DNA of 64,000 nucleotides, from assembly GCA_003987775.1 (NCBI GenBank), contig RXJD01000009.1:149884-213883 (forward strand). Direction: 5' to 3'. The notes beneath the pieces are model-generated. The model worked only from the letters and a program-made list of their open reading frames with translations, did no database searches and had not been told where the DNA came from. The stretch is from Mycobacterium sp. (GTDB taxonomy: Bacteria; Actinomycetota; Actinomycetes; Mycobacteriales; Mycobacteriaceae). Both the position numbers and the translations under genes were made by a program. Positions 1-64,000 of this stretch are shown here, one piece after another (the first letter of the stretch is position 1; every line of letters starts with the position of its first letter).

Positions 1-405
1 GATTTCGGCCGGACCTGGCAACAGGTGGTGCCGGAGGAGACCGACGAGGACGAGCTGGCGCGCCATTTCGTCGGACAGCTCTACGACGTGATCGTCGAGC
101 ACCGCGGCTTGCTGGTGACCCTTGCCGCCTCGGAGGCCTTCAGCGAAGAGGACATCGCCGATGCCGGTATCGCCGACATCCGGCAAGCCATCGCGGTGCT
201 CGGGCAGATCAGCAGCGAAGGTATGCGGTTGCGAGGATTGCGCTCCGCGTGGCCCGAACTGCCCGCGCACTCCACGGTGGCGATGATCGTCGGCATGGTG
301 GCGTTGCGGTCGGCGTTCTTCGGCGACGAGCAACCCTCACGCGACGCGATCGTCGAGGAACTGGTACAGGCCAGCCTGCACGGATTTCTGCACCGGCACA
401 GCTGA
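1..405 (+). CDS. TetR-family regulator, C-terminal part (5' end outside window)
   Basis: The reading frame is open from base 1 and ends at a TGA after 134 codons. The visible part is an all-helical ligand-binding and dimerisation domain of the TetR type: amphipathic helices, the stretch RHFVGQLYDVIVEH, and a C-terminal helix ending LVQASLHGFLHRHS. The DNA-binding helix-turn-helix is off the left edge, so the GTG at 25 is an internal codon rather than a start. It converges on the PE_PGRS gene with 22 bases between the stop codons. The family assignment rests on the C-terminal domain alone, which diverges widely in this family, so the target and inducer cannot be inferred. Confidence 0.7.
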   Translation, partial: DFGRTWQQVVPEETDEDELARHFVGQLYDVIVEHRGLLVTLAASEAFSEEDIADAGIADIRQAIAVLGQISSEGMRLRGLRSAWPELPAHSTVAMIVGMVALRSAFFGDEQPSRDAIVEELVQASLHGFLHRHS

Positions 406-427
406 ATTGGCGAGCGACCGGGCTGCG

Positions 428-3400
428 TCAGGTCAGCAGCCCGGTGAAGCCGTTGAGCCCGTTGACACCGATCCGCGGCCCGGCCGCGCCACCCTGACCG
501 CCCGCACCGACGGTACCGGGGGCCGCGGTGTCCCCGCCGTTGCCGCCATTGCCTCCGTTACCGATCTGTCCAGCGCTGCCGCCCATACCGCCTTTGCCGC
601 CGACGCCGTTGACACCGGTGAGTTCGGGGGCGTTGCCGCCCGCGCCACCAGCACCGCCGAAGCCGACGATCCCCGGCGCCGCACCGCCGTTACCGCCGTT
701 ACCGCTGACAGCGAGAACGCCCACCGCGCCGGCACCGCCCGCACCGCCGATCCCATTGAACGCCCCGGCCCACCCGCCGTTACCGCCGCTGCCGCCGATG
801 CCGATGAGGCTGACCCCACCGCCACCGCCCGCGCCCCCAGACCCGCTGAACAGGGCATTGCCTCCGGCACCGCCCACGCCACCGACACCATTGCCCGTGA
901 CGCCGCCGCTCCCGCCGGCTCCGCCGTTGCCGAGCCATTTGGCGTAGCCGCCGGCCCCCCCGGCCCCACCGTCGGATATGGCGCCGGCCCCGCCTGACCC
1001 GCCCGCTCCGCCGTCGCCGAATCCGAGTGCGTTTCCACCCGCCCCGCCGGTCCCGCCGGTGAAGACACTGGCTCCGCCGGATCCACCCGCACCGCCCCGG
1101 CCGAAAAAGCGGCCGCTGTCGCCACCGGCACCACCGGCCCCGCCGAAGCCGTTGGAACTGGCCCCACCGGCCCCGCCCGTGCCACCGTTGCCGAACATCG
1201 TGCCCGCGCCGCCGGCCCCACCGGAACCGCCCCCCAGGGTGCTGCTGGCCCCACCCGTCCCTCCGGTCCCGCCGTTGCCGAATACCCCGGCGACCCCGCC
1301 GTTTCCGCCGGCGCCGCCGACGCCGTTGATGCTGCCGCCGCCGAGGCCGCCGGCACCCCCGTTGCCGATCAAGCCCGCTGCGCCGCCGACACCGCCGGCA
1401 CCGCCGGTCCCGCCGGGTGCGCCGTTGCTGGCTCCGCCGGCGCCGCCGGCACCGCCGGCGCCGTAGAGTGCACCCGCCGCCCCACCGCCGCCGCCCGTCC
1501 CGCCGTCGCCGCTGGTGGAGCCGCCGAGCCCACCCGCACCACCGACGCCGCCGGTGCCGGTCAGCGGGCTGGCACCGCCGAGTCCGCCGGTCCCGCCAAC
1601 CCCGGTCACACCGCCCGCGCCGCCGGCTCCACCGGCTCCGCCGTACCCGCCGAACAGCCCGCCTTGGCCGCCGTATCCGCCCGCACCGCCCGCGCTGCCC
1701 AGGGCACCCGCGCTGCCGCCGGTACCGCCGGAGCCGCCCGCCCCGTACAGCAGACCGCCGAATCCGCCGTTGCCGCCGAACCCGCCGGGTCCGGTTGTAG
1801 TGCTCGCGCCTCCGGCCCCGCCGGAGCCGCCCGCGCCGAAAGGCCCGGCGTTGCCGCCATGACCGCCCGACATGTTGGCAGCACCGGAACCGCCTGCGCC
1901 ACCGTCGCCGAACAGCCAGCCACCAGGGGTGCCGTCAGCTCCGCTGCCCGCTGCGCCGGGCGTGCCATTGCCGATCAAGGGTCGCCCGGTCAGAGTCTCG
2001 AAGGGCGCATTGACCGCGTTCAGAAGCTGTTGTTGCGCGGTGTGCAGCGGCGAGGTGCTCGCTGCGGCGTTAAATCCGTCCAGACCCAACAGCAGCCCGC
2101 CACTACCGCCGACACCGGTGCTGCCCGTGGTGTCACCGGTCCCGCCGACACCGGCGTTGCCCCCGTTCCCGATCAGCGCACCGCTGCCGCCGGCCCCGCC
2201 GGAACCGCCGGCCCCGGCACCGGCGCCCCCGGCGTTTCCTTGCCCGCCGGCCCCGCCGGCCCCGCCACTGCCGATCAGCAAAGCACCCTTGCCGCCGGCT
2301 CCGCCGTTGCCACCGGCCGCGGCTTCGCTCACTCCGCCGGCGCCGCCGACCCCGCCGGCACCGTTCACCGCGCCGCCGGCCCCACCGCTGCCGCCGTTTC
2401 CTCCGGGTCCCGCCTCGCTGAATCCGCCGGCGCCGCCCGCGCCGCCGGAACCGCTGAATGCGGTGCTGCCCCCGGCCCCGCCGTCGCCGCCGCTTCCGGC
2501 GTTGCCGCTGCCGCCGGCCCCGCCGGCCCCGCCGGTGCCGAACCCGATCGCGTTGCCTCCGGCCCCGCCGTTACCGCCGGTAGCCGAGCTGGCACCGCCG
2601 ATGCCTCCCACACCACCGGCGCCGAAGACAAACCCGCCGCTACCACCGGCACCGCCGACTCCGCCGGCTGCGGAAACGCTGGCACCACCAGCACCACCCG
2701 ACCCGCCGTCGCCGAACACCCCGCCGGCGCCGCCGGCACCGCCCGCCCCCCCGACGTTGCCCCCACTGCCGCCGCCGGCACCACCGGTGCCGCCCATTCC
2801 TACGAGCAATCCCGCGCCGCCGGTCCCGCCGGCACCGCCGACGCCGAAGTTGCTGCCGCCACCGGCACCACCGGCTCCGCCATCACCGAACACCCCGCCG
2901 GCTCCACCAGCGCCGCCGGCTCCGCCGGCGCCGGCCAAGGTGCCGCCACCAGAACCGCCCGCGCCGCCGTCGCCGAACAGCGCACCAGACCCACCGACCC
3001 CACCGGCGCCACCGTTGCCGACCACGTTGCCCGCGCCGCCGGCACCACCGGCACCCGCGGTGCCGTACAACGCGCCGGCCGCGCCGCCGGCCCCACCGGC
3101 CCCGCCGTTGCCGCCGCCCAAGCCCGCGATGCCGCCGTTCCCGCCGTTGCCGCCGTTGCCGAACAATGGGCTGGCACCGCCGCGGCCGCCCATACCGCCG
3201 GCGCCGTTGGAGCCACCGTCGCCACCGGCCCCACCGGCCCCGCCGTAGCCGCCGAACAGCCCGCCGACACCGCCGGCCCCGCCGGTGCCGCCGGCGATGC
3301 CCAGAGCCCCGCCGGGGCTCGCGCTACCGCCGACGCCGCCCGCCCCGCCGGTGCCGTACAACAAGCCACCGGCTCCACCGGCCCCGCCTACTCCACCGAC

Positions 3401-3949
3401 GCCGCCGGCAACCGCACCCCCGCCGGCCCCGCCGGCACCCCCGGCGCCGAATAGGCCTGCGGCCCCACCGGCCCCGCCATTCTGGCCCGCCGCGCCGGAC
3501 CCGCCGGCTCCGCCGTTGCCGAACAGCAAACCGCCGGCTCCGCCGGCCGCACCGGTTCCCGGCGCGCCGTTCGCCCCGTTGCCGATCAGCGGACGCCCCA
3601 AGAGACCCTGCGCGGGTGCATTGACGACATTGAGCAGTACCTGCAGCAAACCATCCAGCGGTGCGGCACTGGCGACCTCCGCAGTCGCATAGGCGCCCGC
3701 ACCCGCATTCAGAGCCTGCAGGAACTGGCCGTGGAAGGCCGCCGCCTGCGCGCTGACCGCCCGGTATTCCAGCGCGTGCGAACCGAACAGGGCGACGATG
3801 CTCACCGACACTTCGTCGGCCGCCGCAGCCAGCAGGTCCGTCGTCGCTCCCGCTGCGGCCGCATTGGCGGTGCTGAGCGCCGAACCAATGCCGGCCAGGT
3901 CCGAAACGGCCGCTTCCAACATTGACGGCGCCGCAATAACAAATGACAT
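428..3949 (-). CDS. PE_PGRS family protein with two PGRS modules
   Basis: Encodes 1173 residues. It opens with a PE domain (about residues 1-95, beginning [14 protein letters not shown]), the ESX-5-type export and surface-targeting module of pathogenic mycobacteria. A linker with the motif GRPLIGNG follows, then Gly-Gly-Ala/Asn repeats to the end. The start at 3949 was chosen over a longer frame to 4132 because the PE domain begins here and GGGAGA lies just upstream. The PE domain has Pro-Ser where PE proteins usually have Pro-Glu. A second linker with GRPLIGNG occurs near base 1980 and divides the Gly-rich part into two modules, suggesting internal duplication. The C terminus is a non-repetitive [11 protein letters not shown]. 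These proteins are surface or secreted; no specific activity can be read from the repeats. Confidence 0.95.
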
Positions 3950-4085
3950 GACATCTCCCGAATACGACCAGCCCGATAGGTCCGAACAAGAAAACGTCAC
4001 GGCTCCCGAATACCGAACCGCAGAAACGGAGAATAGCGCCATCTGAACCGAACATTCGGGTTTTCCCGAATTCAATATTTGCGGA

Positions 4086-4745
4086 TTATCGCGAGAGCAG
4101 TTGCTGTGTTTCCGTGGACGCGGGCGCGGCAAGAAATCCCGCGAGACCGTCTACCACGCCTGCAACGAACAGCGCGAAGGGCACCATGGCGTCGTTGCGC
4201 CGAATCGCGCGCTCGCGTTCGGCAGCGAGGTGCACTGCGAGATCCTGCGCCTGCTGAATCCGTAGCGAGCGCGCCGGCTCCGGAATGTGCCCCAGCAGGC
4301 GCTGCATCCCGGAAACGAACTCGTCCTGTGACTTCATGGCATCGGATTGGCGCAGGAATACCTCCACCTGGCCGGTTCGCTGCAATTGATCGATGAACGA
4401 CACGTAAGAACTGTCCGGGGATTCCGCCAACTCGATCAGCGGGACGATATGTGCCTCCAATTGCGCTCGAAGATCGTCGGGGCGTGCCCGGGCCCGCAAC
4501 AATGCCCGGCGCTGCATGAGGTCGCCGAGGCGGTAGGTGAAGATCGCGCGCAGCAGATCATCCTTGGAACCGAAGTGGTACCGGATGGCCGAGTTGTTCG
4601 AGGAGCCGGCCTCGACCGAGATCTGCCGCAGCGAGACGCCGGCGAGCCCGTGTTCGGCGAACAGCCGCTCGGCCGCCAGCAGCAGCTGCAGGGCGGTTGC
4701 CGGAAGCGGGCCGTTCCGTGGACTCACCGTCAGATCATTGCGCAT
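4086..4745 (-). CDS. TetR-family transcriptional regulator
   Basis: A 219-residue protein with an N-terminal helix-turn-helix (roughly residues 15-60; [20 protein letters not shown] followed by [12 protein letters not shown], a typical TetR recognition helix and FGSK turn) and a C-terminal ligand-binding domain. It overlaps the end of the dehydrogenase gene upstream by 11 bases, so it is the last gene of the SDR, ALDH and dehydrogenase operon. It is probably that operon's own regulator. The inverted repeat at 7851-7873, between the operon and the divergent SDR gene, is the natural candidate operator (inference). The effector is unknown. Confidence 0.9.
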
Positions 4746-5553
4746 TGAGGCGCTTCATCGCGTCGACGGCGTTGGCCGCAACCTGGACGACCTCGGCGGA
4801 ATCACGACCGGCCAGGTCCGCGAGCAGGTCGACGTCCTTGGCCAGCAGGGAACCCGCGAGTTGAGCCATCACCGCCAGGCTGTGTCCGGAATTGCCGATC
4901 ACTTCGGCCGCGTAACTGCGGCCGCTGCCCTTCGACAGCACCGTGTTGAGGGCGTCGTTGTCTACGCCGAGCCGGTCGGCCAGAGCGAAGACGCTGGCGG
5001 CCAGTCCCAGATGCGCGCTGAACAGCGCGTTGTTCAGTAGCTTCGCCGCCTGCCCGGCACCCAGACCCCCAAGGTGCACAAGCGGATTCGCGAATGTCGC
5101 CAGCACCGGCCGGCAGCGGTCGACCACGTCGCCGTCGCCGCCGACCATCACCAGCAACGCCTTTGCCGCAGCCATGTGCCCGCCACCGGACACCGGGGCG
5201 TCGACGACATGCAGATGCGGGAAGTCGGCTTGCAGGCGCCGGCAAGTGTCCGGGTGGACGGTGCTGTGGATCACGACGATGCCACCGGCCGCCATCCCGG
5301 CCAGCGCGCCCTCGTCGCCGCGCAGTACCTCGTCGACGTCCGCGTCACCAACGACGCAGAGGCACAACACATCCGAGGCAGCACCGAGCGCCCGACGATC
5401 GGATGCCACCGCGGCACCGGTGCCGGCAAAGGGTTCGACCGACTCGGGGCGGCGCGCCCATAGCGTCGTCGGGAACCCGTCCTCGACAATCCGCCGTGCC
5501 ATCGGGCCGCCCTGTGACCCCAGACCCACGAAACCGACCCGCAAACCGCTCAT
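4735..5553 (-). CDS. NAD(P)-binding beta-hydroxyacid dehydrogenase (6PGDH/HIBADH-like)
   Basis: Encodes 272 residues. The N-terminal Rossmann motif GFVGLGSQGGPMA is the dinucleotide-binding signature of 3-hydroxyisobutyrate/6-phosphogluconate-type dehydrogenases. DAPVSGGGHMA matches the substrate-binding DAPVSGG motif, and GAGQAAKLLNN carries the catalytic Lys of the second domain. The likely reaction is NAD(P)-dependent oxidation of a 3-hydroxy acid or the reverse reduction. The start at 5553 gives an ATGA overlap with the preceding SDR gene; a longer open frame to 6027 only shadows that gene. It sits third in a four-gene operon with SDR, ALDH and TetR genes, which implies a catabolic role, but the substrate cannot be told from sequence. 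Confidence 0.88.
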   Translation of the reverse strand: MSGLRVGFVGLGSQGGPMARRIVEDGFPTTLWARRPESVEPFAGTGAAVASDRRALGAASDVLCLCVVGDADVDEVLRGDEGALAGMAAGGIVVIHSTVHPDTCRRLQADFPHLHVVDAPVSGGGHMAAAKALLVMVGGDGDVVDRCRPVLATFANPLVHLGGLGAGQAAKLLNNALFSAHLGLAASVFALADRLGVDNDALNTVLSKGSGRSYAAEVIGNSGHSLAVMAQLAGSLLAKDVDLLADLAGRDSAEVVQVAANAVDAMKRLNAQ

Positions 5554-6353
5554 CCCTGCGCCTCGACGGTCGCCCGGATGTAGGCCTCGATATCGGTGGC
5601 GCGCTGCATGAGTGCATCGTGCACCTCCGGAGCCGTCACCACCAAGAAGCGCCCGGCCTCCACCGCGTCGGCCGTCAGCTTCCCGACATCGTCGGCGCCC
5701 ACGATCTGGTGCGCCGGCGCGCGCGGGGTCGGCGCCGCATCCCCGTACACCGTGATGCCTTCCAGGATGTTGGTGATCACCCCGGAAGGGCAAAGGCAGG
5801 TGACACCAACGCCTTTGGGCCCAAGATAGGCCGCCAGCGCCTCGGAGAGCCCGACGATGGCGTGCTTGGACGCCACGTAGGGCAACCGGTCGAAGCCGTA
5901 CGCGAGCAATCCCGAGGCCGACGCCGTGTTGATGACATGACCGCTGCCCTGCGCGATCAGTCCCGGCAGGAAAACCCGGTTGCTGCGCGCAATGCTGAAC
6001 AGGTTGACGTCGATGGTGCGGGTCCACGCCTCCTCGGGCAACGTTTCGGGCGCGCCGATCGCCAGGACGCCCACGTTGTTCATCACCACGTCGACCCGGC
6101 CGAACCGCCGCAGGGCGGCGTCGCGCAGTTGCTCGAGCTCAGCTTCCACCGTCACATCCGCGCGCAACCCGATCGCCGGCCGGCCCAGCGCGGTGAGCTG
6201 GTCGACGACCTCGGTGACCCGCTCCTCCGACAGATCGCTCACCACCACGGCAGCCCCACGACCGGCGAATTGCAGGGCGGTCGCGCGGCCGATGCCGCTG
6301 CCGGCACCGGTGAGCACCGCGACCGCGCCGTCCAGACTCAACGGCCTGCTCAT
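5550..6353 (-). CDS. Short-chain dehydrogenase/reductase
   Basis: A 267-residue classical SDR. The cofactor motif TGAGSGIG is near residue 15, an NNVG variant of the NNAG motif follows near residue 90, and the catalytic Ser and the YVASK motif (Tyr-x-x-x-Lys) lie in the second half. Acidic residues after the second strand (VSDLSEE) favour NAD(H). It overlaps the ALDH gene upstream and the dehydrogenase gene downstream by four bases each, so the genes are translationally coupled. With the ALDH it could carry out successive alcohol-to-aldehyde-to-acid steps. The substrate is unknown. Confidence 0.9.
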   Translation of the reverse strand: MSRPLSLDGAVAVLTGAGSGIGRATALQFAGRGAAVVVSDLSEERVTEVVDQLTALGRPAIGLRADVTVEAELEQLRDAALRRFGRVDVVMNNVGVLAIGAPETLPEEAWTRTIDVNLFSIARSNRVFLPGLIAQGSGHVINTASASGLLAYGFDRLPYVASKHAIVGLSEALAAYLGPKGVGVTCLCPSGVITNILEGITVYGDAAPTPRAPAHQIVGADDVGKLTADAVEAGRFLVVTAPEVHDALMQRATDIEAYIRATVEAQG

Positions 6354-7804
6354 GCGATGCCGACCGCCTTGGTGCGCAGGAACTCGAACAGTCCCTCCTC
6401 GCCACCTTCGCGGCCGTATCCGGAGATGCCCACTCCGCCGAAGGCGAGTTCGCAGCCGGTGACCGGGCTGGCACCGTTGACGTAGACACCACCGGCCTTG
6501 AGCGCGGACACCATTCGCTGCACCCGGCCGACGTCACGCGTGTAAACGTAAGCGGCAAGGCCGTATTCGGTGCAGTTCGCCATCTCGATCGCCTGTTCCT
6601 CAGTCTCGAACCGCATCAGCGAGAGCACCGGCCCGAACACTTCGACCTGTCCGAGTTCGGAAGCCGGGTCCACGTCGCCGAAGACGGTCGGCTCCACGAA
6701 GAAACCCTGGGACAGATAGTCGGGAATCCCACCGCCGGCCAGCAACTTCGCGCCGTCGGCCTGCGCTCGCCCGATCATCGCCAGGATCCGCTGTTGCGCC
6801 TGCCGGGTCACCACCGGGCTGATGAGCGTCGCCGGGTCGAACGGGTCGCCACATCGCATGCCGGAGACCATTGCGACAACCCGATCCACGACATCGTCGT
6901 AGACGTCGTTGTGCACGATCATGCGCGACGGGATCGCGCATCCCTGACCGGCCAGGGTGCCCAACACGCTGAAGGTGTTGACGGCGACCGCCGTATCGAG
7001 ATCGCCGTCGGGGAAGAGCACATTGGCAGACTTGCCGCCGAGCTCGAGGACGGCCGGTTTGAGGTATTCCGCGCAGGTGGCCAGGATCGTGCGCGCGGTG
7101 GCCGGACCACCGGTGAAACTGACCTTCTGCACCAGCGGGTGGCGTACCAGCGCATCCCCCGTGTCGGCTCCGCCGAGCACGAGATTGACCACGCCATCAG
7201 GGATTCCGGCTTCCCTGATGAGCCCCATCAGGTGTTCGGTCGCGTACGGAGTCAGCTCGGAGGGCTTCATGACCACGGTGTTTCCGGCGGCCAGTGCGGG
7301 AGTGAGTTTCATGCCGACCGAGACGACCGGGCCGTTCCAGGTCAGGATGATGCCGACGACGCCGTAGGGTTCGGGCAACGAGTAGGCGAGTTCGCGCTGG
7401 TTGGCCGGGAACGAGGTGACGCGGCCTTCCACCTTGTCGGCCCAGCCGGCGTAGTAGGCCGTCCAGTTGACCATGATCCCGACGAGCGGTTGGCCCATTC
7501 CGGCGGTCATTCCGTTGTCCAGCACCGAAAGCCGGGCGATTTCGGCGGTGTCGCGCTCCATGAGTTCGGCCAGCCGGCGCAGGACGCGGGCCCGTTCCGC
7601 GGGCCGCCACGCCCGCCACTCCCCGTACGCCCGGTGCGCCGCCTGCACCGCGGCGTCGACGTCGTCCGGGCCGGCCAGCGGCACCGGACCCTGGACTTCC
7701 CCGGTCGCGGGATAGACGTGGTGGTGCACGCCGCCCGAGCCGCTGGTGCGGGCCTCTCCCCCGATGTGCAGATGCACGACGGGAACACTCAGGTCGACGG
7801 TCAT
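6350..7804 (-). CDS. Aldehyde dehydrogenase
   Basis: A 484-residue NAD(P)-dependent aldehyde dehydrogenase of normal family length. The catalytic Cys lies in GQGCAIPSR and the general-base Glu in LELGGKSANV. The TWNGPV and KPSELTP cofactor-binding motifs and the EVFGPVLS motif near the C terminus are all present, so the enzyme should be active. It is the first gene of the minus-strand operon. The region in front of it (7805-7888) is shared with a divergent SDR gene and holds an inverted repeat. It probably oxidises an aldehyde formed by one of the neighbouring SDR enzymes. Confidence 0.93.
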   Translation of the reverse strand: MTVDLSVPVVHLHIGGEARTSGSGGVHHHVYPATGEVQGPVPLAGPDDVDAAVQAAHRAYGEWRAWRPAERARVLRRLAELMERDTAEIARLSVLDNGMTAGMGQPLVGIMVNWTAYYAGWADKVEGRVTSFPANQRELAYSLPEPYGVVGIILTWNGPVVSVGMKLTPALAAGNTVVMKPSELTPYATEHLMGLIREAGIPDGVVNLVLGGADTGDALVRHPLVQKVSFTGGPATARTILATCAEYLKPAVLELGGKSANVLFPDGDLDTAVAVNTFSVLGTLAGQGCAIPSRMIVHNDVYDDVVDRVVAMVSGMRCGDPFDPATLISPVVTRQAQQRILAMIGRAQADGAKLLAGGGIPDYLSQGFFVEPTVFGDVDPASELGQVEVFGPVLSLMRFETEEQAIEMANCTEYGLAAYVYTRDVGRVQRMVSALKAGGVYVNGASPVTGCELAFGGVGISGYGREGGEEGLFEFLRTKAVGIA

Positions 7805-7850
7805 CGCATCCTCCGGCCGCTCGGTTAAGACAGATTACTTATTCCTAAGG

Positions 7851-7873
7851 CACTTGACTTCATTAATCAAGTG
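7851..7873. promoter_or_regulatory. Inverted repeat in divergent promoter, candidate TetR operator
   Basis: CACTTGA, nine bases, then TCAAGTG form a perfect 7-base inverted repeat. The arms extend outwards with AGG on the left and a matching GTGCCT on the right after a three-base slip. The repeat lies between the divergent ALDH and SDR genes, 16 bases before the SDR ATG. The operon-encoded TetR (4086-4745) is the obvious candidate binder. Confidence 0.5.
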
Positions 7874-7888
7874 GTGCCTAATGCTCGA

Positions 7889-8662
7889 ATGGACGTGACA
7901 CAACTCTTCGACCTCACCGGCAAGGTTGCCGTGGTCACCGGCGGCGCCGGCGGTATCGGTGAGGTCTACGCCGAGGCGCTGTGCGCGGTGGGCGCTGCGG
8001 TGGTGATCGCCGATATCAACCTGCAGGCGGCGCAGCGCACCGCCGATAGTCTGCGAGACAAAGGTTTTCGATCGCTTGCGGTGCACCTGGACGTCACCTC
8101 GGCCGAGTCGGCCACCGCGATGGTCGCCGCGACGACAGGCGCGTTCGGTGGCATCGACATCCTGATCAACAACGCCGCGATCATGACCGACCTGCCGCCC
8201 TACGGGTTGTCGAATATGCCGGTGGCGGACTGGGACCGGGTACTCAACGTGAACCTGCGCGGTCCGTTGCTGTGCACCCAGGCCGTCGTCGAGTCGATGG
8301 CCTCGCGCGGTGGAGGACGGGTCGTCAACGGTCTGTCGGCCGGCGCATTCATGGCCGGCGGCATCTACGGGGTTTCGAAGTATGCGCTGCACGGATTGAC
8401 CTGCAACCTGGCCAGCGAATTGGGATCGCGTGGCATCAACGTCAACGGGATCGCGCCCGGACTGGTCGACAACGACAGCGCGTACGTCAGCCTGCCGAAG
8501 GACTCGCCGATCCGCGACATCCTCGGCGCGCAGATCCCCGGCAAGACTTCCGGGCCGCCGGCCGATCTGGTCGGCACGATGCTGCTGCTGTGCTCACCCG
8601 CCGGAGACTGGATCAACGGCCAGACCATCTCCGTCGACGGCGGATGGATCATGCGATTGTGA
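7889..8662 (+). CDS. Short-chain dehydrogenase/reductase
   Basis: A 257-residue SDR with the cofactor motif TGGAGGIG near residue 18, ILINNAA near residue 88 and the catalytic YGVSK. An acidic residue after the second strand (IADINLQ) points to NAD(H). The ATG at 7889 is preferred; a GTG at 7871 in the same frame lies inside the palindrome. The stop overlaps the start of the next gene (TGATG). It is transcribed divergently from the ALDH operon and probably belongs to the same catabolic pathway. Confidence 0.9.
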   Translation: MDVTQLFDLTGKVAVVTGGAGGIGEVYAEALCAVGAAVVIADINLQAAQRTADSLRDKGFRSLAVHLDVTSAESATAMVAATTGAFGGIDILINNAAIMTDLPPYGLSNMPVADWDRVLNVNLRGPLLCTQAVVESMASRGGGRVVNGLSAGAFMAGGIYGVSKYALHGLTCNLASELGSRGINVNGIAPGLVDNDSAYVSLPKDSPIRDILGAQIPGKTSGPPADLVGTMLLLCSPAGDWINGQTISVDGGWIMRL

Positions 8663-9453
8663 TGGCGCAGTGGAGGACTCGCGAGGAACGGCGAGCGGTT
8701 GCGCGCGCCGAGTACGAACGCATCATGACCACCGCGAGCCCCGAACCGGCCGGGGCCTACCTCGAGGCTGGGGTCATCGGGTACGTCTTCGGGGAGATGT
8801 GGCGCCGCGGTGTCCTCACCGCGCGCGACCGCCGCTGGATCACCTTGACGTGCGTCGGCGCGGCAGGGGCGATCACCCCGATCGAAACCCACGTCTACGC
8901 GGCCCTGAAGAGCGGTGATATCAGCTACCCGGAGTTCGACGAGTTCGTCCTGCATTTCGCGACCCAGGCCGGTTGGCCCAAGGCCTCAGTCATGCAGGTG
9001 TACGGAATGATGAGCGCCTACAAGATCGCCGAGGAGTCCGGCTCCCCGGTCGAGGCGCCGGACTTCGAGCCCTGGGCGGAACCGGTCGACGATGACGTCC
9101 GCCGCGACCGCGGCATCTCGGCCTACCGGCAGGTCCACGGCGACGCGCCAACGCAGGCCCGGACTGGCTTTCAAGGTCGTGCCCGCCTGGACTACTTGTA
9201 CGGCGAAATATGGAGTCGGCACGGCTATCTCACCCGTCGCGACCGGCGCATCATCAGCATCTGCGGCGCCGCATCGGCCGCGATCGACGAGGAGGTCACC
9301 GAGCACCTGCGGGCTGCCCTGACCCTCGGTGACATGACCCGCACCGAACTCGAAGAACTCGTCGTGCACTTCGCCGTCTACCTCGGCTGGAATCTGGCCC
9401 GGCGACTCGACGACCTGTTGGTTGCGGTGGACGGCGGGACTGGCGACGGCTGA
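8662..9453 (+). CDS. Carboxymuconolactone decarboxylase-like protein, two repeats
   Basis: Encodes 263 residues built from two similar all-alpha halves, each with a GEMWRRG or GEIWSRH segment followed by L(T)xRDRR(W)I and a helix ending in an FVLHFA or VVHFAVY stretch. This is the pattern of the carboxymuconolactone decarboxylase/AhpD-like fold. No CxxC redox pair of AhpD is visible, so a thiol peroxidase role is unlikely. The ATG shares its A with the stop of the upstream SDR gene, indicating translational coupling. Proteins of this type accompany ring-cleavage and lactone-forming degradation pathways, which fits the cluster; the actual reaction is unknown. Confidence 0.8.
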   Translation: MAQWRTREERRAVARAEYERIMTTASPEPAGAYLEAGVIGYVFGEMWRRGVLTARDRRWITLTCVGAAGAITPIETHVYAALKSGDISYPEFDEFVLHFATQAGWPKASVMQVYGMMSAYKIAEESGSPVEAPDFEPWAEPVDDDVRRDRGISAYRQVHGDAPTQARTGFQGRARLDYLYGEIWSRHGYLTRRDRRIISICGAASAAIDEEVTEHLRAALTLGDMTRTELEELVVHFAVYLGWNLARRLDDLLVAVDGGTGDG

Positions 9454-9488
9454 GGCGCTTTCGAGCCGCCATGGCAGGATTTGTCGCT

Positions 9489-10334
9489 ATGGCAGAGAAC
9501 AGGGTCGGCAGAGTCGCCGGCAAGGTCGCTTTGATCACCGGCGCAGCCCGCGGCCAGGGCCGCGAACACGCGATCCGGCTGGCCGAAGAAGGCGCAGACA
9601 TCGTCGCGGTCGATGTCTGCGCAGATATTGAGGGCGTCGCCTATCCCGGTGCCACCGACAGCGACCTTGCCGACACCGCCGACCTGGTGGAAAAGGCCGG
9701 CCGCCGCATCGTCACCGCGAAGGCCGACGTGCGGGATCTGGAGGGTCTGCGCGCTGCGGTCGCGCAAGGGGTCGACGAGTTGGGGCCACTCGACATCGTG
9801 GTGGCCAACGCCGGCATCAGCGGGATTCCAGCGCCCGCGGCGATAATCGAAGAAGCCGCCTGGCAGACCATGATGGACATCAATCTGACCGGCGTGTGGC
9901 ACACGGTCAAGGTCGCACTGCCGCACATGACCAACGGTGGGGGCTCGATCATCCTGGTCAGCTCCATGCTGGGCATCCGCGGCGGCGGCTACATGGCGCA
10001 CTACGCCTCAGCCAAACACGCCGTCGTCGGCTTGATGAACTCGCTGGCCAATGAGCTTGCCCCGCAATGGATCCGGGTCAATTCGATTCACCCGGGCAAT
10101 ATCTTGACGCCGATGCTGGACAACGACTGGTTCGTCCGGACGCTGCGGCCTGACCTGCCGAACCCCACCGTGCAGGATGCCGGAGAGATCATCGGACAGT
10201 TTCACCTGCTGCCCAAGCCGCTGATCGAGGCGCGCGCCGTCAGCAATGCCGTGTTGTTCCTCGCCTCCGACGAGGCGCAGTACATCACTGGGGCGGCGCT
10301 GCCGGTCGACGCCGGCGCGGTGGCGAAGTTCTGA
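9489..10334 (+). CDS. Mycofactocin-type SDR family oxidoreductase
   Basis: Encodes 281 residues (a GTG or ATG a few codons upstream is possible; the ATG at 9489 puts MAENRVGRVAGKVALITG at the front). The cofactor motif is TGAARGQGR, the form typical of the actinobacterial SDR subfamily associated with the redox cofactor mycofactocin, and the loop after the second strand is extended with VDVCADIEGV. The motifs VANAG and YASAK are present. Family knowledge suggests a non-exchangeable NAD that is re-oxidised through mycofactocin. It follows the SDR/CMD pair by 35 bases and is probably cotranscribed with it. Confidence 0.88.
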   Translation: MAENRVGRVAGKVALITGAARGQGREHAIRLAEEGADIVAVDVCADIEGVAYPGATDSDLADTADLVEKAGRRIVTAKADVRDLEGLRAAVAQGVDELGPLDIVVANAGISGIPAPAAIIEEAAWQTMMDINLTGVWHTVKVALPHMTNGGGSIILVSSMLGIRGGGYMAHYASAKHAVVGLMNSLANELAPQWIRVNSIHPGNILTPMLDNDWFVRTLRPDLPNPTVQDAGEIIGQFHLLPKPLIEARAVSNAVLFLASDEAQYITGAALPVDAGAVAKF

Positions 10335-10339
10335 CGAAC

Positions 10340-12475
10340 TCACCCGCTGTGTGCGGCCTCTTCCGGTGAGCACCGCGCAAGGCGGTAGAGCCGGTCGGGG
10401 TCGGCTTCCACACAGAGGTAGGGCTGCCCGTCCGCGGCGGTGGCGACACTGAGTGGGAGTTCGTTCGCCCCAGCGGAGTCAGGTTCCACGAGGAGCTCGA
10501 GTTCGTCGGAGGCGACGTACAACAGCGCATCGTCCTTGGACAGCTTCCACGGCCGGCCATCGGTGGGCCACTCGCCGCCGATCGTCCGAATCGCTTGAAA
10601 TTCAGCACCTTCGGACTCCTCGGTGTGCAGGCAGCTCACCCACAACTTCCCTGGCAGCGGGCGGAAGTACACCGCCAGGCGCTGCCGGTTGAGGTTGACG
10701 TCGACAGGTATCCCGATAGGAGGCAACGAGGTTCCGTCGGGCTGGTCGTTCAGCGACTTCTTGACCTCACGCGACCCGATCCCGGTACCGAACCAGTCGA
10801 TCGTCAACACGGTGGTGAGGTATTGAGCGATCGCCAACGTCAGCAGGCCGCCCGCCCCGGCCACACCGACTCCCGCCGCTCCTGCCGCCGCGGTGACGGG
10901 CAGCGCGATCAGGCCGGCGACGGCCACCGCGCCGGCCGCCGTGGCAACCTTTCCTGCCGCCGTCAGACTGAACTCCGGATTCACTTCGGGCTCAGGCGGA
11001 TTCTGCATCGGTCGCACTCCCACGGTGCGCGGCAGTTCGTCGAAAAGCTCGCTGACTCGCTTGACCTCCGCCTCGTACTCCTCGCCGCTGAGCTCACCCG
11101 CACGCTTCTTCTCTCCCGCCGATTGCAGTGCCTCCTCGAGGCTTTCGACGGTCTTGAGGTTGGCGCGCCGGGTCTCCTCCACTTTCGGGTCGCGCGGTAT
11201 CTCGTCGAGACCCATCTCGTAGGTGACCTTGAAGCCGGCCTTGAAGTCGTAGAGCTTGGTTTCGGCACTGACGGTACCGTCGACCACCAGCCGGCCATCT
11301 CCGGTGCGCGGCAGGATGTCGGCGTCCAGGGCGTCCAGGCTGCGCTCTTCGCCGCCGATGACAACGGTTCTGGGACCCTGCAACAGACACGGCGCGTCGG
11401 GGTCGAAGTCGCTCTCGTCGAGTTCGAAGCTGTTCCTCACGGTGTCCCGGACCTGACGCAGGATGCCCCAGCCGCTGACGGCCAATCCCGTTTTCTCTTG
11501 TGGGTTTTCGGCAAGAATCGACGGTGGGAGCTGCTCACCGGCGGGGAGCTCGCGCAGCGTCTGCAGCTGAACCACCATGGATTCGTGGACGGTTTCCCCG
11601 ATCTCGAAGCGGTGCACGACCGCGTCGAGATCCTTCACCGTGCTGTCGTCCTGCGCCTGGGGATCGACGTCCAGCGGTGTGGGCAACAGGGATTGAATGC
11701 CGTCGTCGCCCATCTCGGCCAGCTGCGGGCGGACCGCATCGGCGATCTGTGTGGCAAGCGAGTCGAGCACCCTGGTCTGCGCCTCATCGTCGGAGAGGCC
11801 GGGATGTTGCAGCCGCTCCATGTTCACCAGCAGTTGACCGGCGATGCTGTGGGTGATCCAGTGAACCTCGGCATAGTCGAGTTCCCAGCTGATCCGCGGG
11901 TCGCCTCCGGTGAGCGCGGTGGTGCCGTCGGCACGGCGCTCGACGTTCGGCCCGAACAGCCGGGCCGCGAAGGGGTCCGGCAGCGCATCCGCCAGCAGCA
12001 CCGGCGCATCCTGCTCGGTGAAGTTCAGCGCGATGGTGTGCTTGCCCGGCTCGGACTCGTGCCGCTCGAGCTGATCGTGAATGGTCAGTCGCCCGAACAG
12101 TGGGATCTCGTTGTAGGGAATCTCGCGGGACTCCCCGGCCCGTGGCCCGTCCGGGATCGTGACCGTCGCCGGCGGCAGTTCCACCAGGGGAATGCAGGTC
12201 ACCGAGTCGATCACGATCCTGGAATCGAAGACCACCAGGTCGATCGCGAAATGCCGCAGCGGATCCCGCGTTTCGCCATCGCGCTCTTCCTGCCACGCCC
12301 GCCCGTGGGCGTCGACGATGAACCACACCCGGTCGAGGGTGAGGTCGAGCGTGGCGGTTGCCGAATACCCGGTGCCATCCACGGACTCGGTGCGCTTGTC
12401 GCCGCTGAACATCTCGACCGTCTGGTCCTGCACGCGTTCACGATGGATTTCGATGATCGTGTCGGGGCGGTCCAT
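10340..12475 (-). CDS. Large protein of unknown function with a hydrophobic hairpin
   Basis: Encodes 711 residues that I do not recognise. Residues 1-430 are acidic and beta-rich with no motif I can name. A charged helical, probably coiled-coil, stretch of about 45 residues precedes an Ala/Gly/Val-rich hydrophobic segment (about residues 509-560) that could make one or two membrane passes. About 150 polar residues follow. No signal peptide is visible. The ATG at 12475 is preferred over a GTG at 12514. It converges on the SDR gene with five bases between the stops. Even codon use and an open frame throughout support a real gene. A membrane-associated protein with two soluble domains is the most that can be inferred. 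Confidence 0.75.
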   Translation of the reverse strand: MDRPDTIIEIHRERVQDQTVEMFSGDKRTESVDGTGYSATATLDLTLDRVWFIVDAHGRAWQEERDGETRDPLRHFAIDLVVFDSRIVIDSVTCIPLVELPPATVTIPDGPRAGESREIPYNEIPLFGRLTIHDQLERHESEPGKHTIALNFTEQDAPVLLADALPDPFAARLFGPNVERRADGTTALTGGDPRISWELDYAEVHWITHSIAGQLLVNMERLQHPGLSDDEAQTRVLDSLATQIADAVRPQLAEMGDDGIQSLLPTPLDVDPQAQDDSTVKDLDAVVHRFEIGETVHESMVVQLQTLRELPAGEQLPPSILAENPQEKTGLAVSGWGILRQVRDTVRNSFELDESDFDPDAPCLLQGPRTVVIGGEERSLDALDADILPRTGDGRLVVDGTVSAETKLYDFKAGFKVTYEMGLDEIPRDPKVEETRRANLKTVESLEEALQSAGEKKRAGELSGEEYEAEVKRVSELFDELPRTVGVRPMQNPPEPEVNPEFSLTAAGKVATAAGAVAVAGLIALPVTAAAGAAGVGVAGAGGLLTLAIAQYLTTVLTIDWFGTGIGSREVKKSLNDQPDGTSLPPIGIPVDVNLNRQRLAVYFRPLPGKLWVSCLHTEESEGAEFQAIRTIGGEWPTDGRPWKLSKDDALLYVASDELELLVEPDSAGANELPLSVATAADGQPYLCVEADPDRLYRLARCSPEEAAHSG

Positions 12476-12603
12476 GTCGGATGCTGTACCCACAAAAAGA
12501 CCGCCGCCAACCACGCCGGTCAGGGGTTCTGGCGGCCCAGCAGCTCGGAGACGAAGCGGTCGATGAAGTCGTCCGGCGGCGCGGCGCCGACCGGTCCGCT
12601 ATT

Positions 12604-13158
12604 TCAGTCCCGGCTTAGTCCCGGCCCCCGGAGAAGGTCGGTGAAAGCGTGCACGGCGGTCGCGACACCGGCATCGTCGTCGGTGGCCACCAGGTCGAGC
12701 AGCAGTCCACGGGTGACGGCAAGGCCCAGTCGTACCAGCGCCGGGTCGTAGGCGGCGCCGGCGACCTTCGCCGCTTCGGCCAGCCAGCCGTCGACGGCGC
12801 CGGGCACCATCCGGGCAAAGGGCTCCTCACCCTGGGCGCCGCGGGCGTAACACTCGAAGAACAGGCGCTCGAAAGGACGCAAGTCAGGGCGGCACAGGGT
12901 GGCCCACATCGCGGCGAAACTTCCCGCCGGGTCAGTCGGCAGCTCGGCCAGCACCGTCATCTGCCGGTTTTCCACCTCCTCGACGATCGCCAGCAACATC
13001 TCGTCCCGGGATGCGAAGTGGTGTAACAGCATCCGATGACTGGTTCCCACTGCGGCCGCCACGTCGCGCAGTGACCGGTCGCCGATTCCGCCGGCCGCGA
13101 ATTCGTCGATCAGGGCATCGAGCAGCTGCCGGCGCCGCCCGACGTCAGTGCGGGCCAA
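12604..13158 (-). CDS. TetR-family transcriptional regulator
   Basis: A 184-residue regulator with an N-terminal helix-turn-helix (GDRSLRDVAAAVGTSHRMLL, then HHFASRDEML) and a helical effector domain. The start is TTG at 13158, overlapping the end of the SRPBCC gene by 14 bases, so the two are cotranscribed. The perfect palindrome at 13586-13605 over the start of the operon is its likely operator, giving simple autorepression (inference). After its TGA the same frame stays open for 27 more codons. Confidence 0.9.
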   Translation of the reverse strand: MARTDVGRRRQLLDALIDEFAAGGIGDRSLRDVAAAVGTSHRMLLHHFASRDEMLLAIVEEVENRQMTVLAELPTDPAGSFAAMWATLCRPDLRPFERLFFECYARGAQGEEPFARMVPGAVDGWLAEAAKVAGAAYDPALVRLGLAVTRGLLLDLVATDDDAGVATAVHAFTDLLRGPGLSRD

Positions 13159-13588
13159 GTGAATGCCGCAGTTGCTCGCTGCGGGCCTTGAGCCCCTGGC
13201 CTTCCATCTCCAGGTAGCGGCGCGTGGTGCGGATCATCAGCCTGGCGATGAGCGCGCCTACCGGGCCGCCTTGATCGAGCACCTGACGAACGAGGGTCCT
13301 GTCATCGCCGATCGGGGTCAGCGAGTGCAGCGCTGACGTGATGCCGCCCGGGGACCGCTGGACCCAGGTCCACGACACCCCAGGGACCACATCCGTCACT
13401 TCCCAGACGAGCTTGGGCAACTTGGGTTGCCTGATCTGGAACCGCTTGCCGAGGGCGAGGCCGGGGCCGTCCAGGGCGAGCAGTTCGGAGACCGACGCGG
13501 TCCATTCGGGCCAGCGCTCCACATCGCTGAAAACGTCCCACACCAGGGGCGCCGGTGCGTCGATTTCGACGCCACTCTCAGTAATCAT
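13145..13588 (-). CDS. SRPBCC-family (START-like) protein
   Basis: A 147-residue protein of the polyketide-cyclase/START-like fold. It begins with the typical edge strand and helix (VEIDAPAPLVWDVFSDVERW, then PEW), and the C-terminal long helix closes the hydrophobic cavity (LIARLMIRTTRRYLEMEGQG). Such proteins bind small hydrophobic ligands. The start codon lies inside a perfect palindrome, and the downstream TetR overlaps the gene. This suggests that the pair responds to a hydrophobic compound. The ligand is unknown. Confidence 0.85.
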   Translation of the reverse strand: MITESGVEIDAPAPLVWDVFSDVERWPEWTASVSELLALDGPGLALGKRFQIRQPKLPKLVWEVTDVVPGVSWTWVQRSPGGITSALHSLTPIGDDRTLVRQVLDQGGPVGALIARLMIRTTRRYLEMEGQGLKARSEQLRHSLGPH

Positions 13589-13605
13589 GTACCAAATGGT
13601 ACATG
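13586..13605. promoter_or_regulatory. Perfect 9+9 palindrome over the SRPBCC start codon, TetR operator candidate
   Basis: CATGTACCA, then AA, then TGGTACATG is a perfect inverted repeat of 9-base arms. The left CAT is the start codon of the minus-strand SRPBCC gene, so a bound regulator would block initiation of transcription or early elongation. Length and symmetry are those of TetR operators, and the operon's second gene encodes a TetR. Confidence 0.65.
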
Positions 13606-13691
13606 CGCCGCGGGCCTGCGCACAGTCCCTTCAACGCAATCGTTCACCTTGGGTTTGACGAACAGTCACCGTCCAGGCAATCCTTTTCACC

Positions 13692-13916
13692 ATGCCGCCG
13701 CGCGCACGGATCAGTGAGCAGACCCGGATCGCTGAGATCGAGCGCCGCCTCAAGGAACAGTTCCCCGCGGTCAGCTTCGAGGTGCTCGACGCCGCGGTAC
13801 GCGAACACCATTCCCGATTCCAGGCGAGTCCCATTCGGGACTTCATCCCACTGCTGGTGGAGAAGCGCGTTCGTCAGGAACTCGCCGACGCGTCGCCGAG
13901 CCAGCCGGTAGCCTGA
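13692..13916 (+). CDS. Small three-helix protein
   Basis: A 74-residue hydrophilic helical protein. The segment RIAEIERRLKEQFPAVSFEV, followed by LDAAVREHHSRF and then RDFIPLLVEKRVRQEL, resembles the small actinobacterial three-helix bundle dimerisation proteins that occur in many copies in mycobacteria. No catalytic motif is visible. It stands alone, 42 bases before the DUF2855 gene. Confidence 0.65.
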   Translation: MPPRARISEQTRIAEIERRLKEQFPAVSFEVLDAAVREHHSRFQASPIRDFIPLLVEKRVRQELADASPSQPVA

Positions 13917-13958
13917 CGCCCGGTGCCCCGCCGTTGACGCCGGCCATAGTCTCTTGGC

Positions 13959-15026
13959 ATGGACTTCGAAATCCTTCGCAAGGATCTGCACCAGACCCGC
14001 TTCGTCTCCGATGCCGCGCCGTCGCCGGCCGACGGTGAAGCCCTGTTGCGGGTCGAGTCCTTCGGGCTGACCTCGAACAACATCACCTACGCGGTCTTCG
14101 GCGAAGCGATGCGCTACTGGGATTTCTTTCCCGCGTCGGACCCGGACTGGGGGAAGCTGAATGTCTGGGGATACGCCCACGTCGAGCAATCGCGACACCC
14201 CGACCTGGCGCCGGGCATACGCGTCTACGGCTACTTACCGTGTGCGAGCCACCTGCTGATCGTCCCGGACCGCATCAATGAAAAAGGGTTCATCGACGCC
14301 GCGCCCCACCGGCTGCCGCTGCCGTCGGCCTACCAGAGCTACCGCGACGTCACGACCGACCCCGTCTATGCCGCGAACCGGGAGGCGGAGCACATCCTGT
14401 TCTTCCCGCTCTTTTTCACCTCGTTCCTCATCGACGACTTCGTCGCGGACGAAGGCTTTTTCGGCGCCGACACCATCGTGATCTCCAGCGCCTCGTCGAA
14501 GACCGCCATCATCGCTGCGTACCTGCTCGCCAAGCGCGACGGCATCAACGTGGTGGGCCTGACCTCGGCGGGTAATCGCGCCTTTGTCGAAGGACTCGAC
14601 GTCTATGGATCAGTTCAGTTGTACGACAACATCTCTGAGCTGCCCGGTGACCGCGCCGTGTACATCGACATCTCCGGCGACGGCGCGGTGCGCGCCGGCG
14701 TCCACGCCCGCTACGGCGACCGCCTCGCCCACAGCTCCGCCGTCGGGATGACCCACTGGACCCAGATGACACAGGGCAGCGGCGACCTCGCCGGGCCGAA
14801 ACCCGTGTTCTTCTTCGCGCCGGACCGCATCAAGAAGCGCGGAGCCGACTGGGGCACCGCGAAGCTCGACCAGAATGTCGCCGACTCATGGGCGCCGTTC
14901 GCCGACTGGGCTTCCAAATGGCTTCGTGTCGAACGGATTTCGACTGAGGACGAGATTCAGCGCGGCTACCTCGACCTGCTCGACGGAAAGGTCGACCCCG
15001 CGGCCGGGACCATCGTCGACCTGTGA
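13959..15026 (+). CDS. DUF2855 family protein
   Basis: A 355-residue protein resembling the DUF2855 family, which shares its fold with medium-chain quinone oxidoreductases. The N-terminal part has VESFGLTSNNITYAVFG, where zinc-free MDR proteins have their substrate domain. ADTIVISSASSKTA corresponds to the nucleotide-binding strand and turn, but lacks the usual AxxGGVG pattern. No zinc-ligand set is visible. It probably is an NAD(P)H-linked oxidoreductase or a derivative that has lost that function. It leads a same-strand run with the DUF4345-like and VOC genes. Confidence 0.75.
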   Translation: MDFEILRKDLHQTRFVSDAAPSPADGEALLRVESFGLTSNNITYAVFGEAMRYWDFFPASDPDWGKLNVWGYAHVEQSRHPDLAPGIRVYGYLPCASHLLIVPDRINEKGFIDAAPHRLPLPSAYQSYRDVTTDPVYAANREAEHILFFPLFFTSFLIDDFVADEGFFGADTIVISSASSKTAIIAAYLLAKRDGINVVGLTSAGNRAFVEGLDVYGSVQLYDNISELPGDRAVYIDISGDGAVRAGVHARYGDRLAHSSAVGMTHWTQMTQGSGDLAGPKPVFFFAPDRIKKRGADWGTAKLDQNVADSWAPFADWASKWLRVERISTEDEIQRGYLDLLDGKVDPAAGTIVDL

Positions 15027-15050
15027 TCGCCGGAGTGTCAGGAGGCACCA

Positions 15051-15422
15051 GTGACAGCAGCAGTGATCGCAGCAGCTGCGGTGTTCTTTCTCGGCATGGG
15101 CAGCTACGCGCTGGCCGCCCCCGCGAAAATGATCGAGGTGTTCGGCATCACGTTGCCGCAGCGCGAGTCCCGCTCGGAGGTACGGGCCGTCTACGGCGGG
15201 TTCGGCCTGGCAATCGCAGGCGTGCTGGCGTTTGCCGCGACCAGTGCAGGCCCGATGCGGACGGGAATCGTGGTCACCGTCGGGTTGGCGTTGGCCGGTA
15301 TGGCGTTCGGCCGTATCGTGTCGGCCGTCGTCGAGGGCAAGACCCCGTTCTATCCCAATTGGTTCTACTTCGTCGTGGAAGTGGTCATCGCCGGCGCTCT
15401 GCTGCTGACCGCCCGGGGATGA
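15051..15422 (+). CDS. Small integral membrane protein (DUF4345-like)
   Basis: Encodes 123 residues from a GTG start preceded by the strong ribosome-binding site AGGAGGC. Four hydrophobic segments are visible, at about residues 3-24, 48-66, 72-92 and 104-120, with a short cytoplasmic motif RAVYGGFGLAIAG and a FGRIVS/NWFYFVVE pair, resembling DUF4345 proteins. It lies between the DUF2855 and VOC genes with short spacings, so probably in one operon. The function is unknown. Confidence 0.7.
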   Translation: MTAAVIAAAAVFFLGMGSYALAAPAKMIEVFGITLPQRESRSEVRAVYGGFGLAIAGVLAFAATSAGPMRTGIVVTVGLALAGMAFGRIVSAVVEGKTPFYPNWFYFVVEVVIAGALLLTARG

Positions 15423-15429
15423 GTCGGCA

Positions 15430-16287
15430 GTGTTCGACGCGCTAGACCACGTCATCGTCGCCGTGCGCGACCTCAGCGACGCCACGCGCCGCTACGCCAC
15501 GTTGCTGTCCCGGAGCCCGTCGTGGCGCGGCGATCATCCGGGCTGGGGCACGGCCAACGCGTTGTTCAAACTCGACAACACCTATCTCGAGCTGATCAGC
15601 CCCCACGGCGAGGGGCCGCTGGGCCGCACGGTCGCGGCGCACTTGGACCGGCGCGGCGACGGACCGATCGGCCTCGCGTTCGCCACTTCCGACCTCGATG
15701 CCGCCCGCGCCCGGCTGGTCGCCAACGGCCTTGCGCCACCACCTGTCTCGCCGGGAGAAGGTCGCGACACCGACACCGGGATGATCCGGCACTGGCGCAG
15801 CATGCTGCTCCCGCAGGCGAGCACCCGCGGCGTGCTGGTCATCGCGATCGAGCACGAATCCCCGAATCGCCTTCCCGAGGCCGTGCCGGCGGGATCCGCA
15901 GATGCCGTGGTCACCGGAATCGACCATGCGGTGGTACAGACCGCCGACGCGGATGCCGCGATCGCGTTCTACGGCGACGGGCTCGGCCTGCGCCTGGCGC
16001 TGGACCGCAGTTTTCCGGACTGGGGCATGCGGCTGGTCTTCTTCCGCGTCGGCGGCGTCACCGTCGAGATCGCTCAGCCGCTGGGTGACGCGCCGTTGCC
16101 GGCGCACACCGACCAGCTCTGGGGCCTGTCCTGGCGCGTCCCCAACGCCGACGCGGCCCGCGCGCGGCTCGCCGCAGCCGGTCTCGAGGTCTCGGAGGTT
16201 CGCCCCGGACGCAAACCCGGTACGCGGGTGCTCAGCGTGAAGGACGGCACCTGCGGGGTTCCGACGTTGCTGATCGAACCGCGTTGA
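15430..16287 (+). CDS. VOC (glyoxalase/dioxygenase) superfamily protein
   Basis: A 285-residue protein with an N-terminal glyoxalase-like module (LDHVIVAVRDLSDATRRYAT; later TYLELISP) and a C-terminal module (IDHAVVQTADADAAIAFYGD; VTVEIAQPLG). Two such halves together form one or two metal sites in this superfamily. A His at the start and a Glu at the end of each module are in metal-ligand positions. GTG start eight bases after the previous gene. The specific reaction cannot be deduced. Confidence 0.85.
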   Translation: MFDALDHVIVAVRDLSDATRRYATLLSRSPSWRGDHPGWGTANALFKLDNTYLELISPHGEGPLGRTVAAHLDRRGDGPIGLAFATSDLDAARARLVANGLAPPPVSPGEGRDTDTGMIRHWRSMLLPQASTRGVLVIAIEHESPNRLPEAVPAGSADAVVTGIDHAVVQTADADAAIAFYGDGLGLRLALDRSFPDWGMRLVFFRVGGVTVEIAQPLGDAPLPAHTDQLWGLSWRVPNADAARARLAAAGLEVSEVRPGRKPGTRVLSVKDGTCGVPTLLIEPR

Positions 16288-16973
16288 GCTCCCGGCTGGT
16301 GGCGGTCACCCTGCTCGCGCTGCTTCCCGTCCTGGCGCAGTGTTCCCGTGCCGCCCCACCCCACGCGGCCGCCCCGACCACTTCGCCCCCGTCCTCGTCG
16401 GCCGCTGCGGCACCGACCACCGCGGCGGTCGAGCCGGTCACTGCCACCGAACTCGGAGCGAGCTGGCATCCGGGCTGCCCCGTGGAACCCACGCAGTTGC
16501 GGCGAATCCATGTCGGCTACAGAGGTTTTGACGGCCAAACTCACCAGGGCGAACTGGTCGTGCACGAAGACCTGGTCGCGGATGTCACCGAAATCTTCAC
16601 GCTGCTCTACCGGCTGGGCTATCCCGTCGAGCGGATGCAGACGGTCGACCACTACCCGGGAGCTGACGACGAGCTGTCGATGGAGGACGACAACACCTCG
16701 GCGTTCAACTGCCGCACCATCCCGGGCACCGACCGATGGGCTCAACACGCTTACGGCCGGGCGATCGATCTCAACCCACGTCGCAACCCCTGCCGCTATG
16801 CCAACGGAACGTTCGAGCCGCACAACGCGGCACCGTATTTGGACCGCAGTCGCCCCGATCCCGGGATCCTGCACACCGGCGACGCGGCGGTGCGGACCTT
16901 TACGGATCGCGGCTGGCGATGGGGCGGCGACTGGACCACTCCGGTTGATTACCAGCACTTCGAACGTCCCTGA
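16284..16973 (+). CDS. Secreted D,D-carboxypeptidase-like (peptidase M15) protein
   Basis: A 229-residue exported protein. It has an N-terminal signal sequence with Cys at residue 20 (LLPVLAQCS, an imperfect lipobox), a Pro/Ser/Ala-rich linker, then an M15/VanY-type domain. The zinc motifs are HAYGRAIDLN (His and Asp) and DYQHFE (second His). It probably trims D-Ala-D-Ala-type ends of peptidoglycan or is a divergent relative. The start is a TTG overlapping the stop of the VOC gene (TTGA). It converges on the serine-hydrolase lipoprotein gene with two bases between stops. Confidence 0.82.
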   Translation: MSSRLVAVTLLALLPVLAQCSRAAPPHAAAPTTSPPSSSAAAAPTTAAVEPVTATELGASWHPGCPVEPTQLRRIHVGYRGFDGQTHQGELVVHEDLVADVTEIFTLLYRLGYPVERMQTVDHYPGADDELSMEDDNTSAFNCRTIPGTDRWAQHAYGRAIDLNPRRNPCRYANGTFEPHNAAPYLDRSRPDPGILHTGDAAVRTFTDRGWRWGGDWTTPVDYQHFERP

Positions 16974-16975
16974 AT

Positions 16976-18484
16976 TCAGAGGCCGAGTGCCCGCGCCGCC
17001 GCCGTCGCGACCTCACCCCGCAAGGTCGACATCGGCGGACTGCCCCGGGTGTGGATCGAGTTGGAGAGCAGCACGATGTACGTGTCGGAGCCGGGGTCTA
17101 TCCACAGCGAGGTCCCGGTGAAGCCGGTATGCCCGAAACTGCCGACCGGAAAGACCGCACCCCGTGGTGCCGACTGGCCGGTGTCGATGTCCCAGCCGAA
17201 GCCGCGCAGGTTCTGCCCCGCAATCGCCGGGTAACGCGCAGCGAGCAGCGGCTGAGGCCGATTCGGCCGTTGCGCAAGGGCTTTCCGGGCGGCCTGGTTG
17301 GCCGCATCGACCTGTTGGGGCGAGTGTCCGGGCTGCTGGGGCGTGGTCATCATCACCAAAGTCGCTTGTTGCAAGGGGAATTCGCTGGGACGGCCGGCGA
17401 GCCGGTCGAGGAGCGCTTGCGCGAAGACGCTGACGTCGTGGGCCGTGGAGAAAACGCCGGCATGGCCGGCCACCCCGCCCATCCGGCGCGCCGTCGTGTC
17501 ATGCACGGTGCCGCGCAGCAGGTGATCCAGATCGGGGTTGCTGCGGGGATCGGCTCTGCCCTCTTCGTCGCGTGCCGTCGGTGCGATACGCGCCAGCAGG
17601 CCGGTGTTCCAGGTTCCTTCCGGACAGGTGGTCGGCAGCTGGCCGGCCCCGGGTGCCCACGCGACCGCGGATCCGTATGTCGTGTGCGGACCACAGGCTT
17701 TGACGGGCGGGAGGAAGCCGCTCTCGTCCATGCCGAGCGGATCAAAAATGTGTTGCCGCGCATACACATCCAGAGCTTCGCCGGAGACTTTCTCCACCAG
17801 CGCCCCCAGCAGGATGAAGTTGATGTCGGAGTAGCGGAAACCCTCGCCGGGCCCGGACTGCAGCGGCGTGCTGAGCGCCCGGTGGATGCCCTCGGCCTTG
17901 TCGGGCCCGTTAAGTCCCCAGGGATCTCTGAGATCGACGTCGCCCGGTTCGCCGGAGGTGTGCGTGAGCAGCATCCGGACCGTCACCCTGGCGCGCCGCG
18001 GATCGTTCGCGGGGTTGAAGTCCGGCAGATGCTGCTGTGCGCGATCGTCGACCTGCACCGTGCCCTGCTCGACGAGCTGCATGACGGCGGTGGAGGTGAC
18101 CAGGTTCTTCGTCAGTGACGCCAGATCGAAGATGGTGTCCTCGGTCATCTGCTCCGCGGGGGCCGGCACCCCGTCCAGCCCGGGCTCACCGGCGTGCTTG
18201 CGCAACCCGTAGGCCCGGTGGAACGCGACCGCGCCCCCGTGCCCGATCTCGACCACGGCGCCGGGCAGCTTGTCGGCCGCGATCGCGTCGTTGATCAATG
18301 AAGAGACGGCGCCGAAGGCAGGTGCGTCCGCCATCTCGGGCAGCTGGCGTGGCGCCGCGTGAACGCGGGCAGGGGCCTGGTTCGGCGGGCCGCTGCTCAC
18401 CGCAAACTGTGCCGCCGAGTCGTGCGTGCAGCCCGGGACGAGCGCCAGCAGAACCGTTGCGACTGCGATGGCGTTTCGCTTCAC
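16976..18484 (-). CDS. Beta-lactamase-family serine hydrolase, lipoprotein
   Basis: Encodes 502 residues from a GTG at 18484, chosen over a TTG at 18508 because GGGGA stands seven bases upstream and the signal peptide MKRNAIAVATVLLALVPGC then starts properly and ends in a lipobox. The mature protein is a class C beta-lactamase/DD-peptidase-like hydrolase: SLTK is the SxxK nucleophile motif, YSD the Tyr-x-Asn-type motif, and HTGFTG the KTG-type triad. It resembles LpqF-type lipoproteins of mycobacteria, but orthology was not tested. It acts outside the membrane, on peptidoglycan peptides or on esters. Confidence 0.88.
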   Translation of the reverse strand: MKRNAIAVATVLLALVPGCTHDSAAQFAVSSGPPNQAPARVHAAPRQLPEMADAPAFGAVSSLINDAIAADKLPGAVVEIGHGGAVAFHRAYGLRKHAGEPGLDGVPAPAEQMTEDTIFDLASLTKNLVTSTAVMQLVEQGTVQVDDRAQQHLPDFNPANDPRRARVTVRMLLTHTSGEPGDVDLRDPWGLNGPDKAEGIHRALSTPLQSGPGEGFRYSDINFILLGALVEKVSGEALDVYARQHIFDPLGMDESGFLPPVKACGPHTTYGSAVAWAPGAGQLPTTCPEGTWNTGLLARIAPTARDEEGRADPRSNPDLDHLLRGTVHDTTARRMGGVAGHAGVFSTAHDVSVFAQALLDRLAGRPSEFPLQQATLVMMTTPQQPGHSPQQVDAANQAARKALAQRPNRPQPLLAARYPAIAGQNLRGFGWDIDTGQSAPRGAVFPVGSFGHTGFTGTSLWIDPGSDTYIVLLSNSIHTRGSPPMSTLRGEVATAAARALGL

Positions 18485-18560
18485 GTGATTCCCCGTGTTC
18501 ACGGTCAAGGGCTGAGCAGTTTCAGCTTAATGTGGTCAGGAGTACTACCCGAAGGACCGC

Positions 18561-19421
18561 ATGAACATCGACGAAGAGTCCGTGACGACGCTCGAAGACC
18601 TGCGGGGTGATCTGGCGCAGCGGCACAAATGGACGCCCAGCGGTGGCAGCTCTGTCGAGGGCGCGGTCGTGGAAGCCGACATGGCGGCCCTGGCCCGCGA
18701 CGGCTACGTCGTCTGGGAGAACCTGCTCAGCGCCGAGCAGTGCCGGGAGATCCGGGATGCGGTGCGCCCCTGGCTGGCGCATACCGGGCGCAACTCCTTC
18801 GAGGGCCGGCGCACCCAGCGCGTCTACAGCGTGCTGAGCCGCACCCGGGTGTGTGACCGGCTCGTCGACAATCCGCGGGTGCTGGCGGTGCTGGATCGCC
18901 TGCTGATGCCCAACTACCTGCTGTCGGCATTGCAGGCCATCAACATCCAGCCCGGCGAGTCCGCACAGCTGGCCCACCACGACGACGGGTTCTACCCCAT
19001 TCCGCGTCCGCGGGAGCCCTTGGCGGCGGCGACGATCTGGGCGATCGACGACTTCACCGCCGATAACGGCGCCACCGTGGTGATACCGGGTAGCCACCGC
19101 TGGGGTAAACACCGTCCTGGCCCGGAAGATCCTGCGATTCCGGTCGTGATGCCCGCCGGATCGTGTGTCTTCTTCGTCGGCACGCTGTGGCATGGCGGCG
19201 GCGCGAACACGACCACGGGCGACCGGCTGGCCGTCACCGCCCAGTACTGCCAGCCGTGGCTGCGACCGATGGAGGCGTTCACCCTGTCGGTGCCGCGTGA
19301 CATCGCGCGAACGGTGTCCGACGACATCCGGCGGATGATCGGCTACAGCATCCACCCGCCGTTCGTCGGCGCCGTGGACGGCCTGCACCCGTTGCGGCTG
19401 TTGGGAACCGAACAGGACTAG
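18561..19421 (+). CDS. Phytanoyl-CoA dioxygenase (PhyH) family protein
   Basis: A 286-residue Fe(II)/2-oxoglutarate-dependent oxygenase. The iron ligands appear as His-x-Asp in QLAHHDDGFYP and a distal His in GTLWHGGGANTT. The Arg that binds 2-oxoglutarate is probably in TGDRLAVTAQ, a few residues on. PhyH enzymes hydroxylate lipids or small molecules at unactivated carbons. It is divergent from the lipoprotein gene with 76 bases between the starts, and its TAG stop overlaps that of the PE-lipase tail to tail (CTAG shared). Confidence 0.88.
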   Translation: MNIDEESVTTLEDLRGDLAQRHKWTPSGGSSVEGAVVEADMAALARDGYVVWENLLSAEQCREIRDAVRPWLAHTGRNSFEGRRTQRVYSVLSRTRVCDRLVDNPRVLAVLDRLLMPNYLLSALQAINIQPGESAQLAHHDDGFYPIPRPREPLAAATIWAIDDFTADNGATVVIPGSHRWGKHRPGPEDPAIPVVMPAGSCVFFVGTLWHGGGANTTTGDRLAVTAQYCQPWLRPMEAFTLSVPRDIARTVSDDIRRMIGYSIHPPFVGAVDGLHPLRLLGTEQD

Positions 19422-20797
19422 GCGGCGATGCCCAGTTCCTGGTTGATCTGCGACCAGTACTGCGGGCCGTCCAGGGTGAGGATGATCCAGTCGTGAATCT
19501 GGCCGTTCGCCAGCACGAAGTTGAACGGCGCGGCAACCGCCCTGGCCGCGTCCTGCAGACGCAGGACATCGGGGGAAAGTATGTCGAGGTTGCCTGAGTA
19601 GACGTAGGTCTGCGGGAGGCCGGTCATGGCGCCGTAGAGCGGGCTCACCAAAGGGTTGGTGACCGACAGGTTGCCCGCCCACGCCCTGCCGATCTGCTGC
19701 GCAGGGCCGATCGGCAACAGCGGGTCCTGGACGAACGCGATGTTCGGATTGGTCATCGACACGTCCAGCCACGGCGACAGCAGCACCATCGATCCCGCCT
19801 GGTTGAGCCCGTTGCCCGCGATGTACTGGGTGGCCGCCAGCGCCAGGTTGCCACCCGCGGAGTCGCCGATGACGCTGACGTTGGTGGGCCCGTGCAGGGC
19901 CACCTGCTCGGAAATGAGGTTGGCCATGGCAGGCACCACGAGGCCGGCGGTACCGCCCTGCTGCAGCAGCGGATAGATCGGCACCTGGACGGTCGCTCCG
20001 GTTTGATACGACATCACCGAATAGTGGATCCAGTGCAGGAATGACGGCGGCAGGATGAAGGCGCCCCCGTGGATGGCGACGACGTATTCGCCGGTCGGAT
20101 GAGCCGGCGTGATCTGGACGACGCTCATCCCGTTGGAGGTGGTGTAGGAGACCGTCTCGCCGAGCAGCAGGTTCAGGAACGGCGGCGGAGAGTTGCCGAT
20201 GAACCAGGACAGTGGCGGGACATCACTGGCGATCAGCGACAGGATCGGCGAACCCGTCATCGAGAGCTGAGGCTCGAGCCCGGACAGACTCAGCAGTGGT
20301 TTGACCGGGTAGAGCAGCGCTTCTTCGAGCCGCGTGATGAGTGAGGGCGAGCCGGTGAAGGTTCCGGTCTGGTCGGCCGCGAACGGCGGAGCGGCCGGCG
20401 CTCCGAAGATCCCGGTGACAATCTCGTTGGCCAGCCGGTTGAACCCGCCGGCCAACGCCGCCGGTGCTTGCTGGATTTCCTGGGCAACGGCCTCGAAGGT
20501 GTTCAGCAGCGCGGCGTTGGACGCCTCGGCCGCGGCGTACGCCCCGCTTGCGCCGTTCAGCGCCTGCACGAACTGGTCGTGGAACACCGCCACCTCGGCG
20601 CTGAGCAGCTGATAGCTCTGACCATGGGCGGAGAACAACGACGCGATCGCAGCCGACACCTCGTCCTCGGCGGCGGACAGGACCGCTGTCGTGGCAATGG
20701 CCACGTCCCGGTTTGCTGTCGCGACCACCGAGCCGATCGACACCACATTCGTGGCCGCGGCGGCCATCACCTCGGGCAACACAAGCACGGATGACAT
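19418..20797 (-). CDS. PE-domain lipase (LipY-like), paralog 1
   Basis: Encodes 459 residues from the ATG at 20797, where the PE domain begins (MSSVLVLPEVMAAAATN). Residues 1-95 are PE, followed by a longer linker than in the two paralogs in this window. A hormone-sensitive-lipase-type alpha/beta hydrolase follows: the oxyanion motif HGGAF, the nucleophile motif GDSAGG, the Asp in YSGNLDILSP and the His in GQIHDWII. All triad residues are present. Proteins of this family are exported by type VII secretion and hydrolyse long-chain triacylglycerol. The C terminus ends LGIAA like the paralogs. A conserved upstream element is at 20847-20876. Confidence 0.92.
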   Translation of the reverse strand: MSSVLVLPEVMAAAATNVVSIGSVVATANRDVAIATTAVLSAAEDEVSAAIASLFSAHGQSYQLLSAEVAVFHDQFVQALNGASGAYAAAEASNAALLNTFEAVAQEIQQAPAALAGGFNRLANEIVTGIFGAPAAPPFAADQTGTFTGSPSLITRLEEALLYPVKPLLSLSGLEPQLSMTGSPILSLIASDVPPLSWFIGNSPPPFLNLLLGETVSYTTSNGMSVVQITPAHPTGEYVVAIHGGAFILPPSFLHWIHYSVMSYQTGATVQVPIYPLLQQGGTAGLVVPAMANLISEQVALHGPTNVSVIGDSAGGNLALAATQYIAGNGLNQAGSMVLLSPWLDVSMTNPNIAFVQDPLLPIGPAQQIGRAWAGNLSVTNPLVSPLYGAMTGLPQTYVYSGNLDILSPDVLRLQDAARAVAAPFNFVLANGQIHDWIILTLDGPQYWSQINQELGIAA

Positions 20798-20846
20798 CGA
20801 GCTCAACCCACCCCTCCGGGCAACCCCCACGATGCCCAGCCAGTAA

Positions 20847-20876
20847 CGATCGCCGAATAACCGAAGCTTATGACGC
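20847..20876 (-). promoter_or_regulatory. Conserved promoter-like element upstream of PE-lipase 1
   Basis: On the minus strand this reads GCGTCATAAGCTTCGG followed by TTATTCGGCGATCG. The core TAAGCT fits a TANNNT -10 box. The same core with TCGG downstream occurs before the other two PE-lipase genes at 28644-28674 and 50592-50621, although the genes are far apart. It is therefore probably a shared promoter or operator. Confidence 0.45.
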
Positions 20877-20922
20877 CGCGGCGAACCCACAAGTCAATTC
20901 GCCCGAATCTATTGTTTAGCCC

Positions 20923-21690
20923 ATGGACAGTGACGCGGACTCCGTCAGCCGCCGCCGGCTGTTGTCGCTCGCCGGCGGCCTGGGCCTGACGGCCACCATC
21001 GGGGCGTGCGCCGGGCGGACCGCTGCGGATCCTGCCCCGGTGCAGTCCACCACGTCCGCCGTCCCCGCGACACCCTCGCCAACCGCTTCGGCACAGCGGG
21101 CCGCCCCGGCGTCGGCGCTTTGCCGCGACGCGTGGGGCGCCCGTCCCGCCAAGCCCGGCGGCACACCCCAGACCATCGGCCGCATGACGCTGCACCACGC
21201 CGCGGTGGTGCTGGGCGCCAACAGCAATGCTCCGGCCCGCTTCCGCGCGGACCAGCGTTACCACCAGGACACGCTCGGCTGGATCGACATCGCCTACCAC
21301 TTCGGTGTCGACGCCAACGGCAACATCTACGAGCTGCGCCGACCCGACATTGCGGGCGACACGGCCACCGACTACAACACGATCGGCCACTTCCTCGTCA
21401 TCTGCGAAGGCGACTTCGACAAGGAAACGGTGCCGGATGCGCAGGTTCAGGGAGCTGCACGCGTATTCGCCTGGGCAGCAGCCAGATACGGCATCTCGAC
21501 GAACACGCTGGCCGGCCACCGGGATCTCGCCCAGACCTCGTGCCCCGGAAAGAACCTGTACGCCTACCTTGCGTCGGGCGAACTCAAGCACCGCGTCGAC
21601 ACTCTCCTGGAAGCCGGCGGCGTGGACCTGCAGCCATTGTGCGGAGCCGGAGGCGCGGCGAGGGTCGCCGACATCGAAGCCGGCAACTGA
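20923..21690 (+). CDS. N-acetylmuramoyl-L-alanine amidase-like (PGRP/Amidase_2), Tat lipoprotein
   Basis: A 255-residue exported protein. The N terminus carries a twin-arginine signal (SRRRLLSLAGG) ending in IGAC, a lipobox, so it is probably anchored to the membrane. The rest is a peptidoglycan-recognition/amidase fold: CRDAWGARPA at the front, MTLHHAAVV with the first zinc His, YHFGVDANGNIYELR, and AGHRDLAQTSCPG with the second His and the Cys. The complete ligand set suggests that it cuts the bond between MurNAc and L-Ala. It is divergent from PE-lipase 1. Confidence 0.88.
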   Translation: MDSDADSVSRRRLLSLAGGLGLTATIGACAGRTAADPAPVQSTTSAVPATPSPTASAQRAAPASALCRDAWGARPAKPGGTPQTIGRMTLHHAAVVLGANSNAPARFRADQRYHQDTLGWIDIAYHFGVDANGNIYELRRPDIAGDTATDYNTIGHFLVICEGDFDKETVPDAQVQGAARVFAWAAARYGISTNTLAGHRDLAQTSCPGKNLYAYLASGELKHRVDTLLEAGGVDLQPLCGAGGAARVADIEAGN

Positions 21691-21961
21691 CGCACGGCAT
21701 CTATGGGCAAAGTTCTTTTACGCTGCACCACAGAGCATTTGATCGATGGTCTCGATAATCCGCACAGTTGCCTGCATTCGACTGAATGCCGATCGCGGGA
21801 CCGGCAGTGTGCCCTCGTCACGAAGCGCGCCGTGCCGCGGCAGTTCGTCGCGACGCAATCCCTGAAGCTTTGGGTGAACACCGGTCGACGAACCCTTATC
21901 CTTCGAGGGTGGATCTTGCACGTGAACGCGGGCGCGGGGCCGGTTCACCACGAGGACCGGG

Positions 21962-23986
21962 ATGACTGCCGGAGACCATCCGCTCGCGCAGTCCCTGGCC
22001 GATTGCGCGAGCGAGCAGTTGCACCTGTCGGGCCGCATCCAGTCCCACGGGGCGCTGATCGCCGCCGACCTGCAGGACAGCCGAATCACCTATGCGAGCG
22101 CCAACACCGCTGAGTCGATCGGGGTGGCGCCGGACCAACTTTTCGACTCGCCGTTGCTGAGTGTCTTCCCAGCGGACGAACACCAGCGGCTCGAGGAGGC
22201 GATCGAGCAAACCGGCTACCGGCCCTCCTCCCCCGACCTCTACGGGGTACGCCTGGCCGCTGGCGTCGGCTTCAAGGTCGATGTGATTCTGCACCGGGTG
22301 GCCGGCCAGATCGTCGTCGAGATCGAGCGGGCGCACGGCGAGGATCCAGCCAATCTTGTTCCGGTCCTCTATGCCTCACAGGGGATCGGCGAAGCGATGA
22401 GCGTTCCCGACATCGAAGCCGCCGTTGCGAGCGCCGTCCGGGCGATGACCGGATTCGACCGCGCAATGGTCTACCGGTTCCACGAAGACGAGCACGGCGA
22501 GATCGTCGCCGAAGACCGTCTGCCCGGCCTGGTTCGATACCTCGGGCATCACTTCCCCGCCAGCGACATTCCACCCCAGGCCCGCCACATCTACACGCGC
22601 AAAGCCTCGCGCTTCATCCCCGATGTCGACGAGGGCGACGTCGCGGTCATCGCGTCCCCGCGGATGGCCGGAACCGCCCTGGACCTGAGTCACGCTGCGC
22701 TGCGCAGCGTGTCGCCGTTTCATCTGCAATTCATGCGCAACATGAATACCGCTGCGAGCGTGTCGTTTTCGATGGCGGAGGGCGGCCGGCTGACCCGCCT
22801 CGTGTCGTGCACGTCGGAACACCCCCGTTGGCTTTCCCGCTCCGAGCGCCGAGCGTGTGAATTGCTGGTCTTGCAGGCGAAGCTCCAGGTCACCGCGGCC
22901 GAACAGATCTCCAGGCTCAATGATGCGGCCCGTCGTGAAGCTGTGCGCAACCGCCTGCGCGCCGCCATGCAGACGGCCCCTGCCATCGGCGAAGGCCTCG
23001 CTTCCGCTTCCGAGGACCTGCTGGATCTCTGCGGGGCGGAGAGCGCGGCAGTCTGCGCAGACGGGCACTACCAATCGATCGGCGCAGCGCCATCAGAGGA
23101 TGCCGTCCGACGACTCGCCAGCGAAATCCGCGCCTCCAGATCGCCCGGCTCGCCCTGGGCCGCTGACCGCTTGCAGCAACAGACCGCGGACGCTCTCGGG
23201 GCGGCCGGCTGCTTGTTCGTCGCACTCAGCGCACCCGACGACTTCGTGATCTGGTTCCGGCGAGACCGACTGCAACAACTCCGCTGGCTGGGCGATCCGC
23301 GCACGCATTCCACGGGATCGCTGAATCCGCGCAAGTCGTTCGACACCTGGCTCGAGCAGACCAGCGGCTCCAGCGTGCCCTGGACAGAGGCCGACCTGCG
23401 GGCGGCGCGCCTGCTGGCATACGACGTCGAATCCGCGCAACTCAGCCGCGCCCAGGCCCAGCTCGCCCACCTCGGCATGCACGACCCGCTGACCGGGCTA
23501 CCGAATCGTCACCATCTGAGCAGTGTGATGGCCGCCATGCTGGCGGGAGCATCGTCCGCCGCCCCGGTGGCCGCCATCTTCATCGACCTCGACCGCTTCA
23601 AAGCGGTCAATGACAAATACGGGCACGAGGCCGGGGACTGCGTCCTGCGCGAGGTCGCCAAGCGCATCGCCGAGGTCACCCGCACCGGGGCAGACGTCGT
23701 GATCCGGGCCGGCGCGGACAGCCCGCCCGCGGTCAGACTGGGGGGCGACGAGTTCTTCGTGCTGCTACCCGGGGCCGATGCCGCCGGGGCATCTCTGGTG
23801 GCGGAGCGCATCCGTCAGTCGCTGCTCGAGCCGATCGCCATCAACCCAGATCTCCGGCTGACCATCGGCGCTTCCATCGGGGTGGCGCTGGCGGCGGAGC
23901 CCGAAGAACTGCACCATCTGCTGAGCCGGGCCGACGCCGCCATGTACGAAGACAAGCGACGCCCCAAGCCCGTGGAAGCATCCTGA
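21962..23986 (+). CDS. Bacteriophytochrome with GGDEF output (diguanylate cyclase)
   Basis: A 674-residue photosensor. PAS domain (about 10-125) with Cys15 in the biliverdin-attachment position (LADCASEQLHLSGRIQSHGA), and GAF domain (135-310) with the chromophore motif PASDIP (Asp202) and His254 in LRSVSPFHLQF. PHY domain (320-500) with WFRRDRLQQLRWLGDP and the tongue motif PRKSF. GGDEF domain (505-670) with the active site GGDEF at 594-598. No RxxD inhibitory site precedes the GGDEF. It should convert red/far-red light into c-di-GMP signalling. No heme oxygenase gene is next to it, so biliverdin must come from elsewhere. The ATG follows GAGGACCGGG. The 271 bases upstream hold no gene I can support. 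Confidence 0.93.
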   Translation: MTAGDHPLAQSLADCASEQLHLSGRIQSHGALIAADLQDSRITYASANTAESIGVAPDQLFDSPLLSVFPADEHQRLEEAIEQTGYRPSSPDLYGVRLAAGVGFKVDVILHRVAGQIVVEIERAHGEDPANLVPVLYASQGIGEAMSVPDIEAAVASAVRAMTGFDRAMVYRFHEDEHGEIVAEDRLPGLVRYLGHHFPASDIPPQARHIYTRKASRFIPDVDEGDVAVIASPRMAGTALDLSHAALRSVSPFHLQFMRNMNTAASVSFSMAEGGRLTRLVSCTSEHPRWLSRSERRACELLVLQAKLQVTAAEQISRLNDAARREAVRNRLRAAMQTAPAIGEGLASASEDLLDLCGAESAAVCADGHYQSIGAAPSEDAVRRLASEIRASRSPGSPWAADRLQQQTADALGAAGCLFVALSAPDDFVIWFRRDRLQQLRWLGDPRTHSTGSLNPRKSFDTWLEQTSGSSVPWTEADLRAARLLAYDVESAQLSRAQAQLAHLGMHDPLTGLPNRHHLSSVMAAMLAGASSAAPVAAIFIDLDRFKAVNDKYGHEAGDCVLREVAKRIAEVTRTGADVVIRAGADSPPAVRLGGDEFFVLLPGADAAGASLVAERIRQSLLEPIAINPDLRLTIGASIGVALAAEPEELHHLLSRADAAMYEDKRRPKPVEAS

Positions 23987-24003
23987 TTCGTCGTCCTGCA
24001 TCG

Positions 24004-24156
24004 TCACTGAAAGTCGATGAGCCCCCCGTCGGAGTGGCATATCCCGGCGACCGCCAGTTTCACCAGCACCTCGCCGGCCCGCGGTGGATCCAGCTCGATC
24101 TCACGGATCTCCCATGTCCGGCCCGCGCCCAGCAACACCGCGCCTTGGCATTTCAT
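24004..24156 (-). pseudogene. Truncated N-terminus of an NDMA/mycofactocin-type zinc alcohol dehydrogenase
   Basis: Fifty codons starting MKCQGAVLLGAGRTWEIREI and running to AGICHSDGG, then a stop. This is the start of a zinc-dependent medium-chain alcohol dehydrogenase (the Cys in GICHSD is the first catalytic zinc ligand), of the actinobacterial group whose tightly bound NAD needs an external acceptor. Full members are about 370 residues, and nothing of the rest is seen nearby. It is a decayed remnant in the gap between the phytochrome and the helical protein gene. Confidence 0.7.
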
Positions 24157-24268
24157 CGGCCGAGCATTCCATTGCGGCAGATCGGCCCGCCGACCAGGGA
24201 CCATCGGCCCTACAGCGGGCCCACGCCGGGGGCGCATGATGCGTGCATATACCGGGAGGAGCGCCATC

Positions 24269-24601
24269 ATGGCAGAAACAGACACCGAGAAGAAGACCGT
24301 CGCGGAACGGGCGGCTGACCTGACCGAACGAGCGGCCGGCCTTTCTGACGAAGTCCTCAAGTCGGTCGAATCCGGACAACGGGCGGCGATCGATGCGGTG
24401 CGCAAGTTCGTCGGCACGGTCGAGGATTCGTTGCCCGGGCACGGTGAGGATCACCCGTCACGACGCAACACCATCGTGGACGCCGCTTTGGACATGGCGG
24501 ACAAACTGGTCAAAACCCAGTACGAGTTCATCCGGAGCGTCGTGAGCAGCGCAAACGAGTCGTTGCACAAGCAGCCCGAGGACAAGCCACCCGCTGAGTG
24601 A
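24269..24601 (+). CDS. Small helical, charged protein (phasin-like or apolipoprotein-like)
   Basis: A 110-residue hydrophilic protein without signal peptide, rich in Ala, Glu, Lys and Asp. Amphipathic repeats such as [20 protein letters not shown] and [20 protein letters not shown] suggest two or three long surface helices of the kind that coat lipid inclusions, or a simple helical bundle. Strong ribosome-binding site GGGAGGA nine bases before the ATG. No family is firmly recognised. It precedes the kinase gene by 73 bases. Confidence 0.7.
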
Positions 24602-24674
24602 TCGCCGTCGGCCGGGTGCGGTTGCGGTGGGTGAAATTCGCCCCCTCGCCGTGCCGGTTTGTAGGCTTTCGGGC

Positions 24675-26456
24675 ATGCCGTTCAAAAACGGCGAGGTCTT
24701 CGCTGGCTACGTGATCGAGCGGCTGCTCGGCACTGGTGGGATGGGCGAGGTCTACCTCGCGCAGCACCCACGTCTGCCTCGTCACGATGCGCTGAAGGTC
24801 CTGTCCCTGGCGGCCACCTCCGACCAGGAATTTCAGGCCAGGTTCAAACGCGAGGCGGAACTGGCGGCCACGCTGTGGCATCCGCACATCGTCACTGTGC
24901 TGGACCGCGGTGAGTTCAACGGCCGGCTCTGGATCTCGATGGAATACGTCGAAGGTATGGATGCGGGCGAGCTGGTACGCGACCGCTACCCGGATGGCAT
25001 GCCCGAGCGCGACGTGGCCGACATTGTGAGCGCGGTCGCAGAGGCGCTTGATTTCGGTCATGACCGCCGTCTGCTCCACCGCGACGTCAAGCCGGAGAAC
25101 ATCCTGGTGGCCGCGGCCGATGGGCAGCGGCGCCGGGTGTTGCTGACCGACTTCGGCATCGCCCGCAAGATCGACGATGTCAGCAACCTGACCGAGGCGA
25201 ACGTCGCGGTGGGAACCATCAGTTACGTGGCTCCCGAGCAACTGCTGGGCAAGCCGCTGGACGGTCGGGCGGACCAGTATGCGCTGGCCGCGACGACCTT
25301 CTTTCTGCTGACCGGCGCTCCGCCGTTCCAGGACTCCAACCGCGCCGTGGTGCTCAGCCACCACCTGAATTCGCCGCCACCGCGCATCTCGCAGCGGCGG
25401 CCCGAGCTCGCTCACCTCGACGCCGTTCTGGCGAGAGCGCTGGCCAAGGACCCGAACAAGCGCTACCCGACGTGCGCGGACTTCGCCCGGGCCCTCGCCG
25501 AGGCTGGTAAGGCCGGAAATGCCGGCCTGGCCGAGCGTCCCACCACCCAGCGACTCGAACGTCTGATCGTCACCGGTATCGCCCGCGCAGTCCGCTCGGA
25601 CGGTGCACCAGATCAGGTCGGGACGCTGTCACTGCAGGTGGTGCCGCACGAACCGCTCGAGGACCTGCCGCCTGTGCTGCCGGTCGAAATCCAGACCGAT
25701 CTGGTCGCCGGTCAGCTCTCCGACGGCGACGAAGTCGAGGTCACCGGCATGTGGGACGGCGAGACCCTCGACGCCGACAAGATCGTCAATCTGTCGGCTG
25801 GCGCACGCCCGAAGCGGCCCCGGCCCGAGGCCCCCGCCGTCACATCGACCAGATCGACCACATCGCCGACAGCGCCGATGGACAAGCCACCACGGCGCAA
25901 GAGGGCATGGATACTGGCCGCTCTCGCCGCCGTCGCCGTCATCGCGCTGAGCGCCGGTGCGGTGCTGTACTTCACGCACGGATTCGGCCGCGAGACACGC
26001 CCGGGGCCCATCGTCAAGCCGGTGAGCGCCACGGTGTTCTCCCCCGACGGCACCCCTGACAATCCGCAGGACGCCAAGCTGGCGATCGACGGCAACCCCA
26101 ACACCGGTTGGTCCACCGTGACCTATACCGACGCCGTGCCCTTCCCGAAATTCATCCAGGGCATGGGTCTGATGCTGCACCTGTCCGAACCGACGGCGTT
26201 GAGCGTCGTGACGCTCGATGTGCCCAGCACCGGAACCCAGATCCAGCTCCGCTCGTCCCCCACCGAGAAGCCCGCCAAGCTGTCCGACACGACGGAACTG
26301 GCTCCGACCACGTCGCTGGAACCGGGACGCAACCGCATCACGGTGACGAGCAAGACCAAGACCTCGAATGTGCTGGTGTGGATCTCCCGGCTCGGCACCA
26401 CCAACGGCGAGAGCCGCACGGAGCTGTCCGATATCACCCTGCAGGCGGCCGGCTGA
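24675..26456 (+). CDS. Transmembrane Ser/Thr protein kinase, PknF-like, with discoidin-like sensor domain
   Basis: Encodes 593 residues. The kinase domain (about 10-275) has a GTGGMGEV glycine loop, Lys41, the catalytic loop HRDVKPEN (Asp137), DFGIA (Asp159) and the APEQL motif, so it should be active. The opening sequence resembles mycobacterial PknF. An intracellular beta-rich segment (295-375) with [13 protein letters not shown] looks OB-like, which is unusual. A basic patch and membrane helix lie at 406-432. The outer domain (450-593) begins [20 protein letters not shown] and continues [11 protein letters not shown], resembling the discoidin-like domain of mycobacterial MviN/MurJ. The start at 24675 fits the family N terminus. 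Confidence 0.92.
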
Positions 26457-26548
26457 GCCGCCTGACGAGGAGCTTTCGTCCGAAAGACCCGCCGGGCAGG
26501 GACCTTGTCCTCTGGCCGCCTGTGGCTGTGGTCACCGATTCTCAAACG

Positions 26549-27454
26549 ATGACCGAGACCACGCCAGCCATCCCGTTCTCCGTCTGGCGAAAGATCGCCA
26601 TGGCGACCTGGCGGCCGCGGACAGACCCGACTATTTCGGCCACGATCGACGTCGAAGCCGGTCAGCTGCTCGATTACGTCGACCAGGTTCGCCTGGCGAC
26701 CGGCCAGCACATCACCCCCGTAGACCTCGTCGGCCGGGCTGCGGGCAAGGTCGTCGAAGCCCTGCCCGGGCTCAACGGCCGCGTGGTGTTCGGGAGCTTC
26801 CTGCCGTCCCCCACCATCGACTGCTTCTTCGTCGTATCGCTTCGCACCGATCCGGTGGCCGGGGTGGAGGCAGCCAGGACCGATCTGTCCGGCACCGTTG
26901 TGCGCCGCATCAACGAGAAGCCGCCGTGGGCGATCGCCAAGGAGCTGGCCGATCGGGCCGGCCGGATCCGCCACGACAACGACCCGCAGTTCAAGAAGAT
27001 GAAGGCCATGGTCAAGGGGCTGCCGCCGCTGCTGCTTCGCCCCCTGATGGCCGGCGTCGGATTCGTCACCGAGAGCCTGCAACTGCCGCTTCCGTTCACC
27101 GGCCTCGAAGCCCGCCCGTATGGATCCATCCTCGTCAGCAACGTCGGGACCTACGGCCTCGATTCAGCCGCCGCCCCGGTGCCGAACTTCTGCCACGTGC
27201 CCGTCACAATCCTGATCGGTGCCGTGACCGACAAGGTGCTGGCGCGAGACGGTCAACCCGTCGTCCGTCCGGTGTTGCCTCTGACGATCAATCTGGACCA
27301 CCGGTTCGTCGACGGCTACCAGGCGGCGACGATGGCCCGGATCTTTCGCGAGTATCTCGCTGATCCCGCCGCGTTCGACCCGGTGCCTGCGGCGATCCCG
27401 TCGGGCGAGCGGGAGCCCGCGCAGTCCGCTGCGAAAAGCCCGGCGACCGCCTAA
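26549..27454 (+). CDS. Stand-alone 2-oxoacid dehydrogenase E2-type acyltransferase domain
   Basis: A 301-residue protein corresponding to the catalytic domain of dihydrolipoamide acyltransferases. The active-site motif HxxxDG is present as DHRFVDG near the C terminus, and the trimer-forming core GSILVSNVGTYGLDSAAAPV is recognisable. Lipoyl and E1/E3-binding domains are absent, so it cannot work as a normal E2. Lone E2-type domains occur in mycobacteria and may be acyltransferases for other acyl-CoA or thioester substrates (inference). It follows the kinase gene by 92 bases; an earlier GTG start is possible. Confidence 0.8.
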   Translation: MTETTPAIPFSVWRKIAMATWRPRTDPTISATIDVEAGQLLDYVDQVRLATGQHITPVDLVGRAAGKVVEALPGLNGRVVFGSFLPSPTIDCFFVVSLRTDPVAGVEAARTDLSGTVVRRINEKPPWAIAKELADRAGRIRHDNDPQFKKMKAMVKGLPPLLLRPLMAGVGFVTESLQLPLPFTGLEARPYGSILVSNVGTYGLDSAAAPVPNFCHVPVTILIGAVTDKVLARDGQPVVRPVLPLTINLDHRFVDGYQAATMARIFREYLADPAAFDPVPAAIPSGEREPAQSAAKSPATA

Positions 27455-27462
27455 ACCCGCAG

Positions 27463-28626
27463 TCAGGCCGCGATGCCGAGTTGCTGGTTGATTCCAGGCC
27501 AGTAGGGCAGACCGCTCGGAGTGAGCAGGATGAAGTCGTGAATCCCGGTCTGATTCAGGATGAAACTGAACGGAGCACCCTGCGCGACGGCCGCTTGCTG
27601 CAGGATCGCCGCTTGCTGGACGAGTGGGTCCAGGGCGCCGGAGTAGACGTAGGTCGGGGGAAGCCCGGCAAGCGACCCGTACAGGGGGCTCACCATCGGG
27701 TTGGTCGTGGACAGACCGCCCGCCCAGATCCCACCGAGACCGCCGCTGTTGCCGACGTCCAGCCACGGCGATAGCAAAACCACGGACGACGGAACAGGCT
27801 GACCCTGGCCGACCAGGTACTGGACTGAGGCCAGGGCGAGGTTGCCGCCGGCGGAGTCGCCGACCACGCTGACATTGGCCGCCCCGTGCTGGGTGATCAG
27901 CGAGGAAATCAGGCCCGCCGTTCGGGGCACCACCCAGCTGGCGGTGCCCCCTTCCTGCACGAGCGGGTAGATCGGCACCTGGAAGGTCGCGCCGGTCTGG
28001 TAGGCCGTCACCGAGTAGTTGATCCAGTGGAAGAACGACGCCGGGAAGATGAACGCACCGCCGTGCAGGCCGACGACGTATTCGCCCGTCGGGTGGGCCG
28101 GCGTGATCTGTACGACGCGCATTCCGTCGTATGACGTGAACTGGACGGTCTGGCCGAGCAACGCGTTCAGCAAAGGTGGCGGCGAGTTGCCCAGGAACCA
28201 CGACAACGGCGGGGCGTCGCTGGCGATCAGCGCCAGTAGCGGAGAACCCTGCACCGATGTCAGCGATGCGAATCCGGCGGCCAGGGTGTTGGGGATCTGC
28301 TGAATGCTGAGCACCGTCTGCTCGAATGCCGCCAACGGGGCAGCGCTTGCCGCCTCAGCGGAGGCATACGCTCCGGCCGCGCCGGCCAAGGCCTGCGTGA
28401 AGCGCTCCTGGAACACGGCCACCTGGGCGCTGAGTACTTGATAGCCCTCGCCGTGGGCGGAGAACAGCGCCGCGACCGCCGCCGACACCTCGTCCTCGGC
28501 CGCGGCCAATACCGCTGTGGTGGCGCCCGCGATGGTCTCGTTTGCGGTGGCGACCGCCGAACCGATGGAAGATACGTCGGTGGCCGCAGCAGACATCAGT
28601 TCGGGAAATGCAACAACGTAAGACAC
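27463..28626 (-). CDS. PE-domain lipase (LipY-like), paralog 2
   Basis: A 387-residue protein with PE domain (MSYVVAFPELMSAAATD) and alpha/beta hydrolase. The oxyanion motif HGGAF, nucleophile GDSAGG, Asp in YSGALDPLVQ and His in GIHDFILLT are all present. It is closer to paralog 3 than to paralog 1 in linker length (the PE domain runs directly to NTLAAGFASLTSVQGSPLL). It is probably exported through ESX-5 and acts on triacylglycerols or other esters outside the cell. It converges on the E2-type gene with eight bases between stops. The conserved upstream element lies at 28644-28674. Confidence 0.92.
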   Translation of the reverse strand: MSYVVAFPELMSAAATDVSSIGSAVATANETIAGATTAVLAAAEDEVSAAVAALFSAHGEGYQVLSAQVAVFQERFTQALAGAAGAYASAEAASAAPLAAFEQTVLSIQQIPNTLAAGFASLTSVQGSPLLALIASDAPPLSWFLGNSPPPLLNALLGQTVQFTSYDGMRVVQITPAHPTGEYVVGLHGGAFIFPASFFHWINYSVTAYQTGATFQVPIYPLVQEGGTASWVVPRTAGLISSLITQHGAANVSVVGDSAGGNLALASVQYLVGQGQPVPSSVVLLSPWLDVGNSGGLGGIWAGGLSTTNPMVSPLYGSLAGLPPTYVYSGALDPLVQQAAILQQAAVAQGAPFSFILNQTGIHDFILLTPSGLPYWPGINQQLGIAA

Positions 28627-28643
28627 AGCGCCGCTCCACCCTT

Positions 28644-28674
28644 CGATCGCCCGATTGTCGGGAGCTTAAGCCGC
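28644..28674 (-). promoter_or_regulatory. Conserved promoter-like element upstream of PE-lipase 2
   Basis: Minus strand: GCGGCTTAAGCTCCCGAC then AATCGGGCGATCG. It contains TAAGCT and the dyad CCCGAcaaTCGGG. It matches the elements at 20847-20876 and 50592-50621 in the core and the trailing TCGG-CGAT. It is closer to its start codon (37 bases) than in the other two (63-68). Confidence 0.42.
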
Positions 28675-28733
28675 CGTGCAGCGTTCGGGAAGCGGTTTGC
28701 CGGAAACCGATGTCGGCCGTCGCCGGCGTGGAT

Positions 28734-29201
28734 ATGCTGCCGAAGATGCAGGTTGCGCCGGAAAGTCTCATCAGCGCGTCACGTCATTTGGCGGCCATCG
28801 GGTCCGATCTGGATTGCGCCCATCTACGGGCAGCGGCACCGACAACGAACATCGCCAGCGCCGCGGGCGATGAGGTGTCGACGGCGATTGCCGGGTTGTT
28901 CGGCTCGCACGCCGAGGAGTTTCAGCAGGTCTCGTTGCAGGCGGCCGCGTTTCATGAGCGGTTCACACAGGCCCTGAGCAACGGCGCCCACGCATATGCG
29001 AGCGCGGAGGCGTCCAACGCCGCGGTGTTGTCGGCCGCCGCGCCCGCCGCGGATGACAATCCCTGGACATTTCTCGTCCAGTTGGGAGCCTTGATCCTGA
29101 CGCCGCCCATTTTCGTTGCGTTGCTGGGCCTTGCGTCGACTCTGCTGGCGACTTACTGGGCGGCGACGCTGTTCAGCACGATCGTGCTGGGCAACGCGTA
29201 G
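28734..29201 (+). CDS. PE family protein with C-terminal membrane segment
   Basis: About 155 residues. A PE domain (VAPESLISASRHLAAIGSDL, later AAGDEVSTAIAGLFGSH and FHERFTQALSNGAHAYASAE) is followed by two hydrophobic stretches (FLVQLGALILTPPIFVALLG and LLATYWAATLFSTIVLG) that probably cross or enter a membrane. The start is uncertain between ATGs at 28710, 28734 and 28746; 28734 puts the Pro-Glu at residues 9-10 as usual in PE proteins. No PPE partner is adjacent. It is divergent from PE-lipase 2. Confidence 0.8.
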   Translation: MLPKMQVAPESLISASRHLAAIGSDLDCAHLRAAAPTTNIASAAGDEVSTAIAGLFGSHAEEFQQVSLQAAAFHERFTQALSNGAHAYASAEASNAAVLSAAAPAADDNPWTFLVQLGALILTPPIFVALLGLASTLLATYWAATLFSTIVLGNA

Positions 29202-29228
29202 CGCTCCTTGCCCCGGGGAGCCTGGCGC

Positions 29229-29996
29229 TCAGCCGGTGATTACGCCCCACCCATTAGGGCCCCAGCCGACAGTCTCCGGTGTCGCGCGTGTTGTTGCGGC
29301 TACTCGAAACGCGCGACCGTTGTCGTTGATGTCGATCGCGCCTTGCTTGCCATCGTCAGCAGACCACTGCAGCGTCGCAGTCCACTCACAGGTGCACGTG
29401 GTCGTCACGGCACTGATCCGCAGATTCTCGGGCGCAGCGCTGCTGACGGTGTGAGGCAACTTCTCGTCGGCCTCCGCTGTTACTGCAACCGGAGTTGCGT
29501 CCAAGTTCAACCCGAACTGATACGTGTCCGTTGGCCCCTTCTGCCTCATCAGGACCACGTATGCCCCCCGCAGCGGCTCGGCCCTCGACACGACGTTGAC
29601 GGTGATCCTCTGGACCACCACGTGGTGCCCGTGCAGGCCCTGCAGCCTGAGCTCGACGACGTTGCCGCTGGCGGGAATGCCGCCGTTGTCCGATGCCCAC
29701 CGGTCAACGTCACCGTGCTCGGGCGGCAAAGGCAATTGCGCAGGGGGCGTGGCGAATACCCAGCCGTTGTCGAACTCCACCGGTGACGGAACGGTGACCA
29801 CCACCGCGAGATACTGCGGCGGGTGCAAAAGCTCGTTGATCCAACGCACACCCGCCGTCACCCCCAAAGTAAGGAGTGGGATCACCACCGCGGACGTGAG
29901 GACTGCCCCCACCCATACCCGTGTCTTCGTCCACCGGGCGCGCCGCCGGCCGGCGGTCGCGTCCGGTACCTCGGGTGCCTGTCCTGGCGCGCTCAT
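29229..29996 (-). CDS. Single-pass membrane protein in the lysis cassette
   Basis: Encodes 255 residues. A basic cytoplasmic N terminus (ATAGRRRARWTKTR) is followed by one membrane helix (about 27-48, VGAVLTSAVVIPLLTLGVTA) and about 200 outer residues that look beta-rich, with YLAVVVTVPSPVEFDNGW and a TTTCTCEW segment near the end. It lies 17 bases behind the LysA-like gene on the same strand, so is very probably cotranscribed. It is far larger than a classical holin. By context it might help the signal-less LysA/LysB proteins, or it might be unrelated. No family was recognised. Confidence 0.7.
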   Translation of the reverse strand: MSAPGQAPEVPDATAGRRRARWTKTRVWVGAVLTSAVVIPLLTLGVTAGVRWINELLHPPQYLAVVVTVPSPVEFDNGWVFATPPAQLPLPPEHGDVDRWASDNGGIPASGNVVELRLQGLHGHHVVVQRITVNVVSRAEPLRGAYVVLMRQKGPTDTYQFGLNLDATPVAVTAEADEKLPHTVSSAAPENLRISAVTTTCTCEWTATLQWSADDGKQGAIDINDNGRAFRVAATTRATPETVGWGPNGWGVITG

Positions 29997-30013
29997 CGTG
30001 CCCGGCCGACCGG

Positions 30014-32638
30014 TCAGGTGCCCTGCATAGACGCTGCGCCGCTTGGCTTTCTGCCCCGGGTGGCGGTCTTCTTCCGGGCGGGTGTTCGCCGCGAGCGCGA
30101 GGCCAACGGCGTGGCCGGCCCGGCCTCCGCGGCTGCTGCGAGCGATGGAGTGGCCGTCTGGTCGCCGTCTGCCCGCTTGAGAACCTCTGCCACGGCATCC
30201 ACCAGAGTCCTGCCGTCGAGTTGCGGCCAGCCCTTGCCGTCGGGGCCCAGCAACTGCTCCCAAATCTCCTGCAGCAGAATGTGATCGGTGGGTTCCGCCT
30301 TCTTCGGCTCCTCGACCTGCGTCGTCAACTTGCCGAACTGGTCGAACATACCGAGCATCGCCTTCTTCACCTCACCGCGGAACCATTTCATGTCCATGTC
30401 GCCCGGGTCCGGCTTGCCCTGTTTGTTGATGCCGAGAGGATTCTCCGCGCCGGCCCATTCCTTGTGCCCGATGACATGGCTCGCGTCGTCATAGCCCAGC
30501 TTCGTGAGCACCGCCGCACTGGCGTCGCGCATGGTGTTGATCTGCGCGGGCGGCCACGTCTCATTGCCCGGATAGTGCGCCCCTGGTTGCCACGCGCACT
30601 CGAAGCCGATCAGCCTCGTGTTGCCACAGCCGTCGGGGATTCCCGGATAACAGCCGGGACCGGCGTGATTGCACGGACCGACAGCGACCAGGTGGAACTT
30701 CCCGTCGGAGGTGATCAACCCTTGCGACAGCGGGCCCGGCAGCCACCCTCCGGGTTGCATCACACCATCGCGGATGACCTCCCACTTTTCGTTGACGTTT
30801 CCGGTGTGGTGGATCATCACCCCCCAGATCGGTCCCATTGAACTGGAACCGTTTTCACCACATCCGGTGCCACGGTCCTGCCAGCCGTCGTGAACGACCA
30901 GACGGTCGCCGAGCGCTTGGCGCAGAACTTCCTCCAACCACACAGGGTCCCCGGTGTACGGCATTTCTTTTCCTCCCTCTGGTGTTCCGGCGAAGCGTTC
31001 GAACATCTCGCCGGCTTTTGTCCTGCGGCTGCGAATTTCATCGAGATAATCGCGGCGCGCGTCCGGATCGTTGTATGCGTCGTCGGCGGACGTTTCACCG
31101 GGACGCTGCTGGAGCCAGAAGATGTTCTTCCAGATGTCCGGCGATGCCCCTGCACTGCAGCGCTTCTCGTCGAGCCGGTCGAGAAACACCCGAATGTTCT
31201 CGTTGGGATCGTCGCGGCCCGGGTAACTTCCGTCCTGTTGGTAGATACCGTGCCAAGCGCCGCCGCCGCCCTGCGCATCCGGGCGCAGCCCCGACTCCTG
31301 GATCGCCGTCGACAGGCAGGCGATCGCTTCCTCGCGGGTGTAGCGGCGTCGCAGGGTTTCACCGATGATGACTTCGGCGACGGTATCGAAGCCGGACTGT
31401 CGGGTCAGCGAACCCAGTCGTTTCAGCGCCATCCAGCGCTCCGAATGTTGTTGCACGGCAGCACTTGGTGCGGTGGCGTCCCATTGGCCGAAGTCCTCCC
31501 GCAGGATGCGATTGCGATCTACGCCCACGCCGCCGACGCTCTGTTTGTCGATCTCGAACTGGTGCAGGTGGGCCGCCGGATGAACCTGCCCCCCGCTGTG
31601 TCCCTCGTCCCAGTTGTGCATCCAGAAATACGTGCCGATGCCGTCTCGGATTGCCCAGTCGATACAGGGGTAATTGCAGTAGATACCCATCCGCTCCTTG
31701 CCGAGCCGCTCCTGCCAGGCCAGCAAGTAGGGTCGGCACTGGGTGTTCCACTCCTGTTCGCTGGGGCAGGCGTCGATCGACACGTAGATCGGGGCGGTGT
31801 CCGGCCCGCCTGCTTCGGTATGCAGTTGCTGTCCACGTTCGGCGTCTTTATTTCCCTGCGCCGCCCCGCCTTTCCAGTCGGCGGTGTCGGCCTTGCCGAA
31901 CTGGTAGTTCGACACCACCACCAGGCCGTGGGCACGCAGGTCGTCGGCCTCCGCTTTGCGCAACGGCTTTCCCTGCATCCAGGTTGCGCGCGGATCCGAC
32001 ACGTAACGCACGGCGCCGGCGTACCCGGCGGCCTTGATCTGCTCGGCGCTGGGAACGCCGGCCGAGTAGTCGAGGAGGATCTGCCCGATGAGTGACTGTG
32101 CTGCTTGCAGTTTCGGAGCCTGGCGCGGGTCGACGGCGTCCGTGAGCCACGTCTTGTTCGGGTCGCGGTCCGGCCCGCCACTGCGCCCGGGCGGGCCCCA
32201 GGTCTCGAAGTGCAGATGCGGGCCCGAGGAACTACCCTCGGAGCCCACCACCGCTATCTGTTGGCCGGCCCGCACGGTGTCGTTGGTTCGCCACGGTTTA
32301 CCGGTGTCGGGGTTGACCAGTGATGACGGGGGCATGTGTCCGACGACGAAGTCCAGGCCCCATTCCTGCTGCGCGTCGATCCACAACCACGAACCGAAAC
32401 CGCCTGGATCATCATTGATTCCGACATGGACGAAGAATCCGTCGGCGGGCGCGTAGATCGGCGTTCCGTAGTTCGCCGCGATGTCGACACCACGGTGGTC
32501 GGGGCGGTCATCGGTGCGGTACCCGCTGCTGTCACCGGTATAAGTGCCAGGTGCCAGCGGGTGGTACTTGACTTTAGTGGGACTATCAATCCTCAACTGG
32601 CGAGCTGGTTTTGGCTTTGTGGCGTGTTTTGATGCCAT
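30014..32638 (-). CDS. LysA-like multidomain peptidoglycan hydrolase
   Basis: Encodes 874 residues (start at ATG 32638; GTG at 32659 is possible). Domains in order: M23 endopeptidase (about 38-150; HRGVDIAA and GPHLHFE give the zinc ligands); a DUF1906/Rv2525c-like glycoside-hydrolase domain (about 185-385; YVSIDACPS, MGIYCNYPC); a lysozyme-like domain (about 430-530; AIACLSTAIQESGL); an Amidase_2 domain (about 595-745; MIHHTGN, HVIGHKEW, KPDPGDMDM); then a charged helix and a Lys/Arg-rich tail. No signal peptide. The build is like mycobacteriophage Lysin A but with more catalytic domains. It starts 24 bases after the LysB-like gene. No phage structural genes are near. Confidence 0.85.
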   Translation of the reverse strand: MASKHATKPKPARQLRIDSPTKVKYHPLAPGTYTGDSSGYRTDDRPDHRGVDIAANYGTPIYAPADGFFVHVGINDDPGGFGSWLWIDAQQEWGLDFVVGHMPPSSLVNPDTGKPWRTNDTVRAGQQIAVVGSEGSSSGPHLHFETWGPPGRSGGPDRDPNKTWLTDAVDPRQAPKLQAAQSLIGQILLDYSAGVPSAEQIKAAGYAGAVRYVSDPRATWMQGKPLRKAEADDLRAHGLVVVSNYQFGKADTADWKGGAAQGNKDAERGQQLHTEAGGPDTAPIYVSIDACPSEQEWNTQCRPYLLAWQERLGKERMGIYCNYPCIDWAIRDGIGTYFWMHNWDEGHSGGQVHPAAHLHQFEIDKQSVGGVGVDRNRILREDFGQWDATAPSAAVQQHSERWMALKRLGSLTRQSGFDTVAEVIIGETLRRRYTREEAIACLSTAIQESGLRPDAQGGGGAWHGIYQQDGSYPGRDDPNENIRVFLDRLDEKRCSAGASPDIWKNIFWLQQRPGETSADDAYNDPDARRDYLDEIRSRRTKAGEMFERFAGTPEGGKEMPYTGDPVWLEEVLRQALGDRLVVHDGWQDRGTGCGENGSSSMGPIWGVMIHHTGNVNEKWEVIRDGVMQPGGWLPGPLSQGLITSDGKFHLVAVGPCNHAGPGCYPGIPDGCGNTRLIGFECAWQPGAHYPGNETWPPAQINTMRDASAAVLTKLGYDDASHVIGHKEWAGAENPLGINKQGKPDPGDMDMKWFRGEVKKAMLGMFDQFGKLTTQVEEPKKAEPTDHILLQEIWEQLLGPDGKGWPQLDGRTLVDAVAEVLKRADGDQTATPSLAAAAEAGPATPLASRSRRTPARKKTATRGRKPSGAASMQGT

Positions 32639-32662
32639 GATTCGTTTCTTTCTCTGCACACG

Positions 32663-33808
32663 TCATGCATTGGCCGGACTGGGTGTTGGCGGTGCCACCA
32701 GGCGACCGGTGAGCAAGCTCCGTACCCAGTTCACGCCTTCGTTGACGTCGTACGGGGAATAGTGCGGGTTCGGTTTGTCGTGGACGAAGACGACCCCGGA
32801 GATGATCGCCTCGATGATGGCCCAAATCTCTTCGAGGGGCCGGCTGAACAGCTTGCTGATCTGGAACGCCAGCGAGATCGGGTCCGAGAAGAAGTCGCCG
32901 CGGGCGGCGGCCTGGTACACCGCCGCTTTCGCCTTGCTGGCGTTGTCGTCGCCGTTCTCGGCGAAGATGTCGCCCTCGCGGTAGACGTCCATCCAGTTGT
33001 CCGGCTTGACCGGGAAGCCGGGCAGGCCGAAGCGCCGGTAGGGATCCAGGCCATGTGTTCCAGTCTTTTTGATCCAACCGGTGGCCCAGGGAGCGATGCT
33101 GTCGGTTTGACGGCACGGGTTGCCGTAAGCCAGGACGCCGAGTAGGTCGGCCTCACGCCACTCGAGCGGCTTGCCTGGTGCGAGATGGTTCATCCAGAAG
33201 TCGAAGCCGACGATGGCACCCTGACTGAATATCCCGAGCACCCACTTGGTGCCCGCCGGGAACGGCACCCCGTTGTCCATTACGGTCGCCCCGACCAGGC
33301 GGGCGAGTTCGTTCTCCCCGCTGGCGTTGTCGAACGGGAGGGCCGCGTTGTTATAGGCGATCGGCTGATGGCGGCACCGCCCCTCGCCTTCCAGCTGAGT
33401 CGCCGTGTCGGCCACCGGGCCGAAGAACATGTCCGACTGGTGCCCTTCGACGGTGAACATGATCGGCAGGGTCGGCGCGGAGCCCGAGCGCACCCTGTCA
33501 CCGGTTCCGGGCGCCGGATAGCTGCCCAGCCGTTGCCGCACAGCGAGATTGGCGACCGCACGCCCGCTCGCGTCGCGGATGATCGGCAACCCGGTGCGCT
33601 GACAGAACTGTTCGACCGCGCGGGCCACCAGTTCGTCGTAGTTCGGTTGGGCTACCACTCCCAGATCGCGCGCCCACTGATATTTGTCGTGCAGTTTGGC
33701 CGTCAGCAGCGTGATCGCATCCCAGTTCGGGGCGTCGCGCGGGGTGTCGGGACTGTCGACGTCACCCACTCCCAAACCGATCCACTGTCCGTTCGCGTCA
33801 TTCGCCAT
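32663..33808 (-). CDS. LysB-like mycolyl-arabinogalactan esterase with peptidoglycan-binding domain
   Basis: A 381-residue alpha/beta hydrolase. An N-terminal peptidoglycan-binding-like domain (about 28-96) holds YDELVARAVEQFCQRTGLPI and GRAVANLAVRQRLG. The hydrolase part has the nucleophile motif GIFSQGA (Ser196), VLAYGNP after it, the acid region WMDVYREGDIFAEN and a late His in NPHYSPYDV, the same order as in mycobacteriophage Lysin B. Such enzymes release mycolic acids from arabinogalactan during lysis. No signal peptide is visible, unlike host cutinases. It heads the three-gene cassette. Alternatives within the cutinase-like fold are possible, but the layout favours LysB. Confidence 0.82.
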   Translation of the reverse strand: MANDANGQWIGLGVGDVDSPDTPRDAPNWDAITLLTAKLHDKYQWARDLGVVAQPNYDELVARAVEQFCQRTGLPIIRDASGRAVANLAVRQRLGSYPAPGTGDRVRSGSAPTLPIMFTVEGHQSDMFFGPVADTATQLEGEGRCRHQPIAYNNAALPFDNASGENELARLVGATVMDNGVPFPAGTKWVLGIFSQGAIVGFDFWMNHLAPGKPLEWREADLLGVLAYGNPCRQTDSIAPWATGWIKKTGTHGLDPYRRFGLPGFPVKPDNWMDVYREGDIFAENGDDNASKAKAAVYQAAARGDFFSDPISLAFQISKLFSRPLEEIWAIIEAIISGVVFVHDKPNPHYSPYDVNEGVNWVRSLLTGRLVAPPTPSPANA

Positions 33809-34022
33809 GTGGATCTCCTGCCTGACTGCCAGGACGAAAGTTCGGCCAGATGCCCTGGAGTGTCTGGCGTCGGCCCCCTCGCCAACAGCGACTTCGCCTA
33901 TCGCCCATGATCTTCACCACCCCGCCCGGAAGGGATGCTTTGATCACAGCACCGGAGCGAACACGTCGATAGAGTCGAAAGTCCTAATGTGATTCAGTTT
34001 GTGCAGCAACGGAATTGAGGTG

Positions 34023-34589
34023 CTAATCGAGTACTTTCCAGGAGTTGGGACCGCCCTCCGCGGCCGAGCTGGTGCCGGACTCCACCCCCGAACAACTACC
34101 GCTGCGGGTTGTCCGCCATTGCCCCGGACCGGAGTGGTCGAGCACGGTTCCGTCCAGGCTGAACTCGAAGGTGGTCGGCACCGACGTGTCCGTCTGCCAT
34201 CGGCAGCGCGGGTCGTTCGCGTCGTGGCCGGTCTGATGAGTCGTCCACGTCCCCGTCATCGTCATCCCGGACAAGGTGCCGGTGAAGCTTCCGGTGTACG
34301 TATCCGCTTGATATGGCTGGTCCCAAGTCGCTGTGCAGGTGACCGCGGTGTCGACGACGTGGCAGTCCTGCACCGGCCCGTAGCTGTCACCACCGATCCG
34401 GAAGTGCTTCATCGGCGGCAGGCCGGCACCGTTCTGGTCCCGCGAGGTGGTGGTGCTGGAGGTAGTGCTGGATGGTCCAGTGATGATCGTGAACGGCGCA
34501 ACCGCAGGCTTACTCGGTGTCGAGCCGCAGCCCGCGAGCGCGAATGCCGTCGACGCTGCCGCAACGGACCGAAATAAGTTTGCCCACAT
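34023..34589 (-). CDS. Putative lipoprotein of unknown function
   Basis: A 188-residue exported protein with signal peptide MWANLFRSVAAASTAFALAG and a lipobox LAGC, then a Ser/Thr-rich linker and a beta-rich domain with four Cys (DCHVVDTAVTCTATW, RCRW, SGSCSG). It is a small mycobacterial lipoprotein with no recognised family. It is on the same strand as the lysis cassette but 214 bases upstream of it, so is probably separate. The gap 33809-34022 shows nothing else. Confidence 0.75.
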   Translation of the reverse strand: MWANLFRSVAAASTAFALAGCGSTPSKPAVAPFTIITGPSSTTSSTTTSRDQNGAGLPPMKHFRIGGDSYGPVQDCHVVDTAVTCTATWDQPYQADTYTGSFTGTLSGMTMTGTWTTHQTGHDANDPRCRWQTDTSVPTTFEFSLDGTVLDHSGPGQWRTTRSGSCSGVESGTSSAAEGGPNSWKVLD

Positions 34590-34699
34590 CAGGTTCGCCA
34601 GTATCGGCGCCCGCGCACATCGCGATTAGAGACTAAGGACCCTGCTTTTCGGGCCATAAGTCAGCCACCCATCCAGACGGGACCGAATAGAGTCAGCAG

Positions 34700-35161
34700 A
34701 TGCGGCTATGGCGGTTCGGGGCGTTGGCTACATTGGGTGCGATGGCGATCTCGGTCGCACCGGCAGTCGCCGCACCCGGTGACCCACCGGTTGATGACCT
34801 CGACGGCTATCCGCTCGCCCCGGGCACCTACACCACCTCGTACCGTTCGTGGGTCTACTTCACCACTCCGGACGGGCGGTCATGCGGCCTCGCCCCCAAC
34901 GGCGGTCCGGTTGGATGTGACGCGGTGCCCGCAGACGCCCCACCCGGCACCAACCAAACCTTCGCCGACGCGACCCACCCCGCCGAGTACCGTCATTCGG
35001 ACACCAAGACTTTCACCGGCAACGTGACCGTGCTACCCGCTGGATACCGGGTGCAGACCCTCGGCGGTGTGTGCGCGGTCGACAACCAGGGTGCCGTGCA
35101 CTGCCATACCGAGGGCAGCCACGGGTTCATTCTGTCGACGAGTCACGGGGTGCTCTGGTAA
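34700..35161 (+). CDS. Secreted protein of unknown function
   Basis: A 153-residue protein with a Sec signal peptide (MRLWRFGALATLGAMAISVA, cleavage after AVAA). The mature part has YPLAPGTYTTSYRSWVYFTT, then GRSCGLAPNGGPVGCD and a late Cys pair (GVCAVDNQGAVHCH), typical of small disulphide-containing mycobacterial exported proteins. The PLAPGTYT phrase also occurs in the LysA-like protein (PLAPGTYTGD), probably by chance. It is divergent from the lipoprotein gene. Confidence 0.78.
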   Translation: MRLWRFGALATLGAMAISVAPAVAAPGDPPVDDLDGYPLAPGTYTTSYRSWVYFTTPDGRSCGLAPNGGPVGCDAVPADAPPGTNQTFADATHPAEYRHSDTKTFTGNVTVLPAGYRVQTLGGVCAVDNQGAVHCHTEGSHGFILSTSHGVLW

Positions 35162-35178
35162 GGGCTGGTTCCTGAGGC

Positions 35179-35481
35179 TTATTCGCCCGGCTCCTTGAGT
35201 TCTGCCTGCCATCGAGCGCGGCGCTGTTCTTCGCTCGCCTCCCACCATGGCGGTGAACCACGCTCCCCCAGAGCAACTTTCGTAGCATTGACACCCGCGC
35301 GGGCGGTCGACTCCGCAGGCGTTCCCTTGGTGCGACGCACCTCCCGGCGCCAGGCCATCAATATCCGGACGAGCTCTTGCCTGCGATCGTCGGGAATCGA
35401 CGGATCCGTTGCGCGCCATTTGCGACCGTCAACGACGATGTAGTGCCCGTCATCGGTGGGTTCGGGTGCTCGATTGGAAAT
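35179..35481 (-). CDS. Small conserved basic protein, probably initiated at ATT
   Basis: The frame is open for 100 codons from 35481 to a TAA at 35179, but the first ATG is at 35361, which would lose a strongly patterned N-terminal part (DDGHYIVVDGRKWRATDPSI, then PDDRRQELVRILM). No ATG or GTG, and no TTG other than the one next to that ATG, lies in front. The codon at 35479-35481 is ATT and has a perfect AGGAG six bases before it, with an in-frame TAG upstream of that. ATT initiation therefore explains the gene best. The protein is rich in Arg, Trp and Glu (PPWWEASEEQRRARWQAEL) and without membrane segments. The function is unknown. Confidence 0.65.
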   Translation of the reverse strand: MSNRAPEPTDDGHYIVVDGRKWRATDPSIPDDRRQELVRILMAWRREVRRTKGTPAESTARAGVNATKVALGERGSPPWWEASEEQRRARWQAELKEPGE

Positions 35482-35653
35482 GCGCCACTCCTATCAGCCG
35501 ACACTCTGGATACCCACCGCCATCGGGGCGGACACCGAACGCCTGAAGCTCCGCCGCGGCCTTCGAGCACCAAACAGTGTCTTTGGTCCTTCGGCTTGCA
35601 TCTCTTCGGCCCTGATAGTCACTACCGCGCTGAGTGATGCTGCGGGTGGGTAA

Positions 35654-36577
35654 ATGGCCGATCAGAAAAGAGCCGACATGTGGCATCCACCACGCGGCGC
35701 GATCCTGGTATGCGTTGATGGCTCGGCCGCGGCGCTGGGTGCCGTCCGATGGGCGGCTCGCGATGCGGTGCTGCGGGGCGCCCCTTTGGCTCTGGTCCAC
35801 ATCTCCGACGCCGCCTTGCCGGAGTGGTTCGAGATCGCCGCGCCGCCCGGCTTCAGGCAATGGCAGGGGCAGCGGGCCCGCGATTTCATCGCGACGGCGA
35901 TCACGGTCGCCGAGGAGTGCACTGCGGCGTCGGGACCCGTGCAGATCGATAGCCAGGTGTTCAATTCGGCCATCGTCCCGACGCTCGTGGGCCTCTCCGC
36001 AGAGGTGGAGATGCTCGTGGTCGGCCACCGCGGACATGGCGGTGTGTTGGCCGGTGGCGGCCTGGGCTCGGTGAGTTCGGCACTGGTCTACCACGCGCAT
36101 TGTGCGGTCGCCGTGACCCACGACGATCAAACCGTGAACGGCCATGTCGCACGGGCGCCGGTGTTGGTGGGCATCGATGGCTCACCGGCATCGGAAGCGG
36201 CGACGGCCATTGCATTTTCGGAAGCATCGCGTCGAGGTGTCGCCCTCATGGCCTTGCACGTGTGGACCGAACCCTGGGTTTCCGGCTACTGGGGATCGTT
36301 CCAGGACGCGACGTGGGACGCTCGGCTATCCGAGGAGGAGGAGAGCCTCGCTGAGCGGCTGGCCGGTTGGCCCGAACGCTATCCGGAGGTGCCGATCCGG
36401 CGCATCATCGAAATTGGCGATCCCGCAAGGTGTTTGATCGAGGCTTCCAAGCAGGCACAGCTGCTCGTGGTCGGCAGCCACGGCTGCAGCTGGTTCCGCG
36501 GCAAGCTGCTGGGATCGGTCGGGGCGGCGGCCGTCAGCAGGGCGAAGGTGCCCGTGATCGTCGCGCGTCAGTCCTGA
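35654..36577 (+). CDS. Universal stress protein, two USP domains
   Basis: A 307-residue tandem universal stress protein. Each half starts with a strand carrying an Asp (ILVCVDGSAAAL; VLVGIDGSPASE) and ends with the ATP-binding pattern (VVGHRGHGGVLAGGGLGS; VVGSHGCSWFRGKLLGSV). These proteins bind ATP and modulate growth and stress survival in mycobacteria. No convincing DosR box was seen upstream. It converges on the crotonase gene with 17 bases between. Confidence 0.92.
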   Translation: MADQKRADMWHPPRGAILVCVDGSAAALGAVRWAARDAVLRGAPLALVHISDAALPEWFEIAAPPGFRQWQGQRARDFIATAITVAEECTAASGPVQIDSQVFNSAIVPTLVGLSAEVEMLVVGHRGHGGVLAGGGLGSVSSALVYHAHCAVAVTHDDQTVNGHVARAPVLVGIDGSPASEAATAIAFSEASRRGVALMALHVWTEPWVSGYWGSFQDATWDARLSEEEESLAERLAGWPERYPEVPIRRIIEIGDPARCLIEASKQAQLLVVGSHGCSWFRGKLLGSVGAAAVSRAKVPVIVARQS

Positions 36578-36594
36578 ATGCCAGATGGCTCACG

Positions 36595-37398
36595 CTAAGC
36601 CGGGTTGGCGAAAACCGGCCGCTCCCCGGACATTCCAGCGACCACAGCAGCGATTTGGTTGGGCGAGCCGATCAGTCCGGTTTGCAACTCTGATTCGAGC
36701 GCGAGAGCAGCCGCGGGGTCATTGCTGACCCAGGTCTCGTCGTACAAGCGCTTCGCGGCACGGACGGCATGCGGCGACTTCTGCGCGATCTCGTCCGCGA
36801 GCGCCAGCGCCGCCGACAACGGGTCCTCGGCGGTTCGGGTGACCAAGCCGAGCTCGGAACCCTCACTGCCGGAAACGATGCGGCCAGTGAACGTCAACTC
36901 TTTCGCGACGTCGATAGGTAGGAGTCTCGGCAACGTCTGTGTGATTCCCATGTCGGGAACGAGGCCCCACTTGATCTCCATGACGCTCAGCTTCGCGTCC
37001 GGCGCGGCGATGCGGATGTCGGCGCCGAGCGCGATCTGCAGACCGCCGCCGAAGCAGTTGCCGTGGATCGCGGCGATGACTGGCGCCGGTACCAGCGACC
37101 AGTCGTAGCTCACGCGCTGGGCGAGGTTCGCCGGCCCGTCTCCGTCTCGGGTCAACAAGACGCCCGTGCCTCGTTCGCCGCCCATGAAACTTGCCACGTC
37201 CAGGCCTGAGCAGAAGCTCTTGCCCTCGCCGTGCAGCACGACCGCGCGGACCGAGGTATCACGTCGGAGCTGCGCGGCGGCATCCACCAGGCCATCGAAC
37301 ATCGCCTGATCGAGCGCATTGTGCTTGTCGGCGCGCACCATCGTTGCCGTTGCCACACCGTTGTCTGCGATCCGAACCCGGACTCTGTCTTCGCTCAC
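36595..37398 (-). CDS. Enoyl-CoA hydratase/isomerase (crotonase) family protein
   Basis: Encodes 267 residues from a GTG at 37398 (VSEDRVRVRIADNG; a TTG three codons upstream is also possible). The oxyanion-hole segments are GEGKSFCSGLD and AIHGNCFGGGLQIALGAD. The second half has VMEIKWGLVPDMGITQTLPR, with Glu and Asp in the usual acid/base area. This is the form seen in many mycobacterial EchA proteins of unassigned beta-oxidation step. No neighbouring fatty-acid genes define a substrate. Confidence 0.9.
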   Translation of the reverse strand: MSEDRVRVRIADNGVATATMVRADKHNALDQAMFDGLVDAAAQLRRDTSVRAVVLHGEGKSFCSGLDVASFMGGERGTGVLLTRDGDGPANLAQRVSYDWSLVPAPVIAAIHGNCFGGGLQIALGADIRIAAPDAKLSVMEIKWGLVPDMGITQTLPRLLPIDVAKELTFTGRIVSGSEGSELGLVTRTAEDPLSAALALADEIAQKSPHAVRAAKRLYDETWVSNDPAAALALESELQTGLIGSPNQIAAVVAGMSGERPVFANPA

Positions 37399-37449
37399 GA
37401 AGAGCAATCTATCGCGGGCGCCAAACTCAGCGCGCCGGCCGGGACCGCG

Positions 37450-38283
37450 CTAGGTGGCGGGGCGGTAGCGCGCCTCGGCGAACGAGAACAATCCGTAGGC
37501 GAAGAGGCCGACGGCAATCAGCCAGAGGACCAGCGGTCCCCAGCTCTGGCCGGCGAGTTCGGCCAACAGCCCGGACAATCCTTTGGCGTTCTTCGGGTCG
37601 AACGTCAGTCCCGCGACGACGAAGAAGAAGCCGACGCCGATGGCCACCAATCCGCTGCCCACGTAACCCGCCCGGCCCAGCGCTTCGATGACCTTGCGCT
37701 TGTCCTGGCTCAGGCCTCCGGTGCGCTTCATGAACTCGCAGTTGATGGCGTGCTTGTAGATCTCGTAGCCACCGAAGCCGATGGCGGCGAGGCCGACGAT
37801 CAGCACGATCCACCGTCCGCCGGGCAGGCCCATGACCACCCCGGCGGCATGCTCCTGGCCCTCGCCACCACCGGCGCCGGGGACCGCACCGGCATCGCCG
37901 CCCCAGTTCGCGATGAGAATCGACAGCGACGCCAGCGCCGCACCGCTGTAGAGAACGCCCTTGCCCGCGTATTTGGCCCGATGGCTGCCGTCGGACCCTT
38001 CGATCGGATCACCGGAGACGGCCTGGCTGAATTTCCACACCACCAGCGCGATCAAAGCCACCGTCAAGGCGATCAGCAGGAACTTGCCGAACGGCGCCTG
38101 CGCGACGGTCTGGATCGCCCCGGTCTTACTGGCGCCGGCCGAGGAGCCATCACCCATCGCGACCTTGATCGCCAGGAAGCCCAAGAGCGCATACAGCGCT
38201 CCCTTACCGATCAGGCCCACCCTCGCGACCTTGGATCTGACGTCACCCGCATGCCTCTGTGCACTGACAGTAGTTCTGCTCAT
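37450..38283 (-). CDS. DUF1206 integral membrane protein
   Basis: A 277-residue membrane protein with about six hydrophobic helices arranged as three repeated pairs, each pair opening with a Gly/Arg-rich turn (ARVGLIGKGALYALLGFLAI; AKYAGKGVLYSGAALASL; LGRAGYVGSGLVAIGVGF). This threefold repeat is the mark of DUF1206 proteins. The function is unknown. The ATG at 38283 begins MSRTTVSAQRHAGDVRSK; a longer frame upstream lacks the pattern. Confidence 0.88.
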   Translation of the reverse strand: MSRTTVSAQRHAGDVRSKVARVGLIGKGALYALLGFLAIKVAMGDGSSAGASKTGAIQTVAQAPFGKFLLIALTVALIALVVWKFSQAVSGDPIEGSDGSHRAKYAGKGVLYSGAALASLSILIANWGGDAGAVPGAGGGEGQEHAAGVVMGLPGGRWIVLIVGLAAIGFGGYEIYKHAINCEFMKRTGGLSQDKRKVIEALGRAGYVGSGLVAIGVGFFFVVAGLTFDPKNAKGLSGLLAELAGQSWGPLVLWLIAVGLFAYGLFSFAEARYRPAT

Positions 38284-38402
38284 CGCGTACTCGCCTCCGC
38301 CTAGTGGACCGCTGTGCAATAAGCGATTACCCACCGCGAAGGCGCGCGACGCGCACCCGCGTCAATTCATGCGAGTTGGCACAGCCCCGGTCCCGAAGAG
38401 CG

Positions 38403-38618
38403 CTACGACCCGGTGCCCCGTTCGGACGGGCCACCTTCGCCCGGATCGCGCCCGGCAGCGCGCTCGCTCCGGCGGTTGTCATTGAGCTGCTGAATGACGC
38501 TTTGCGTGTCGCTGTCGCGCAGCCCGAAGTCCTTGCAGGCCGAGCGGATCTCGGCCTCGGTGAACATCGGCACGGGCGCCTTGTCCCCCCAGCCCCAGTT
38601 GGGTCGGTCTTCGTTCAA
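38403..38618 (-). CDS. Small hypothetical protein
   Basis: A 71-residue hydrophilic protein from a TTG start (MNEDRPNWGWGDKAPVPMFT; then EAEIRSACKDFGLRDSD). The central part would form one or two helices; the tail is Gly/Arg/Glu-rich and disordered. No family recognised. It lies between the DUF1206 gene and a secreted protein gene, 119 bases upstream of the former on the same strand. Confidence 0.5.
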   Translation of the reverse strand: MNEDRPNWGWGDKAPVPMFTEAEIRSACKDFGLRDSDTQSVIQQLNDNRRSERAAGRDPGEGGPSERGTGS

Positions 38619-38783
38619 CGGAACTCCACAGCCACCGATTGCTCCTTCGGGTGTCGTCCGACGTTACGACCAAGATATGCGCCTGACCTACGCAAGGTCT
38701 TCTTGGGAGGCCCGGCCCTGCGCAAGAGTTCCGCAAGGCGTCAGGCGCACGCTGTGGTGACCAACGACGAGAGAGATCGCAAC

Positions 38784-39095
38784 ATGAGCCGACGAATCGC
38801 GGCACTCGCGTCCGCTATGTTGACCGGCTGTGGCGTGGGGCTGGCCGCCCCGGCCCAGGCGGGACCCTTACCACCACACACCTGGTGCCCAGGCAACTCG
38901 ATGGTGTACTCCCGCTACGACATGTCGTCGGGACCGGGAGTTGGCTACCGATGGGACATGAATGTCTGCCACACCTGGTACTGGGTCAAGAACTCGGCCG
39001 GCAACGTTCCGTACCAGGGGCAGCTCCCGAGCGACGTGTGGGACGGAGACAATCCGCCCCCCGTCAAAGAGGATTCGTGCGACTTCTGCTCGTAG
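38784..39095 (+). CDS. Small secreted protein
   Basis: A 103-residue protein with an N-terminal signal peptide (MSRRIAALASAMLTGCGVGL, likely cleaved after APAQA; the internal LTGC also resembles a lipobox). The mature part is rich in Trp, Tyr and Pro with four Cys (TWCPGNSMVYSRYDM, NVCHTWYWVK, EDSCDFC). It resembles the many small exported proteins of mycobacteria of unknown role. Confidence 0.72.
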   Translation: MSRRIAALASAMLTGCGVGLAAPAQAGPLPPHTWCPGNSMVYSRYDMSSGPGVGYRWDMNVCHTWYWVKNSAGNVPYQGQLPSDVWDGDNPPPVKEDSCDFCS

Positions 39096-39216
39096 GAAGC
39101 GGCGCTGAGACAATCCCTCACAGCCGTGCTGATCGCGTACTGATAGAAGTTGTTCTACTGCGGCAGGCGTGATCGCTCAGACATGCTCGACGATGTCAGC
39201 TCTCGAAGGGAGCGTG

Positions 39217-40008
39217 ATGAACTGGTACACCGGCAACACCACCTACGACACCGTCGTGACGATAGGTCTGGTCATCGCGGCATTGGTGATCATCGGCGGC
39301 CTGTTCGCGCAGAGTCCTTACGGCCGATTCGGCGCGACGGCGCGCGGGGTGAATCTCAATCCGAAGCTCGGCTGGTGGCTGATGGAGATACCCGCGACCG
39401 TGGTGTTCGCGATTTTCTACCTCACCGGGCCAGGCCGATTCGACGCCACGCCGCTCGTCCTCGCGGCCATCTGGCTCATGCATTACGGCAACCGGGGTTG
39501 GTTCTTCCCGCTCTCGATCAGACAGGTGCCGGGCAAACGCGGCAGCTTCAACATCGTCGTGCTCGCCTTCGGAATGGTGATCACCACGATGCACGGCTAC
39601 CTCAATGGCGCGTTCTTCAGCCACGACTACAAGCACCAGTACGGCTCCGATTGGTTGACCGATCCACGGTTTCTGGTCGGGCTGGTGGTCTACCTCAGCG
39701 GATTCATCCTGCTGGTCCGGTCGGAGTCGATCGTGCGCAACCTGCGCGACAAGGCGAACCCGGGCGCAACCGAGTACAAGATCCCGTACGGCGGGGGGTT
39801 CCGGTTCGTCACCAGCCCGGCATATCTGGGCGAGCTGATCGCATGGGCGGGGTTCGCCCTGCTGACCTGGTCGCTCGCCGGAGTGATCATTTTTCTGATC
39901 ACGGCGGGCAATTTGGTCCCGCGGGCGTTCGCCACTCACAAGTGGTACCAGGAGAAATTCCCTGACTACCCGCCCGAGCGAAAAGCGTTGATACCCGGAC
40001 TGATCTGA
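39217..40008 (+). CDS. Steroid 5-alpha-reductase (SRD5A/TECR) family membrane protein
   Basis: A 263-residue protein with about six membrane helices. The C-terminal half follows the SRD5A family closely: IPYGGGFRFVTSPAYLGELI, then AWAGFALLTWS, NLVPRAFATHKWYQEKFPDY and RKALIPGLI, with the NADPH-binding residues of this family. An Asn-Arg-Gly-Trp-Phe-Phe-Pro segment (NRGWFFPLSI) matches the earlier conserved stretch. The likely reaction is NADPH-dependent reduction of a conjugated C=C in a 3-oxo-steroid or enoyl lipid. The ATG at 39217 is supported by GAAGGGAG. No other steroid genes flank it. Confidence 0.85.
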   Translation: MNWYTGNTTYDTVVTIGLVIAALVIIGGLFAQSPYGRFGATARGVNLNPKLGWWLMEIPATVVFAIFYLTGPGRFDATPLVLAAIWLMHYGNRGWFFPLSIRQVPGKRGSFNIVVLAFGMVITTMHGYLNGAFFSHDYKHQYGSDWLTDPRFLVGLVVYLSGFILLVRSESIVRNLRDKANPGATEYKIPYGGGFRFVTSPAYLGELIAWAGFALLTWSLAGVIIFLITAGNLVPRAFATHKWYQEKFPDYPPERKALIPGLI

Positions 40009-40069
40009 TCAGGTCAACGCTGCGACCGGCGTTTCCGCCGCCGGGAGGACGCTCGCCGACAAGCACGAT

Positions 40070-40135
40070 CTCCGTTCGTCGGCGCTCAACGCCGCGGTGC
40101 GCGCAGGCCACATCAAGGCCAACCCCGGCAGCCCG
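40070..40135 (+). pseudogene. Possible fragment of a tyrosine-integrase core-binding domain
   Basis: Twenty-two codons read LRSSALNAAVRAGHIKANP, which resembles the end of the core-binding domain of phage-type tyrosine integrases (pattern LRxALNxAVRxGLIxxNP). There is no start, and no catalytic Arg or Tyr follows. It lies in the 201-base gap before the FKBP gene. The match is short and could be chance. Confidence 0.3.
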
Positions 40136-40209
40136 AGTCCAGCTCCCATGACGCGAGCGTCACCCCCCGTCGACGAGCCCACCGGCGACCATCTGCCAAG
40201 GTGGTGAGC

Positions 40210-40584
40210 ATGACTGCACAGAAGCCCGAGATCGATTTCCCCGGCGGCGAGCCGCCCACCGACCTGATCATCACCGACGTCGTCGAGGGCGACGGCGCGG
40301 AGGCGACCTCCGGTAAGACGGTGGTCGTGCACTACGTCGGCGTGGCTCACTCCACCGGCGAGGAGTTCGACGCTTCTTATAACCGCGGTGACCCGTTGAC
40401 GTTCCAACTCGGCGTCGGCCAGGTCATCCAGGGCTGGGACCGGGGCGTGCAGGGCATGAAGGTCGGCGGTCGCCGGCAGCTGCACATCCCCGCCCACCTC
40501 GCCTACGGCGACCGTGGCGCCGGCGGCGTCATCAAGCCCGGCGAGTCGCTGATCTTCGTGGTCGACCTGCTCGACGTCAGGTAG
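40210..40584 (+). CDS. FKBP-type peptidyl-prolyl cis-trans isomerase
   Basis: A 124-residue cytosolic single-domain FKBP. The core motifs are VVVHYVGVAHSTGEEFDASY, GVGQVIQGWDRGVQGMKVGG, and RRQLHIPAHLAYGDRGAGGV, with the conserved Trp, Tyr, Phe and Asp of the active pocket. It catalyses proline isomerisation in protein folding. The ATG at 40210 follows GGTGG; two upstream GTGs in frame are alternatives. It stands alone. Confidence 0.94.
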   Translation: MTAQKPEIDFPGGEPPTDLIITDVVEGDGAEATSGKTVVVHYVGVAHSTGEEFDASYNRGDPLTFQLGVGQVIQGWDRGVQGMKVGGRRQLHIPAHLAYGDRGAGGVIKPGESLIFVVDLLDVR

Positions 40585-40673
40585 CCGCGACCAAGGCTGG
40601 CTGGCGTGGACCGAGTCGGGAGTCTTGCAGCGGCCCACCCGCGCTGAAGCGTCGTGGTGCAATGCTATTGGTA

Positions 40674-41903
40674 TCAGACGTAGCGGTTGCGGCCCGCGAG
40701 GGCGCCCATCGTCATCTGCAGTGCGTAGATCACCAGCACGAAGATCCACGGCACGGTCCAGCCGCTGGTGACGTCATGAAGCAGCCCGAAGAGGAACGGG
40801 CCGACGCCGGCAAGCAGGTAACCAAAGCCCTGCGCCATCCCTGACAACTGCGCGGTGTCCTCGGTGGTGCGAGCGCGTAGCGCAATCACGGTAAGCGCCA
40901 ACGAGAAGACGCTCATACCCAAGCCGACGAGCACACTCCACAACAGCGGCGCCGCAGCCGGATTGATCAGCAAACCTACGACTCCGACAAGTCCGATGAC
41001 ACCCAGCGCAACGATCCAGCCGCTCTGGCTGCCGGATCGAGCTGCCATCGGCGCGAGGAAAATGCTGATCGGCACGGCGATCAGCGACATCAGGCCGACA
41101 AGCATCCCCGCGGTCGCCTTGGGCACACCGCCGTCGATGAACACCTCGGGCAGCCAGCCCAACATGATGTATGCGAGTGTGGACTGGAAGCCGAAGAACA
41201 GAGTTACCATCCACGCCAAGCGATTTCGTAGCAGCGATCCGCCCGTGGGACGGGCCGGCAGCTCGGCAGAGCTCACTCGCCGGGCACCCACAAGCCACGC
41301 GATCAGGGCCAGCAGCGCGAGGGCGGCCCAGCCGCCGAGCGCGCCACGCCAACTACCGAACGCCGACTCCATCGGCGGTGTCAGCGCCGACCCCATCGCG
41401 CCGCCACCCTGCAGGGCAGCGGTGTAAATGCCCGTCATCACCCCGATCTGAGCGGGGAACGACCCCTTGATGACCACCGGGATCAACACGTTGATCAATG
41501 CGATGCCGCCGGTGGCCACCACAGTGCCCGAGATCACAACGGAGGGTCCGTCGAGTACGCGCAACAGCAGGCCGACAACCAGTGTCACCAACGCGGCGCT
41601 GATGGCGTGCTGCAGTCCGATCCGGCGGGCCAGCCACGGCGCAGCGAGTCCCGCGGCGGCAAAACACAGTCCGGGCAGCGTGGTAAGCACTCCGGCCCAG
41701 GTGGCCGACGCGCCAAGCGATTCGCGCATCACTCCGAGAAGCGGCCCCACGCTGGTAAGCGCGGGTCGCAGGTTCAGCGCCGTAAGCACCACCGCGGCGA
41801 TCAGCAGGCCACCGCCCGCTACCTTGACGGCCGGGCGGATCTCGTCAACAGTGGCTGCGCCGTAATCGGCTTCGGCGCGCATGTCTGCCACTTCACAACT
41901 CAT
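40674..41903 (-). CDS. MFS transporter, CynX/NimT family
   Basis: About 409 residues with twelve hydrophobic helices. The first helix region ALNLRPALTSVGPLLGVMRE is the signature of the CynX/NimT (cyanate/2-nitroimidazole) group of major facilitator exporters. The ATG at 41903 (MSCEVADMRAE) is chosen; ATGs at 41933 and 41882 are possible. A remnant of a GntR-type regulator gene lies immediately upstream on the other strand, the usual partner of such transporters. The substrate is unknown. Confidence 0.88.
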   Translation of the reverse strand: MSCEVADMRAEADYGAATVDEIRPAVKVAGGGLLIAAVVLTALNLRPALTSVGPLLGVMRESLGASATWAGVLTTLPGLCFAAAGLAAPWLARRIGLQHAISAALVTLVVGLLLRVLDGPSVVISGTVVATGGIALINVLIPVVIKGSFPAQIGVMTGIYTAALQGGGAMGSALTPPMESAFGSWRGALGGWAALALLALIAWLVGARRVSSAELPARPTGGSLLRNRLAWMVTLFFGFQSTLAYIMLGWLPEVFIDGGVPKATAGMLVGLMSLIAVPISIFLAPMAARSGSQSGWIVALGVIGLVGVVGLLINPAAAPLLWSVLVGLGMSVFSLALTVIALRARTTEDTAQLSGMAQGFGYLLAGVGPFLFGLLHDVTSGWTVPWIFVLVIYALQMTMGALAGRNRYV

Positions 41904-41941
41904 TGAACTCTTCGGTGAATGAACCATCGGCACGCGTATAC

Positions 41942-42013
41942 CCCGGTGAGCCGAGTCTCAGCGAGGCGCTGGGTGTGGACCGCAGCACAGTGCGAGAGGC
42001 GGTGCGCGCCTGA
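41942..42013 (+). pseudogene. Remnant of a GntR-family regulator (helix-turn-helix only)
   Basis: Twenty-three codons read PGEPSLSEALGVDRSTVREA, then VRA and a stop. This matches the GntR recognition helix pattern (PGExLSExxLAEALGVSRTPVREALR). There is no start codon and no effector domain; upstream the frame runs into the promoter of the MFS gene. It is a decayed regulator next to its likely former target. Confidence 0.6.
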
Positions 42014-42031
42014 CACGCGCCGGAACCTGTT

Positions 42032-45000
42032 TCAGCCGGCCCACACATCCTCGACGTAGTGGTCGGATTCGATGAGACCGTTCAGCCAGTTGCGGGCCTG
42101 GGCTTCGTCAGCGCCCGTCCGTGCCCGGTAAATGTCGAGGAACGACCCGCGAACCGCGGGCGCCATCCGTGCGCCGTCACCACAGATGTAGACGTGGGCG
42201 TCCTTGGCCGGGTCACCCAACAGGTTCCAGACGTCGTCGGCGTCCGCGGTGATCCGGTCCTGCACGTAGCGAACCCCGTTTTGCGGCGCCCGAGAGAAGG
42301 CCGGGCGCATCTGCACGATGCCGAGGGCCTCGGCCTGTTCGAACCGGTCTCGGAAGATGTAATCGACCTCCGGGTCACGCACCCCGAAAAAGCACAACGC
42401 AGGCTCCACCGGCGCTCCGGCCTCCTGTGCGGCCAGCCGGTCGCCGAGGAAACCGAGGAACGGCGCGACGCCGGTACCGGCACTGACCAGTATCACGTTC
42501 TTGGCCGGATCGGCACCGGCCCGGAACGCCTGACGGGCCGGGTCAACCCGCGCACGGATGGTTTGTCCTGGTTGAACTGTCGCGAGGTAGTTGGACGCGA
42601 CACCTTTGAACAAACCGCGCCCCGAGCGAGCCGGCGCATCAAGCACGCTGACGACCAGTCCGACCGTGCGTGGTGACCGCAGTGACGACGATGCGATGGA
42701 ATAGTGCCGCGGCACCATGGGGTCGAGCAGTTCGAGAAGTTCGGCGCCGGTGAGAACGCAAGCCGGATATTCGTCGAGGCATTCCAGCACGCTCAGCGGG
42801 CAGCCGTCTGGGGCCTCGGCGAGTTCGGTAAGCCGCTGACGCTCGGCGGGATTGCTGTTGGCCGTCGCGAGACTGCGCAATTGGCTGCTAGTAGCCGGCT
42901 TCTGCAATTCGACGAAGTGCGTCAGCAGTTCTCGAACGCTGACCTCTCGGTCCAGCGCGATGAGCCGTCGTGAGCTGCGCCGCGGGTTGATTGCCAGCCG
43001 CAGTCCCGGGTCGAGGCCCAGTTGGGTCAGAACGGTGTCGACCACCTCGGGCGGGTTGTCGGCCATCACCGTGAGGTGGTCACCCGTTTGGTAGTCGACG
43101 CCGTCGGGAAGTTCCACGCGCACATTGGTTTTGGCTTGCCCAAGCCCGGGGCTGACCAGTTCGGTTCTCTCGACGACCGTCATCGGGATCACCGACGAAC
43201 GTGCGTCCATTGCCGCCGTCACCGGACCCACGATCTGGCGGAGTTCGTAGAGCGGTTCGGCCGCATCCGTGAGCGGGGCGGCGTCGGGGTCACCGAAGCG
43301 TTCCGCCAACGACGACCACAGCGCGGCGGCGAACTCCTCGATCGTGCCGACCATGTCCCCCGAGGTGTCGGCCGCTGCCAGCGGAACCAATCGGTTGGCC
43401 TGCAACTCGCCGAGGCGCTCGTCGATGCGCCGCGGGACCGCCTGGTAGGTGTCGGCCCAATTGTGGTCACCCACCCCAAGGACTGCCACGTTGGGTGTCG
43501 GGTTCAGCGTGGTATCGGTGTCGAGCAGCCAGCTGAGGAAGGCCCGCGCATCGTCAGTCGGCTGCCCGTTATAAGACGAGGCGATGATCACGACGGCCTC
43601 GGCTTCGGGGAAACCACCCGCGGCGTCGTCGAGCGGCGCCACGGTCGTCACGCAGCCTAAAGCCGTTGCATCGTCGGCGAATTGGCGGGCCAGAGCGCGG
43701 CAGGTGCCGAGGTTGGAGCCGTGCAAGATGGCCAGCCTGGTACCGGCCGTGATGGCCGTGGGGTGCTGCGCCGCACTCTGCGCACCGCCCGCCTCAACGC
43801 CGGGTGTGTCGGTCTTGCGGTCCTGTGCGGTGCGCCGGAGGACATCGAGCCGGAAGCCGATCGGCCGGCGGCTGTTCGGCGTTTCCCACTGCGGCACATA
43901 GTGGTAAGCGTCGATGAGTCGATACCGATGTATCACCCGGGCAAGTGCCATGGCGGCCTCGTGCAGCGCGAATTGGCGGCCGATGCAGGATCGCGCACCG
44001 GTTCCGAAAGGTTTGAAGAGCGCCGTCGGCCTGCCCGCCGAGCGTTCGGGAGCGAAGCGGTCGGGATCGAAGAATTCCACATTGTCGCCCCACTGCGGCT
44101 GGCGATGCAATGCGCCGGTGAGTACCGTGACCGCCTCGCCGCGTTTGATCGGGTACTTGCCACCGATCACCGTGTCTTCCAACGCCATTCGATCGAACTG
44201 CAACACCGGTGGGGAAAGTCGCAAAGTTTCCTCGATGACCTGCCGCAGATAGGTCAGCTTGCCGATGTCGTCGTAGCCGGGCAGGTAGTCGTCTTCGGGT
44301 CCGAAAACGGTGTCCACCTCGGCCTGCACCCGATGCAACACCGCCGGACTGCTGACGATGTTGAACAGCGCATTGGGCATCAACTCCGACGTGGTGAGTT
44401 GACCGGCGATCAAAAAGGTCAGGATCTGGTTGCGGATGTTGTCGGTCTGCAGAACCGGATTGCCGTCCGCGTCTCGTTGCAGCATCAGCGCCAACAGGTC
44501 CTCGGACTCACGCCCACCGGATTGATGCTCGGCTATGAGCCCGTCGATGAACGCGTGCAAGGTGACCAATTCCTCGTTGAACACCGGCGTCGCCGCCCCA
44601 GATCCCAACTCACCCATAGCCGTTGTGAAGCTCTGCGGGATCGGAGCCAGGCCCGGGCACTCGAAAGAGTCGAAACGCGAACCGAATCCGGCCAGCGCCA
44701 CGGTGTCCATCGCCAGCTTCTGCAAGTCGTTCGACACATCGACCGGTCCGACTCCCACGCTGGCGTCCCACCGGTCGATCAGCTTGCAGTTGATGTCCAG
44801 CATCGAGCCGTGATACGCGCGCAATCCCGCGTAACTGAAACCCGGCAACAGCACATCGTGCGCCTTTTGCCAGTTGGGCTCGCCGTGGTAGGCCGTGAAC
44901 AGACCGTCACCGGCCAGCGGCCTGACTCGGGCCAGGGTTGCCGTCAGGTTCTTGGCGAACCGGCTTTCGTCGCACAACTCGGTCACGAGTTCCAGCGAGC

Positions 45001-45184
45001 ACGCGTAGAGCTTTCTGATACCGCCGCCGAAGTCCGCATAGAACAACGGGCCATGCAATTCACCGAGTAGGTCCACGGGCAATGCCCGGGGCCGGCCTAC
45101 TAATTGGTCGGGGCCGGGCAGGGGTCCCTCGGCCGAGGGGACACCGGGAAGGTCCGGGGGCGGCGACGGATGAAACTCACTCAT
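42032..45184 (-). CDS. Self-sufficient cytochrome P450 of the CYP102 (P450 BM3) type
   Basis: A 1050-residue fusion of P450 and diflavin reductase. Heme domain: CDESRFAKNL, LAGDGLF, ExxR as EETLR, and FGTGARSCIG with the heme Cys at 400. FMN domain from about 490 (ILHGSNLGTCRALA). FAD/NADPH domain with RHYSIASSS, SAGTGVAPFLGFL and YICGDGARMA. The closeness to BM3 suggests fatty-acid hydroxylation using NADPH alone. The I-helix reads AGQLTT instead of AGxET/DT, so the acid of the acid-alcohol pair is Leu. The start at 45184 was chosen by alignment to the family; it is 43 bases after the ferredoxin gene. Confidence 0.93.
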   Translation of the reverse strand: MSEFHPSPPPDLPGVPSAEGPLPGPDQLVGRPRALPVDLLGELHGPLFYADFGGGIRKLYACSLELVTELCDESRFAKNLTATLARVRPLAGDGLFTAYHGEPNWQKAHDVLLPGFSYAGLRAYHGSMLDINCKLIDRWDASVGVGPVDVSNDLQKLAMDTVALAGFGSRFDSFECPGLAPIPQSFTTAMGELGSGAATPVFNEELVTLHAFIDGLIAEHQSGGRESEDLLALMLQRDADGNPVLQTDNIRNQILTFLIAGQLTTSELMPNALFNIVSSPAVLHRVQAEVDTVFGPEDDYLPGYDDIGKLTYLRQVIEETLRLSPPVLQFDRMALEDTVIGGKYPIKRGEAVTVLTGALHRQPQWGDNVEFFDPDRFAPERSAGRPTALFKPFGTGARSCIGRQFALHEAAMALARVIHRYRLIDAYHYVPQWETPNSRRPIGFRLDVLRRTAQDRKTDTPGVEAGGAQSAAQHPTAITAGTRLAILHGSNLGTCRALARQFADDATALGCVTTVAPLDDAAGGFPEAEAVVIIASSYNGQPTDDARAFLSWLLDTDTTLNPTPNVAVLGVGDHNWADTYQAVPRRIDERLGELQANRLVPLAAADTSGDMVGTIEEFAAALWSSLAERFGDPDAAPLTDAAEPLYELRQIVGPVTAAMDARSSVIPMTVVERTELVSPGLGQAKTNVRVELPDGVDYQTGDHLTVMADNPPEVVDTVLTQLGLDPGLRLAINPRRSSRRLIALDREVSVRELLTHFVELQKPATSSQLRSLATANSNPAERQRLTELAEAPDGCPLSVLECLDEYPACVLTGAELLELLDPMVPRHYSIASSSLRSPRTVGLVVSVLDAPARSGRGLFKGVASNYLATVQPGQTIRARVDPARQAFRAGADPAKNVILVSAGTGVAPFLGFLGDRLAAQEAGAPVEPALCFFGVRDPEVDYIFRDRFEQAEALGIVQMRPAFSRAPQNGVRYVQDRITADADDVWNLLGDPAKDAHVYICGDGARMAPAVRGSFLDIYRARTGADEAQARNWLNGLIESDHYVEDVWAG

Positions 45185-45227
45185 GTCGGCAGCATAGGTT
45201 TCGACCCAGTTCGTCGCTCGGAAAACC

Positions 45228-45422
45228 TCAGTCCTCGACGATGCTGAGCGCCTGCGTCGGGCAGCTCTCGCACGCCTGCTCGAGATCCCCGCGCCGGTCG
45301 GCACCGATGTCCTCGATCAGAACCTTCATGACGCCGTCGGGTCCGACCTCGAAGATGTCGGGGGCGACGGCCTCGCACAGTCCGATCGAGGAGCACTTCG
45401 TGCGATCGACGACGACTTTCAT
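45228..45422 (-). CDS. [3Fe-4S] ferredoxin, P450-associated
   Basis: A 64-residue ferredoxin. The cluster Cys are Cys10 and Cys16 in TKCSSIGLCEAVAPDIFEV and Cys54 in ACESCPTQAL; the position normally holding the second Cys of a 4Fe site is not Cys, so a 3Fe-4S cluster is expected. Its start overlaps the stop of the P450 gene by four bases (ATGA), so it is almost certainly that enzyme's electron donor. The reductase is unlinked; FprA, encoded at 60309, could serve (inference). Confidence 0.93.
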   Translation of the reverse strand: MKVVVDRTKCSSIGLCEAVAPDIFEVGPDGVMKVLIEDIGADRRGDLEQACESCPTQALSIVED

Positions 45423-46699
45423 TTCTTCGTCTCGGGGGTGAACTCCACGCGCATGGACAACACGGTGTGGAAAAAGTTGCCCGTGCCCAACTCCGGCTCA
45501 CCGACCGTGTGGATGTCGGGCAGGCGGGTCAACAGTTCCCGGAAGGTGACTGACAGCTGCCGGCGGGCCAGTTGTGCGCCCAAGCAATGGTGGATCCCTC
45601 CGCCACCGAAGGCGACGTGCTTATTCGGCGAACGCGAAAGGTTAAGCCGCTCAGGATGATCGAACACCTCGGTGTCCTGGTTGGCCGAGGAGTAGAACAT
45701 GATCACCTTGTCGCCCTGAGTGATGTGCTGACCACCCAGTTCGGTGTCGTGCGCGGCGGTGCGCCGGAAGGTCATGATCGGGGTGGCCCACCGGACGATC
45801 TCCTCGATGGCCAGTGGCATCCGCCCGTCGAGATCCTCCATCAGCCAGGCCCGCTGCTCCGGGAAGTCGGTGAGCGCTTTCATGCCGTGCGACGTGGACT
45901 GCCGCGTGGTGTCGTTGCCGGCGACGATCAACAGGAAGAAGATCGACGAAATCTCCTCGTCGGTCAGCCGTTCGCCGTCGACCTCGGCCTGCACCAGTGC
46001 GGTGACCAGATCGTCCTCGGGCTTGCGCCGCCGTGCTTCGACAAGTTCCATCGCAATGGCGTTCACCGTTACGATCGCCTGCGCCACCCGGGCCAGCGGT
46101 TCGGAGCCCTCCAGCAGCCGCGGATCACGCCAGCCGTCGACGAACTCCGACTCGTGAGCGATCGTGCGCCGGTGCTCCTCGGGGATGCCCGCCATATCGC
46201 AGATGTTGTGCATCGGGACCAGCCTGGCTACCTCATTGACGAAGTCCGCCTCGCCCTTGTCGGCGATGCCGTCGACCACGCGCCGGGCATTGGCCACGAT
46301 GTGATCGTCGATGCGCGCCAACTGTTTCGGCGTGAACGCCGCGGCCATCAGCCGCCGCAACTTCGTGTGCCGCGGCGGGTCCATCGCGATGAACCCCTGG
46401 GCCGCGTCAAGCATCTCCTTGGGAATCGACTCGAACGCGATGCCCTCGCCGGACAGAAAGTCCTGCGGCCGCCGGGTGACCTCGACCAGATCGGCGTGCC
46501 GCACTACGGCCCAGAAGCCCTGATCGTTGGCATCCTCGAACAGTCCGTTGTTTACCGGCCGGTGCCACGAGATCGGACGCTCGGCGCGCAGTTCGGCGAA
46601 CGTCTTCTCGCGGTCCCGCCAGGTGCCGGACCAGAAAGCCAGCGACGACAGATCGGCGGGATCGTAGGGACGCTCGGTCCGCGTGTAGGCGAGGGTCAT
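45419..46699 (-). CDS. Cytochrome P450 (bacterial class I)
   Basis: A 426-residue soluble P450. The I-helix motif is IVAGNDTT (acid and Thr intact), ExxR appears as EEIVR, and the heme loop is FGGGGIHHCLGAQLAR. It starts the operon P450, ferredoxin, CYP102. The promoter region is shared with a divergent TetR gene and has phased repeats (46730-46768). The substrate is unknown; similar mycobacterial P450s act on lipids or sterols. Confidence 0.93.
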   Translation of the reverse strand: MTLAYTRTERPYDPADLSSLAFWSGTWRDREKTFAELRAERPISWHRPVNNGLFEDANDQGFWAVVRHADLVEVTRRPQDFLSGEGIAFESIPKEMLDAAQGFIAMDPPRHTKLRRLMAAAFTPKQLARIDDHIVANARRVVDGIADKGEADFVNEVARLVPMHNICDMAGIPEEHRRTIAHESEFVDGWRDPRLLEGSEPLARVAQAIVTVNAIAMELVEARRRKPEDDLVTALVQAEVDGERLTDEEISSIFFLLIVAGNDTTRQSTSHGMKALTDFPEQRAWLMEDLDGRMPLAIEEIVRWATPIMTFRRTAAHDTELGGQHITQGDKVIMFYSSANQDTEVFDHPERLNLSRSPNKHVAFGGGGIHHCLGAQLARRQLSVTFRELLTRLPDIHTVGEPELGTGNFFHTVLSMRVEFTPETKK

Positions 46700-46729
46700 G
46701 GTGCCTCCAAAGCATTGTGGTATCCGTCA

Positions 46730-46768
46730 CTGTAGACAATAATCTGAAAATGTCGACAACAATCGACA
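46730..46768. promoter_or_regulatory. Phased direct repeats in the TetR/P450 divergent promoter
   Basis: TGTAGACAA at 46730, TGTCGACAA at 46750 and AATCGACAA at 46760 are spaced 20 and 10 bases apart, that is on the same DNA face. The middle one contains the 8-base palindrome TGTCGACA. They lie between the divergent P450 (start 46699) and TetR (start 46802) genes, and are likely regulator sites. Confidence 0.45.
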
Positions 46769-46801
46769 ATCTTTGATTTTCGTCAGCTAGACTCCTTTTT
46801 G

Positions 46802-47437
46802 ATGACCGTCGTAGACCTCCGTGCCGAAACCCGCGCCTATGGCCGCTCCCGCCTGCGCGAACTGGCCCTCGATGCGGCGCGGGACGTGGTTCTCGACCGC
46901 GGATGGTCGGCGGTGCGGATGGGTGCGATCGCCACCGCCATCGGCGTCAGCCGCGCCAGTGTGCACGCGGAGTTCGGCACTAAGGACGATCTCGGGCAGG
47001 CACTGGTGCTGCGCGAGGTGCGCACCTTCTTCGAGGAGATGAGCAACCGCTTGGCACAACGCCCCGGCGACCTGCCCGGCGCGATAGGGGACGCCGTCAG
47101 CTACATGCTTGACGAGACGCGCGATAATCCGCTGCTGCAGACCATCCTGACCCGCGCCCCGGTCGACGGCGACACGTCGTTGTTGCCGCTAGTGACGACT
47201 CGCGGTGAACCCCTGATCGCGGACGCCGTGGCAATCCTGAGCATCTGGGTGACCGATCAGTGGCCGGCGCTCCCCGCCTCCGATGTTGATCTGATGGCGG
47301 AATCCGTTGTGCGAACGGGCTTGAGCCACATCCTGACGCAGACCGAGTCGAAGGGCGACGTCGCACGGAATCTCGCCCTGCTGGCATGCCGTTGCCTGAA
47401 ATTCCCCGATCCTGACTCCGGCCGGACTCCTCGGTAG
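46802..47437 (+). CDS. TetR-family transcriptional regulator
   Basis: A 211-residue regulator with helix-turn-helix (AVRMGAIATAIGVSRASVHA, then EFGTKDDLGQAL) and a C-terminal helical domain. It is divergent from the P450-ferredoxin-CYP102 operon with 102 bases between the starts, and so is probably its regulator. The ATG at 46802 is preferred to a TTG one codon before. A repressor that senses a fatty or hydrophobic P450 substrate would fit. Confidence 0.9.
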   Translation: MTVVDLRAETRAYGRSRLRELALDAARDVVLDRGWSAVRMGAIATAIGVSRASVHAEFGTKDDLGQALVLREVRTFFEEMSNRLAQRPGDLPGAIGDAVSYMLDETRDNPLLQTILTRAPVDGDTSLLPLVTTRGEPLIADAVAILSIWVTDQWPALPASDVDLMAESVVRTGLSHILTQTESKGDVARNLALLACRCLKFPDPDSGRTPR

Positions 47438-47478
47438 ATCGCCGACACAAACCCCGCCCGCGCGGAGTTCATCGAGCG

Positions 47479-48456
47479 CTAAGTGCTGCCGGATTGCTCC
47501 GCGGCGCTCGTGTCAGCTGTCTGCTGACCGATGAACTCCACGCCGGCACGAATTGCGGGGCGGTGGCGCAAGATTCGATAGTGCGCCAACCGTCCGAGCC
47601 CTCGCGTTGTCAGTAGGCGCGCGCCCGGCCATGCGGTGGCCACGCGTTCACTGGCCGCATGGGGACTGTCCGGGTCGTCGGGGTCATGAATGAGAAGCAG
47701 CGGCGGATAGTTCGCAAGTCGACCGGTCCACGTCATGTTCGTCTCGTGCAGCTGCATCCCGATCCGTGCCTCGAGACGACGATGCAGACCCGAGCGGATC
47801 CGGCGGCCGAAGTTGTGGCGAGCGGCGAATAGATCGAGATAGAGCGGGAATTCGCCCATGGGCGCCAAGAAGACCAAGCGCCCTACCTGTGCACCCTGAG
47901 CCGCCGCAAGTACCGTCGAGTTCGCTCCGAGCGAGTGAGCGACCACCGCGTGCGCCGACCCATGTGCCTCGATCATGGCCGCGATCGCATGGGCACACTC
48001 GATCGCAGTGGTGCGCCCGGGCGCGAGTGCACCCCGTTCCGATTCGTTGTGGCTGGGCAAGTCGAACGCAACGACGCGATACCCCGACTCAACGAGCGGT
48101 TTGACGAACACTGCCAAATGGGCTCGCTGGCCGCCCCAACCGTGAACCAGATACACCGGCGGCCCCTCGCCCCACTCCTCCCCGGCAACCCGGTGCCCAT
48201 CCCAGAACGCTTCTACCTGTCTCCCCGGTGGAACACCCGGCGGCATACGCAGACTCGACTCAAGAACCGGCGGGGTGCACCACAACTCGACCGCCCACCG
48301 CGATCCCAACGACGGCGCCAACCGCTCGAGCAACCAGAAACGTCGGCGCACCGAGTCAGCCACGGGCGGCAGCACGCCGGACCCTTCAATATCGAGCGGC
48401 GCCATCCCGCCAGCCGCTGCCTGCGCAGATGCTGCTCTGGTTTCGCCTGCCGTCAC
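47479..48456 (-). CDS. Alpha/beta hydrolase
   Basis: A 325-residue hydrolase. The oxyanion region is VYLVHGWGGQ, the nucleophile motif AHSLGANS, the acid lies in LLLIHDPDDP and the His in GLGRLAHYRIL. The N-terminal 70 residues are not part of the core fold and lack a signal peptide, so the enzyme is cytosolic or membrane-associated. The substrate is unknown. It converges on the TetR gene with 41 bases between. Confidence 0.87.
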   Translation of the reverse strand: MTAGETRAASAQAAAGGMAPLDIEGSGVLPPVADSVRRRFWLLERLAPSLGSRWAVELWCTPPVLESSLRMPPGVPPGRQVEAFWDGHRVAGEEWGEGPPVYLVHGWGGQRAHLAVFVKPLVESGYRVVAFDLPSHNESERGALAPGRTTAIECAHAIAAMIEAHGSAHAVVAHSLGANSTVLAAAQGAQVGRLVFLAPMGEFPLYLDLFAARHNFGRRIRSGLHRRLEARIGMQLHETNMTWTGRLANYPPLLLIHDPDDPDSPHAASERVATAWPGARLLTTRGLGRLAHYRILRHRPAIRAGVEFIGQQTADTSAAEQSGST

Positions 48457-48531
48457 AAGCCGCGACCCTTGTCAGCCCGCGCAATCCGAAGGGCGGCGAT
48501 ACTGGCGAGCGTTTGGGCATGGCGGGGCAGG

Positions 48532-48969
48532 TCAGCTACCGGCACTGGTCGGACTCGTAGGACTGGTCGTGGTCGTGGGAATCTTCGTGCTCGTAGGACT
48601 CGTCGTGCTCGTAGGACCGGTCGTGCTCGTAGGACCGGTCGTGCTCGTAGAAGCTTTCGGGCTAGTAGGACTTGTCGGGGTAGTAGAACTTGTCGGGCTT
48701 GTAGGACTCGTGGGAGTGGGGCTCGCAAGGCCTGGACCTTCGCCGCACCAGTCCTGCACATCCTTCGGGTACTGCTCGAGCGGTAGAGGGCAACGTTGCC
48801 CCGGCGGGAAATTGACGCCGGCATTGACTAGATCGCAGGGGACGTAGACCTGCTTGCCTTTGGGCGTGTTGGTCAAACATTTCGTCGGCGGATCGGCATG
48901 GCCCTGAGCAGGGACGATGATCACCAGCGCCAACGCGGCGAGCATCCCGATTGCAAGGCGATAATTCAC
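48532..48969 (-). CDS. Secreted Thr/Ser/Pro-rich protein
   Basis: About 145 residues from a GTG at 48969 (another GTG at 48975). It has a signal peptide (YRLAIGMLAALALVIIVPAQ, cleaved after GHA), then a 60-residue Cys-containing domain (KCLTNTPKGKQVYVPCDLVN; RCPLPLEQYPKDVQDWCGEG), then a low-complexity tail of Thr, Ser and Pro built partly from 18-base tandem repeats. The tail could be O-mannosylated in the cell wall (inference). No known family. Confidence 0.68.
   Translation of the reverse strand: MNYRLAIGMLAALALVIIVPAQGHADPPTKCLTNTPKGKQVYVPCDLVNAGVNFPPGQRCPLPLEQYPKDVQDWCGEGPGLASPTPTSPTSPTSSTTPTSPTSPKASTSTTGPTSTTGPTSTTSPTSTKIPTTTTSPTSPTSAGS
48584..48655 (-). repeat. Four 18-base tandem repeats in the Thr/Pro tail
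   Basis: The plus-strand unit GTCGTGCTCGTAGGACCG is perfect at 48602-48619 and 48620-48637, with diverged copies before (48584) and after (48638). Each unit encodes six residues (pattern TSTTGP), so copy-number changes keep the frame. It could vary between strains. Confidence 0.75.
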
Positions 48970-49383
48970 GAGCACTACTTTATCCAGAGCCCCCGACACG
49001 ATGAACTCTGCTGGGAAGCTAGTCAGCCACAGCCCATGAAACGGAAATCTGGCCGGAGCCACTGACTCTGACCAGCATATTCTTGGTGGAGCTGCCCGAG
49101 ATCGAACCCCACGCTCCAGCTGGGATTTGGCATATGAGCTGCGGTTTCGTTCCCGTTCAGTCCCGCTCGTTACCCGCAGTTGCGTTCTCGGGTCTTGACG
49201 GCGTCGCAAGCCCGTCATTTGCAGGCGACAGCCAAGAAAAGCGACCGGAATCCGACATCAGCCTGACTTTGACCTCACTTGCCAAGGGTGCGGAAACACG
49301 GCCTCGACGCGCAGGCCCTCGGTTGACCAGAAGACTTTGTAGGGCTGAGGATTCGTCGGTAGTCCGCCTCGCCTGACCAGCGA
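48970..49383. other. Intergenic region, 414 bases, with a tmRNA-end remnant
   Basis: No coding region here has convincing codon pattern or start. The only recognised structure is a 27-base decayed copy of the ssrA 3' end at 49084-49110. Reading frames crossing it on both strands look like noise. Confidence 0.5.
49084..49110 (-). repeat. Decayed copy of the ssrA 3' end (att-like)
   Basis: Twenty of 23 bases (49087-49109) match the 3' end of ssrA at 50770-50792 (TGGAGCTGCC, then ATCGAACCC). This copy also encodes the terminal CCA, which the ssrA gene here does not. The T-arm is broken by mismatches, so it is not a functional RNA. tmRNA 3' ends are common integrase target sites, so this could be the far attachment end of a lost or reduced element. 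Confidence 0.55.
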
Positions 49384-50547
49384 TCAGGCCGCGATACCGA
49401 GTTCACGGTTGATCTGCGGCCACCGCAGCCAATCCGCCAGAGCCCAGTCGTGATGTTCGAAAGGCGCAGTTAGGAAGCTGAACGGGGCTCCCTGGCTAAC
49501 GGCCGCTTGCTGGAGGGCATTAGCGGAGATTACGAGTACATCCAGCCCACCCGAATAGACATACGTTGGTGGGAGTCCGGCAAGCGACCCATAGAGCGGA
49601 CTAACCATGGGGTTGGTAACGGAAAGGTTGTCGCCCCACCACATGCCGACCTCGCGTCCAAGCGTTAGGTCCAGCCACGGCGACAGTAGAACCATGGAAG
49701 ACGGGACGGGGCCGAGCGGGTTCGTCTGCAGTATGTGTTGGACGGCCGCGAGTGCGAGGTTGCCGCCCGCGGAGTCGCCGATGACGCTGACGTTCTGGTA
49801 CCCGTGTTGAGATATTTGCGAGGAGATGAAGTTGGCCGTCGTTGGTACCACCGTGCTGGCGGTACCGCCTTGCTGTATCAACGGGTAAATAGGCACCTGG
49901 AACGTCGCGCCGGTCAGGTAGGAATTCACCGAGTAATTGAGCCAGTGCAAGATTGTCGGCGGCATGATGTAGCCGCCGCCGTGCAAGGCAACCACGTATT
50001 CGCCGGTCGGGTGCGCCGGCGTGATCTGCACGACCTTCATCCCCTCGTACGTGGTATACGAAACCGTCTGTCCCAGAAGCAGGTTCAGTAGCGGTGGCGG
50101 CGAGTTGCTTCCCACGATCCACGAGAACGGCGGAATGTCGCTCGCCAGCAGCTGCAAGATTGGCGAACTTCGCACTGAAAATAACGATGCGAATCCGGTG
50201 GCCGCTTCGGCAGGAAGCCGCTGAACAGTGACCGCCGCCTGCTCGAAGGCCGCTAACGGCGCAGCACCGGCCGCCTCGGCGGCGGCATACGCTCCGGTCG
50301 CGCCGGACAATGTCTGGACGAACCGCTCATGAAACGCCGCCGCCTGCGCACTGAGAGCTTGAAACCCCGCGCCGTGAGCGGAGAACACGGCCGCGATCGC
50401 CGCTGACACCTCGTCCTCGGCGGCTGCGAGCAACCCCGTGGTGTCACCCGCCGCACCCCGGCCGGCCGTCGCGACCACCTCGCCGATCGAGGCGAGGTTC
50501 GTGGCGGCGGCGGACATCGCCTCGGGCAACGCAACGACATACGACAT
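49384..50547 (-). CDS. lipY: PE-domain lipase, LipY (paralog 3, in the lipY position)
   Basis: A 387-residue protein: PE domain ([17 protein letters not shown]), short linker, then hydrolase with HGGGY, GDSAGG, Asp in [10 protein letters not shown] and His in FEHHDWALA. In M. tuberculosis the triacylglycerol lipase LipY lies beside the smpB-ftsEX region in the same way, so this is the best candidate for the true ortholog. The PE domain directs export by ESX-5 and is then removed in the known enzyme. The start at 50547 is where the PE domain begins. The conserved upstream element is at 50592-50621. Confidence 0.88.
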
Positions 50548-50591
50548 CGAGCAGCTCCACTCTTCGAAGCAACTGGTCACGTGCCAAGCCG

Positions 50592-50621
50592 GCACCGCCG
50601 ACTAGCCGGAGCTTATGTCGT
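50592..50621 (-). promoter_or_regulatory. Conserved promoter-like element upstream of lipY
   Basis: Minus strand: ACGACATAAGCTCCGGCT then AGTCGGCGGTGC. It has the same TAAGCTyC core and TCGGCG continuation as the elements before PE-lipases 1 and 2, 63 bases before the start codon. Confidence 0.45.
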
Positions 50622-50769
50622 TGCCACAAAGCAGGCGACGCTTTCGCGAGAACCGCTGCGCCTCCGCGTCGCGGCCGCAAGTCGTCGATTAATCATCTTT
50701 GCAGCCCTGACGTGCCTGCGATGAGATAAAGCCAGGGCCGAAAACACGCTCTGACCTGCTATTCCTCAG

Positions 50770-51134
50770 TGGAGCTGCCGGGAATCGAACCCGGGTCCTA
50801 CGGCATTCCCTCAAGGCTTCTCCGTGCGCAGTCCGCTATGTCTCTGCTCGGATCTCCTGGTCACGCGGACTAGCCAGGATGACGATCCCAGTCGCTGTTA
50901 GTGTCCCGATGAGTCCCGCGACCGAACTCATCGGTTGATCCCTCTAGCTGATGCCGGGGTCCGGGGCGAGGGCGTTCCCGGTCCGACAGACTAGCTGTCG
51001 CTTAGGCAGCGAGAGCGTAGTCGCGCTGATGTGAATCGGCGCTTATATGGTTGCAACGACGCTTACGGTGGTCTCTTGCCTGCACCGGCACGCTTCCCTT
51101 GATTCGATGCGCGAAGTCGAAACCGTTCAGCCCC
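50770..51134 (-). ncRNA. ssrA: tmRNA (transfer-messenger RNA)
   Basis: The 5' end GGGGCTG (51134-51128) pairs with CAGCTCC at the 3' end, and the T-arm is CCGGG TTCGATT CCCGG. The tag reading frame occupies about 51005-51040 and encodes ADSHQRDYALAA followed by TAA (51002-51004), the mycobacterial proteolysis tag. CCA is not encoded in full and must be added. The RNA rescues stalled ribosomes together with SmpB, encoded 4.4 kb away on the same strand. Confidence 0.97.
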
Positions 51135-51157
51135 TTGTCTTGATTCTTCGAGCATCC

Positions 51158-51175
51158 CTGCCGGTCTCCCGGCAG
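51158..51175. promoter_or_regulatory. Hairpin in the ssrA leader/promoter
   Basis: CTGCCGG, TCTC, CCGGCAG: a perfect 7-base stem 24 bases upstream of the mature tmRNA 5' end. It may be part of the precursor removed by RNase P or a regulatory site. The -10 box is not clear. Confidence 0.35.
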
Positions 51176-51238
51176 GACAACCAATGGTACGCCAGTATCA
51201 ACCGGCGGCCACGCATTTTTCTTCCCGGCCACGTGCGG

Positions 51239-51274
51239 CCGAGTCCCCCCGGTTGGCGGCCCGGGGGGACTCGG
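51239..51274 (-). terminator. Strong hairpin terminator after the ferritin-like gene
   Basis: CCGAGTCCCCCCGG, eight bases, CCGGGGGGACTCGG: a perfect 14-base stem directly after the stop at 51288. It lacks a U-run on the minus strand, as is common for mycobacterial terminators. It would separate the upstream operon from ssrA. Confidence 0.75.
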
Positions 51275-51287
51275 TCGAAACACAGTG

Positions 51288-52250
51288 CTAGCTGATGCCG
51301 ACGGCCTCTTTCGCGATTGCGGCGACGCGGGTCTGCCCAGCGGAGACGATCCGCTGCCGCGCCTTGTGCGCCTCCTCGTAGGCGATCACCACACGGACGT
51401 CCCGGGGAGTGGTGAGGTCCTTGATCGCGGCGACGGCGTCGCTGATGTTCAGCTCGTCGTAGTTCGCGATCGGCAACTCACTAGCGTCCAGCACACCCAC
51501 CGACTCGCGACCTTCGTGCAGTGCGTCGGCCGCGTTGTCCGCGCCCTCGCTGCGGGTGACGCGCTCGGCGGCGCGCAGTGCGGCGTTCTGCGAGGCAGAC
51601 AGGGCCTTGGCCGCGATCTCACCGGCGTTTCCGCCGCGCTCCACCAGCTCCCGGAACGCGGGACCAGCGGTGCGCAGACTTTCGACGGCACGGTCGATGC
51701 CACGCGCCGACCAGGTGACCGGCAGGTTGACCAGCTTCACCGCAGTGCCGGCGGCCATTTGCACCGGTGTGCGACGCAGCGCCGCCGGACCGCCGAGGGC
51801 GTCCTCGGCAAGCACCGTGGTCAGCCACTCCACCGTCGCGGTGTGCGCGGTGATCAGACGGTCGGCCAAGTTCTCGACGTCCTTGTTCTTGGCGGCGATC
51901 GCCAGCGCCTTGGTGTAGCGGGCGCGGTCCAGCAACTGGTCTTCGAGCGCGAGGTCACCCAACAGCGCCTCGTCGAACGGCTCGGCCTGCTCGGTCAGCG
52001 CCTTGACTGCGGCCGCGGCGCGACCCAGGAACGGGCCGATCACGTCCGGGTAGCCGCCCAGGTCCCGAATCCTCGCCTGGATCGCTTCGGCTCGCTCACG
52101 GCCGTTTTCCGCGTTCTGACTCAACTCGCGGCGTACCGCCTCGGTGCGCGCCTGAATCACCCGCGTCTCAGCTATTTGAATCTCGGTGTTCGTCAGATCG
52201 AGCAGAGTGCGAAGCTGCGCGAGCAGTCTGGTCGTATCCGGTGCAGTCAT
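51288..52250 (-). CDS. Ferritin-like helical-bundle protein of unknown function
   Basis: A 320-residue, almost entirely alpha-helical, soluble protein. The segment EPFDEALLGDLALEDQLLDR followed by ARYTKALAIAA, with paired acidic residues and a later NKDVENLADRLITAHTATVE, looks like a ferritin-like four-helix bundle. The second half (DRAVESLRTAGPAFRELVER; SQNAALRAAERVTRSEGADN) is a further helical region. Metal binding is not certain. A strong terminator follows, and no close partner gene precedes (132 bases). Confidence 0.75.
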   Translation of the reverse strand: MTAPDTTRLLAQLRTLLDLTNTEIQIAETRVIQARTEAVRRELSQNAENGRERAEAIQARIRDLGGYPDVIGPFLGRAAAAVKALTEQAEPFDEALLGDLALEDQLLDRARYTKALAIAAKNKDVENLADRLITAHTATVEWLTTVLAEDALGGPAALRRTPVQMAAGTAVKLVNLPVTWSARGIDRAVESLRTAGPAFRELVERGGNAGEIAAKALSASQNAALRAAERVTRSEGADNAADALHEGRESVGVLDASELPIANYDELNISDAVAAIKDLTTPRDVRVVIAYEEAHKARQRIVSAGQTRVAAIAKEAVGIS

Positions 52251-52382
52251 TATGTCTAGACCTCCCTGAGTGGATTTGGGTGGCGCGATGGCGCCCGTAT
52301 TAGTCGGCTACCCATCTGGGCCGCCGAGCCAACATCCCTTAACAGGTGTGATCCAGGTCGCTCCAAGCGACGAAAAGCTTTG

Positions 52383-53228
52383 TCAAATAACGAAGTTGAT
52401 GCGCTCGACGATCCGCCCCGCGACGTCGCGGTCACCGTCCAGTTCTACATCCTGGCTGCGTGCGGGGCACAACGGACGCCCACCGGCCAGCCGGGTGAAC
52501 TGCAGTGCGTCGACGCGGATCGTCGCGGTCGGCTCTTGCCCGCCGAAGTCGTCGACGAGCTGGGCGCGGCCGTCTACGCTGACGCGGATCTCGCGCGCCG
52601 CCGGCCCGGTGAGGTCGAACAGGACGCGCGAACCTTCGGGCGCTTTCGCCAGTTTTCCGACGACGAAACCCATCGACGTCTCGACCTCGTCCAGCGACAG
52701 GCGCAACGCCGGTCCCTGCAAGTCTTCGTCGGACGACGGCCGCTGCAAACCGATCCGGATGTCCTGCTCGTGCATCCAGCAGTCGAACACCCGGATCCGC
52801 ATGAATCGTCCGTAGCTGTCTGGCCCCGCCGGTGTGAACGACACTGCGTTCCACGCGTCTTCGGACATGTCCTGCAACACTTTTCGGCGCTGTCCGGTGA
52901 CCTCGCGGAACTTCGCCAGCACCTGCGCACCCGATTCCGCGCTGAGGTGGCGGACCCAGCATTCGTTCATCACGCCGATGTCGTTGCGCACGTGGTCAAG
53001 TGCTTTGACGTCGATGTCGGGTTCGGGCGGACTGACGCCCTGCAGGAACGACTCGGTGCCGATGATGTGCGACACCACGGCCTTGACGTCCCATCCGGCC
53101 AACGCGCTCGGTGCCTGCCAGTCCGCCTCTGACAACCCGTCGAGCAGGACGTCCAGGGCGTCCCAGACGGCGAACAGACCCGTCAGTACGTCGGACTTGT
53201 CGAGCAGGGTCACAGGACGGTCGGCCAT
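52383..53228 (-). CDS. Maleylpyruvate-isomerase-like (DinB/MDMPI) protein
   Basis: A 281-residue protein with the N-terminal mycothiol-dependent maleylpyruvate isomerase/DinB-like helical domain (LFAVWDALDVLLDGLSEADW; GWDVKAVVSHIIGTESFLQG; later CWMHEQDIRIGL, the His and Glu residues being metal-ligand candidates) and a C-terminal SCP2-like beta part (GRAQLVDDFGGQEPTATIRV). It could be a mycothiol-linked enzyme. ATG at 53228. It occupies the place near smpB of a conserved protein I recall in M. tuberculosis. Confidence 0.82.
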   Translation of the reverse strand: MADRPVTLLDKSDVLTGLFAVWDALDVLLDGLSEADWQAPSALAGWDVKAVVSHIIGTESFLQGVSPPEPDIDVKALDHVRNDIGVMNECWVRHLSAESGAQVLAKFREVTGQRRKVLQDMSEDAWNAVSFTPAGPDSYGRFMRIRVFDCWMHEQDIRIGLQRPSSDEDLQGPALRLSLDEVETSMGFVVGKLAKAPEGSRVLFDLTGPAAREIRVSVDGRAQLVDDFGGQEPTATIRVDALQFTRLAGGRPLCPARSQDVELDGDRDVAGRIVERINFVI

Positions 53229-53237
53229 GGATCGGAT

Positions 53238-53347
53238 CCTAGTGGCGATCGCAAGGGCGGCGAAGCCGCTCGCCGCGGATCGCCACCATCGGCCTAGTGG
53301 CGATCGCAAGGGCGGCGAAGCCGCTCGCCGCGGGTCGCCACCATCGG
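53238..53347. repeat. Tandem duplication of a 55-base hairpin element
   Basis: Two copies, 53238-53292 and 53293-53347, differ at one base (A53279 versus G53334). Each contains TGGCGATC ... GATCGCCA (GTCGCCA in copy 2) and an inner GGCGGCGAAGCCGC hairpin. A related element is at 61681-61726. This looks like a dispersed intergenic palindromic repeat of mycobacteria and may act as a terminator or mRNA-stabilising structure. Confidence 0.8.
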
Positions 53348-53352
53348 CCGAT

Positions 53353-54378
53353 CTAGACGAGCAACCCGAACCGTACGATGAACAGTCCGCTGATGGCCAC
53401 GAACACTCCCGCTGGGATTGCCCACGGACCGCCGAACGCCACCGCATATGTCCCGACGACGGCCGCGAGCACGGCGTGAACGATGCGAACCACGACGCCG
53501 GCCCGGCTGCGCGCGGCCGACACCAGGGTGCGCCGCGGCACCGCGCGCAACAGCCAGACGAAGTTGCCGATCAGCACCACGACACTCATCACGATCAGCA
53601 CCTGCATCAGCACGGTGCGGAAATCCCTGTCGTGCGACGAGCCGACAAAGGCCGACAAGATCCCCACCACCAGGGCCAGGACCGTGACGCGGCGCAGGAT
53701 TGTCGCGAGAACCGCACCGATATTGCGGCGGACCAGGTTTCCCAGCGTCGGGTCGCTACCCGCGGCACCGAGGAAGCCGCGCAACGCGTGACCGAACTTT
53801 CCGCCGCGCAGCCGGTTGACGGCCAGGTTGTTCTGCGCTTCGGCGTTGCCCGGGTCCAGTGACAGCGCCCGCTCGTACGCCGCGGAGGACTCTGCGATGT
53901 AGCCGAGGTCGTGCAGAATGGTGCCGCGCAGCACCAGGGTGTCGACGTCCGCCGGCGCGAGCCGCAACGCCTCGTCCACCTCGATCAGCGCGTCGTGATG
54001 ACGGTGCGCCTTCTGCAGGATTCGGGCGTAGAGCCGGTGCGACAGAACCTGATTCGGGTGCTGAGTCACCGTCCGCCAGGCCATCCACAGCGCTTCCTGA
54101 CCACGGCCCTGCCCGTCCAGTGCCAAAGCGTAGATTCGCATGGCGAGTTCGTCGTGCGGTGCCGCGGACAGGGCGGCGTAGGCGCTGGAAGCAGCCTGTG
54201 CATGGTCTCCGATCAGGTACTCGGCCCGGGCGTGGTGGGCCAGCAGCCCCGGATCGTTGGGATGCTCGGCCAGTACCTGACGCAGCACCTCACGTGCGCG
54301 CTGGTAGTTCTTCGACTCGATGTAGGCGTCGGCGACCACGATGGCCTCGGCCACCGGGTCGGGGCCGGGCTGCGTCAT
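53353..54378 (-). CDS. Tetratricopeptide-repeat membrane protein
   Basis: A 341-residue protein. The first 225 residues are TPR-like helical pairs (KNYQRAREVLRQVLAEHPND; HHDALIEVDEALRLAPADVD; ESSAAYERALSLDPGNAEAQ). Four membrane helices follow, at about residues 240-341 (ILRRVTVLALVVGILSAFVG to ISGLFIVRFGLLV). The ATG shares a base with the stop of the AAA gene, so they are coupled. It is probably a scaffold or membrane anchor that works with the AAA protein. Confidence 0.82.
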   Translation of the reverse strand: MTQPGPDPVAEAIVVADAYIESKNYQRAREVLRQVLAEHPNDPGLLAHHARAEYLIGDHAQAASSAYAALSAAPHDELAMRIYALALDGQGRGQEALWMAWRTVTQHPNQVLSHRLYARILQKAHRHHDALIEVDEALRLAPADVDTLVLRGTILHDLGYIAESSAAYERALSLDPGNAEAQNNLAVNRLRGGKFGHALRGFLGAAGSDPTLGNLVRRNIGAVLATILRRVTVLALVVGILSAFVGSSHDRDFRTVLMQVLIVMSVVVLIGNFVWLLRAVPRRTLVSAARSRAGVVVRIVHAVLAAVVGTYAVAFGGPWAIPAGVFVAISGLFIVRFGLLV

Positions 54379-55586
54379 TAACGAATTTTCCTGCGGCGCA
54401 GATATTTTGCTAACTCGTCGTAGCTGCCGTCGTTGTTGGCGAACTCGACGACGTTGCGCGCGGCCTCGAACCAGGGCCCGGTGCTGGGGCGGATCTGTGC
54501 GAGGGAGGCGGTGATGTCGGCCATCGACACGGGTCGCACCTGCCCGCTGCGCATGGAGTCCGCCATCGCCAATTGTGTTGCGCTGTCGCACACATGAGCC
54601 AGATCGGCACCCGAGAAGCCCTCGGTGCGTCCGGCAATGGCCTTCAGGTCGATACCTGCCGCGGGCCGGTCCCTCAGGTGGTAGCGGACGATACCTGCCC
54701 TGGCTTCGGCGTCGGGTAGCCCGACGAAGAGGGTGCGGTCGAAGCGTCCGGGCCGTCGCAACGCGGGGTCGACGTCCCACGGGGCATTGGTCGCGCCGAG
54801 CACGTACACACCGTCGTTGACCGAACTGGCCGAGTCGAGTTCCTCCAGCAAAGCGTTGACCACCGTGCGAATTCCCGTGTTACCGCCCAGCGCCGAACGG
54901 CGATGCCCCAGCGCATCGACCTCGTCGAAGAACAGCACGCAGGGCGCGTTGCGGCGGGCGTTGTCGAAGACGTCGCGCATGCTGCGCTCGCTCTCCCCCA
55001 GCCAGCGCTGCAGCACGTCGGCAATGCCCACCTGGTAGAAGCTGGCGCCGAGCTCACCCGAAATCGCTTTGGCAATATGGGTTTTGCCGCAGCCGGGCGG
55101 ACCGTACAACAGCATGCCGCCGCGGGCGGAAATCTTGAACGCCTTCATCAGGTCGGGGTTGCGGATCGGGCCCAACAGCGAAAGTTCAAGCTGCTGTTTG
55201 ACATCGGCCATGCCGGCGACGTCGGCGAGTCGCACGTCACTGCGCTGCAGCACGTCGTAATCGCCTTCGTGGACGACGTCGGCGCTGTCCTCGCCTTCGA
55301 CGAAGGCCGGCTCGATGATGTCGGCGACCTGCTTCTCCGCGCTGGACCAGTCGAACTGCGGCTCGGCCGGTCCCCCGCCCGCCAGCGCCGCACTGCAGCG
55401 CTGCAACACGCTCAATGCGTCGGCGTTGCCCGGGTCGCGCGTCAGCGCGGCGCTGCAATGTCCCAGGGCTTCGGCATGGCGGCCCTTCTCGGCCAGCAAC
55501 CGCGCCAGGTGCACCCGCAACTCGACCACGTCGGGGCTGCGCTCGACCGCTGCCGAGAGCTCCCTGATGACGGGGTCTTCGCTCAT
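54378..55586 (-). CDS. AAA-type ATPase with N-terminal TPR-like domain
   Basis: A 402-residue ATPase. Residues 1-70 resemble a TPR ([32 protein letters not shown]). The AAA module has Walker A GPPGCGKT, Walker [11 protein letters not shown], the second region of homology [20 protein letters not shown] with Arg fingers, and a C-terminal lid. It has one AAA ring module like cell-division-cycle-48/katanin-type proteins. It overlaps smpB by four bases and the TPR membrane gene by one. No protease domain. Perhaps an unfoldase or remodeller recruited to a membrane by the TPR partner (inference). Confidence 0.88.
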
Positions 55587-56071
55587 CCCATGCCCTTGGC
55601 CCGGCGGCCGAGTTCTCTGACCACTTCACGCTGGGCGTCACGCTTGGCCAGGTCCTGGCGCTTGTCGTGCGCCTGCTTGCCGCGCCCCAGCGCCAGTTCG
55701 ACCTTGACCTTGCCCTCGGAGAAGTACATCGACAGCGGCACCAGCGCGTAGTTGCCCTCGCGGATCTTGCCGATCAGGGTGTCGATCTGGCGACGGTGCA
55801 ACAACAGCTTGCGGTTGCGGCGCGGCTCGTGGTTGGTCCAGCTGCCGTGCCGGTACTCCGGGATGTGCACGTTGCGCAGCCAGATCTCGCCGTCGTCGAC
55901 CGTGGCGAACGCGTCGACCAGCGATGCGTGCCCCTCGCGCAGGCTTTTGACCTCGGTGCCCTGCAGCGCGATGCCGGCCTCGAAGACGTCGATGATCGCG
56001 TAGTTGTGCCGAGCCTTGCGGTTGCTCGCGATGATCTGTCTGCCGTCTTTTTTGCGCGCTTTGGTGGCCAT
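55583..56071 (-). CDS. smpB: SsrA-binding protein SmpB
   Basis: A 162-residue protein, the family's usual length. It begins with a basic tail and the core [20 protein letters not shown], and contains [51 protein letters not shown] and a Lys/Arg-rich C-terminal helix ([20 protein letters not shown]). It binds tmRNA and carries it to stalled ribosomes. Two bases separate it from ftsX upstream, so it is expressed with ftsEX; its RNA partner is 4.4 kb downstream. Confidence 0.97.
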
Positions 56072-56073
56072 GA

Positions 56074-56967
56074 CTAGCGCCGTATGTAGAGGCGCAGCGT
56101 CGCGTATGCCGTCAAACCGGACATGGCCACGCCGAGCAGCAGCAGGATGGGTGAGATGTAGACGATGTCGGCGTAGTCCACCTTCGCGATCAGGTGGGCT
56201 TGATAGAACTGGCTCAGCGCGCCTTCCAGGAACAACGCCCGCACCAGTATCAGCCCGACGATCGCGATGACGACACCGACCGTCGCGGCCAGCACCGCCT
56301 CCACCAGGAACGGCAGCTGGGTGTACCAGCGACTGGCGCCGACCAGCCGCATGATGCCGATCTCGGTGCGCCGCGTGTAAGCCGCGACCTGCACCATGTT
56401 GGCGATCAGCAGAATGGCGCCGATGGCCTGCACCAGCGCCACCGCGAACGCCGCTTTACTCAGCCCGTCCAGCACCGCGAACAACCGGTCGATCAGCTGC
56501 TTCTCGTTGAGGATGCCGCGCACTCCGGGCTGACCCTCCATCGCGGCGGCGAACTCCGCGTGCTGGTCGGGGTTGCTGAGCTTGACGATGAACGACGCCG
56601 GGAACGAGTCCTTGCCGGCGACATCCTTGAACTCCGGAAATTTCTTGATCGCGTCGGCGTAGGCGTCCTGCTGGTTGATGAACCGAACCGACTTGACGTC
56701 CTGGCGCCCCTCGATCTTGTTGCGCAGCGCCTTACAGACGTCGCCGCTGCAGGTGGGGTCGTTGGCAGAAACGTCCTCGGTGAGATACACCTGCGTCTCG
56801 ACCCGGTCGAGGTAGATGGCGCGGGAGTTGTCGGCCAACCGCACCACCAGCAGACCGCCACCGAACAGGCCGATGGAGATCGCGGTCGTGAGAATCATCG
56901 CGATCGTCATGGTGACGTTGCGACGAAGGCCGGTGACGACCTCGTTGAGAAGGAATCCGGCGCGCAC
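56074..56967 (-). CDS. ftsX: Cell division protein FtsX
   Basis: A 297-residue membrane protein with one N-terminal helix, a large outer domain with Cys in [14 protein letters not shown], and three C-terminal helices, the standard FtsX layout. With FtsE it forms an ABC-type complex that activates peptidoglycan hydrolases (RipC in mycobacteria) at the septum rather than moving a substrate. The GTG start at 56967 directly abuts the ftsE stop (TGAGTG). Confidence 0.97.
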
Positions 56968-57657
56968 TCAGCGATCCATCCCGTAGACGCCGCGCTGTTC
57001 GTCGCGAACCAGCCTGCCCAGCGACAGCTCGACCACCCGTTGGCGCATCGCGTCGACGATGTGGTGGTCGTGGGTGGCCATCAACACCGTCGTCCCGCTG
57101 CGGTTGATCCGCTCCAACAAATCCATGATGTCCTTACTGGTGTCTGGGTCGAGGTTGCCGGTGGGCTCGTCGGCTAGCAGAACCAGCGGACGGTTGACGT
57201 ATGCGCGAGCGATAGCGACCCGTTGCTGCTCACCACCGGAGAGCTCGTGCGGCAAACGGTTGGCCTTGCCCGACAGTCCGACCGTCTCGAGCACCTCCGG
57301 AACCACCCGGTTGATCGCATCGGCGCGGCGGCCGATGACCTCGAGGGCGAAGGCGACGTTGTCATACACCGTCTTCTGCTGCAGCAACCGGAAGTCCTGG
57401 AAGACGCAGCCCATCACCTGACGCAGCTTGGGAACGTTACGCCCACGCAGCTTGTTGACGTGAAACTTCGAGACCCGGATGTCGCCGGTGGTCGGCGTCT
57501 CCGCGGCCAGCAACAACCGCATGAACGTCGACTTCCCCGATCCCGACGGACCGATGAGGAAAACGAACTCACCCTTGTCGATCTTGACGTTGATGTCATC
57601 CAAGGCCGGACGGGCCGACGATTTGTACTGCTTGGTGACATGTTCCAGGGTGATCAT
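56968..57657 (-). CDS. ftsE: Cell division ATP-binding protein FtsE
   Basis: A 229-residue ABC ATPase. Walker A is GPSGSGKST, the signature [14 protein letters not shown], Walker [13 protein letters not shown], and the switch His ATHDHHIVD. It couples ATP hydrolysis in the cytosol to FtsX conformation. ATG at 57657. It is separated by 44 bases from the Pro-rich membrane protein gene upstream. Confidence 0.97.
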
Positions 57658-57701
57658 CACGGCACGCCAGTGTAGCCGGGTGGTTCGCAGGGGCGCGAAA
57701 C

Positions 57702-58175
57702 TCAGCGCGGCGGAGGCGCTGAGCTGGGCCCCGGAACAGGCGAGGGTCCCGGCCCCGGCGGTTGCTGGTCGGCGGGCGGTGTGGTCGGGGTCGTGGTTGC
57801 AGGGCAGAAGGGCGGCGGCAGCAGGCACGGCAGACCCGGTGTCGTCGTTGTGGTCGTCGTGGTCGGCGGAGGCGACGGCGTTGTCGTAGTCGGCGTGGGC
57901 GTCGTGGTGACGGGCTGCTGCTGCACCCGGGTGCGCGGCACCCACGTGTAGCCCGGGTCGGGGACGAAGCCGGGGGGCACCACCTGGCCGGGCGGCGGCG
58001 TGTCGCTGCGCGCCGGCTCGGGATGCGGACGGTAGGTGGCGTAGGTCCACCACAGCGCGAAGAACGCCACGATCAGCACCACGGTCGACGTCCGCACACG
58101 GCCCCCGAACAGGTGGCTGGGGGTGCGCTGCCTGTCACGCAGCCTCTGCAGCAGCGTGGATCCGAACTTTTTCAT
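57702..58175 (-). CDS. Pro/Thr-rich single-pass membrane protein
   Basis: A 157-residue protein with a basic N terminus ([20 protein letters not shown]), one membrane helix (about 31-47, [18 protein letters not shown]) and an outer tail rich in Pro and Thr ([20 protein letters not shown], then [11 protein letters not shown] repeats). It overlaps the MscS gene by four bases and precedes ftsE, so it belongs to the ftsEX transcription unit. It might link cell wall and division machinery; no known function. Confidence 0.82.
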
Positions 58176-59161
58176 CGCTGCGCCACCGAACCTTTGTCGG
58201 CCTCAGGCACCTCGTCGGATGCGGGCACGCCGGCGTCGTCGACCACTCCAACCGTCGCGTCGGCCGCGGTCACGATGCCGGCCCGGCCCAGCGCACGGAT
58301 GACCAGGACCCGCAACAGCCGGCCGGCCTCGAACTGCTTGCCGGGCAGGGTTCGAGCCACCAGCCGCAATGTGACGGTCCCGACTTCGATGCTCTCGACG
58401 CCCATCACTGTGGGCGAATCCAGCAGCAGCTCGCCCAACAGCGGGTTGTTCTGGGCGTTCTCACACTCCTGGTGCAGCACGTCGTTGACCCGGTTGAGGT
58501 CGGCGTTCGTCGACACCGGGATGTCGACCACCGCGCGCGCCCAGTCCTTGGAGAGATTGACCGACTTGACGATCTGGCCGTTGGGGACGGTGAACACCTC
58601 GCCGTCCGCCGAACGGAGTCTGGTCACCCGCAGCGTCACGTTCTCGACGGTGCCGGTCGCGTCGGTCGTCGAACCCTGAATCGTCAGCTTCACCAGGTCA
58701 CCGAACCCGTATTGCCGCTCGACGATGATGAAGAACCCGGACAGCAGGTCTTTGACCAGCTGCTGGGCGCCGAAGCCCAGCGCGGCGCCGACGACCGTGG
58801 CCGGTGCGACCAGACCGCCGACGGAGAACTGCAGAACATCGGCGATCTGCATCATCACCATGATCGCGATGATCACGATGGAGACCCACCGGATCACCGA
58901 GGCCACGGCCTGACGGTGTTTGGTGGCCTCCGAGCGGACCAGCGCGTCGCTCTCGGCGAATCCCAGGTCGAGCTGGCGGGTGATGCGCTGGGCCACCCAG
59001 CTGACGAAGCGGGCCGCAAGCACTGCGGCGATCACCAGCATGGCGACCCGCAATCCCCTGGTGATGATCCATTCGCCGAGGGGTCCGCGCCAGAAGTCGT
59101 GCCATCGCTGCGCCGCGGAGGCGATGCCTTTTATGTGTAAAGCGAGGTTATTAGTCGTCAT
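58172..59161 (-). CDS. MscS-family small-conductance mechanosensitive channel
   Basis: A 329-residue protein with three hydrophobic helices (about 33-55, 88-110, 115-145). The pore-lining helix and following motif are [20 protein letters not shown]-like ([20 protein letters not shown]), then the beta domain [10 protein letters not shown] and [15 protein letters not shown]. All are hallmarks of MscS. It relieves turgor on hypo-osmotic shock or conducts small solutes. It overlaps prfB by 11 bases and the Pro-rich gene by four. Confidence 0.93.
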
Positions 59162-60266
59162 CTTTTCTGTTGCGCCACCGGATCCCGGCTTCCAGGAACC
59201 CGTCGATGTCTCCGTCCAGCACGGCCGCCGGGTTGCCCACCTCGTATTCGGTGCGCAGATCCTTGACCATCTGGTAGGGGTGCAGTACGTAGGACCGCAT
59301 CTGGTTTCCCCAGGAGCTGCCGCCGTCGCCTTTCAAGGCGTCCAGCTCCGCGCGTTCTTCGGAACGCTTGCGCTCCAACAACTTTGCCTGAAGCACTCGT
59401 AATGCCGAAACTTTGTTCTGCAGTTGCGACTTTTCGTTCTGGCAAGTCACGACGATACCCGTTGGGATGTGGGTTAAACGAACCGCCGAGTCGGTGGTGT
59501 TGACCGACTGGCCCCCCGGCCCGCTGGATCGGTAGACGTCGACACGCAGGTCGCCTTCCGGGATTTCGATGTGGTCGGTGGTCTCCACCACCGGCAGTAC
59601 CTCGACCTCCGCGAAGGACGTCTGACGTCGACTTTGGTTGTCGAACGGGCTGATTCGCACCAGTCGGTGGGTGCCCTGTTCGACCGAGAGAGTTCCGTAG
59701 GCGAACGGCGCGTGCACGGCGAAGGTCGCGCTCTTGATGCCGGCCTCTTCGGCGTAGGACGTGTCGAAGACCTCTACCGGGTATTTGTGCTGTTCGGCCC
59801 AGCGGATGTACATCCGCATCAGCATCTCGGCCCAGTCGGCGGCGTCCACCCCGCCCGCACCGGAGCGGATTGTGACCAATGCCTCACGTTCGTCGTACTC
59901 GCCGGACAGCAAAGTGCGTACTTCGGTGGCCTCGATGTCGGCGCGCAGTGCCTTCAGTTCCGCGTCGGCCTCGGCGAGCGCGGCTTCGGCCGCGGGTCCC
60001 TCTTCCTCGGCGGCCAGTTCATAGAGCACCGGCAGGTCGTCAAGCCGGCTGCGCAGCTCCTCGACCCGGCGCAATTCCCCCTGGGTGTGCGACAACTCGC
60101 TGGTCACCTTCTGGGCGCGGGCCTGGTCGTCCCACAGGTTGGGATCTGACGCCTCCTGCTCGAGTTTCTCGATGCGGGTTCGCAGACCCTCGACGTCAAG
60201 CACCCGCTCCACCGTGGTCAGGGTGGAGTCAAGTGCGGCGATATCGGCTTGACGGTCAAGTTCCAC
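59151..60266 (-). CDS. prfB: Peptide chain release factor 2
   Basis: Encodes about 371 residues from a GTG at 60266 ([20 protein letters not shown]; upstream GTG codons to 60290 are alternatives). The stop-codon recognition motif is SPF in [13 protein letters not shown], and the catalytic GGQ lies in [18 protein letters not shown]. The frame is continuous, so the programmed +1 frameshift found in E. coli prfB is absent, as in other actinobacteria. It releases peptides at UGA and UAA. It is divergent from fprA and heads the run prfB, mscS-like, Pro-rich, ftsE, ftsX, smpB. Confidence 0.95.
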
Positions 60267-60308
60267 GGGCGACAACGTTACCGGCACCACCGTCTAGCAT
60301 GCTTCTAC

Positions 60309-61667
60309 ATGCGTCCCTATCACGTCGCCATCGTCGGCTCCGGTCCGTCGGGCTTCTTCGCCGCAGCGTCTTTATTGAAGGCGGCCGACACCACCGATGA
60401 GATCGACGTAGCCGTCGACATGCTCGAGATGCTGCCGACACCATGGGGGCTGGTGCGCTCCGGTGTGGCGCCCGACCACCCCAAGATCAAGTCGATCAGC
60501 AAACAGTTCGAGAAGACCGCGACCGATCCCCGCTTCCGGTTTTTCGGCAACGTGGCCGTCGGCGAACACGTCCAGGCGCAGGAACTGGCCGAGCACTACG
60601 ACGCAGTGATCTACGCCGTCGGCGCGCAGTCGGACAAGCCGCTGAACATTCCCGGGGAGAACTTGGCCGGCAGCATCTCCGCGGTCGATTTCGTCGGCTG
60701 GTACAACGCCCACCCGCATTTCGAGGAGAAGACACCGAACCTGTCCGGGGCGCGTGCCCTGGTGGTCGGCAACGGCAACGTCGCGATCGACGTCGCCCGC
60801 ATCCTGGTGACCGACCCCGACGTGCTGGCGCTCACCGACATCGCCGACCACGCGCTGGAGTCGCTGCGGCCCCGCGGCGTCGAAGAGGTGGTGATCATCG
60901 GCCGGCGCGGCCCGCTGCAGACGGCGTTCACCACGCTGGAGTTGCGCGAGCTGGGCGAGCTCGAAGGGGTCGACGTGATCGTCGACCCGGCGCAGTTCGC
61001 GGACATCACCGACGAGGACGCCGAGGCCGCGGGCAAGACCACCAAACAGAACATCAAAGTGTTGCGGGGCTACGCGGAGCGCGAGCCTCGCCCGGGACAC
61101 CGGCGAATCGTGTTCCGGTTCCTCACCTCTCCGATCGAGATCAAGGGCGAAGAGCGCGTCGAGCACATCGTGCTGGGTCGCAACGAACTGGTCACCGACG
61201 AAAGCGGATGGGTGTCGGCCAAGGACACCGGCGAGCGCGAGGAACTGCCCGTGCAACTGGTGGTCCGCTCGGTGGGCTACCGCGGTGTGCCCACTCCGGG
61301 CCTGCCCTTCGACGAGAAGCGCGGCACCATCCCGAACACTGCCGGTCGAATCGAAGGCAGTCGCAACGAGTACGTCGTGGGCTGGATCAAGCGCGGGCCG
61401 ACCGGAGTGATCGGCACCAACAAGAGCGACTCCCAGGAGACCGTCGACACGTTGATCGCCGACTTGGCCGGTGCTGCGCTGGCCGACTTCCCCGCGGATC
61501 ACGCCGACCGGATCTCGGCCTGGCTGACCGAACGGCAGCCGAAGGTGATCACCTCAGAGCACTGGGACGTGATCGACCGGTTCGAGCGCTCGGCCGGCGA
61601 ACCGCACGGACGTCCCCGGGTCAAGCTGCCCAACCTGGCGCGCTTGCTGCACATCGGGCACGGCTGA
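60309..61667 (+). CDS. fprA: NADPH-ferredoxin reductase FprA
   Basis: A 452-residue adrenodoxin-reductase-type flavoprotein. The FAD motif is VAIVGSGPSGFFAAASLLKA, LPTPWGLVRSGVAPDHPKIK is the family signature, the NADPH motif is VVGNGNVAIDVARIL, and GWIKRGPTGVIGTNK is near the C terminus. Length and order match FprA of M. tuberculosis. It passes electrons from NADPH to ferredoxins that feed P450s and could serve the P450-ferredoxin pair at 45.2-46.7 kb. Confidence 0.96.
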   Translation: MRPYHVAIVGSGPSGFFAAASLLKAADTTDEIDVAVDMLEMLPTPWGLVRSGVAPDHPKIKSISKQFEKTATDPRFRFFGNVAVGEHVQAQELAEHYDAVIYAVGAQSDKPLNIPGENLAGSISAVDFVGWYNAHPHFEEKTPNLSGARALVVGNGNVAIDVARILVTDPDVLALTDIADHALESLRPRGVEEVVIIGRRGPLQTAFTTLELRELGELEGVDVIVDPAQFADITDEDAEAAGKTTKQNIKVLRGYAEREPRPGHRRIVFRFLTSPIEIKGEERVEHIVLGRNELVTDESGWVSAKDTGEREELPVQLVVRSVGYRGVPTPGLPFDEKRGTIPNTAGRIEGSRNEYVVGWIKRGPTGVIGTNKSDSQETVDTLIADLAGAALADFPADHADRISAWLTERQPKVITSEHWDVIDRFERSAGEPHGRPRVKLPNLARLLHIGHG

Positions 61668-61680
61668 TCGTTATCCCAAC

Positions 61681-61726
61681 GTGGCGGTCGCGAACGCGGC
61701 CGAGGCCGGGCGAAGCGGGCCGCCAC
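61681..61726. terminator. Hairpin between convergent fprA and agpS-like genes
   Basis: GTGGCGG at 61681-61687 pairs with CCGCCAC at 61720-61726, enclosing a GC-rich inner part. It is related in sequence to the tandem element at 53238-53347 (GTGGCGRTCGCRA at the front). It lies between two converging genes and probably ends both transcripts. It touches the last base of the agpS-like stop. Confidence 0.5.
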
Positions 61727-63315
61727 TATCCCACTAGCACTCCGGGATTGAGGATTCCGGCCGGATCCAGCGCGTGCTTGGTCGCGCGAAGCGCTTTCGC
61801 GAACGGGTCGGGCCGCTGCCGGTCGTACCACGGGCGGTGGTCGCGGCCGACGGCGTGATGGTGGGTGATGGTGCCGCCGGTGGCGCTGATCGCTTCGGAG
61901 ACAGCGGCTTTCACCTCGTCCCACTGCGCGTCCAGAGAACCCCACCGGCCGGCCGCGTAGATGCCGTAGTACGGCGCCGGGCCGTCGGGATAGACATGGG
62001 TGAACCGGCAGGTCACCACGCCGGTGCCACAGACCTTCTGGATCGCATCGCGGGCGGCACCCATTACCGCGTTGTGCAGATCCTCGAATCCGGTCCAGGT
62101 GCACGCGGTTTCGAACGTCTCGGCGATGACACCGCGGCGTGCCAGGGCATCCCGTTGGTAGGGCATCCGCAGGAAGGACGAGCGCCAGTTGGTCGCCGCA
62201 TCATCTGGCCTGTCTTCTGTTGCGTCACTGTCGGATTCGCGGTTGCGGCGGGATATGACCGTGCCGCCGTGTTCGGCCGTGATCTCCAGTGCGCGGTTCA
62301 GCCAGGGGTCGATCGGATGATCGGCGGATTCGAACGCCAGCACCAGCAGGCCACCGTGCACCGGTACGCCGGCGTTCAGGAATGCTTCCGCGGGATCGAG
62401 CAACCGGCAGTTCGCGGGAAACAGACCCGCTTGGGCGACGGTCCGGGTGGCGGCGACAGCTGCCGCCCAACTCTCGAAGGCCACCGAGGCGGTGACCTGC
62501 CAGCGTGGACGGTACTGCAACCGCATCCAGGCCTCGGTGATCACACCGAGAGTGCCCTCCGAGCCGATGAAGAGCCGGTCCGGGGACGGTCCCGCGCCCG
62601 AGCCCGGTAGCCGGCGGGACTCGCTAACGCCGGCCGGGGTGACCACGCGGACGGATTCGGTCAGATCGTCGATGTGGGTGTAGAGGGTGGCGAAGTGTCC
62701 GCCCGCGCGAGTGGCCAACCAGCCACCGAGGCTGGAGAACGCGAACGACTGCGGGAAGTGCCGCAGTGTCAGGTTGTGTTTGCGTAACTGGTCTTCGATC
62801 CACGGCCCGAGCGCGCCGGCCTGGATACGCGCGGCGCGGCTGACCTGATCGACTTCGATCACCGAGCTCATAGCGCTGACATCCAAGGTGACCGCGGGCT
62901 GCTCGAAACGTGGTTCCACGCCGCCGACGACGGAACTGCCGCCGCCGTAGGGAATGACCGAAATCTGTTGGCGGGTACACCAATCCAGCACATCGACCAC
63001 GTCCTGTTCGCGGCGCGGCCGCACGATCAGGTCGGGAAGATGGTCCAGCCGCCCCTGCAGGTTGCGCGCGACGTCGCGAAAAGCCTTGCCGCGCGCGTGC
63101 CCCGCCCGATCTACCACCTGGGATGAGCACAACCCGGCCAGGGACTGCGGCGGAGTGACCCGAGGGCTCGGCAGCCCGAGCGCGTTCGGGTCGGGCGGGC
63201 GGTGGTCGGTGAGGTCGTGGCCGGGCAGCATTGCCGCTACGCGGTCCACCAGATCTTTCGTCTCCTGCTCAGTGAGCGCCTGTTCGAGCGTGCCCCAACC
63301 CCACCACGAACGCAT
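61726..63315 (-). CDS. agpS: FAD-linked oxidase, alkyldihydroxyacetonephosphate synthase-like
   Basis: A 529-residue FAD-binding oxidase of the VAO/PCMH type. FAD-binding motifs are LIVRPRREQDVVDVL, SVIPYGGGSSVVGG and GSEGTLGVITEAW; the C-terminal cap ends RATKHALDPAGILNPGVLVG. HHHAVGRDHRPWY is typical of the alkyl-DHAP synthase group. In M. tuberculosis an agpS gene likewise lies beyond fprA. True ether-lipid synthesis in mycobacteria is not established, so the substrate is open. It follows a small membrane protein gene by 10 bases. Confidence 0.85.
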   Translation of the reverse strand: MRSWWGWGTLEQALTEQETKDLVDRVAAMLPGHDLTDHRPPDPNALGLPSPRVTPPQSLAGLCSSQVVDRAGHARGKAFRDVARNLQGRLDHLPDLIVRPRREQDVVDVLDWCTRQQISVIPYGGGSSVVGGVEPRFEQPAVTLDVSAMSSVIEVDQVSRAARIQAGALGPWIEDQLRKHNLTLRHFPQSFAFSSLGGWLATRAGGHFATLYTHIDDLTESVRVVTPAGVSESRRLPGSGAGPSPDRLFIGSEGTLGVITEAWMRLQYRPRWQVTASVAFESWAAAVAATRTVAQAGLFPANCRLLDPAEAFLNAGVPVHGGLLVLAFESADHPIDPWLNRALEITAEHGGTVISRRNRESDSDATEDRPDDAATNWRSSFLRMPYQRDALARRGVIAETFETACTWTGFEDLHNAVMGAARDAIQKVCGTGVVTCRFTHVYPDGPAPYYGIYAAGRWGSLDAQWDEVKAAVSEAISATGGTITHHHAVGRDHRPWYDRQRPDPFAKALRATKHALDPAGILNPGVLVG

Positions 63316-63325
63316 GCCGGTGGCG

Positions 63326-63529
63326 TCAGTGCTTGCGGAGAACGAGGACGCCGCCGGCCACCAGCAATATCAGAGCCAGCACGATTCCCCAGCCGGCGCC
63401 GGCGAAGTACCAGGTGACGGCCACCAGGGCGATCAGCGGCGAGACCGCGAAAAGCACAATCCCGGGGTTCTGCTTGATCACTGCCAGAGCGCTTTTGGCC
63501 CGAATGGGGTCCAGCTCATTGCCTGCCAT
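63326..63529 (-). CDS. Small two-helix membrane protein
   Basis: A 67-residue protein (start ATG 63529, MAGNELDPIRAKSALAVIKQ) with two hydrophobic helices (PGIVLFAVSPLIALVAVTWY and GWGIVLALILLVAGGVLVL) and a short basic end RKH. It is ten bases ahead of the agpS-like gene and probably cotranscribed. The function is unknown. Confidence 0.7.
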   Translation of the reverse strand: MAGNELDPIRAKSALAVIKQNPGIVLFAVSPLIALVAVTWYFAGAGWGIVLALILLVAGGVLVLRKH

Positions 63530-63569
63530 CCGTACAGGATGCCAGGTCAACGGCACAATGCAAGCGCGA

Positions 63570-64000
63570 TCAACCGGGTTCGTCGTCCTCGGGTGCGAAC
63601 AGCTTTTCGGGGCGGTGGAATGTGTTGATGCGGGGTTGTCCGTGGTCGTGGTGGGCGGGTGGGAGCCATTCGGTGTGGCCGTGGGCGTTTTTGCGGGTGG
63701 TCCAGCCTTTTTCGGCGAGGCGGTTCTCGGGTCCGCACGCGAGGGTGAGGTCGTGGATGTCGGTGAGGTAGGTGTTGGTCCACCCGGAGACGTGATGCAC
63801 TTGGCAGTGGTAGCCCGGGGTGTCGCAGCCGGGGCGGGTGCAGCCGCCTTCTTTGGCCAGCAACATCATTCGCTGGGCGAGGTTGGCCAATCGCTTGGTG
63901 TGGAACAGGGCTAACGGCTTGGCCTGGTCGAAGACCGCCAGGTAGTGATGCGCGGTGGCGGCCCAGCGGATCAGGGTGGTCAGGGGGATGCGGGTGCCGC
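63570..64000 (-). CDS. DUF222/HNH endonuclease-like protein (13E12 type), C-terminal part
   Basis: The frame is open to the right edge; the first visible residues are GTRIPLTTLIRWAATAHHYL. The HNH nuclease domain is clear: CTRPGCDTPGYHCQVHHVSG followed by WTNTYLTDIHDLTLACGPEN, with the two CxxC-like zinc Cys and the catalytic His pair, then HTEWLPP. This is the C-terminal half of the REP13E12-type family repeated in mycobacterial genomes and often linked with mobile DNA. The N-terminal DUF222 lies outside the window. Confidence 0.9.
   Translation of the reverse strand, partial: GTRIPLTTLIRWAATAHHYLAVFDQAKPLALFHTKRLANLAQRMMLLAKEGGCTRPGCDTPGYHCQVHHVSGWTNTYLTDIHDLTLACGPENRLAEKGWTTRKNAHGHTEWLPPAHHDHGQPRINTFHRPEKLFAPEDDEPG

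Follow-up and report, generated by a model that had tools for sequence, protein, structure and literature searches.

In the 64,000-nucleotide stretch of Mycobacterium sp. DNA analyzed here (hereafter, the window), three minus-strand ORFs lie head to tail: lysB (32663-33808; 381 aa), whose product resembles mycolyl-arabinogalactan esterases; lysA (30014-32638), whose multi-domain product resembles peptidoglycan hydrolases and counts 874 aa from the ATG at 32638, or 881 aa from an alternative GTG at 32659; and a gene for an accessory single-pass membrane protein of 255 aa (29229-29996). With ATG starts assumed at 32638 for lysA and at 29996 for the membrane gene, the gaps amount to 24 and 17 bases, and our ORF check of the window recovers in this respect the arrangement of three one-strand genes described in an earlier note on this DNA. 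The frames of lysB and lysA are both intact. On the right, lysB adjoins a gene for a small protein with a lipoprotein-like start (34023-34589, minus strand); on the left lies a PE protein gene (28542-29201, plus strand; Pfam PE), whose product has a C-terminal hydrophobic segment scored as one TM-like segment. Both neighbors are also found in a cassette-free relative, genome G251. The name lipoprotein-like, as well as the names thiolase, acyl-CoA dehydrogenase, and TIR-like used below, were given by eye. Upstream of lysB, an alignment of six 260-base regions delimits, within approximate bounds, a block conserved among carriers of the cassette (33870-33985, minus strand), which may correspond to a promoter region.

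In sequence as well as in fold, the first protein is of the phage LysB type. The Pfam scan matched no family in it; its residues 6-350 match PHROG 102 "endolysin" (E 3.9e-47), and 904 phage records match it, all below 60% identity, the best 25 of these 904 being all annotated as lysin B and the top-ranked one being 35% identical. The LysB of phage D29 (3hc7) is its sole solved sequence relative at E values up to 1 (E 3.3e-5) and is also the top fold match of its structure model (Foldseek E 5.4e-11, probability 1.00), a model of moderate quality (mean pLDDT 67.6). From the alignment to D29 LysB, we take S195, D280, and H349 to be the putative catalytic triad; these positions are unvaried across 10 aligned LysBs, and in a second alignment of 8 LysBs that includes more distant phages, S195 and D280 are invariant whereas H349 is not. 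Judging from its family, this protein would cut mycolic acids from arabinogalactan.

Its partner is a mosaic of four domains, all on the minus strand. Numbered along the 881-aa form, LysA opens with an M23 peptidase domain (32198-32497, residues 55-154; Pfam PF01551, E 4.9e-16), followed by an Rv2525c-like (DUF1906), glycoside hydrolase-like domain (31508-32041; Pfam PF08924, E 9.3e-45; PDB 4pmq, Rv2525c, E 3.7e-72), by a third domain (30938-31423, residues about 413-574) that found no match in the Pfam scan and resembles the matched phage lysin A proteins over their N-terminal domain (RedBird and others, IMG/VR, phrog_700), and by an Amidase_2 domain (30401-30835, residues 609-753; Pfam PF01510, E 3e-11; PDB 9hna, an amidase, E 3.1e-47). 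The M23, Rv2525c_GlyHyd-like, and Amidase_2 matches all exceed the Pfam cut-offs. The second domain shares 57% identity with the Rv2525c-like protein of the same genome and 62.8% with the endolysin of a Rhodococcus phage, and may have come from phage or host. Besides PHROG endolysin families, LysA matches tape-measure families and one head family through its hydrolase domains. Its putative zinc-ligand-like and active-site-like motifs are unchanged in five carriers. LysA carries phage endolysin catalytic domains (M23, Amidase_2, and a phage lysin A-like half) and, going by these families, would cut peptidoglycan at several bonds. The earlier note had proposed a LysB-like first protein and a four-domain LysA with M23, DUF1906, and Amidase_2 parts. 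The former is confirmed by PHROG 102 and by the fold match, D29 LysB having come out on top of the structure search set as the check on this reading, and the latter by the three Pfam domains found in the HMM check together with the phage lysin A-like third domain.

Both enzyme types are likewise encoded close together and on one strand in mycobacteriophages such as D29 and the Cheoctovirus RedBird; the D29 LysB fold is shared, and the lysin A of the best-ranked mycobacteriophages, of the RedBird type, is 49% identical to residues 398-826 of the cassette LysA. However, lysin A comes first in the four phages examined, whereas in the cassette lysB precedes lysA and no phage surrounds them. The cassette LysA also differs from phage lysin A by the extra M23 and Rv2525c-like domains in front, and none of the phage records covers 80% of it in one place.

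With regard to export, a hydropathy scan, on which alone the absence of signal peptides claimed in the earlier note was checked, agrees with that claim in finding no hydrophobic N-terminus in LysB or LysA. It detected one marginal internal segment in LysB and one TM-like segment in the third protein, which is consistent with the single-pass membrane protein initially proposed. In contrast, the inclusion of this membrane gene in the module found no support: it lies beside lysA only in the window, in genome G226, and in a MAG (three of the six carriers; homologs 63-64% identical), and the lysB-lysA pairs of G006, M. gordonae CTRI 14-8773, and G143/DSM 44160 lack it. Matches to the membrane protein at E <= 0.001 occur in 20 of 396 genomes, the best beyond G226 being only 38% identical, and its AlphaFold model (mean pLDDT 35.1) is useless for a fold search. 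Its absence from half of the carriers and its single pass, which is not holin-like, rule it out as a holin or obligate partner. Nor did the hydropathy scan of ORFs of at least 40 aa reveal any small multi-pass, holin-like ORF between 26000 and 38000, where the sole ORF with two hydrophobic segments (30890-32095) is antisense to lysA.

This bears on the comparison with type 10 secretion, a known way in which hosts have co-opted phage lysis genes. In Serratia and Yersinia, phage lysis genes are likewise kept outside phages, as holin/endolysin/spanin clusters that, according to PMC10847048, can lyse a subpopulation of cells. A holin-less cousin of such systems could open the walls of a few cells and thereby free cytoplasmic or wall-trapped proteins, for instance the PE-lipase, the gene of which lies, along with a PE gene, beside the cassette. 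Yet type 10 secretion is defined by its holin, when the cassette has an endolysin with no linked holin, no recognized spanin, and a mycolyl esterase instead, an enzyme that suits a wall with mycolic acids. Besides, PE proteins have their own export route, and G251 keeps the PE and PE-lipase genes without the cassette; we consider this explanation unlikely.

The surroundings of the cassette comprise genes for a PE protein, a PE-alpha/beta hydrolase (PE-lipase), a serine/threonine kinase, a phytochrome-GGDEF protein, a universal stress protein, an enoyl-CoA hydratase, and P450s. Among the 14 window proteins scanned against PHROGs, the 11 that lie outside the cassette matched no structural, integrase, or replication family, their matches being to unknown-function, kinase, and stress-protein families. 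The genome itself (G000) has no Phage_portal match and one PhageMin_Tail match, below the family cut-off; across the 31 chosen genomes covered by these searches, a portal was found in 6 and a tail above the cut-off in 9, and two families alone can miss prophages. These observations support the view that the LysB-LysA pair sits outside any recognized prophage, and they uphold the description, given beforehand, of host-gene neighbors without phage genes. As for repeats that would mark an insertion at the boundaries, only short, imperfect ones were found, none of them placeable at both cassette ends. The cassette has a G+C content of 0.64-0.66; positions 20000-29000 have 0.66-0.68, and values equal to or below that of the cassette occur elsewhere in the window.

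We then consider the distribution of the cassette, searched across 396 genus genomes from a larger group, with at most four (LysB) or two (LysA) first-look candidates scored per genome. LysB matches at E <= 0.001 occur in 65 of these genomes, and nearly full-length matches of at least 87% identity in 4 (G000, G006, G226, and G143). Scanning named genomes yielded three further cases, in M. gordonae CTRI 14-8773, M. gordonae DSM 44160, and one MAG, which, with G143 and DSM 44160 counted as one, brings the distinct carriers of the lysB-lysA pair to six, all M. gordonae-type. The same neighbors are found on both sides in five of them (the window, G006, M. gordonae CTRI 14-8773, G226, and G143/DSM 44160). 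On the 8.6-kb contig of the MAG, the PE side agrees, but the lysB side is a relative of window positions 26108-27454, which lie beyond the PE-lipase gene, a difference that may stem from rearrangement or from misassembly. The lipoprotein-like gene adjoining lysB has no intact ORF in G226, the MAG, and G143. The mapping suggested at the outset hence gives a mixed outcome: the pair lies outside any recognized prophage, and at the same site in five out of six carriers, but the membrane gene accompanies it in only three. The conserved upstream block is placed further from lysB in the MAG than in the other carriers. Scanned with a DosR-like box consensus, the region 5' of lysB yields best scores of 12/20 in the window and of 14-15 in G006, CTRI, G226, and G143, against an expected best of 11.75 in shuffled sequence, and none of at least 12 in the 200 bases scanned in the MAG, a stretch that may fall short of the conserved block; this signal is too weak to use.

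LysA finds matches in all 396 genomes; among the matches listed, those of non-carriers cover only part of the protein, mostly the Rv2525c-like domain, and the full architecture was encountered in carriers only. One could see in the pair ordinary wall-remodeling or extracellular enzymes exported by a non-classical route, in keeping with the likeness of the DUF1906 domain to Rv2525c (named a Tat-secreted protein in the PDB) and with the wide spread of its relatives in the genus. The domain set is nevertheless of the phage type, no N-terminus resembles a signal peptide by hydropathy, and the cassette is rare, this LysB being present at 87% identity or more in 4 of the 396 genomes, its own included, which leads us to regard this explanation as very improbable.

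The comparison with G251, the closest relative by one flanking gene (92%), points to a module that can be lost. In this genome, which has no LysB match, the lipoprotein-like and PE genes directly adjoin with no cassette between them, and the 61-base junction keeps a 15-base word found in the block upstream of lysB in G006 and CTRI, when 2000 single-base shuffles of the whole junction give a longest shared word of 11; for the right part of the junction alone, the observed word is of 14 bases and 5000 shuffles reach 11 at most. Between the window and the junction, the longest shared word is of 12 bases, near the lipoprotein-like gene. We read the junction as a probable deletion scar, resting on G006 and CTRI. 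In G143/DSM 44160, lysA is split into three overlapping frames, for which either gradual decay or a faulty assembly of DSM 44160 might account. The cassette is dispensable because it is absent from G251 and because the lysA frame is broken in DSM 44160. An unrooted tree of five flanking genes groups G251 and the window together, apart from the remaining carriers (98/96); in a rooted two-gene tree, G251 is nested among the carriers with weak nodes (25/53, 21/37), so that the trees by themselves would also be compatible with a gain of the cassette after G251 split off. In the outgroups, G136 and G097, there are relatives of the kinase and PE-lipase and no match to this LysB.

Where the pair is kept, it evolves under constraint. 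When the genes of the window are set pairwise against those of G006, G226, the MAG, and G143 by NG86, the ratios of which are averages over branches, lysB shows a dS of 0.52-0.60 and a dN/dS of 0.08-0.15 over the four comparisons, lysA a dS of 0.60-0.81 and a dN/dS of 0.14-0.23 (with one piece only for G143), and the membrane gene, compared with G226 and the MAG, a dS of 0.86-1.02 and a dN/dS of 0.23-0.32. Against G006, G226, and G143, the flanking PE-lipase gene has a dS of 0.54-0.64 and a dN/dS of 0.10-0.12, and the flanking kinase gene a dS of 0.53-0.59 and a dN/dS of 0.12-0.135; for the other flanking genes, dS ranges from 0.18 (lipoprotein-like gene, G006) to 0.70 and dN/dS from 0.08 to 0.30. 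The similarity of lysB to its neighbors in rate holds for the kinase and PE-lipase genes, and less for the other flanks. On average, lysB and lysA are under purifying selection. Over their five shared taxa, the lysB tree and the tree of five flanking genes agree, with moderate support for one lysB fork (88.5/79), showing vertical inheritance of the cassette in the carriers compared.

To look further back, we inferred a maximum-likelihood tree from 34 of the 53 collected LysB ORFs (L063, L064, L066-L079, L102, L103, and L112 being left out). The six carriers form one clade (100/100), itself within a set of nine (100/99) with G026 and the prophage LysB of G209/IMG-VR. The latter (L109 in IMG/VR) is 72% identical to the cassette LysB over nearly its full length, N-terminal domain included, and in G209 its surroundings comprise tail, methylase, and integrase genes and an endolysin that is shorter, when the cassette has none of that context. 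A phage origin of the LysB is well supported, because the carriers cluster with this LysB lying amid tail, methylase, and integrase genes.

Such a nesting among prophage LysBs could also be expected from a decaying remnant of an old prophage, without present function, as could the broken lysA of G143/DSM 44160, the scar left in G251, which is without the cassette, and a third gene that comes and goes among carriers. However, the lysis genes alone remain, and they are the identical two in six carriers; no other phage gene was found in the neighbors scanned and no portal match in the genome; and purifying selection at host-like levels has acted over synonymous distances of about 0.5-0.8. Given this host-like dN/dS and the vertical inheritance, we set decay aside as the main reading and keep it as an improbable rival. 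Domestication, which the earlier note had put forward, is instead well supported, because the pair lies outside a prophage, has the same neighbors in five of six carriers, and is under purifying selection, and we hold it to be very probable.

Other LysB/LysA pairs are present in the genus. In a first group (A), syntenic in 7 genomes of 7 species, LysB is set with a membrane protein, an unknown-family protein, and a LysA-type protein, next to thiolase-like and acyl-CoA dehydrogenase-like genes; in a second (B), syntenic in 5 genomes of 5 species, it is set with a LuxR-type AAA gene and a LysA-type gene, and a patatin DUF3376 gene precedes LysB in 4 of the 5 loci. The LysA-type protein of group A matches PHROG endolysins and no Pfam family; that of group B, which also matches no Pfam family, owes its name to its 43-47% identity with the former. 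The host context of both groups is judged from Pfam, synteny, and by-eye reading, PHROGs having been scanned with three group A proteins only, and in G404 (group B), a tape-measure gene lies about 12 kb from LysB. Mean dN/dS is 0.13 and 0.14 for the LysBs of groups A and B and 0.13 and 0.09 for their LysA-type partners. Like the cassette, these pairs combine a LysB, 57-70% identical to ours in the catalytic part, with a LysA-type partner under purifying selection, but they differ by their sites, their LysA architecture, their multi-pass membrane or patatin partners, and their separate LysB clade: together with G233 and G347, groups A and B make up a 14-member clade that, in this sample, includes no phage LysB (95/90, LysB tree). 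Elsewhere, G026 has a second LysB-like/LysA pair (L147) in the vicinity of a patatin gene and of a WD40 protein, and in G077 (L148) a LysA-type gene, adjoined by a fragment that resembles the end of a LysB-like protein, lies between two nSTAND1-WD40 proteins with TIR-like starts. These neighbor associations (patatin, AAA, STAND-WD40) are tentative, coming from few loci.

The above pairs suggest that LysB/LysA pairs were captured repeatedly in the genus, possibly for conflict systems. In this regard, the cassette might serve in abortive lysis or anti-phage defense, the pair hastening lysis after the membrane has been harmed by a phage or by a conflict system. Its accessory nature, with absence from a close relative, would fit this role, as would the LysB/LysA-type genes found elsewhere in the genus near patatin DUF3376, LuxR-type AAA, or nSTAND1-WD40 genes, and Rv2525c-like barrels in TelC-domain proteins are mentioned in a section of PMC12419801 on toxins and conflicts. 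Still, those gene associations are few, no patatin, LuxR-type AAA, or nSTAND1-WD40 gene lies beside the cassette of the window, and PADLOC returned no match for LysA or LysB (0 families at E <= 0.01), leaving defense as a rather unlikely possibility. A broader scenario, which we find quite unlikely as it stands, is that mycobacteria repeatedly captured phage LysB/LysA as the killing arm of conflict systems, in which the mycolate and peptidoglycan layers would be lysed altruistically upon infection, the sensor being a TIR/STAND-WD40 protein, a LuxR-type AAA protein, a patatin partner or, at the locus of the window, membrane damage itself.

On the whole, we deem it rather probable that the M. 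gordonae group owes this accessory host cassette to an ancestor that captured a LysB-LysA pair from phage, the pair having been kept since then with self-lysis as its likeliest use; granted domestication, we give the self-lysis role about even chances. Under this preferred explanation, for which we infer the enzymatic activity, the trigger, and the benefit, both enzymes would be made in the cytoplasm and would gain access to the wall through membrane damage (caused by a phage, stress, or an unlinked partner) or through a slow, holin-independent passage, whereupon the opened envelope would lead to cell lysis, whether as self-lysis of a programmed or abortive kind or as lysis-mediated release. 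Cytoplasmic synthesis with such delivery seems the likeliest course because there are no recognizable export signals and no nearby holin. In PMC3314691, some mycobacteriophage LysAs are reported to lyse M. smegmatis without a holin, most of those tested not doing so, which makes delivery through a damaged membrane or by slow passage possible. Self-lysis is favored, with moderate confidence, because the two activities together suit lysis, and because defense or release would be a better fit than housekeeping for a module that is accessory and sometimes lost. Among open-licence papers, best matches listed, we found none that describes LysB-LysA as genes of the mycobacterial host itself, which is weak evidence of absence, and nothing on point about endolysins as effectors; among those searched, "Mycobacterium gordonae" and "lysin B" occur together only in the reference list of one paper.

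If this explanation is true, mycobacteria would possess, in a host-kept pair able to cleave the mycolate layer as well as the peptidoglycan, a means of on-demand self-lysis, with implications for the way in which DNA and cytoplasmic proteins leave cells surrounded by a mycomembrane. The cassette would then supply ready candidates for this process, and the parallel pairs found at other loci would make the question testable across the genus.

Beyond the six carriers of the cassette, which are all of the M. gordonae type, LysB/LysA-type pairs also occur in other host-like contexts, and two sets of them each have a conserved neighbourhood of their own. In the first, group A (loci L046 and L048-L053), a synteny retained in 7 genomes associates LysB and a LysA-type protein with an adjoining multi-pass membrane protein and apparent lipid-metabolism genes, and dN/dS was found to be about 0.13. 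A membrane protein similar to that of group A is also encoded at a separate locus of genome G077 (L148), where a LysA-type gene is flanked by two nSTAND1-WD40 giants (locus positions 1976-15527) whose starts look TIR-like when read by eye.

In the second set, group B (L054-L057 and L059; 5 syntenic genomes), a patatin DUF3376 gene directly precedes LysB, except in L054, where it was not detected, and these loci encode a LysA-type protein and a LuxR-type AAA protein as well. Patatin DUF3376-like fragments were also observed in genome G405 (L061, 14033-16420), 3-6 kb away from a LysB gene. A patatin DUF3376 gene lies near the second LysB-like/LysA pair of G026 (L147, 7-11702), whose LysA combines M23, Rv2525c-like, amidase and LGFP domains, and a WD40 protein is encoded there too.

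A LysB is also carried, along with portal, capsid and tail genes, by the M. intracellulare plasmid pM018 (L039), and is 52% identical to the window LysB over two thirds of the latter. The window itself also holds genes for tRNA-SeC (6915-7004) and tmRNA (50769-51134).

Among the carriers, M. gordonae DSM 44160 (G143) has an intact lysB and a lysA split into three overlapping frames (L042, 6967-9600), which may reflect a real break or an assembly error. In the metagenome-assembled carrier (L035, 1787-2740), a relative of window 26108-27454 lies upstream of lysB, replacing the usual neighbours. Upstream of the window lysB (33940-33990), we found a weak DosR-like box, scored against the DosR consensus, with a better match in four of the five other carriers.
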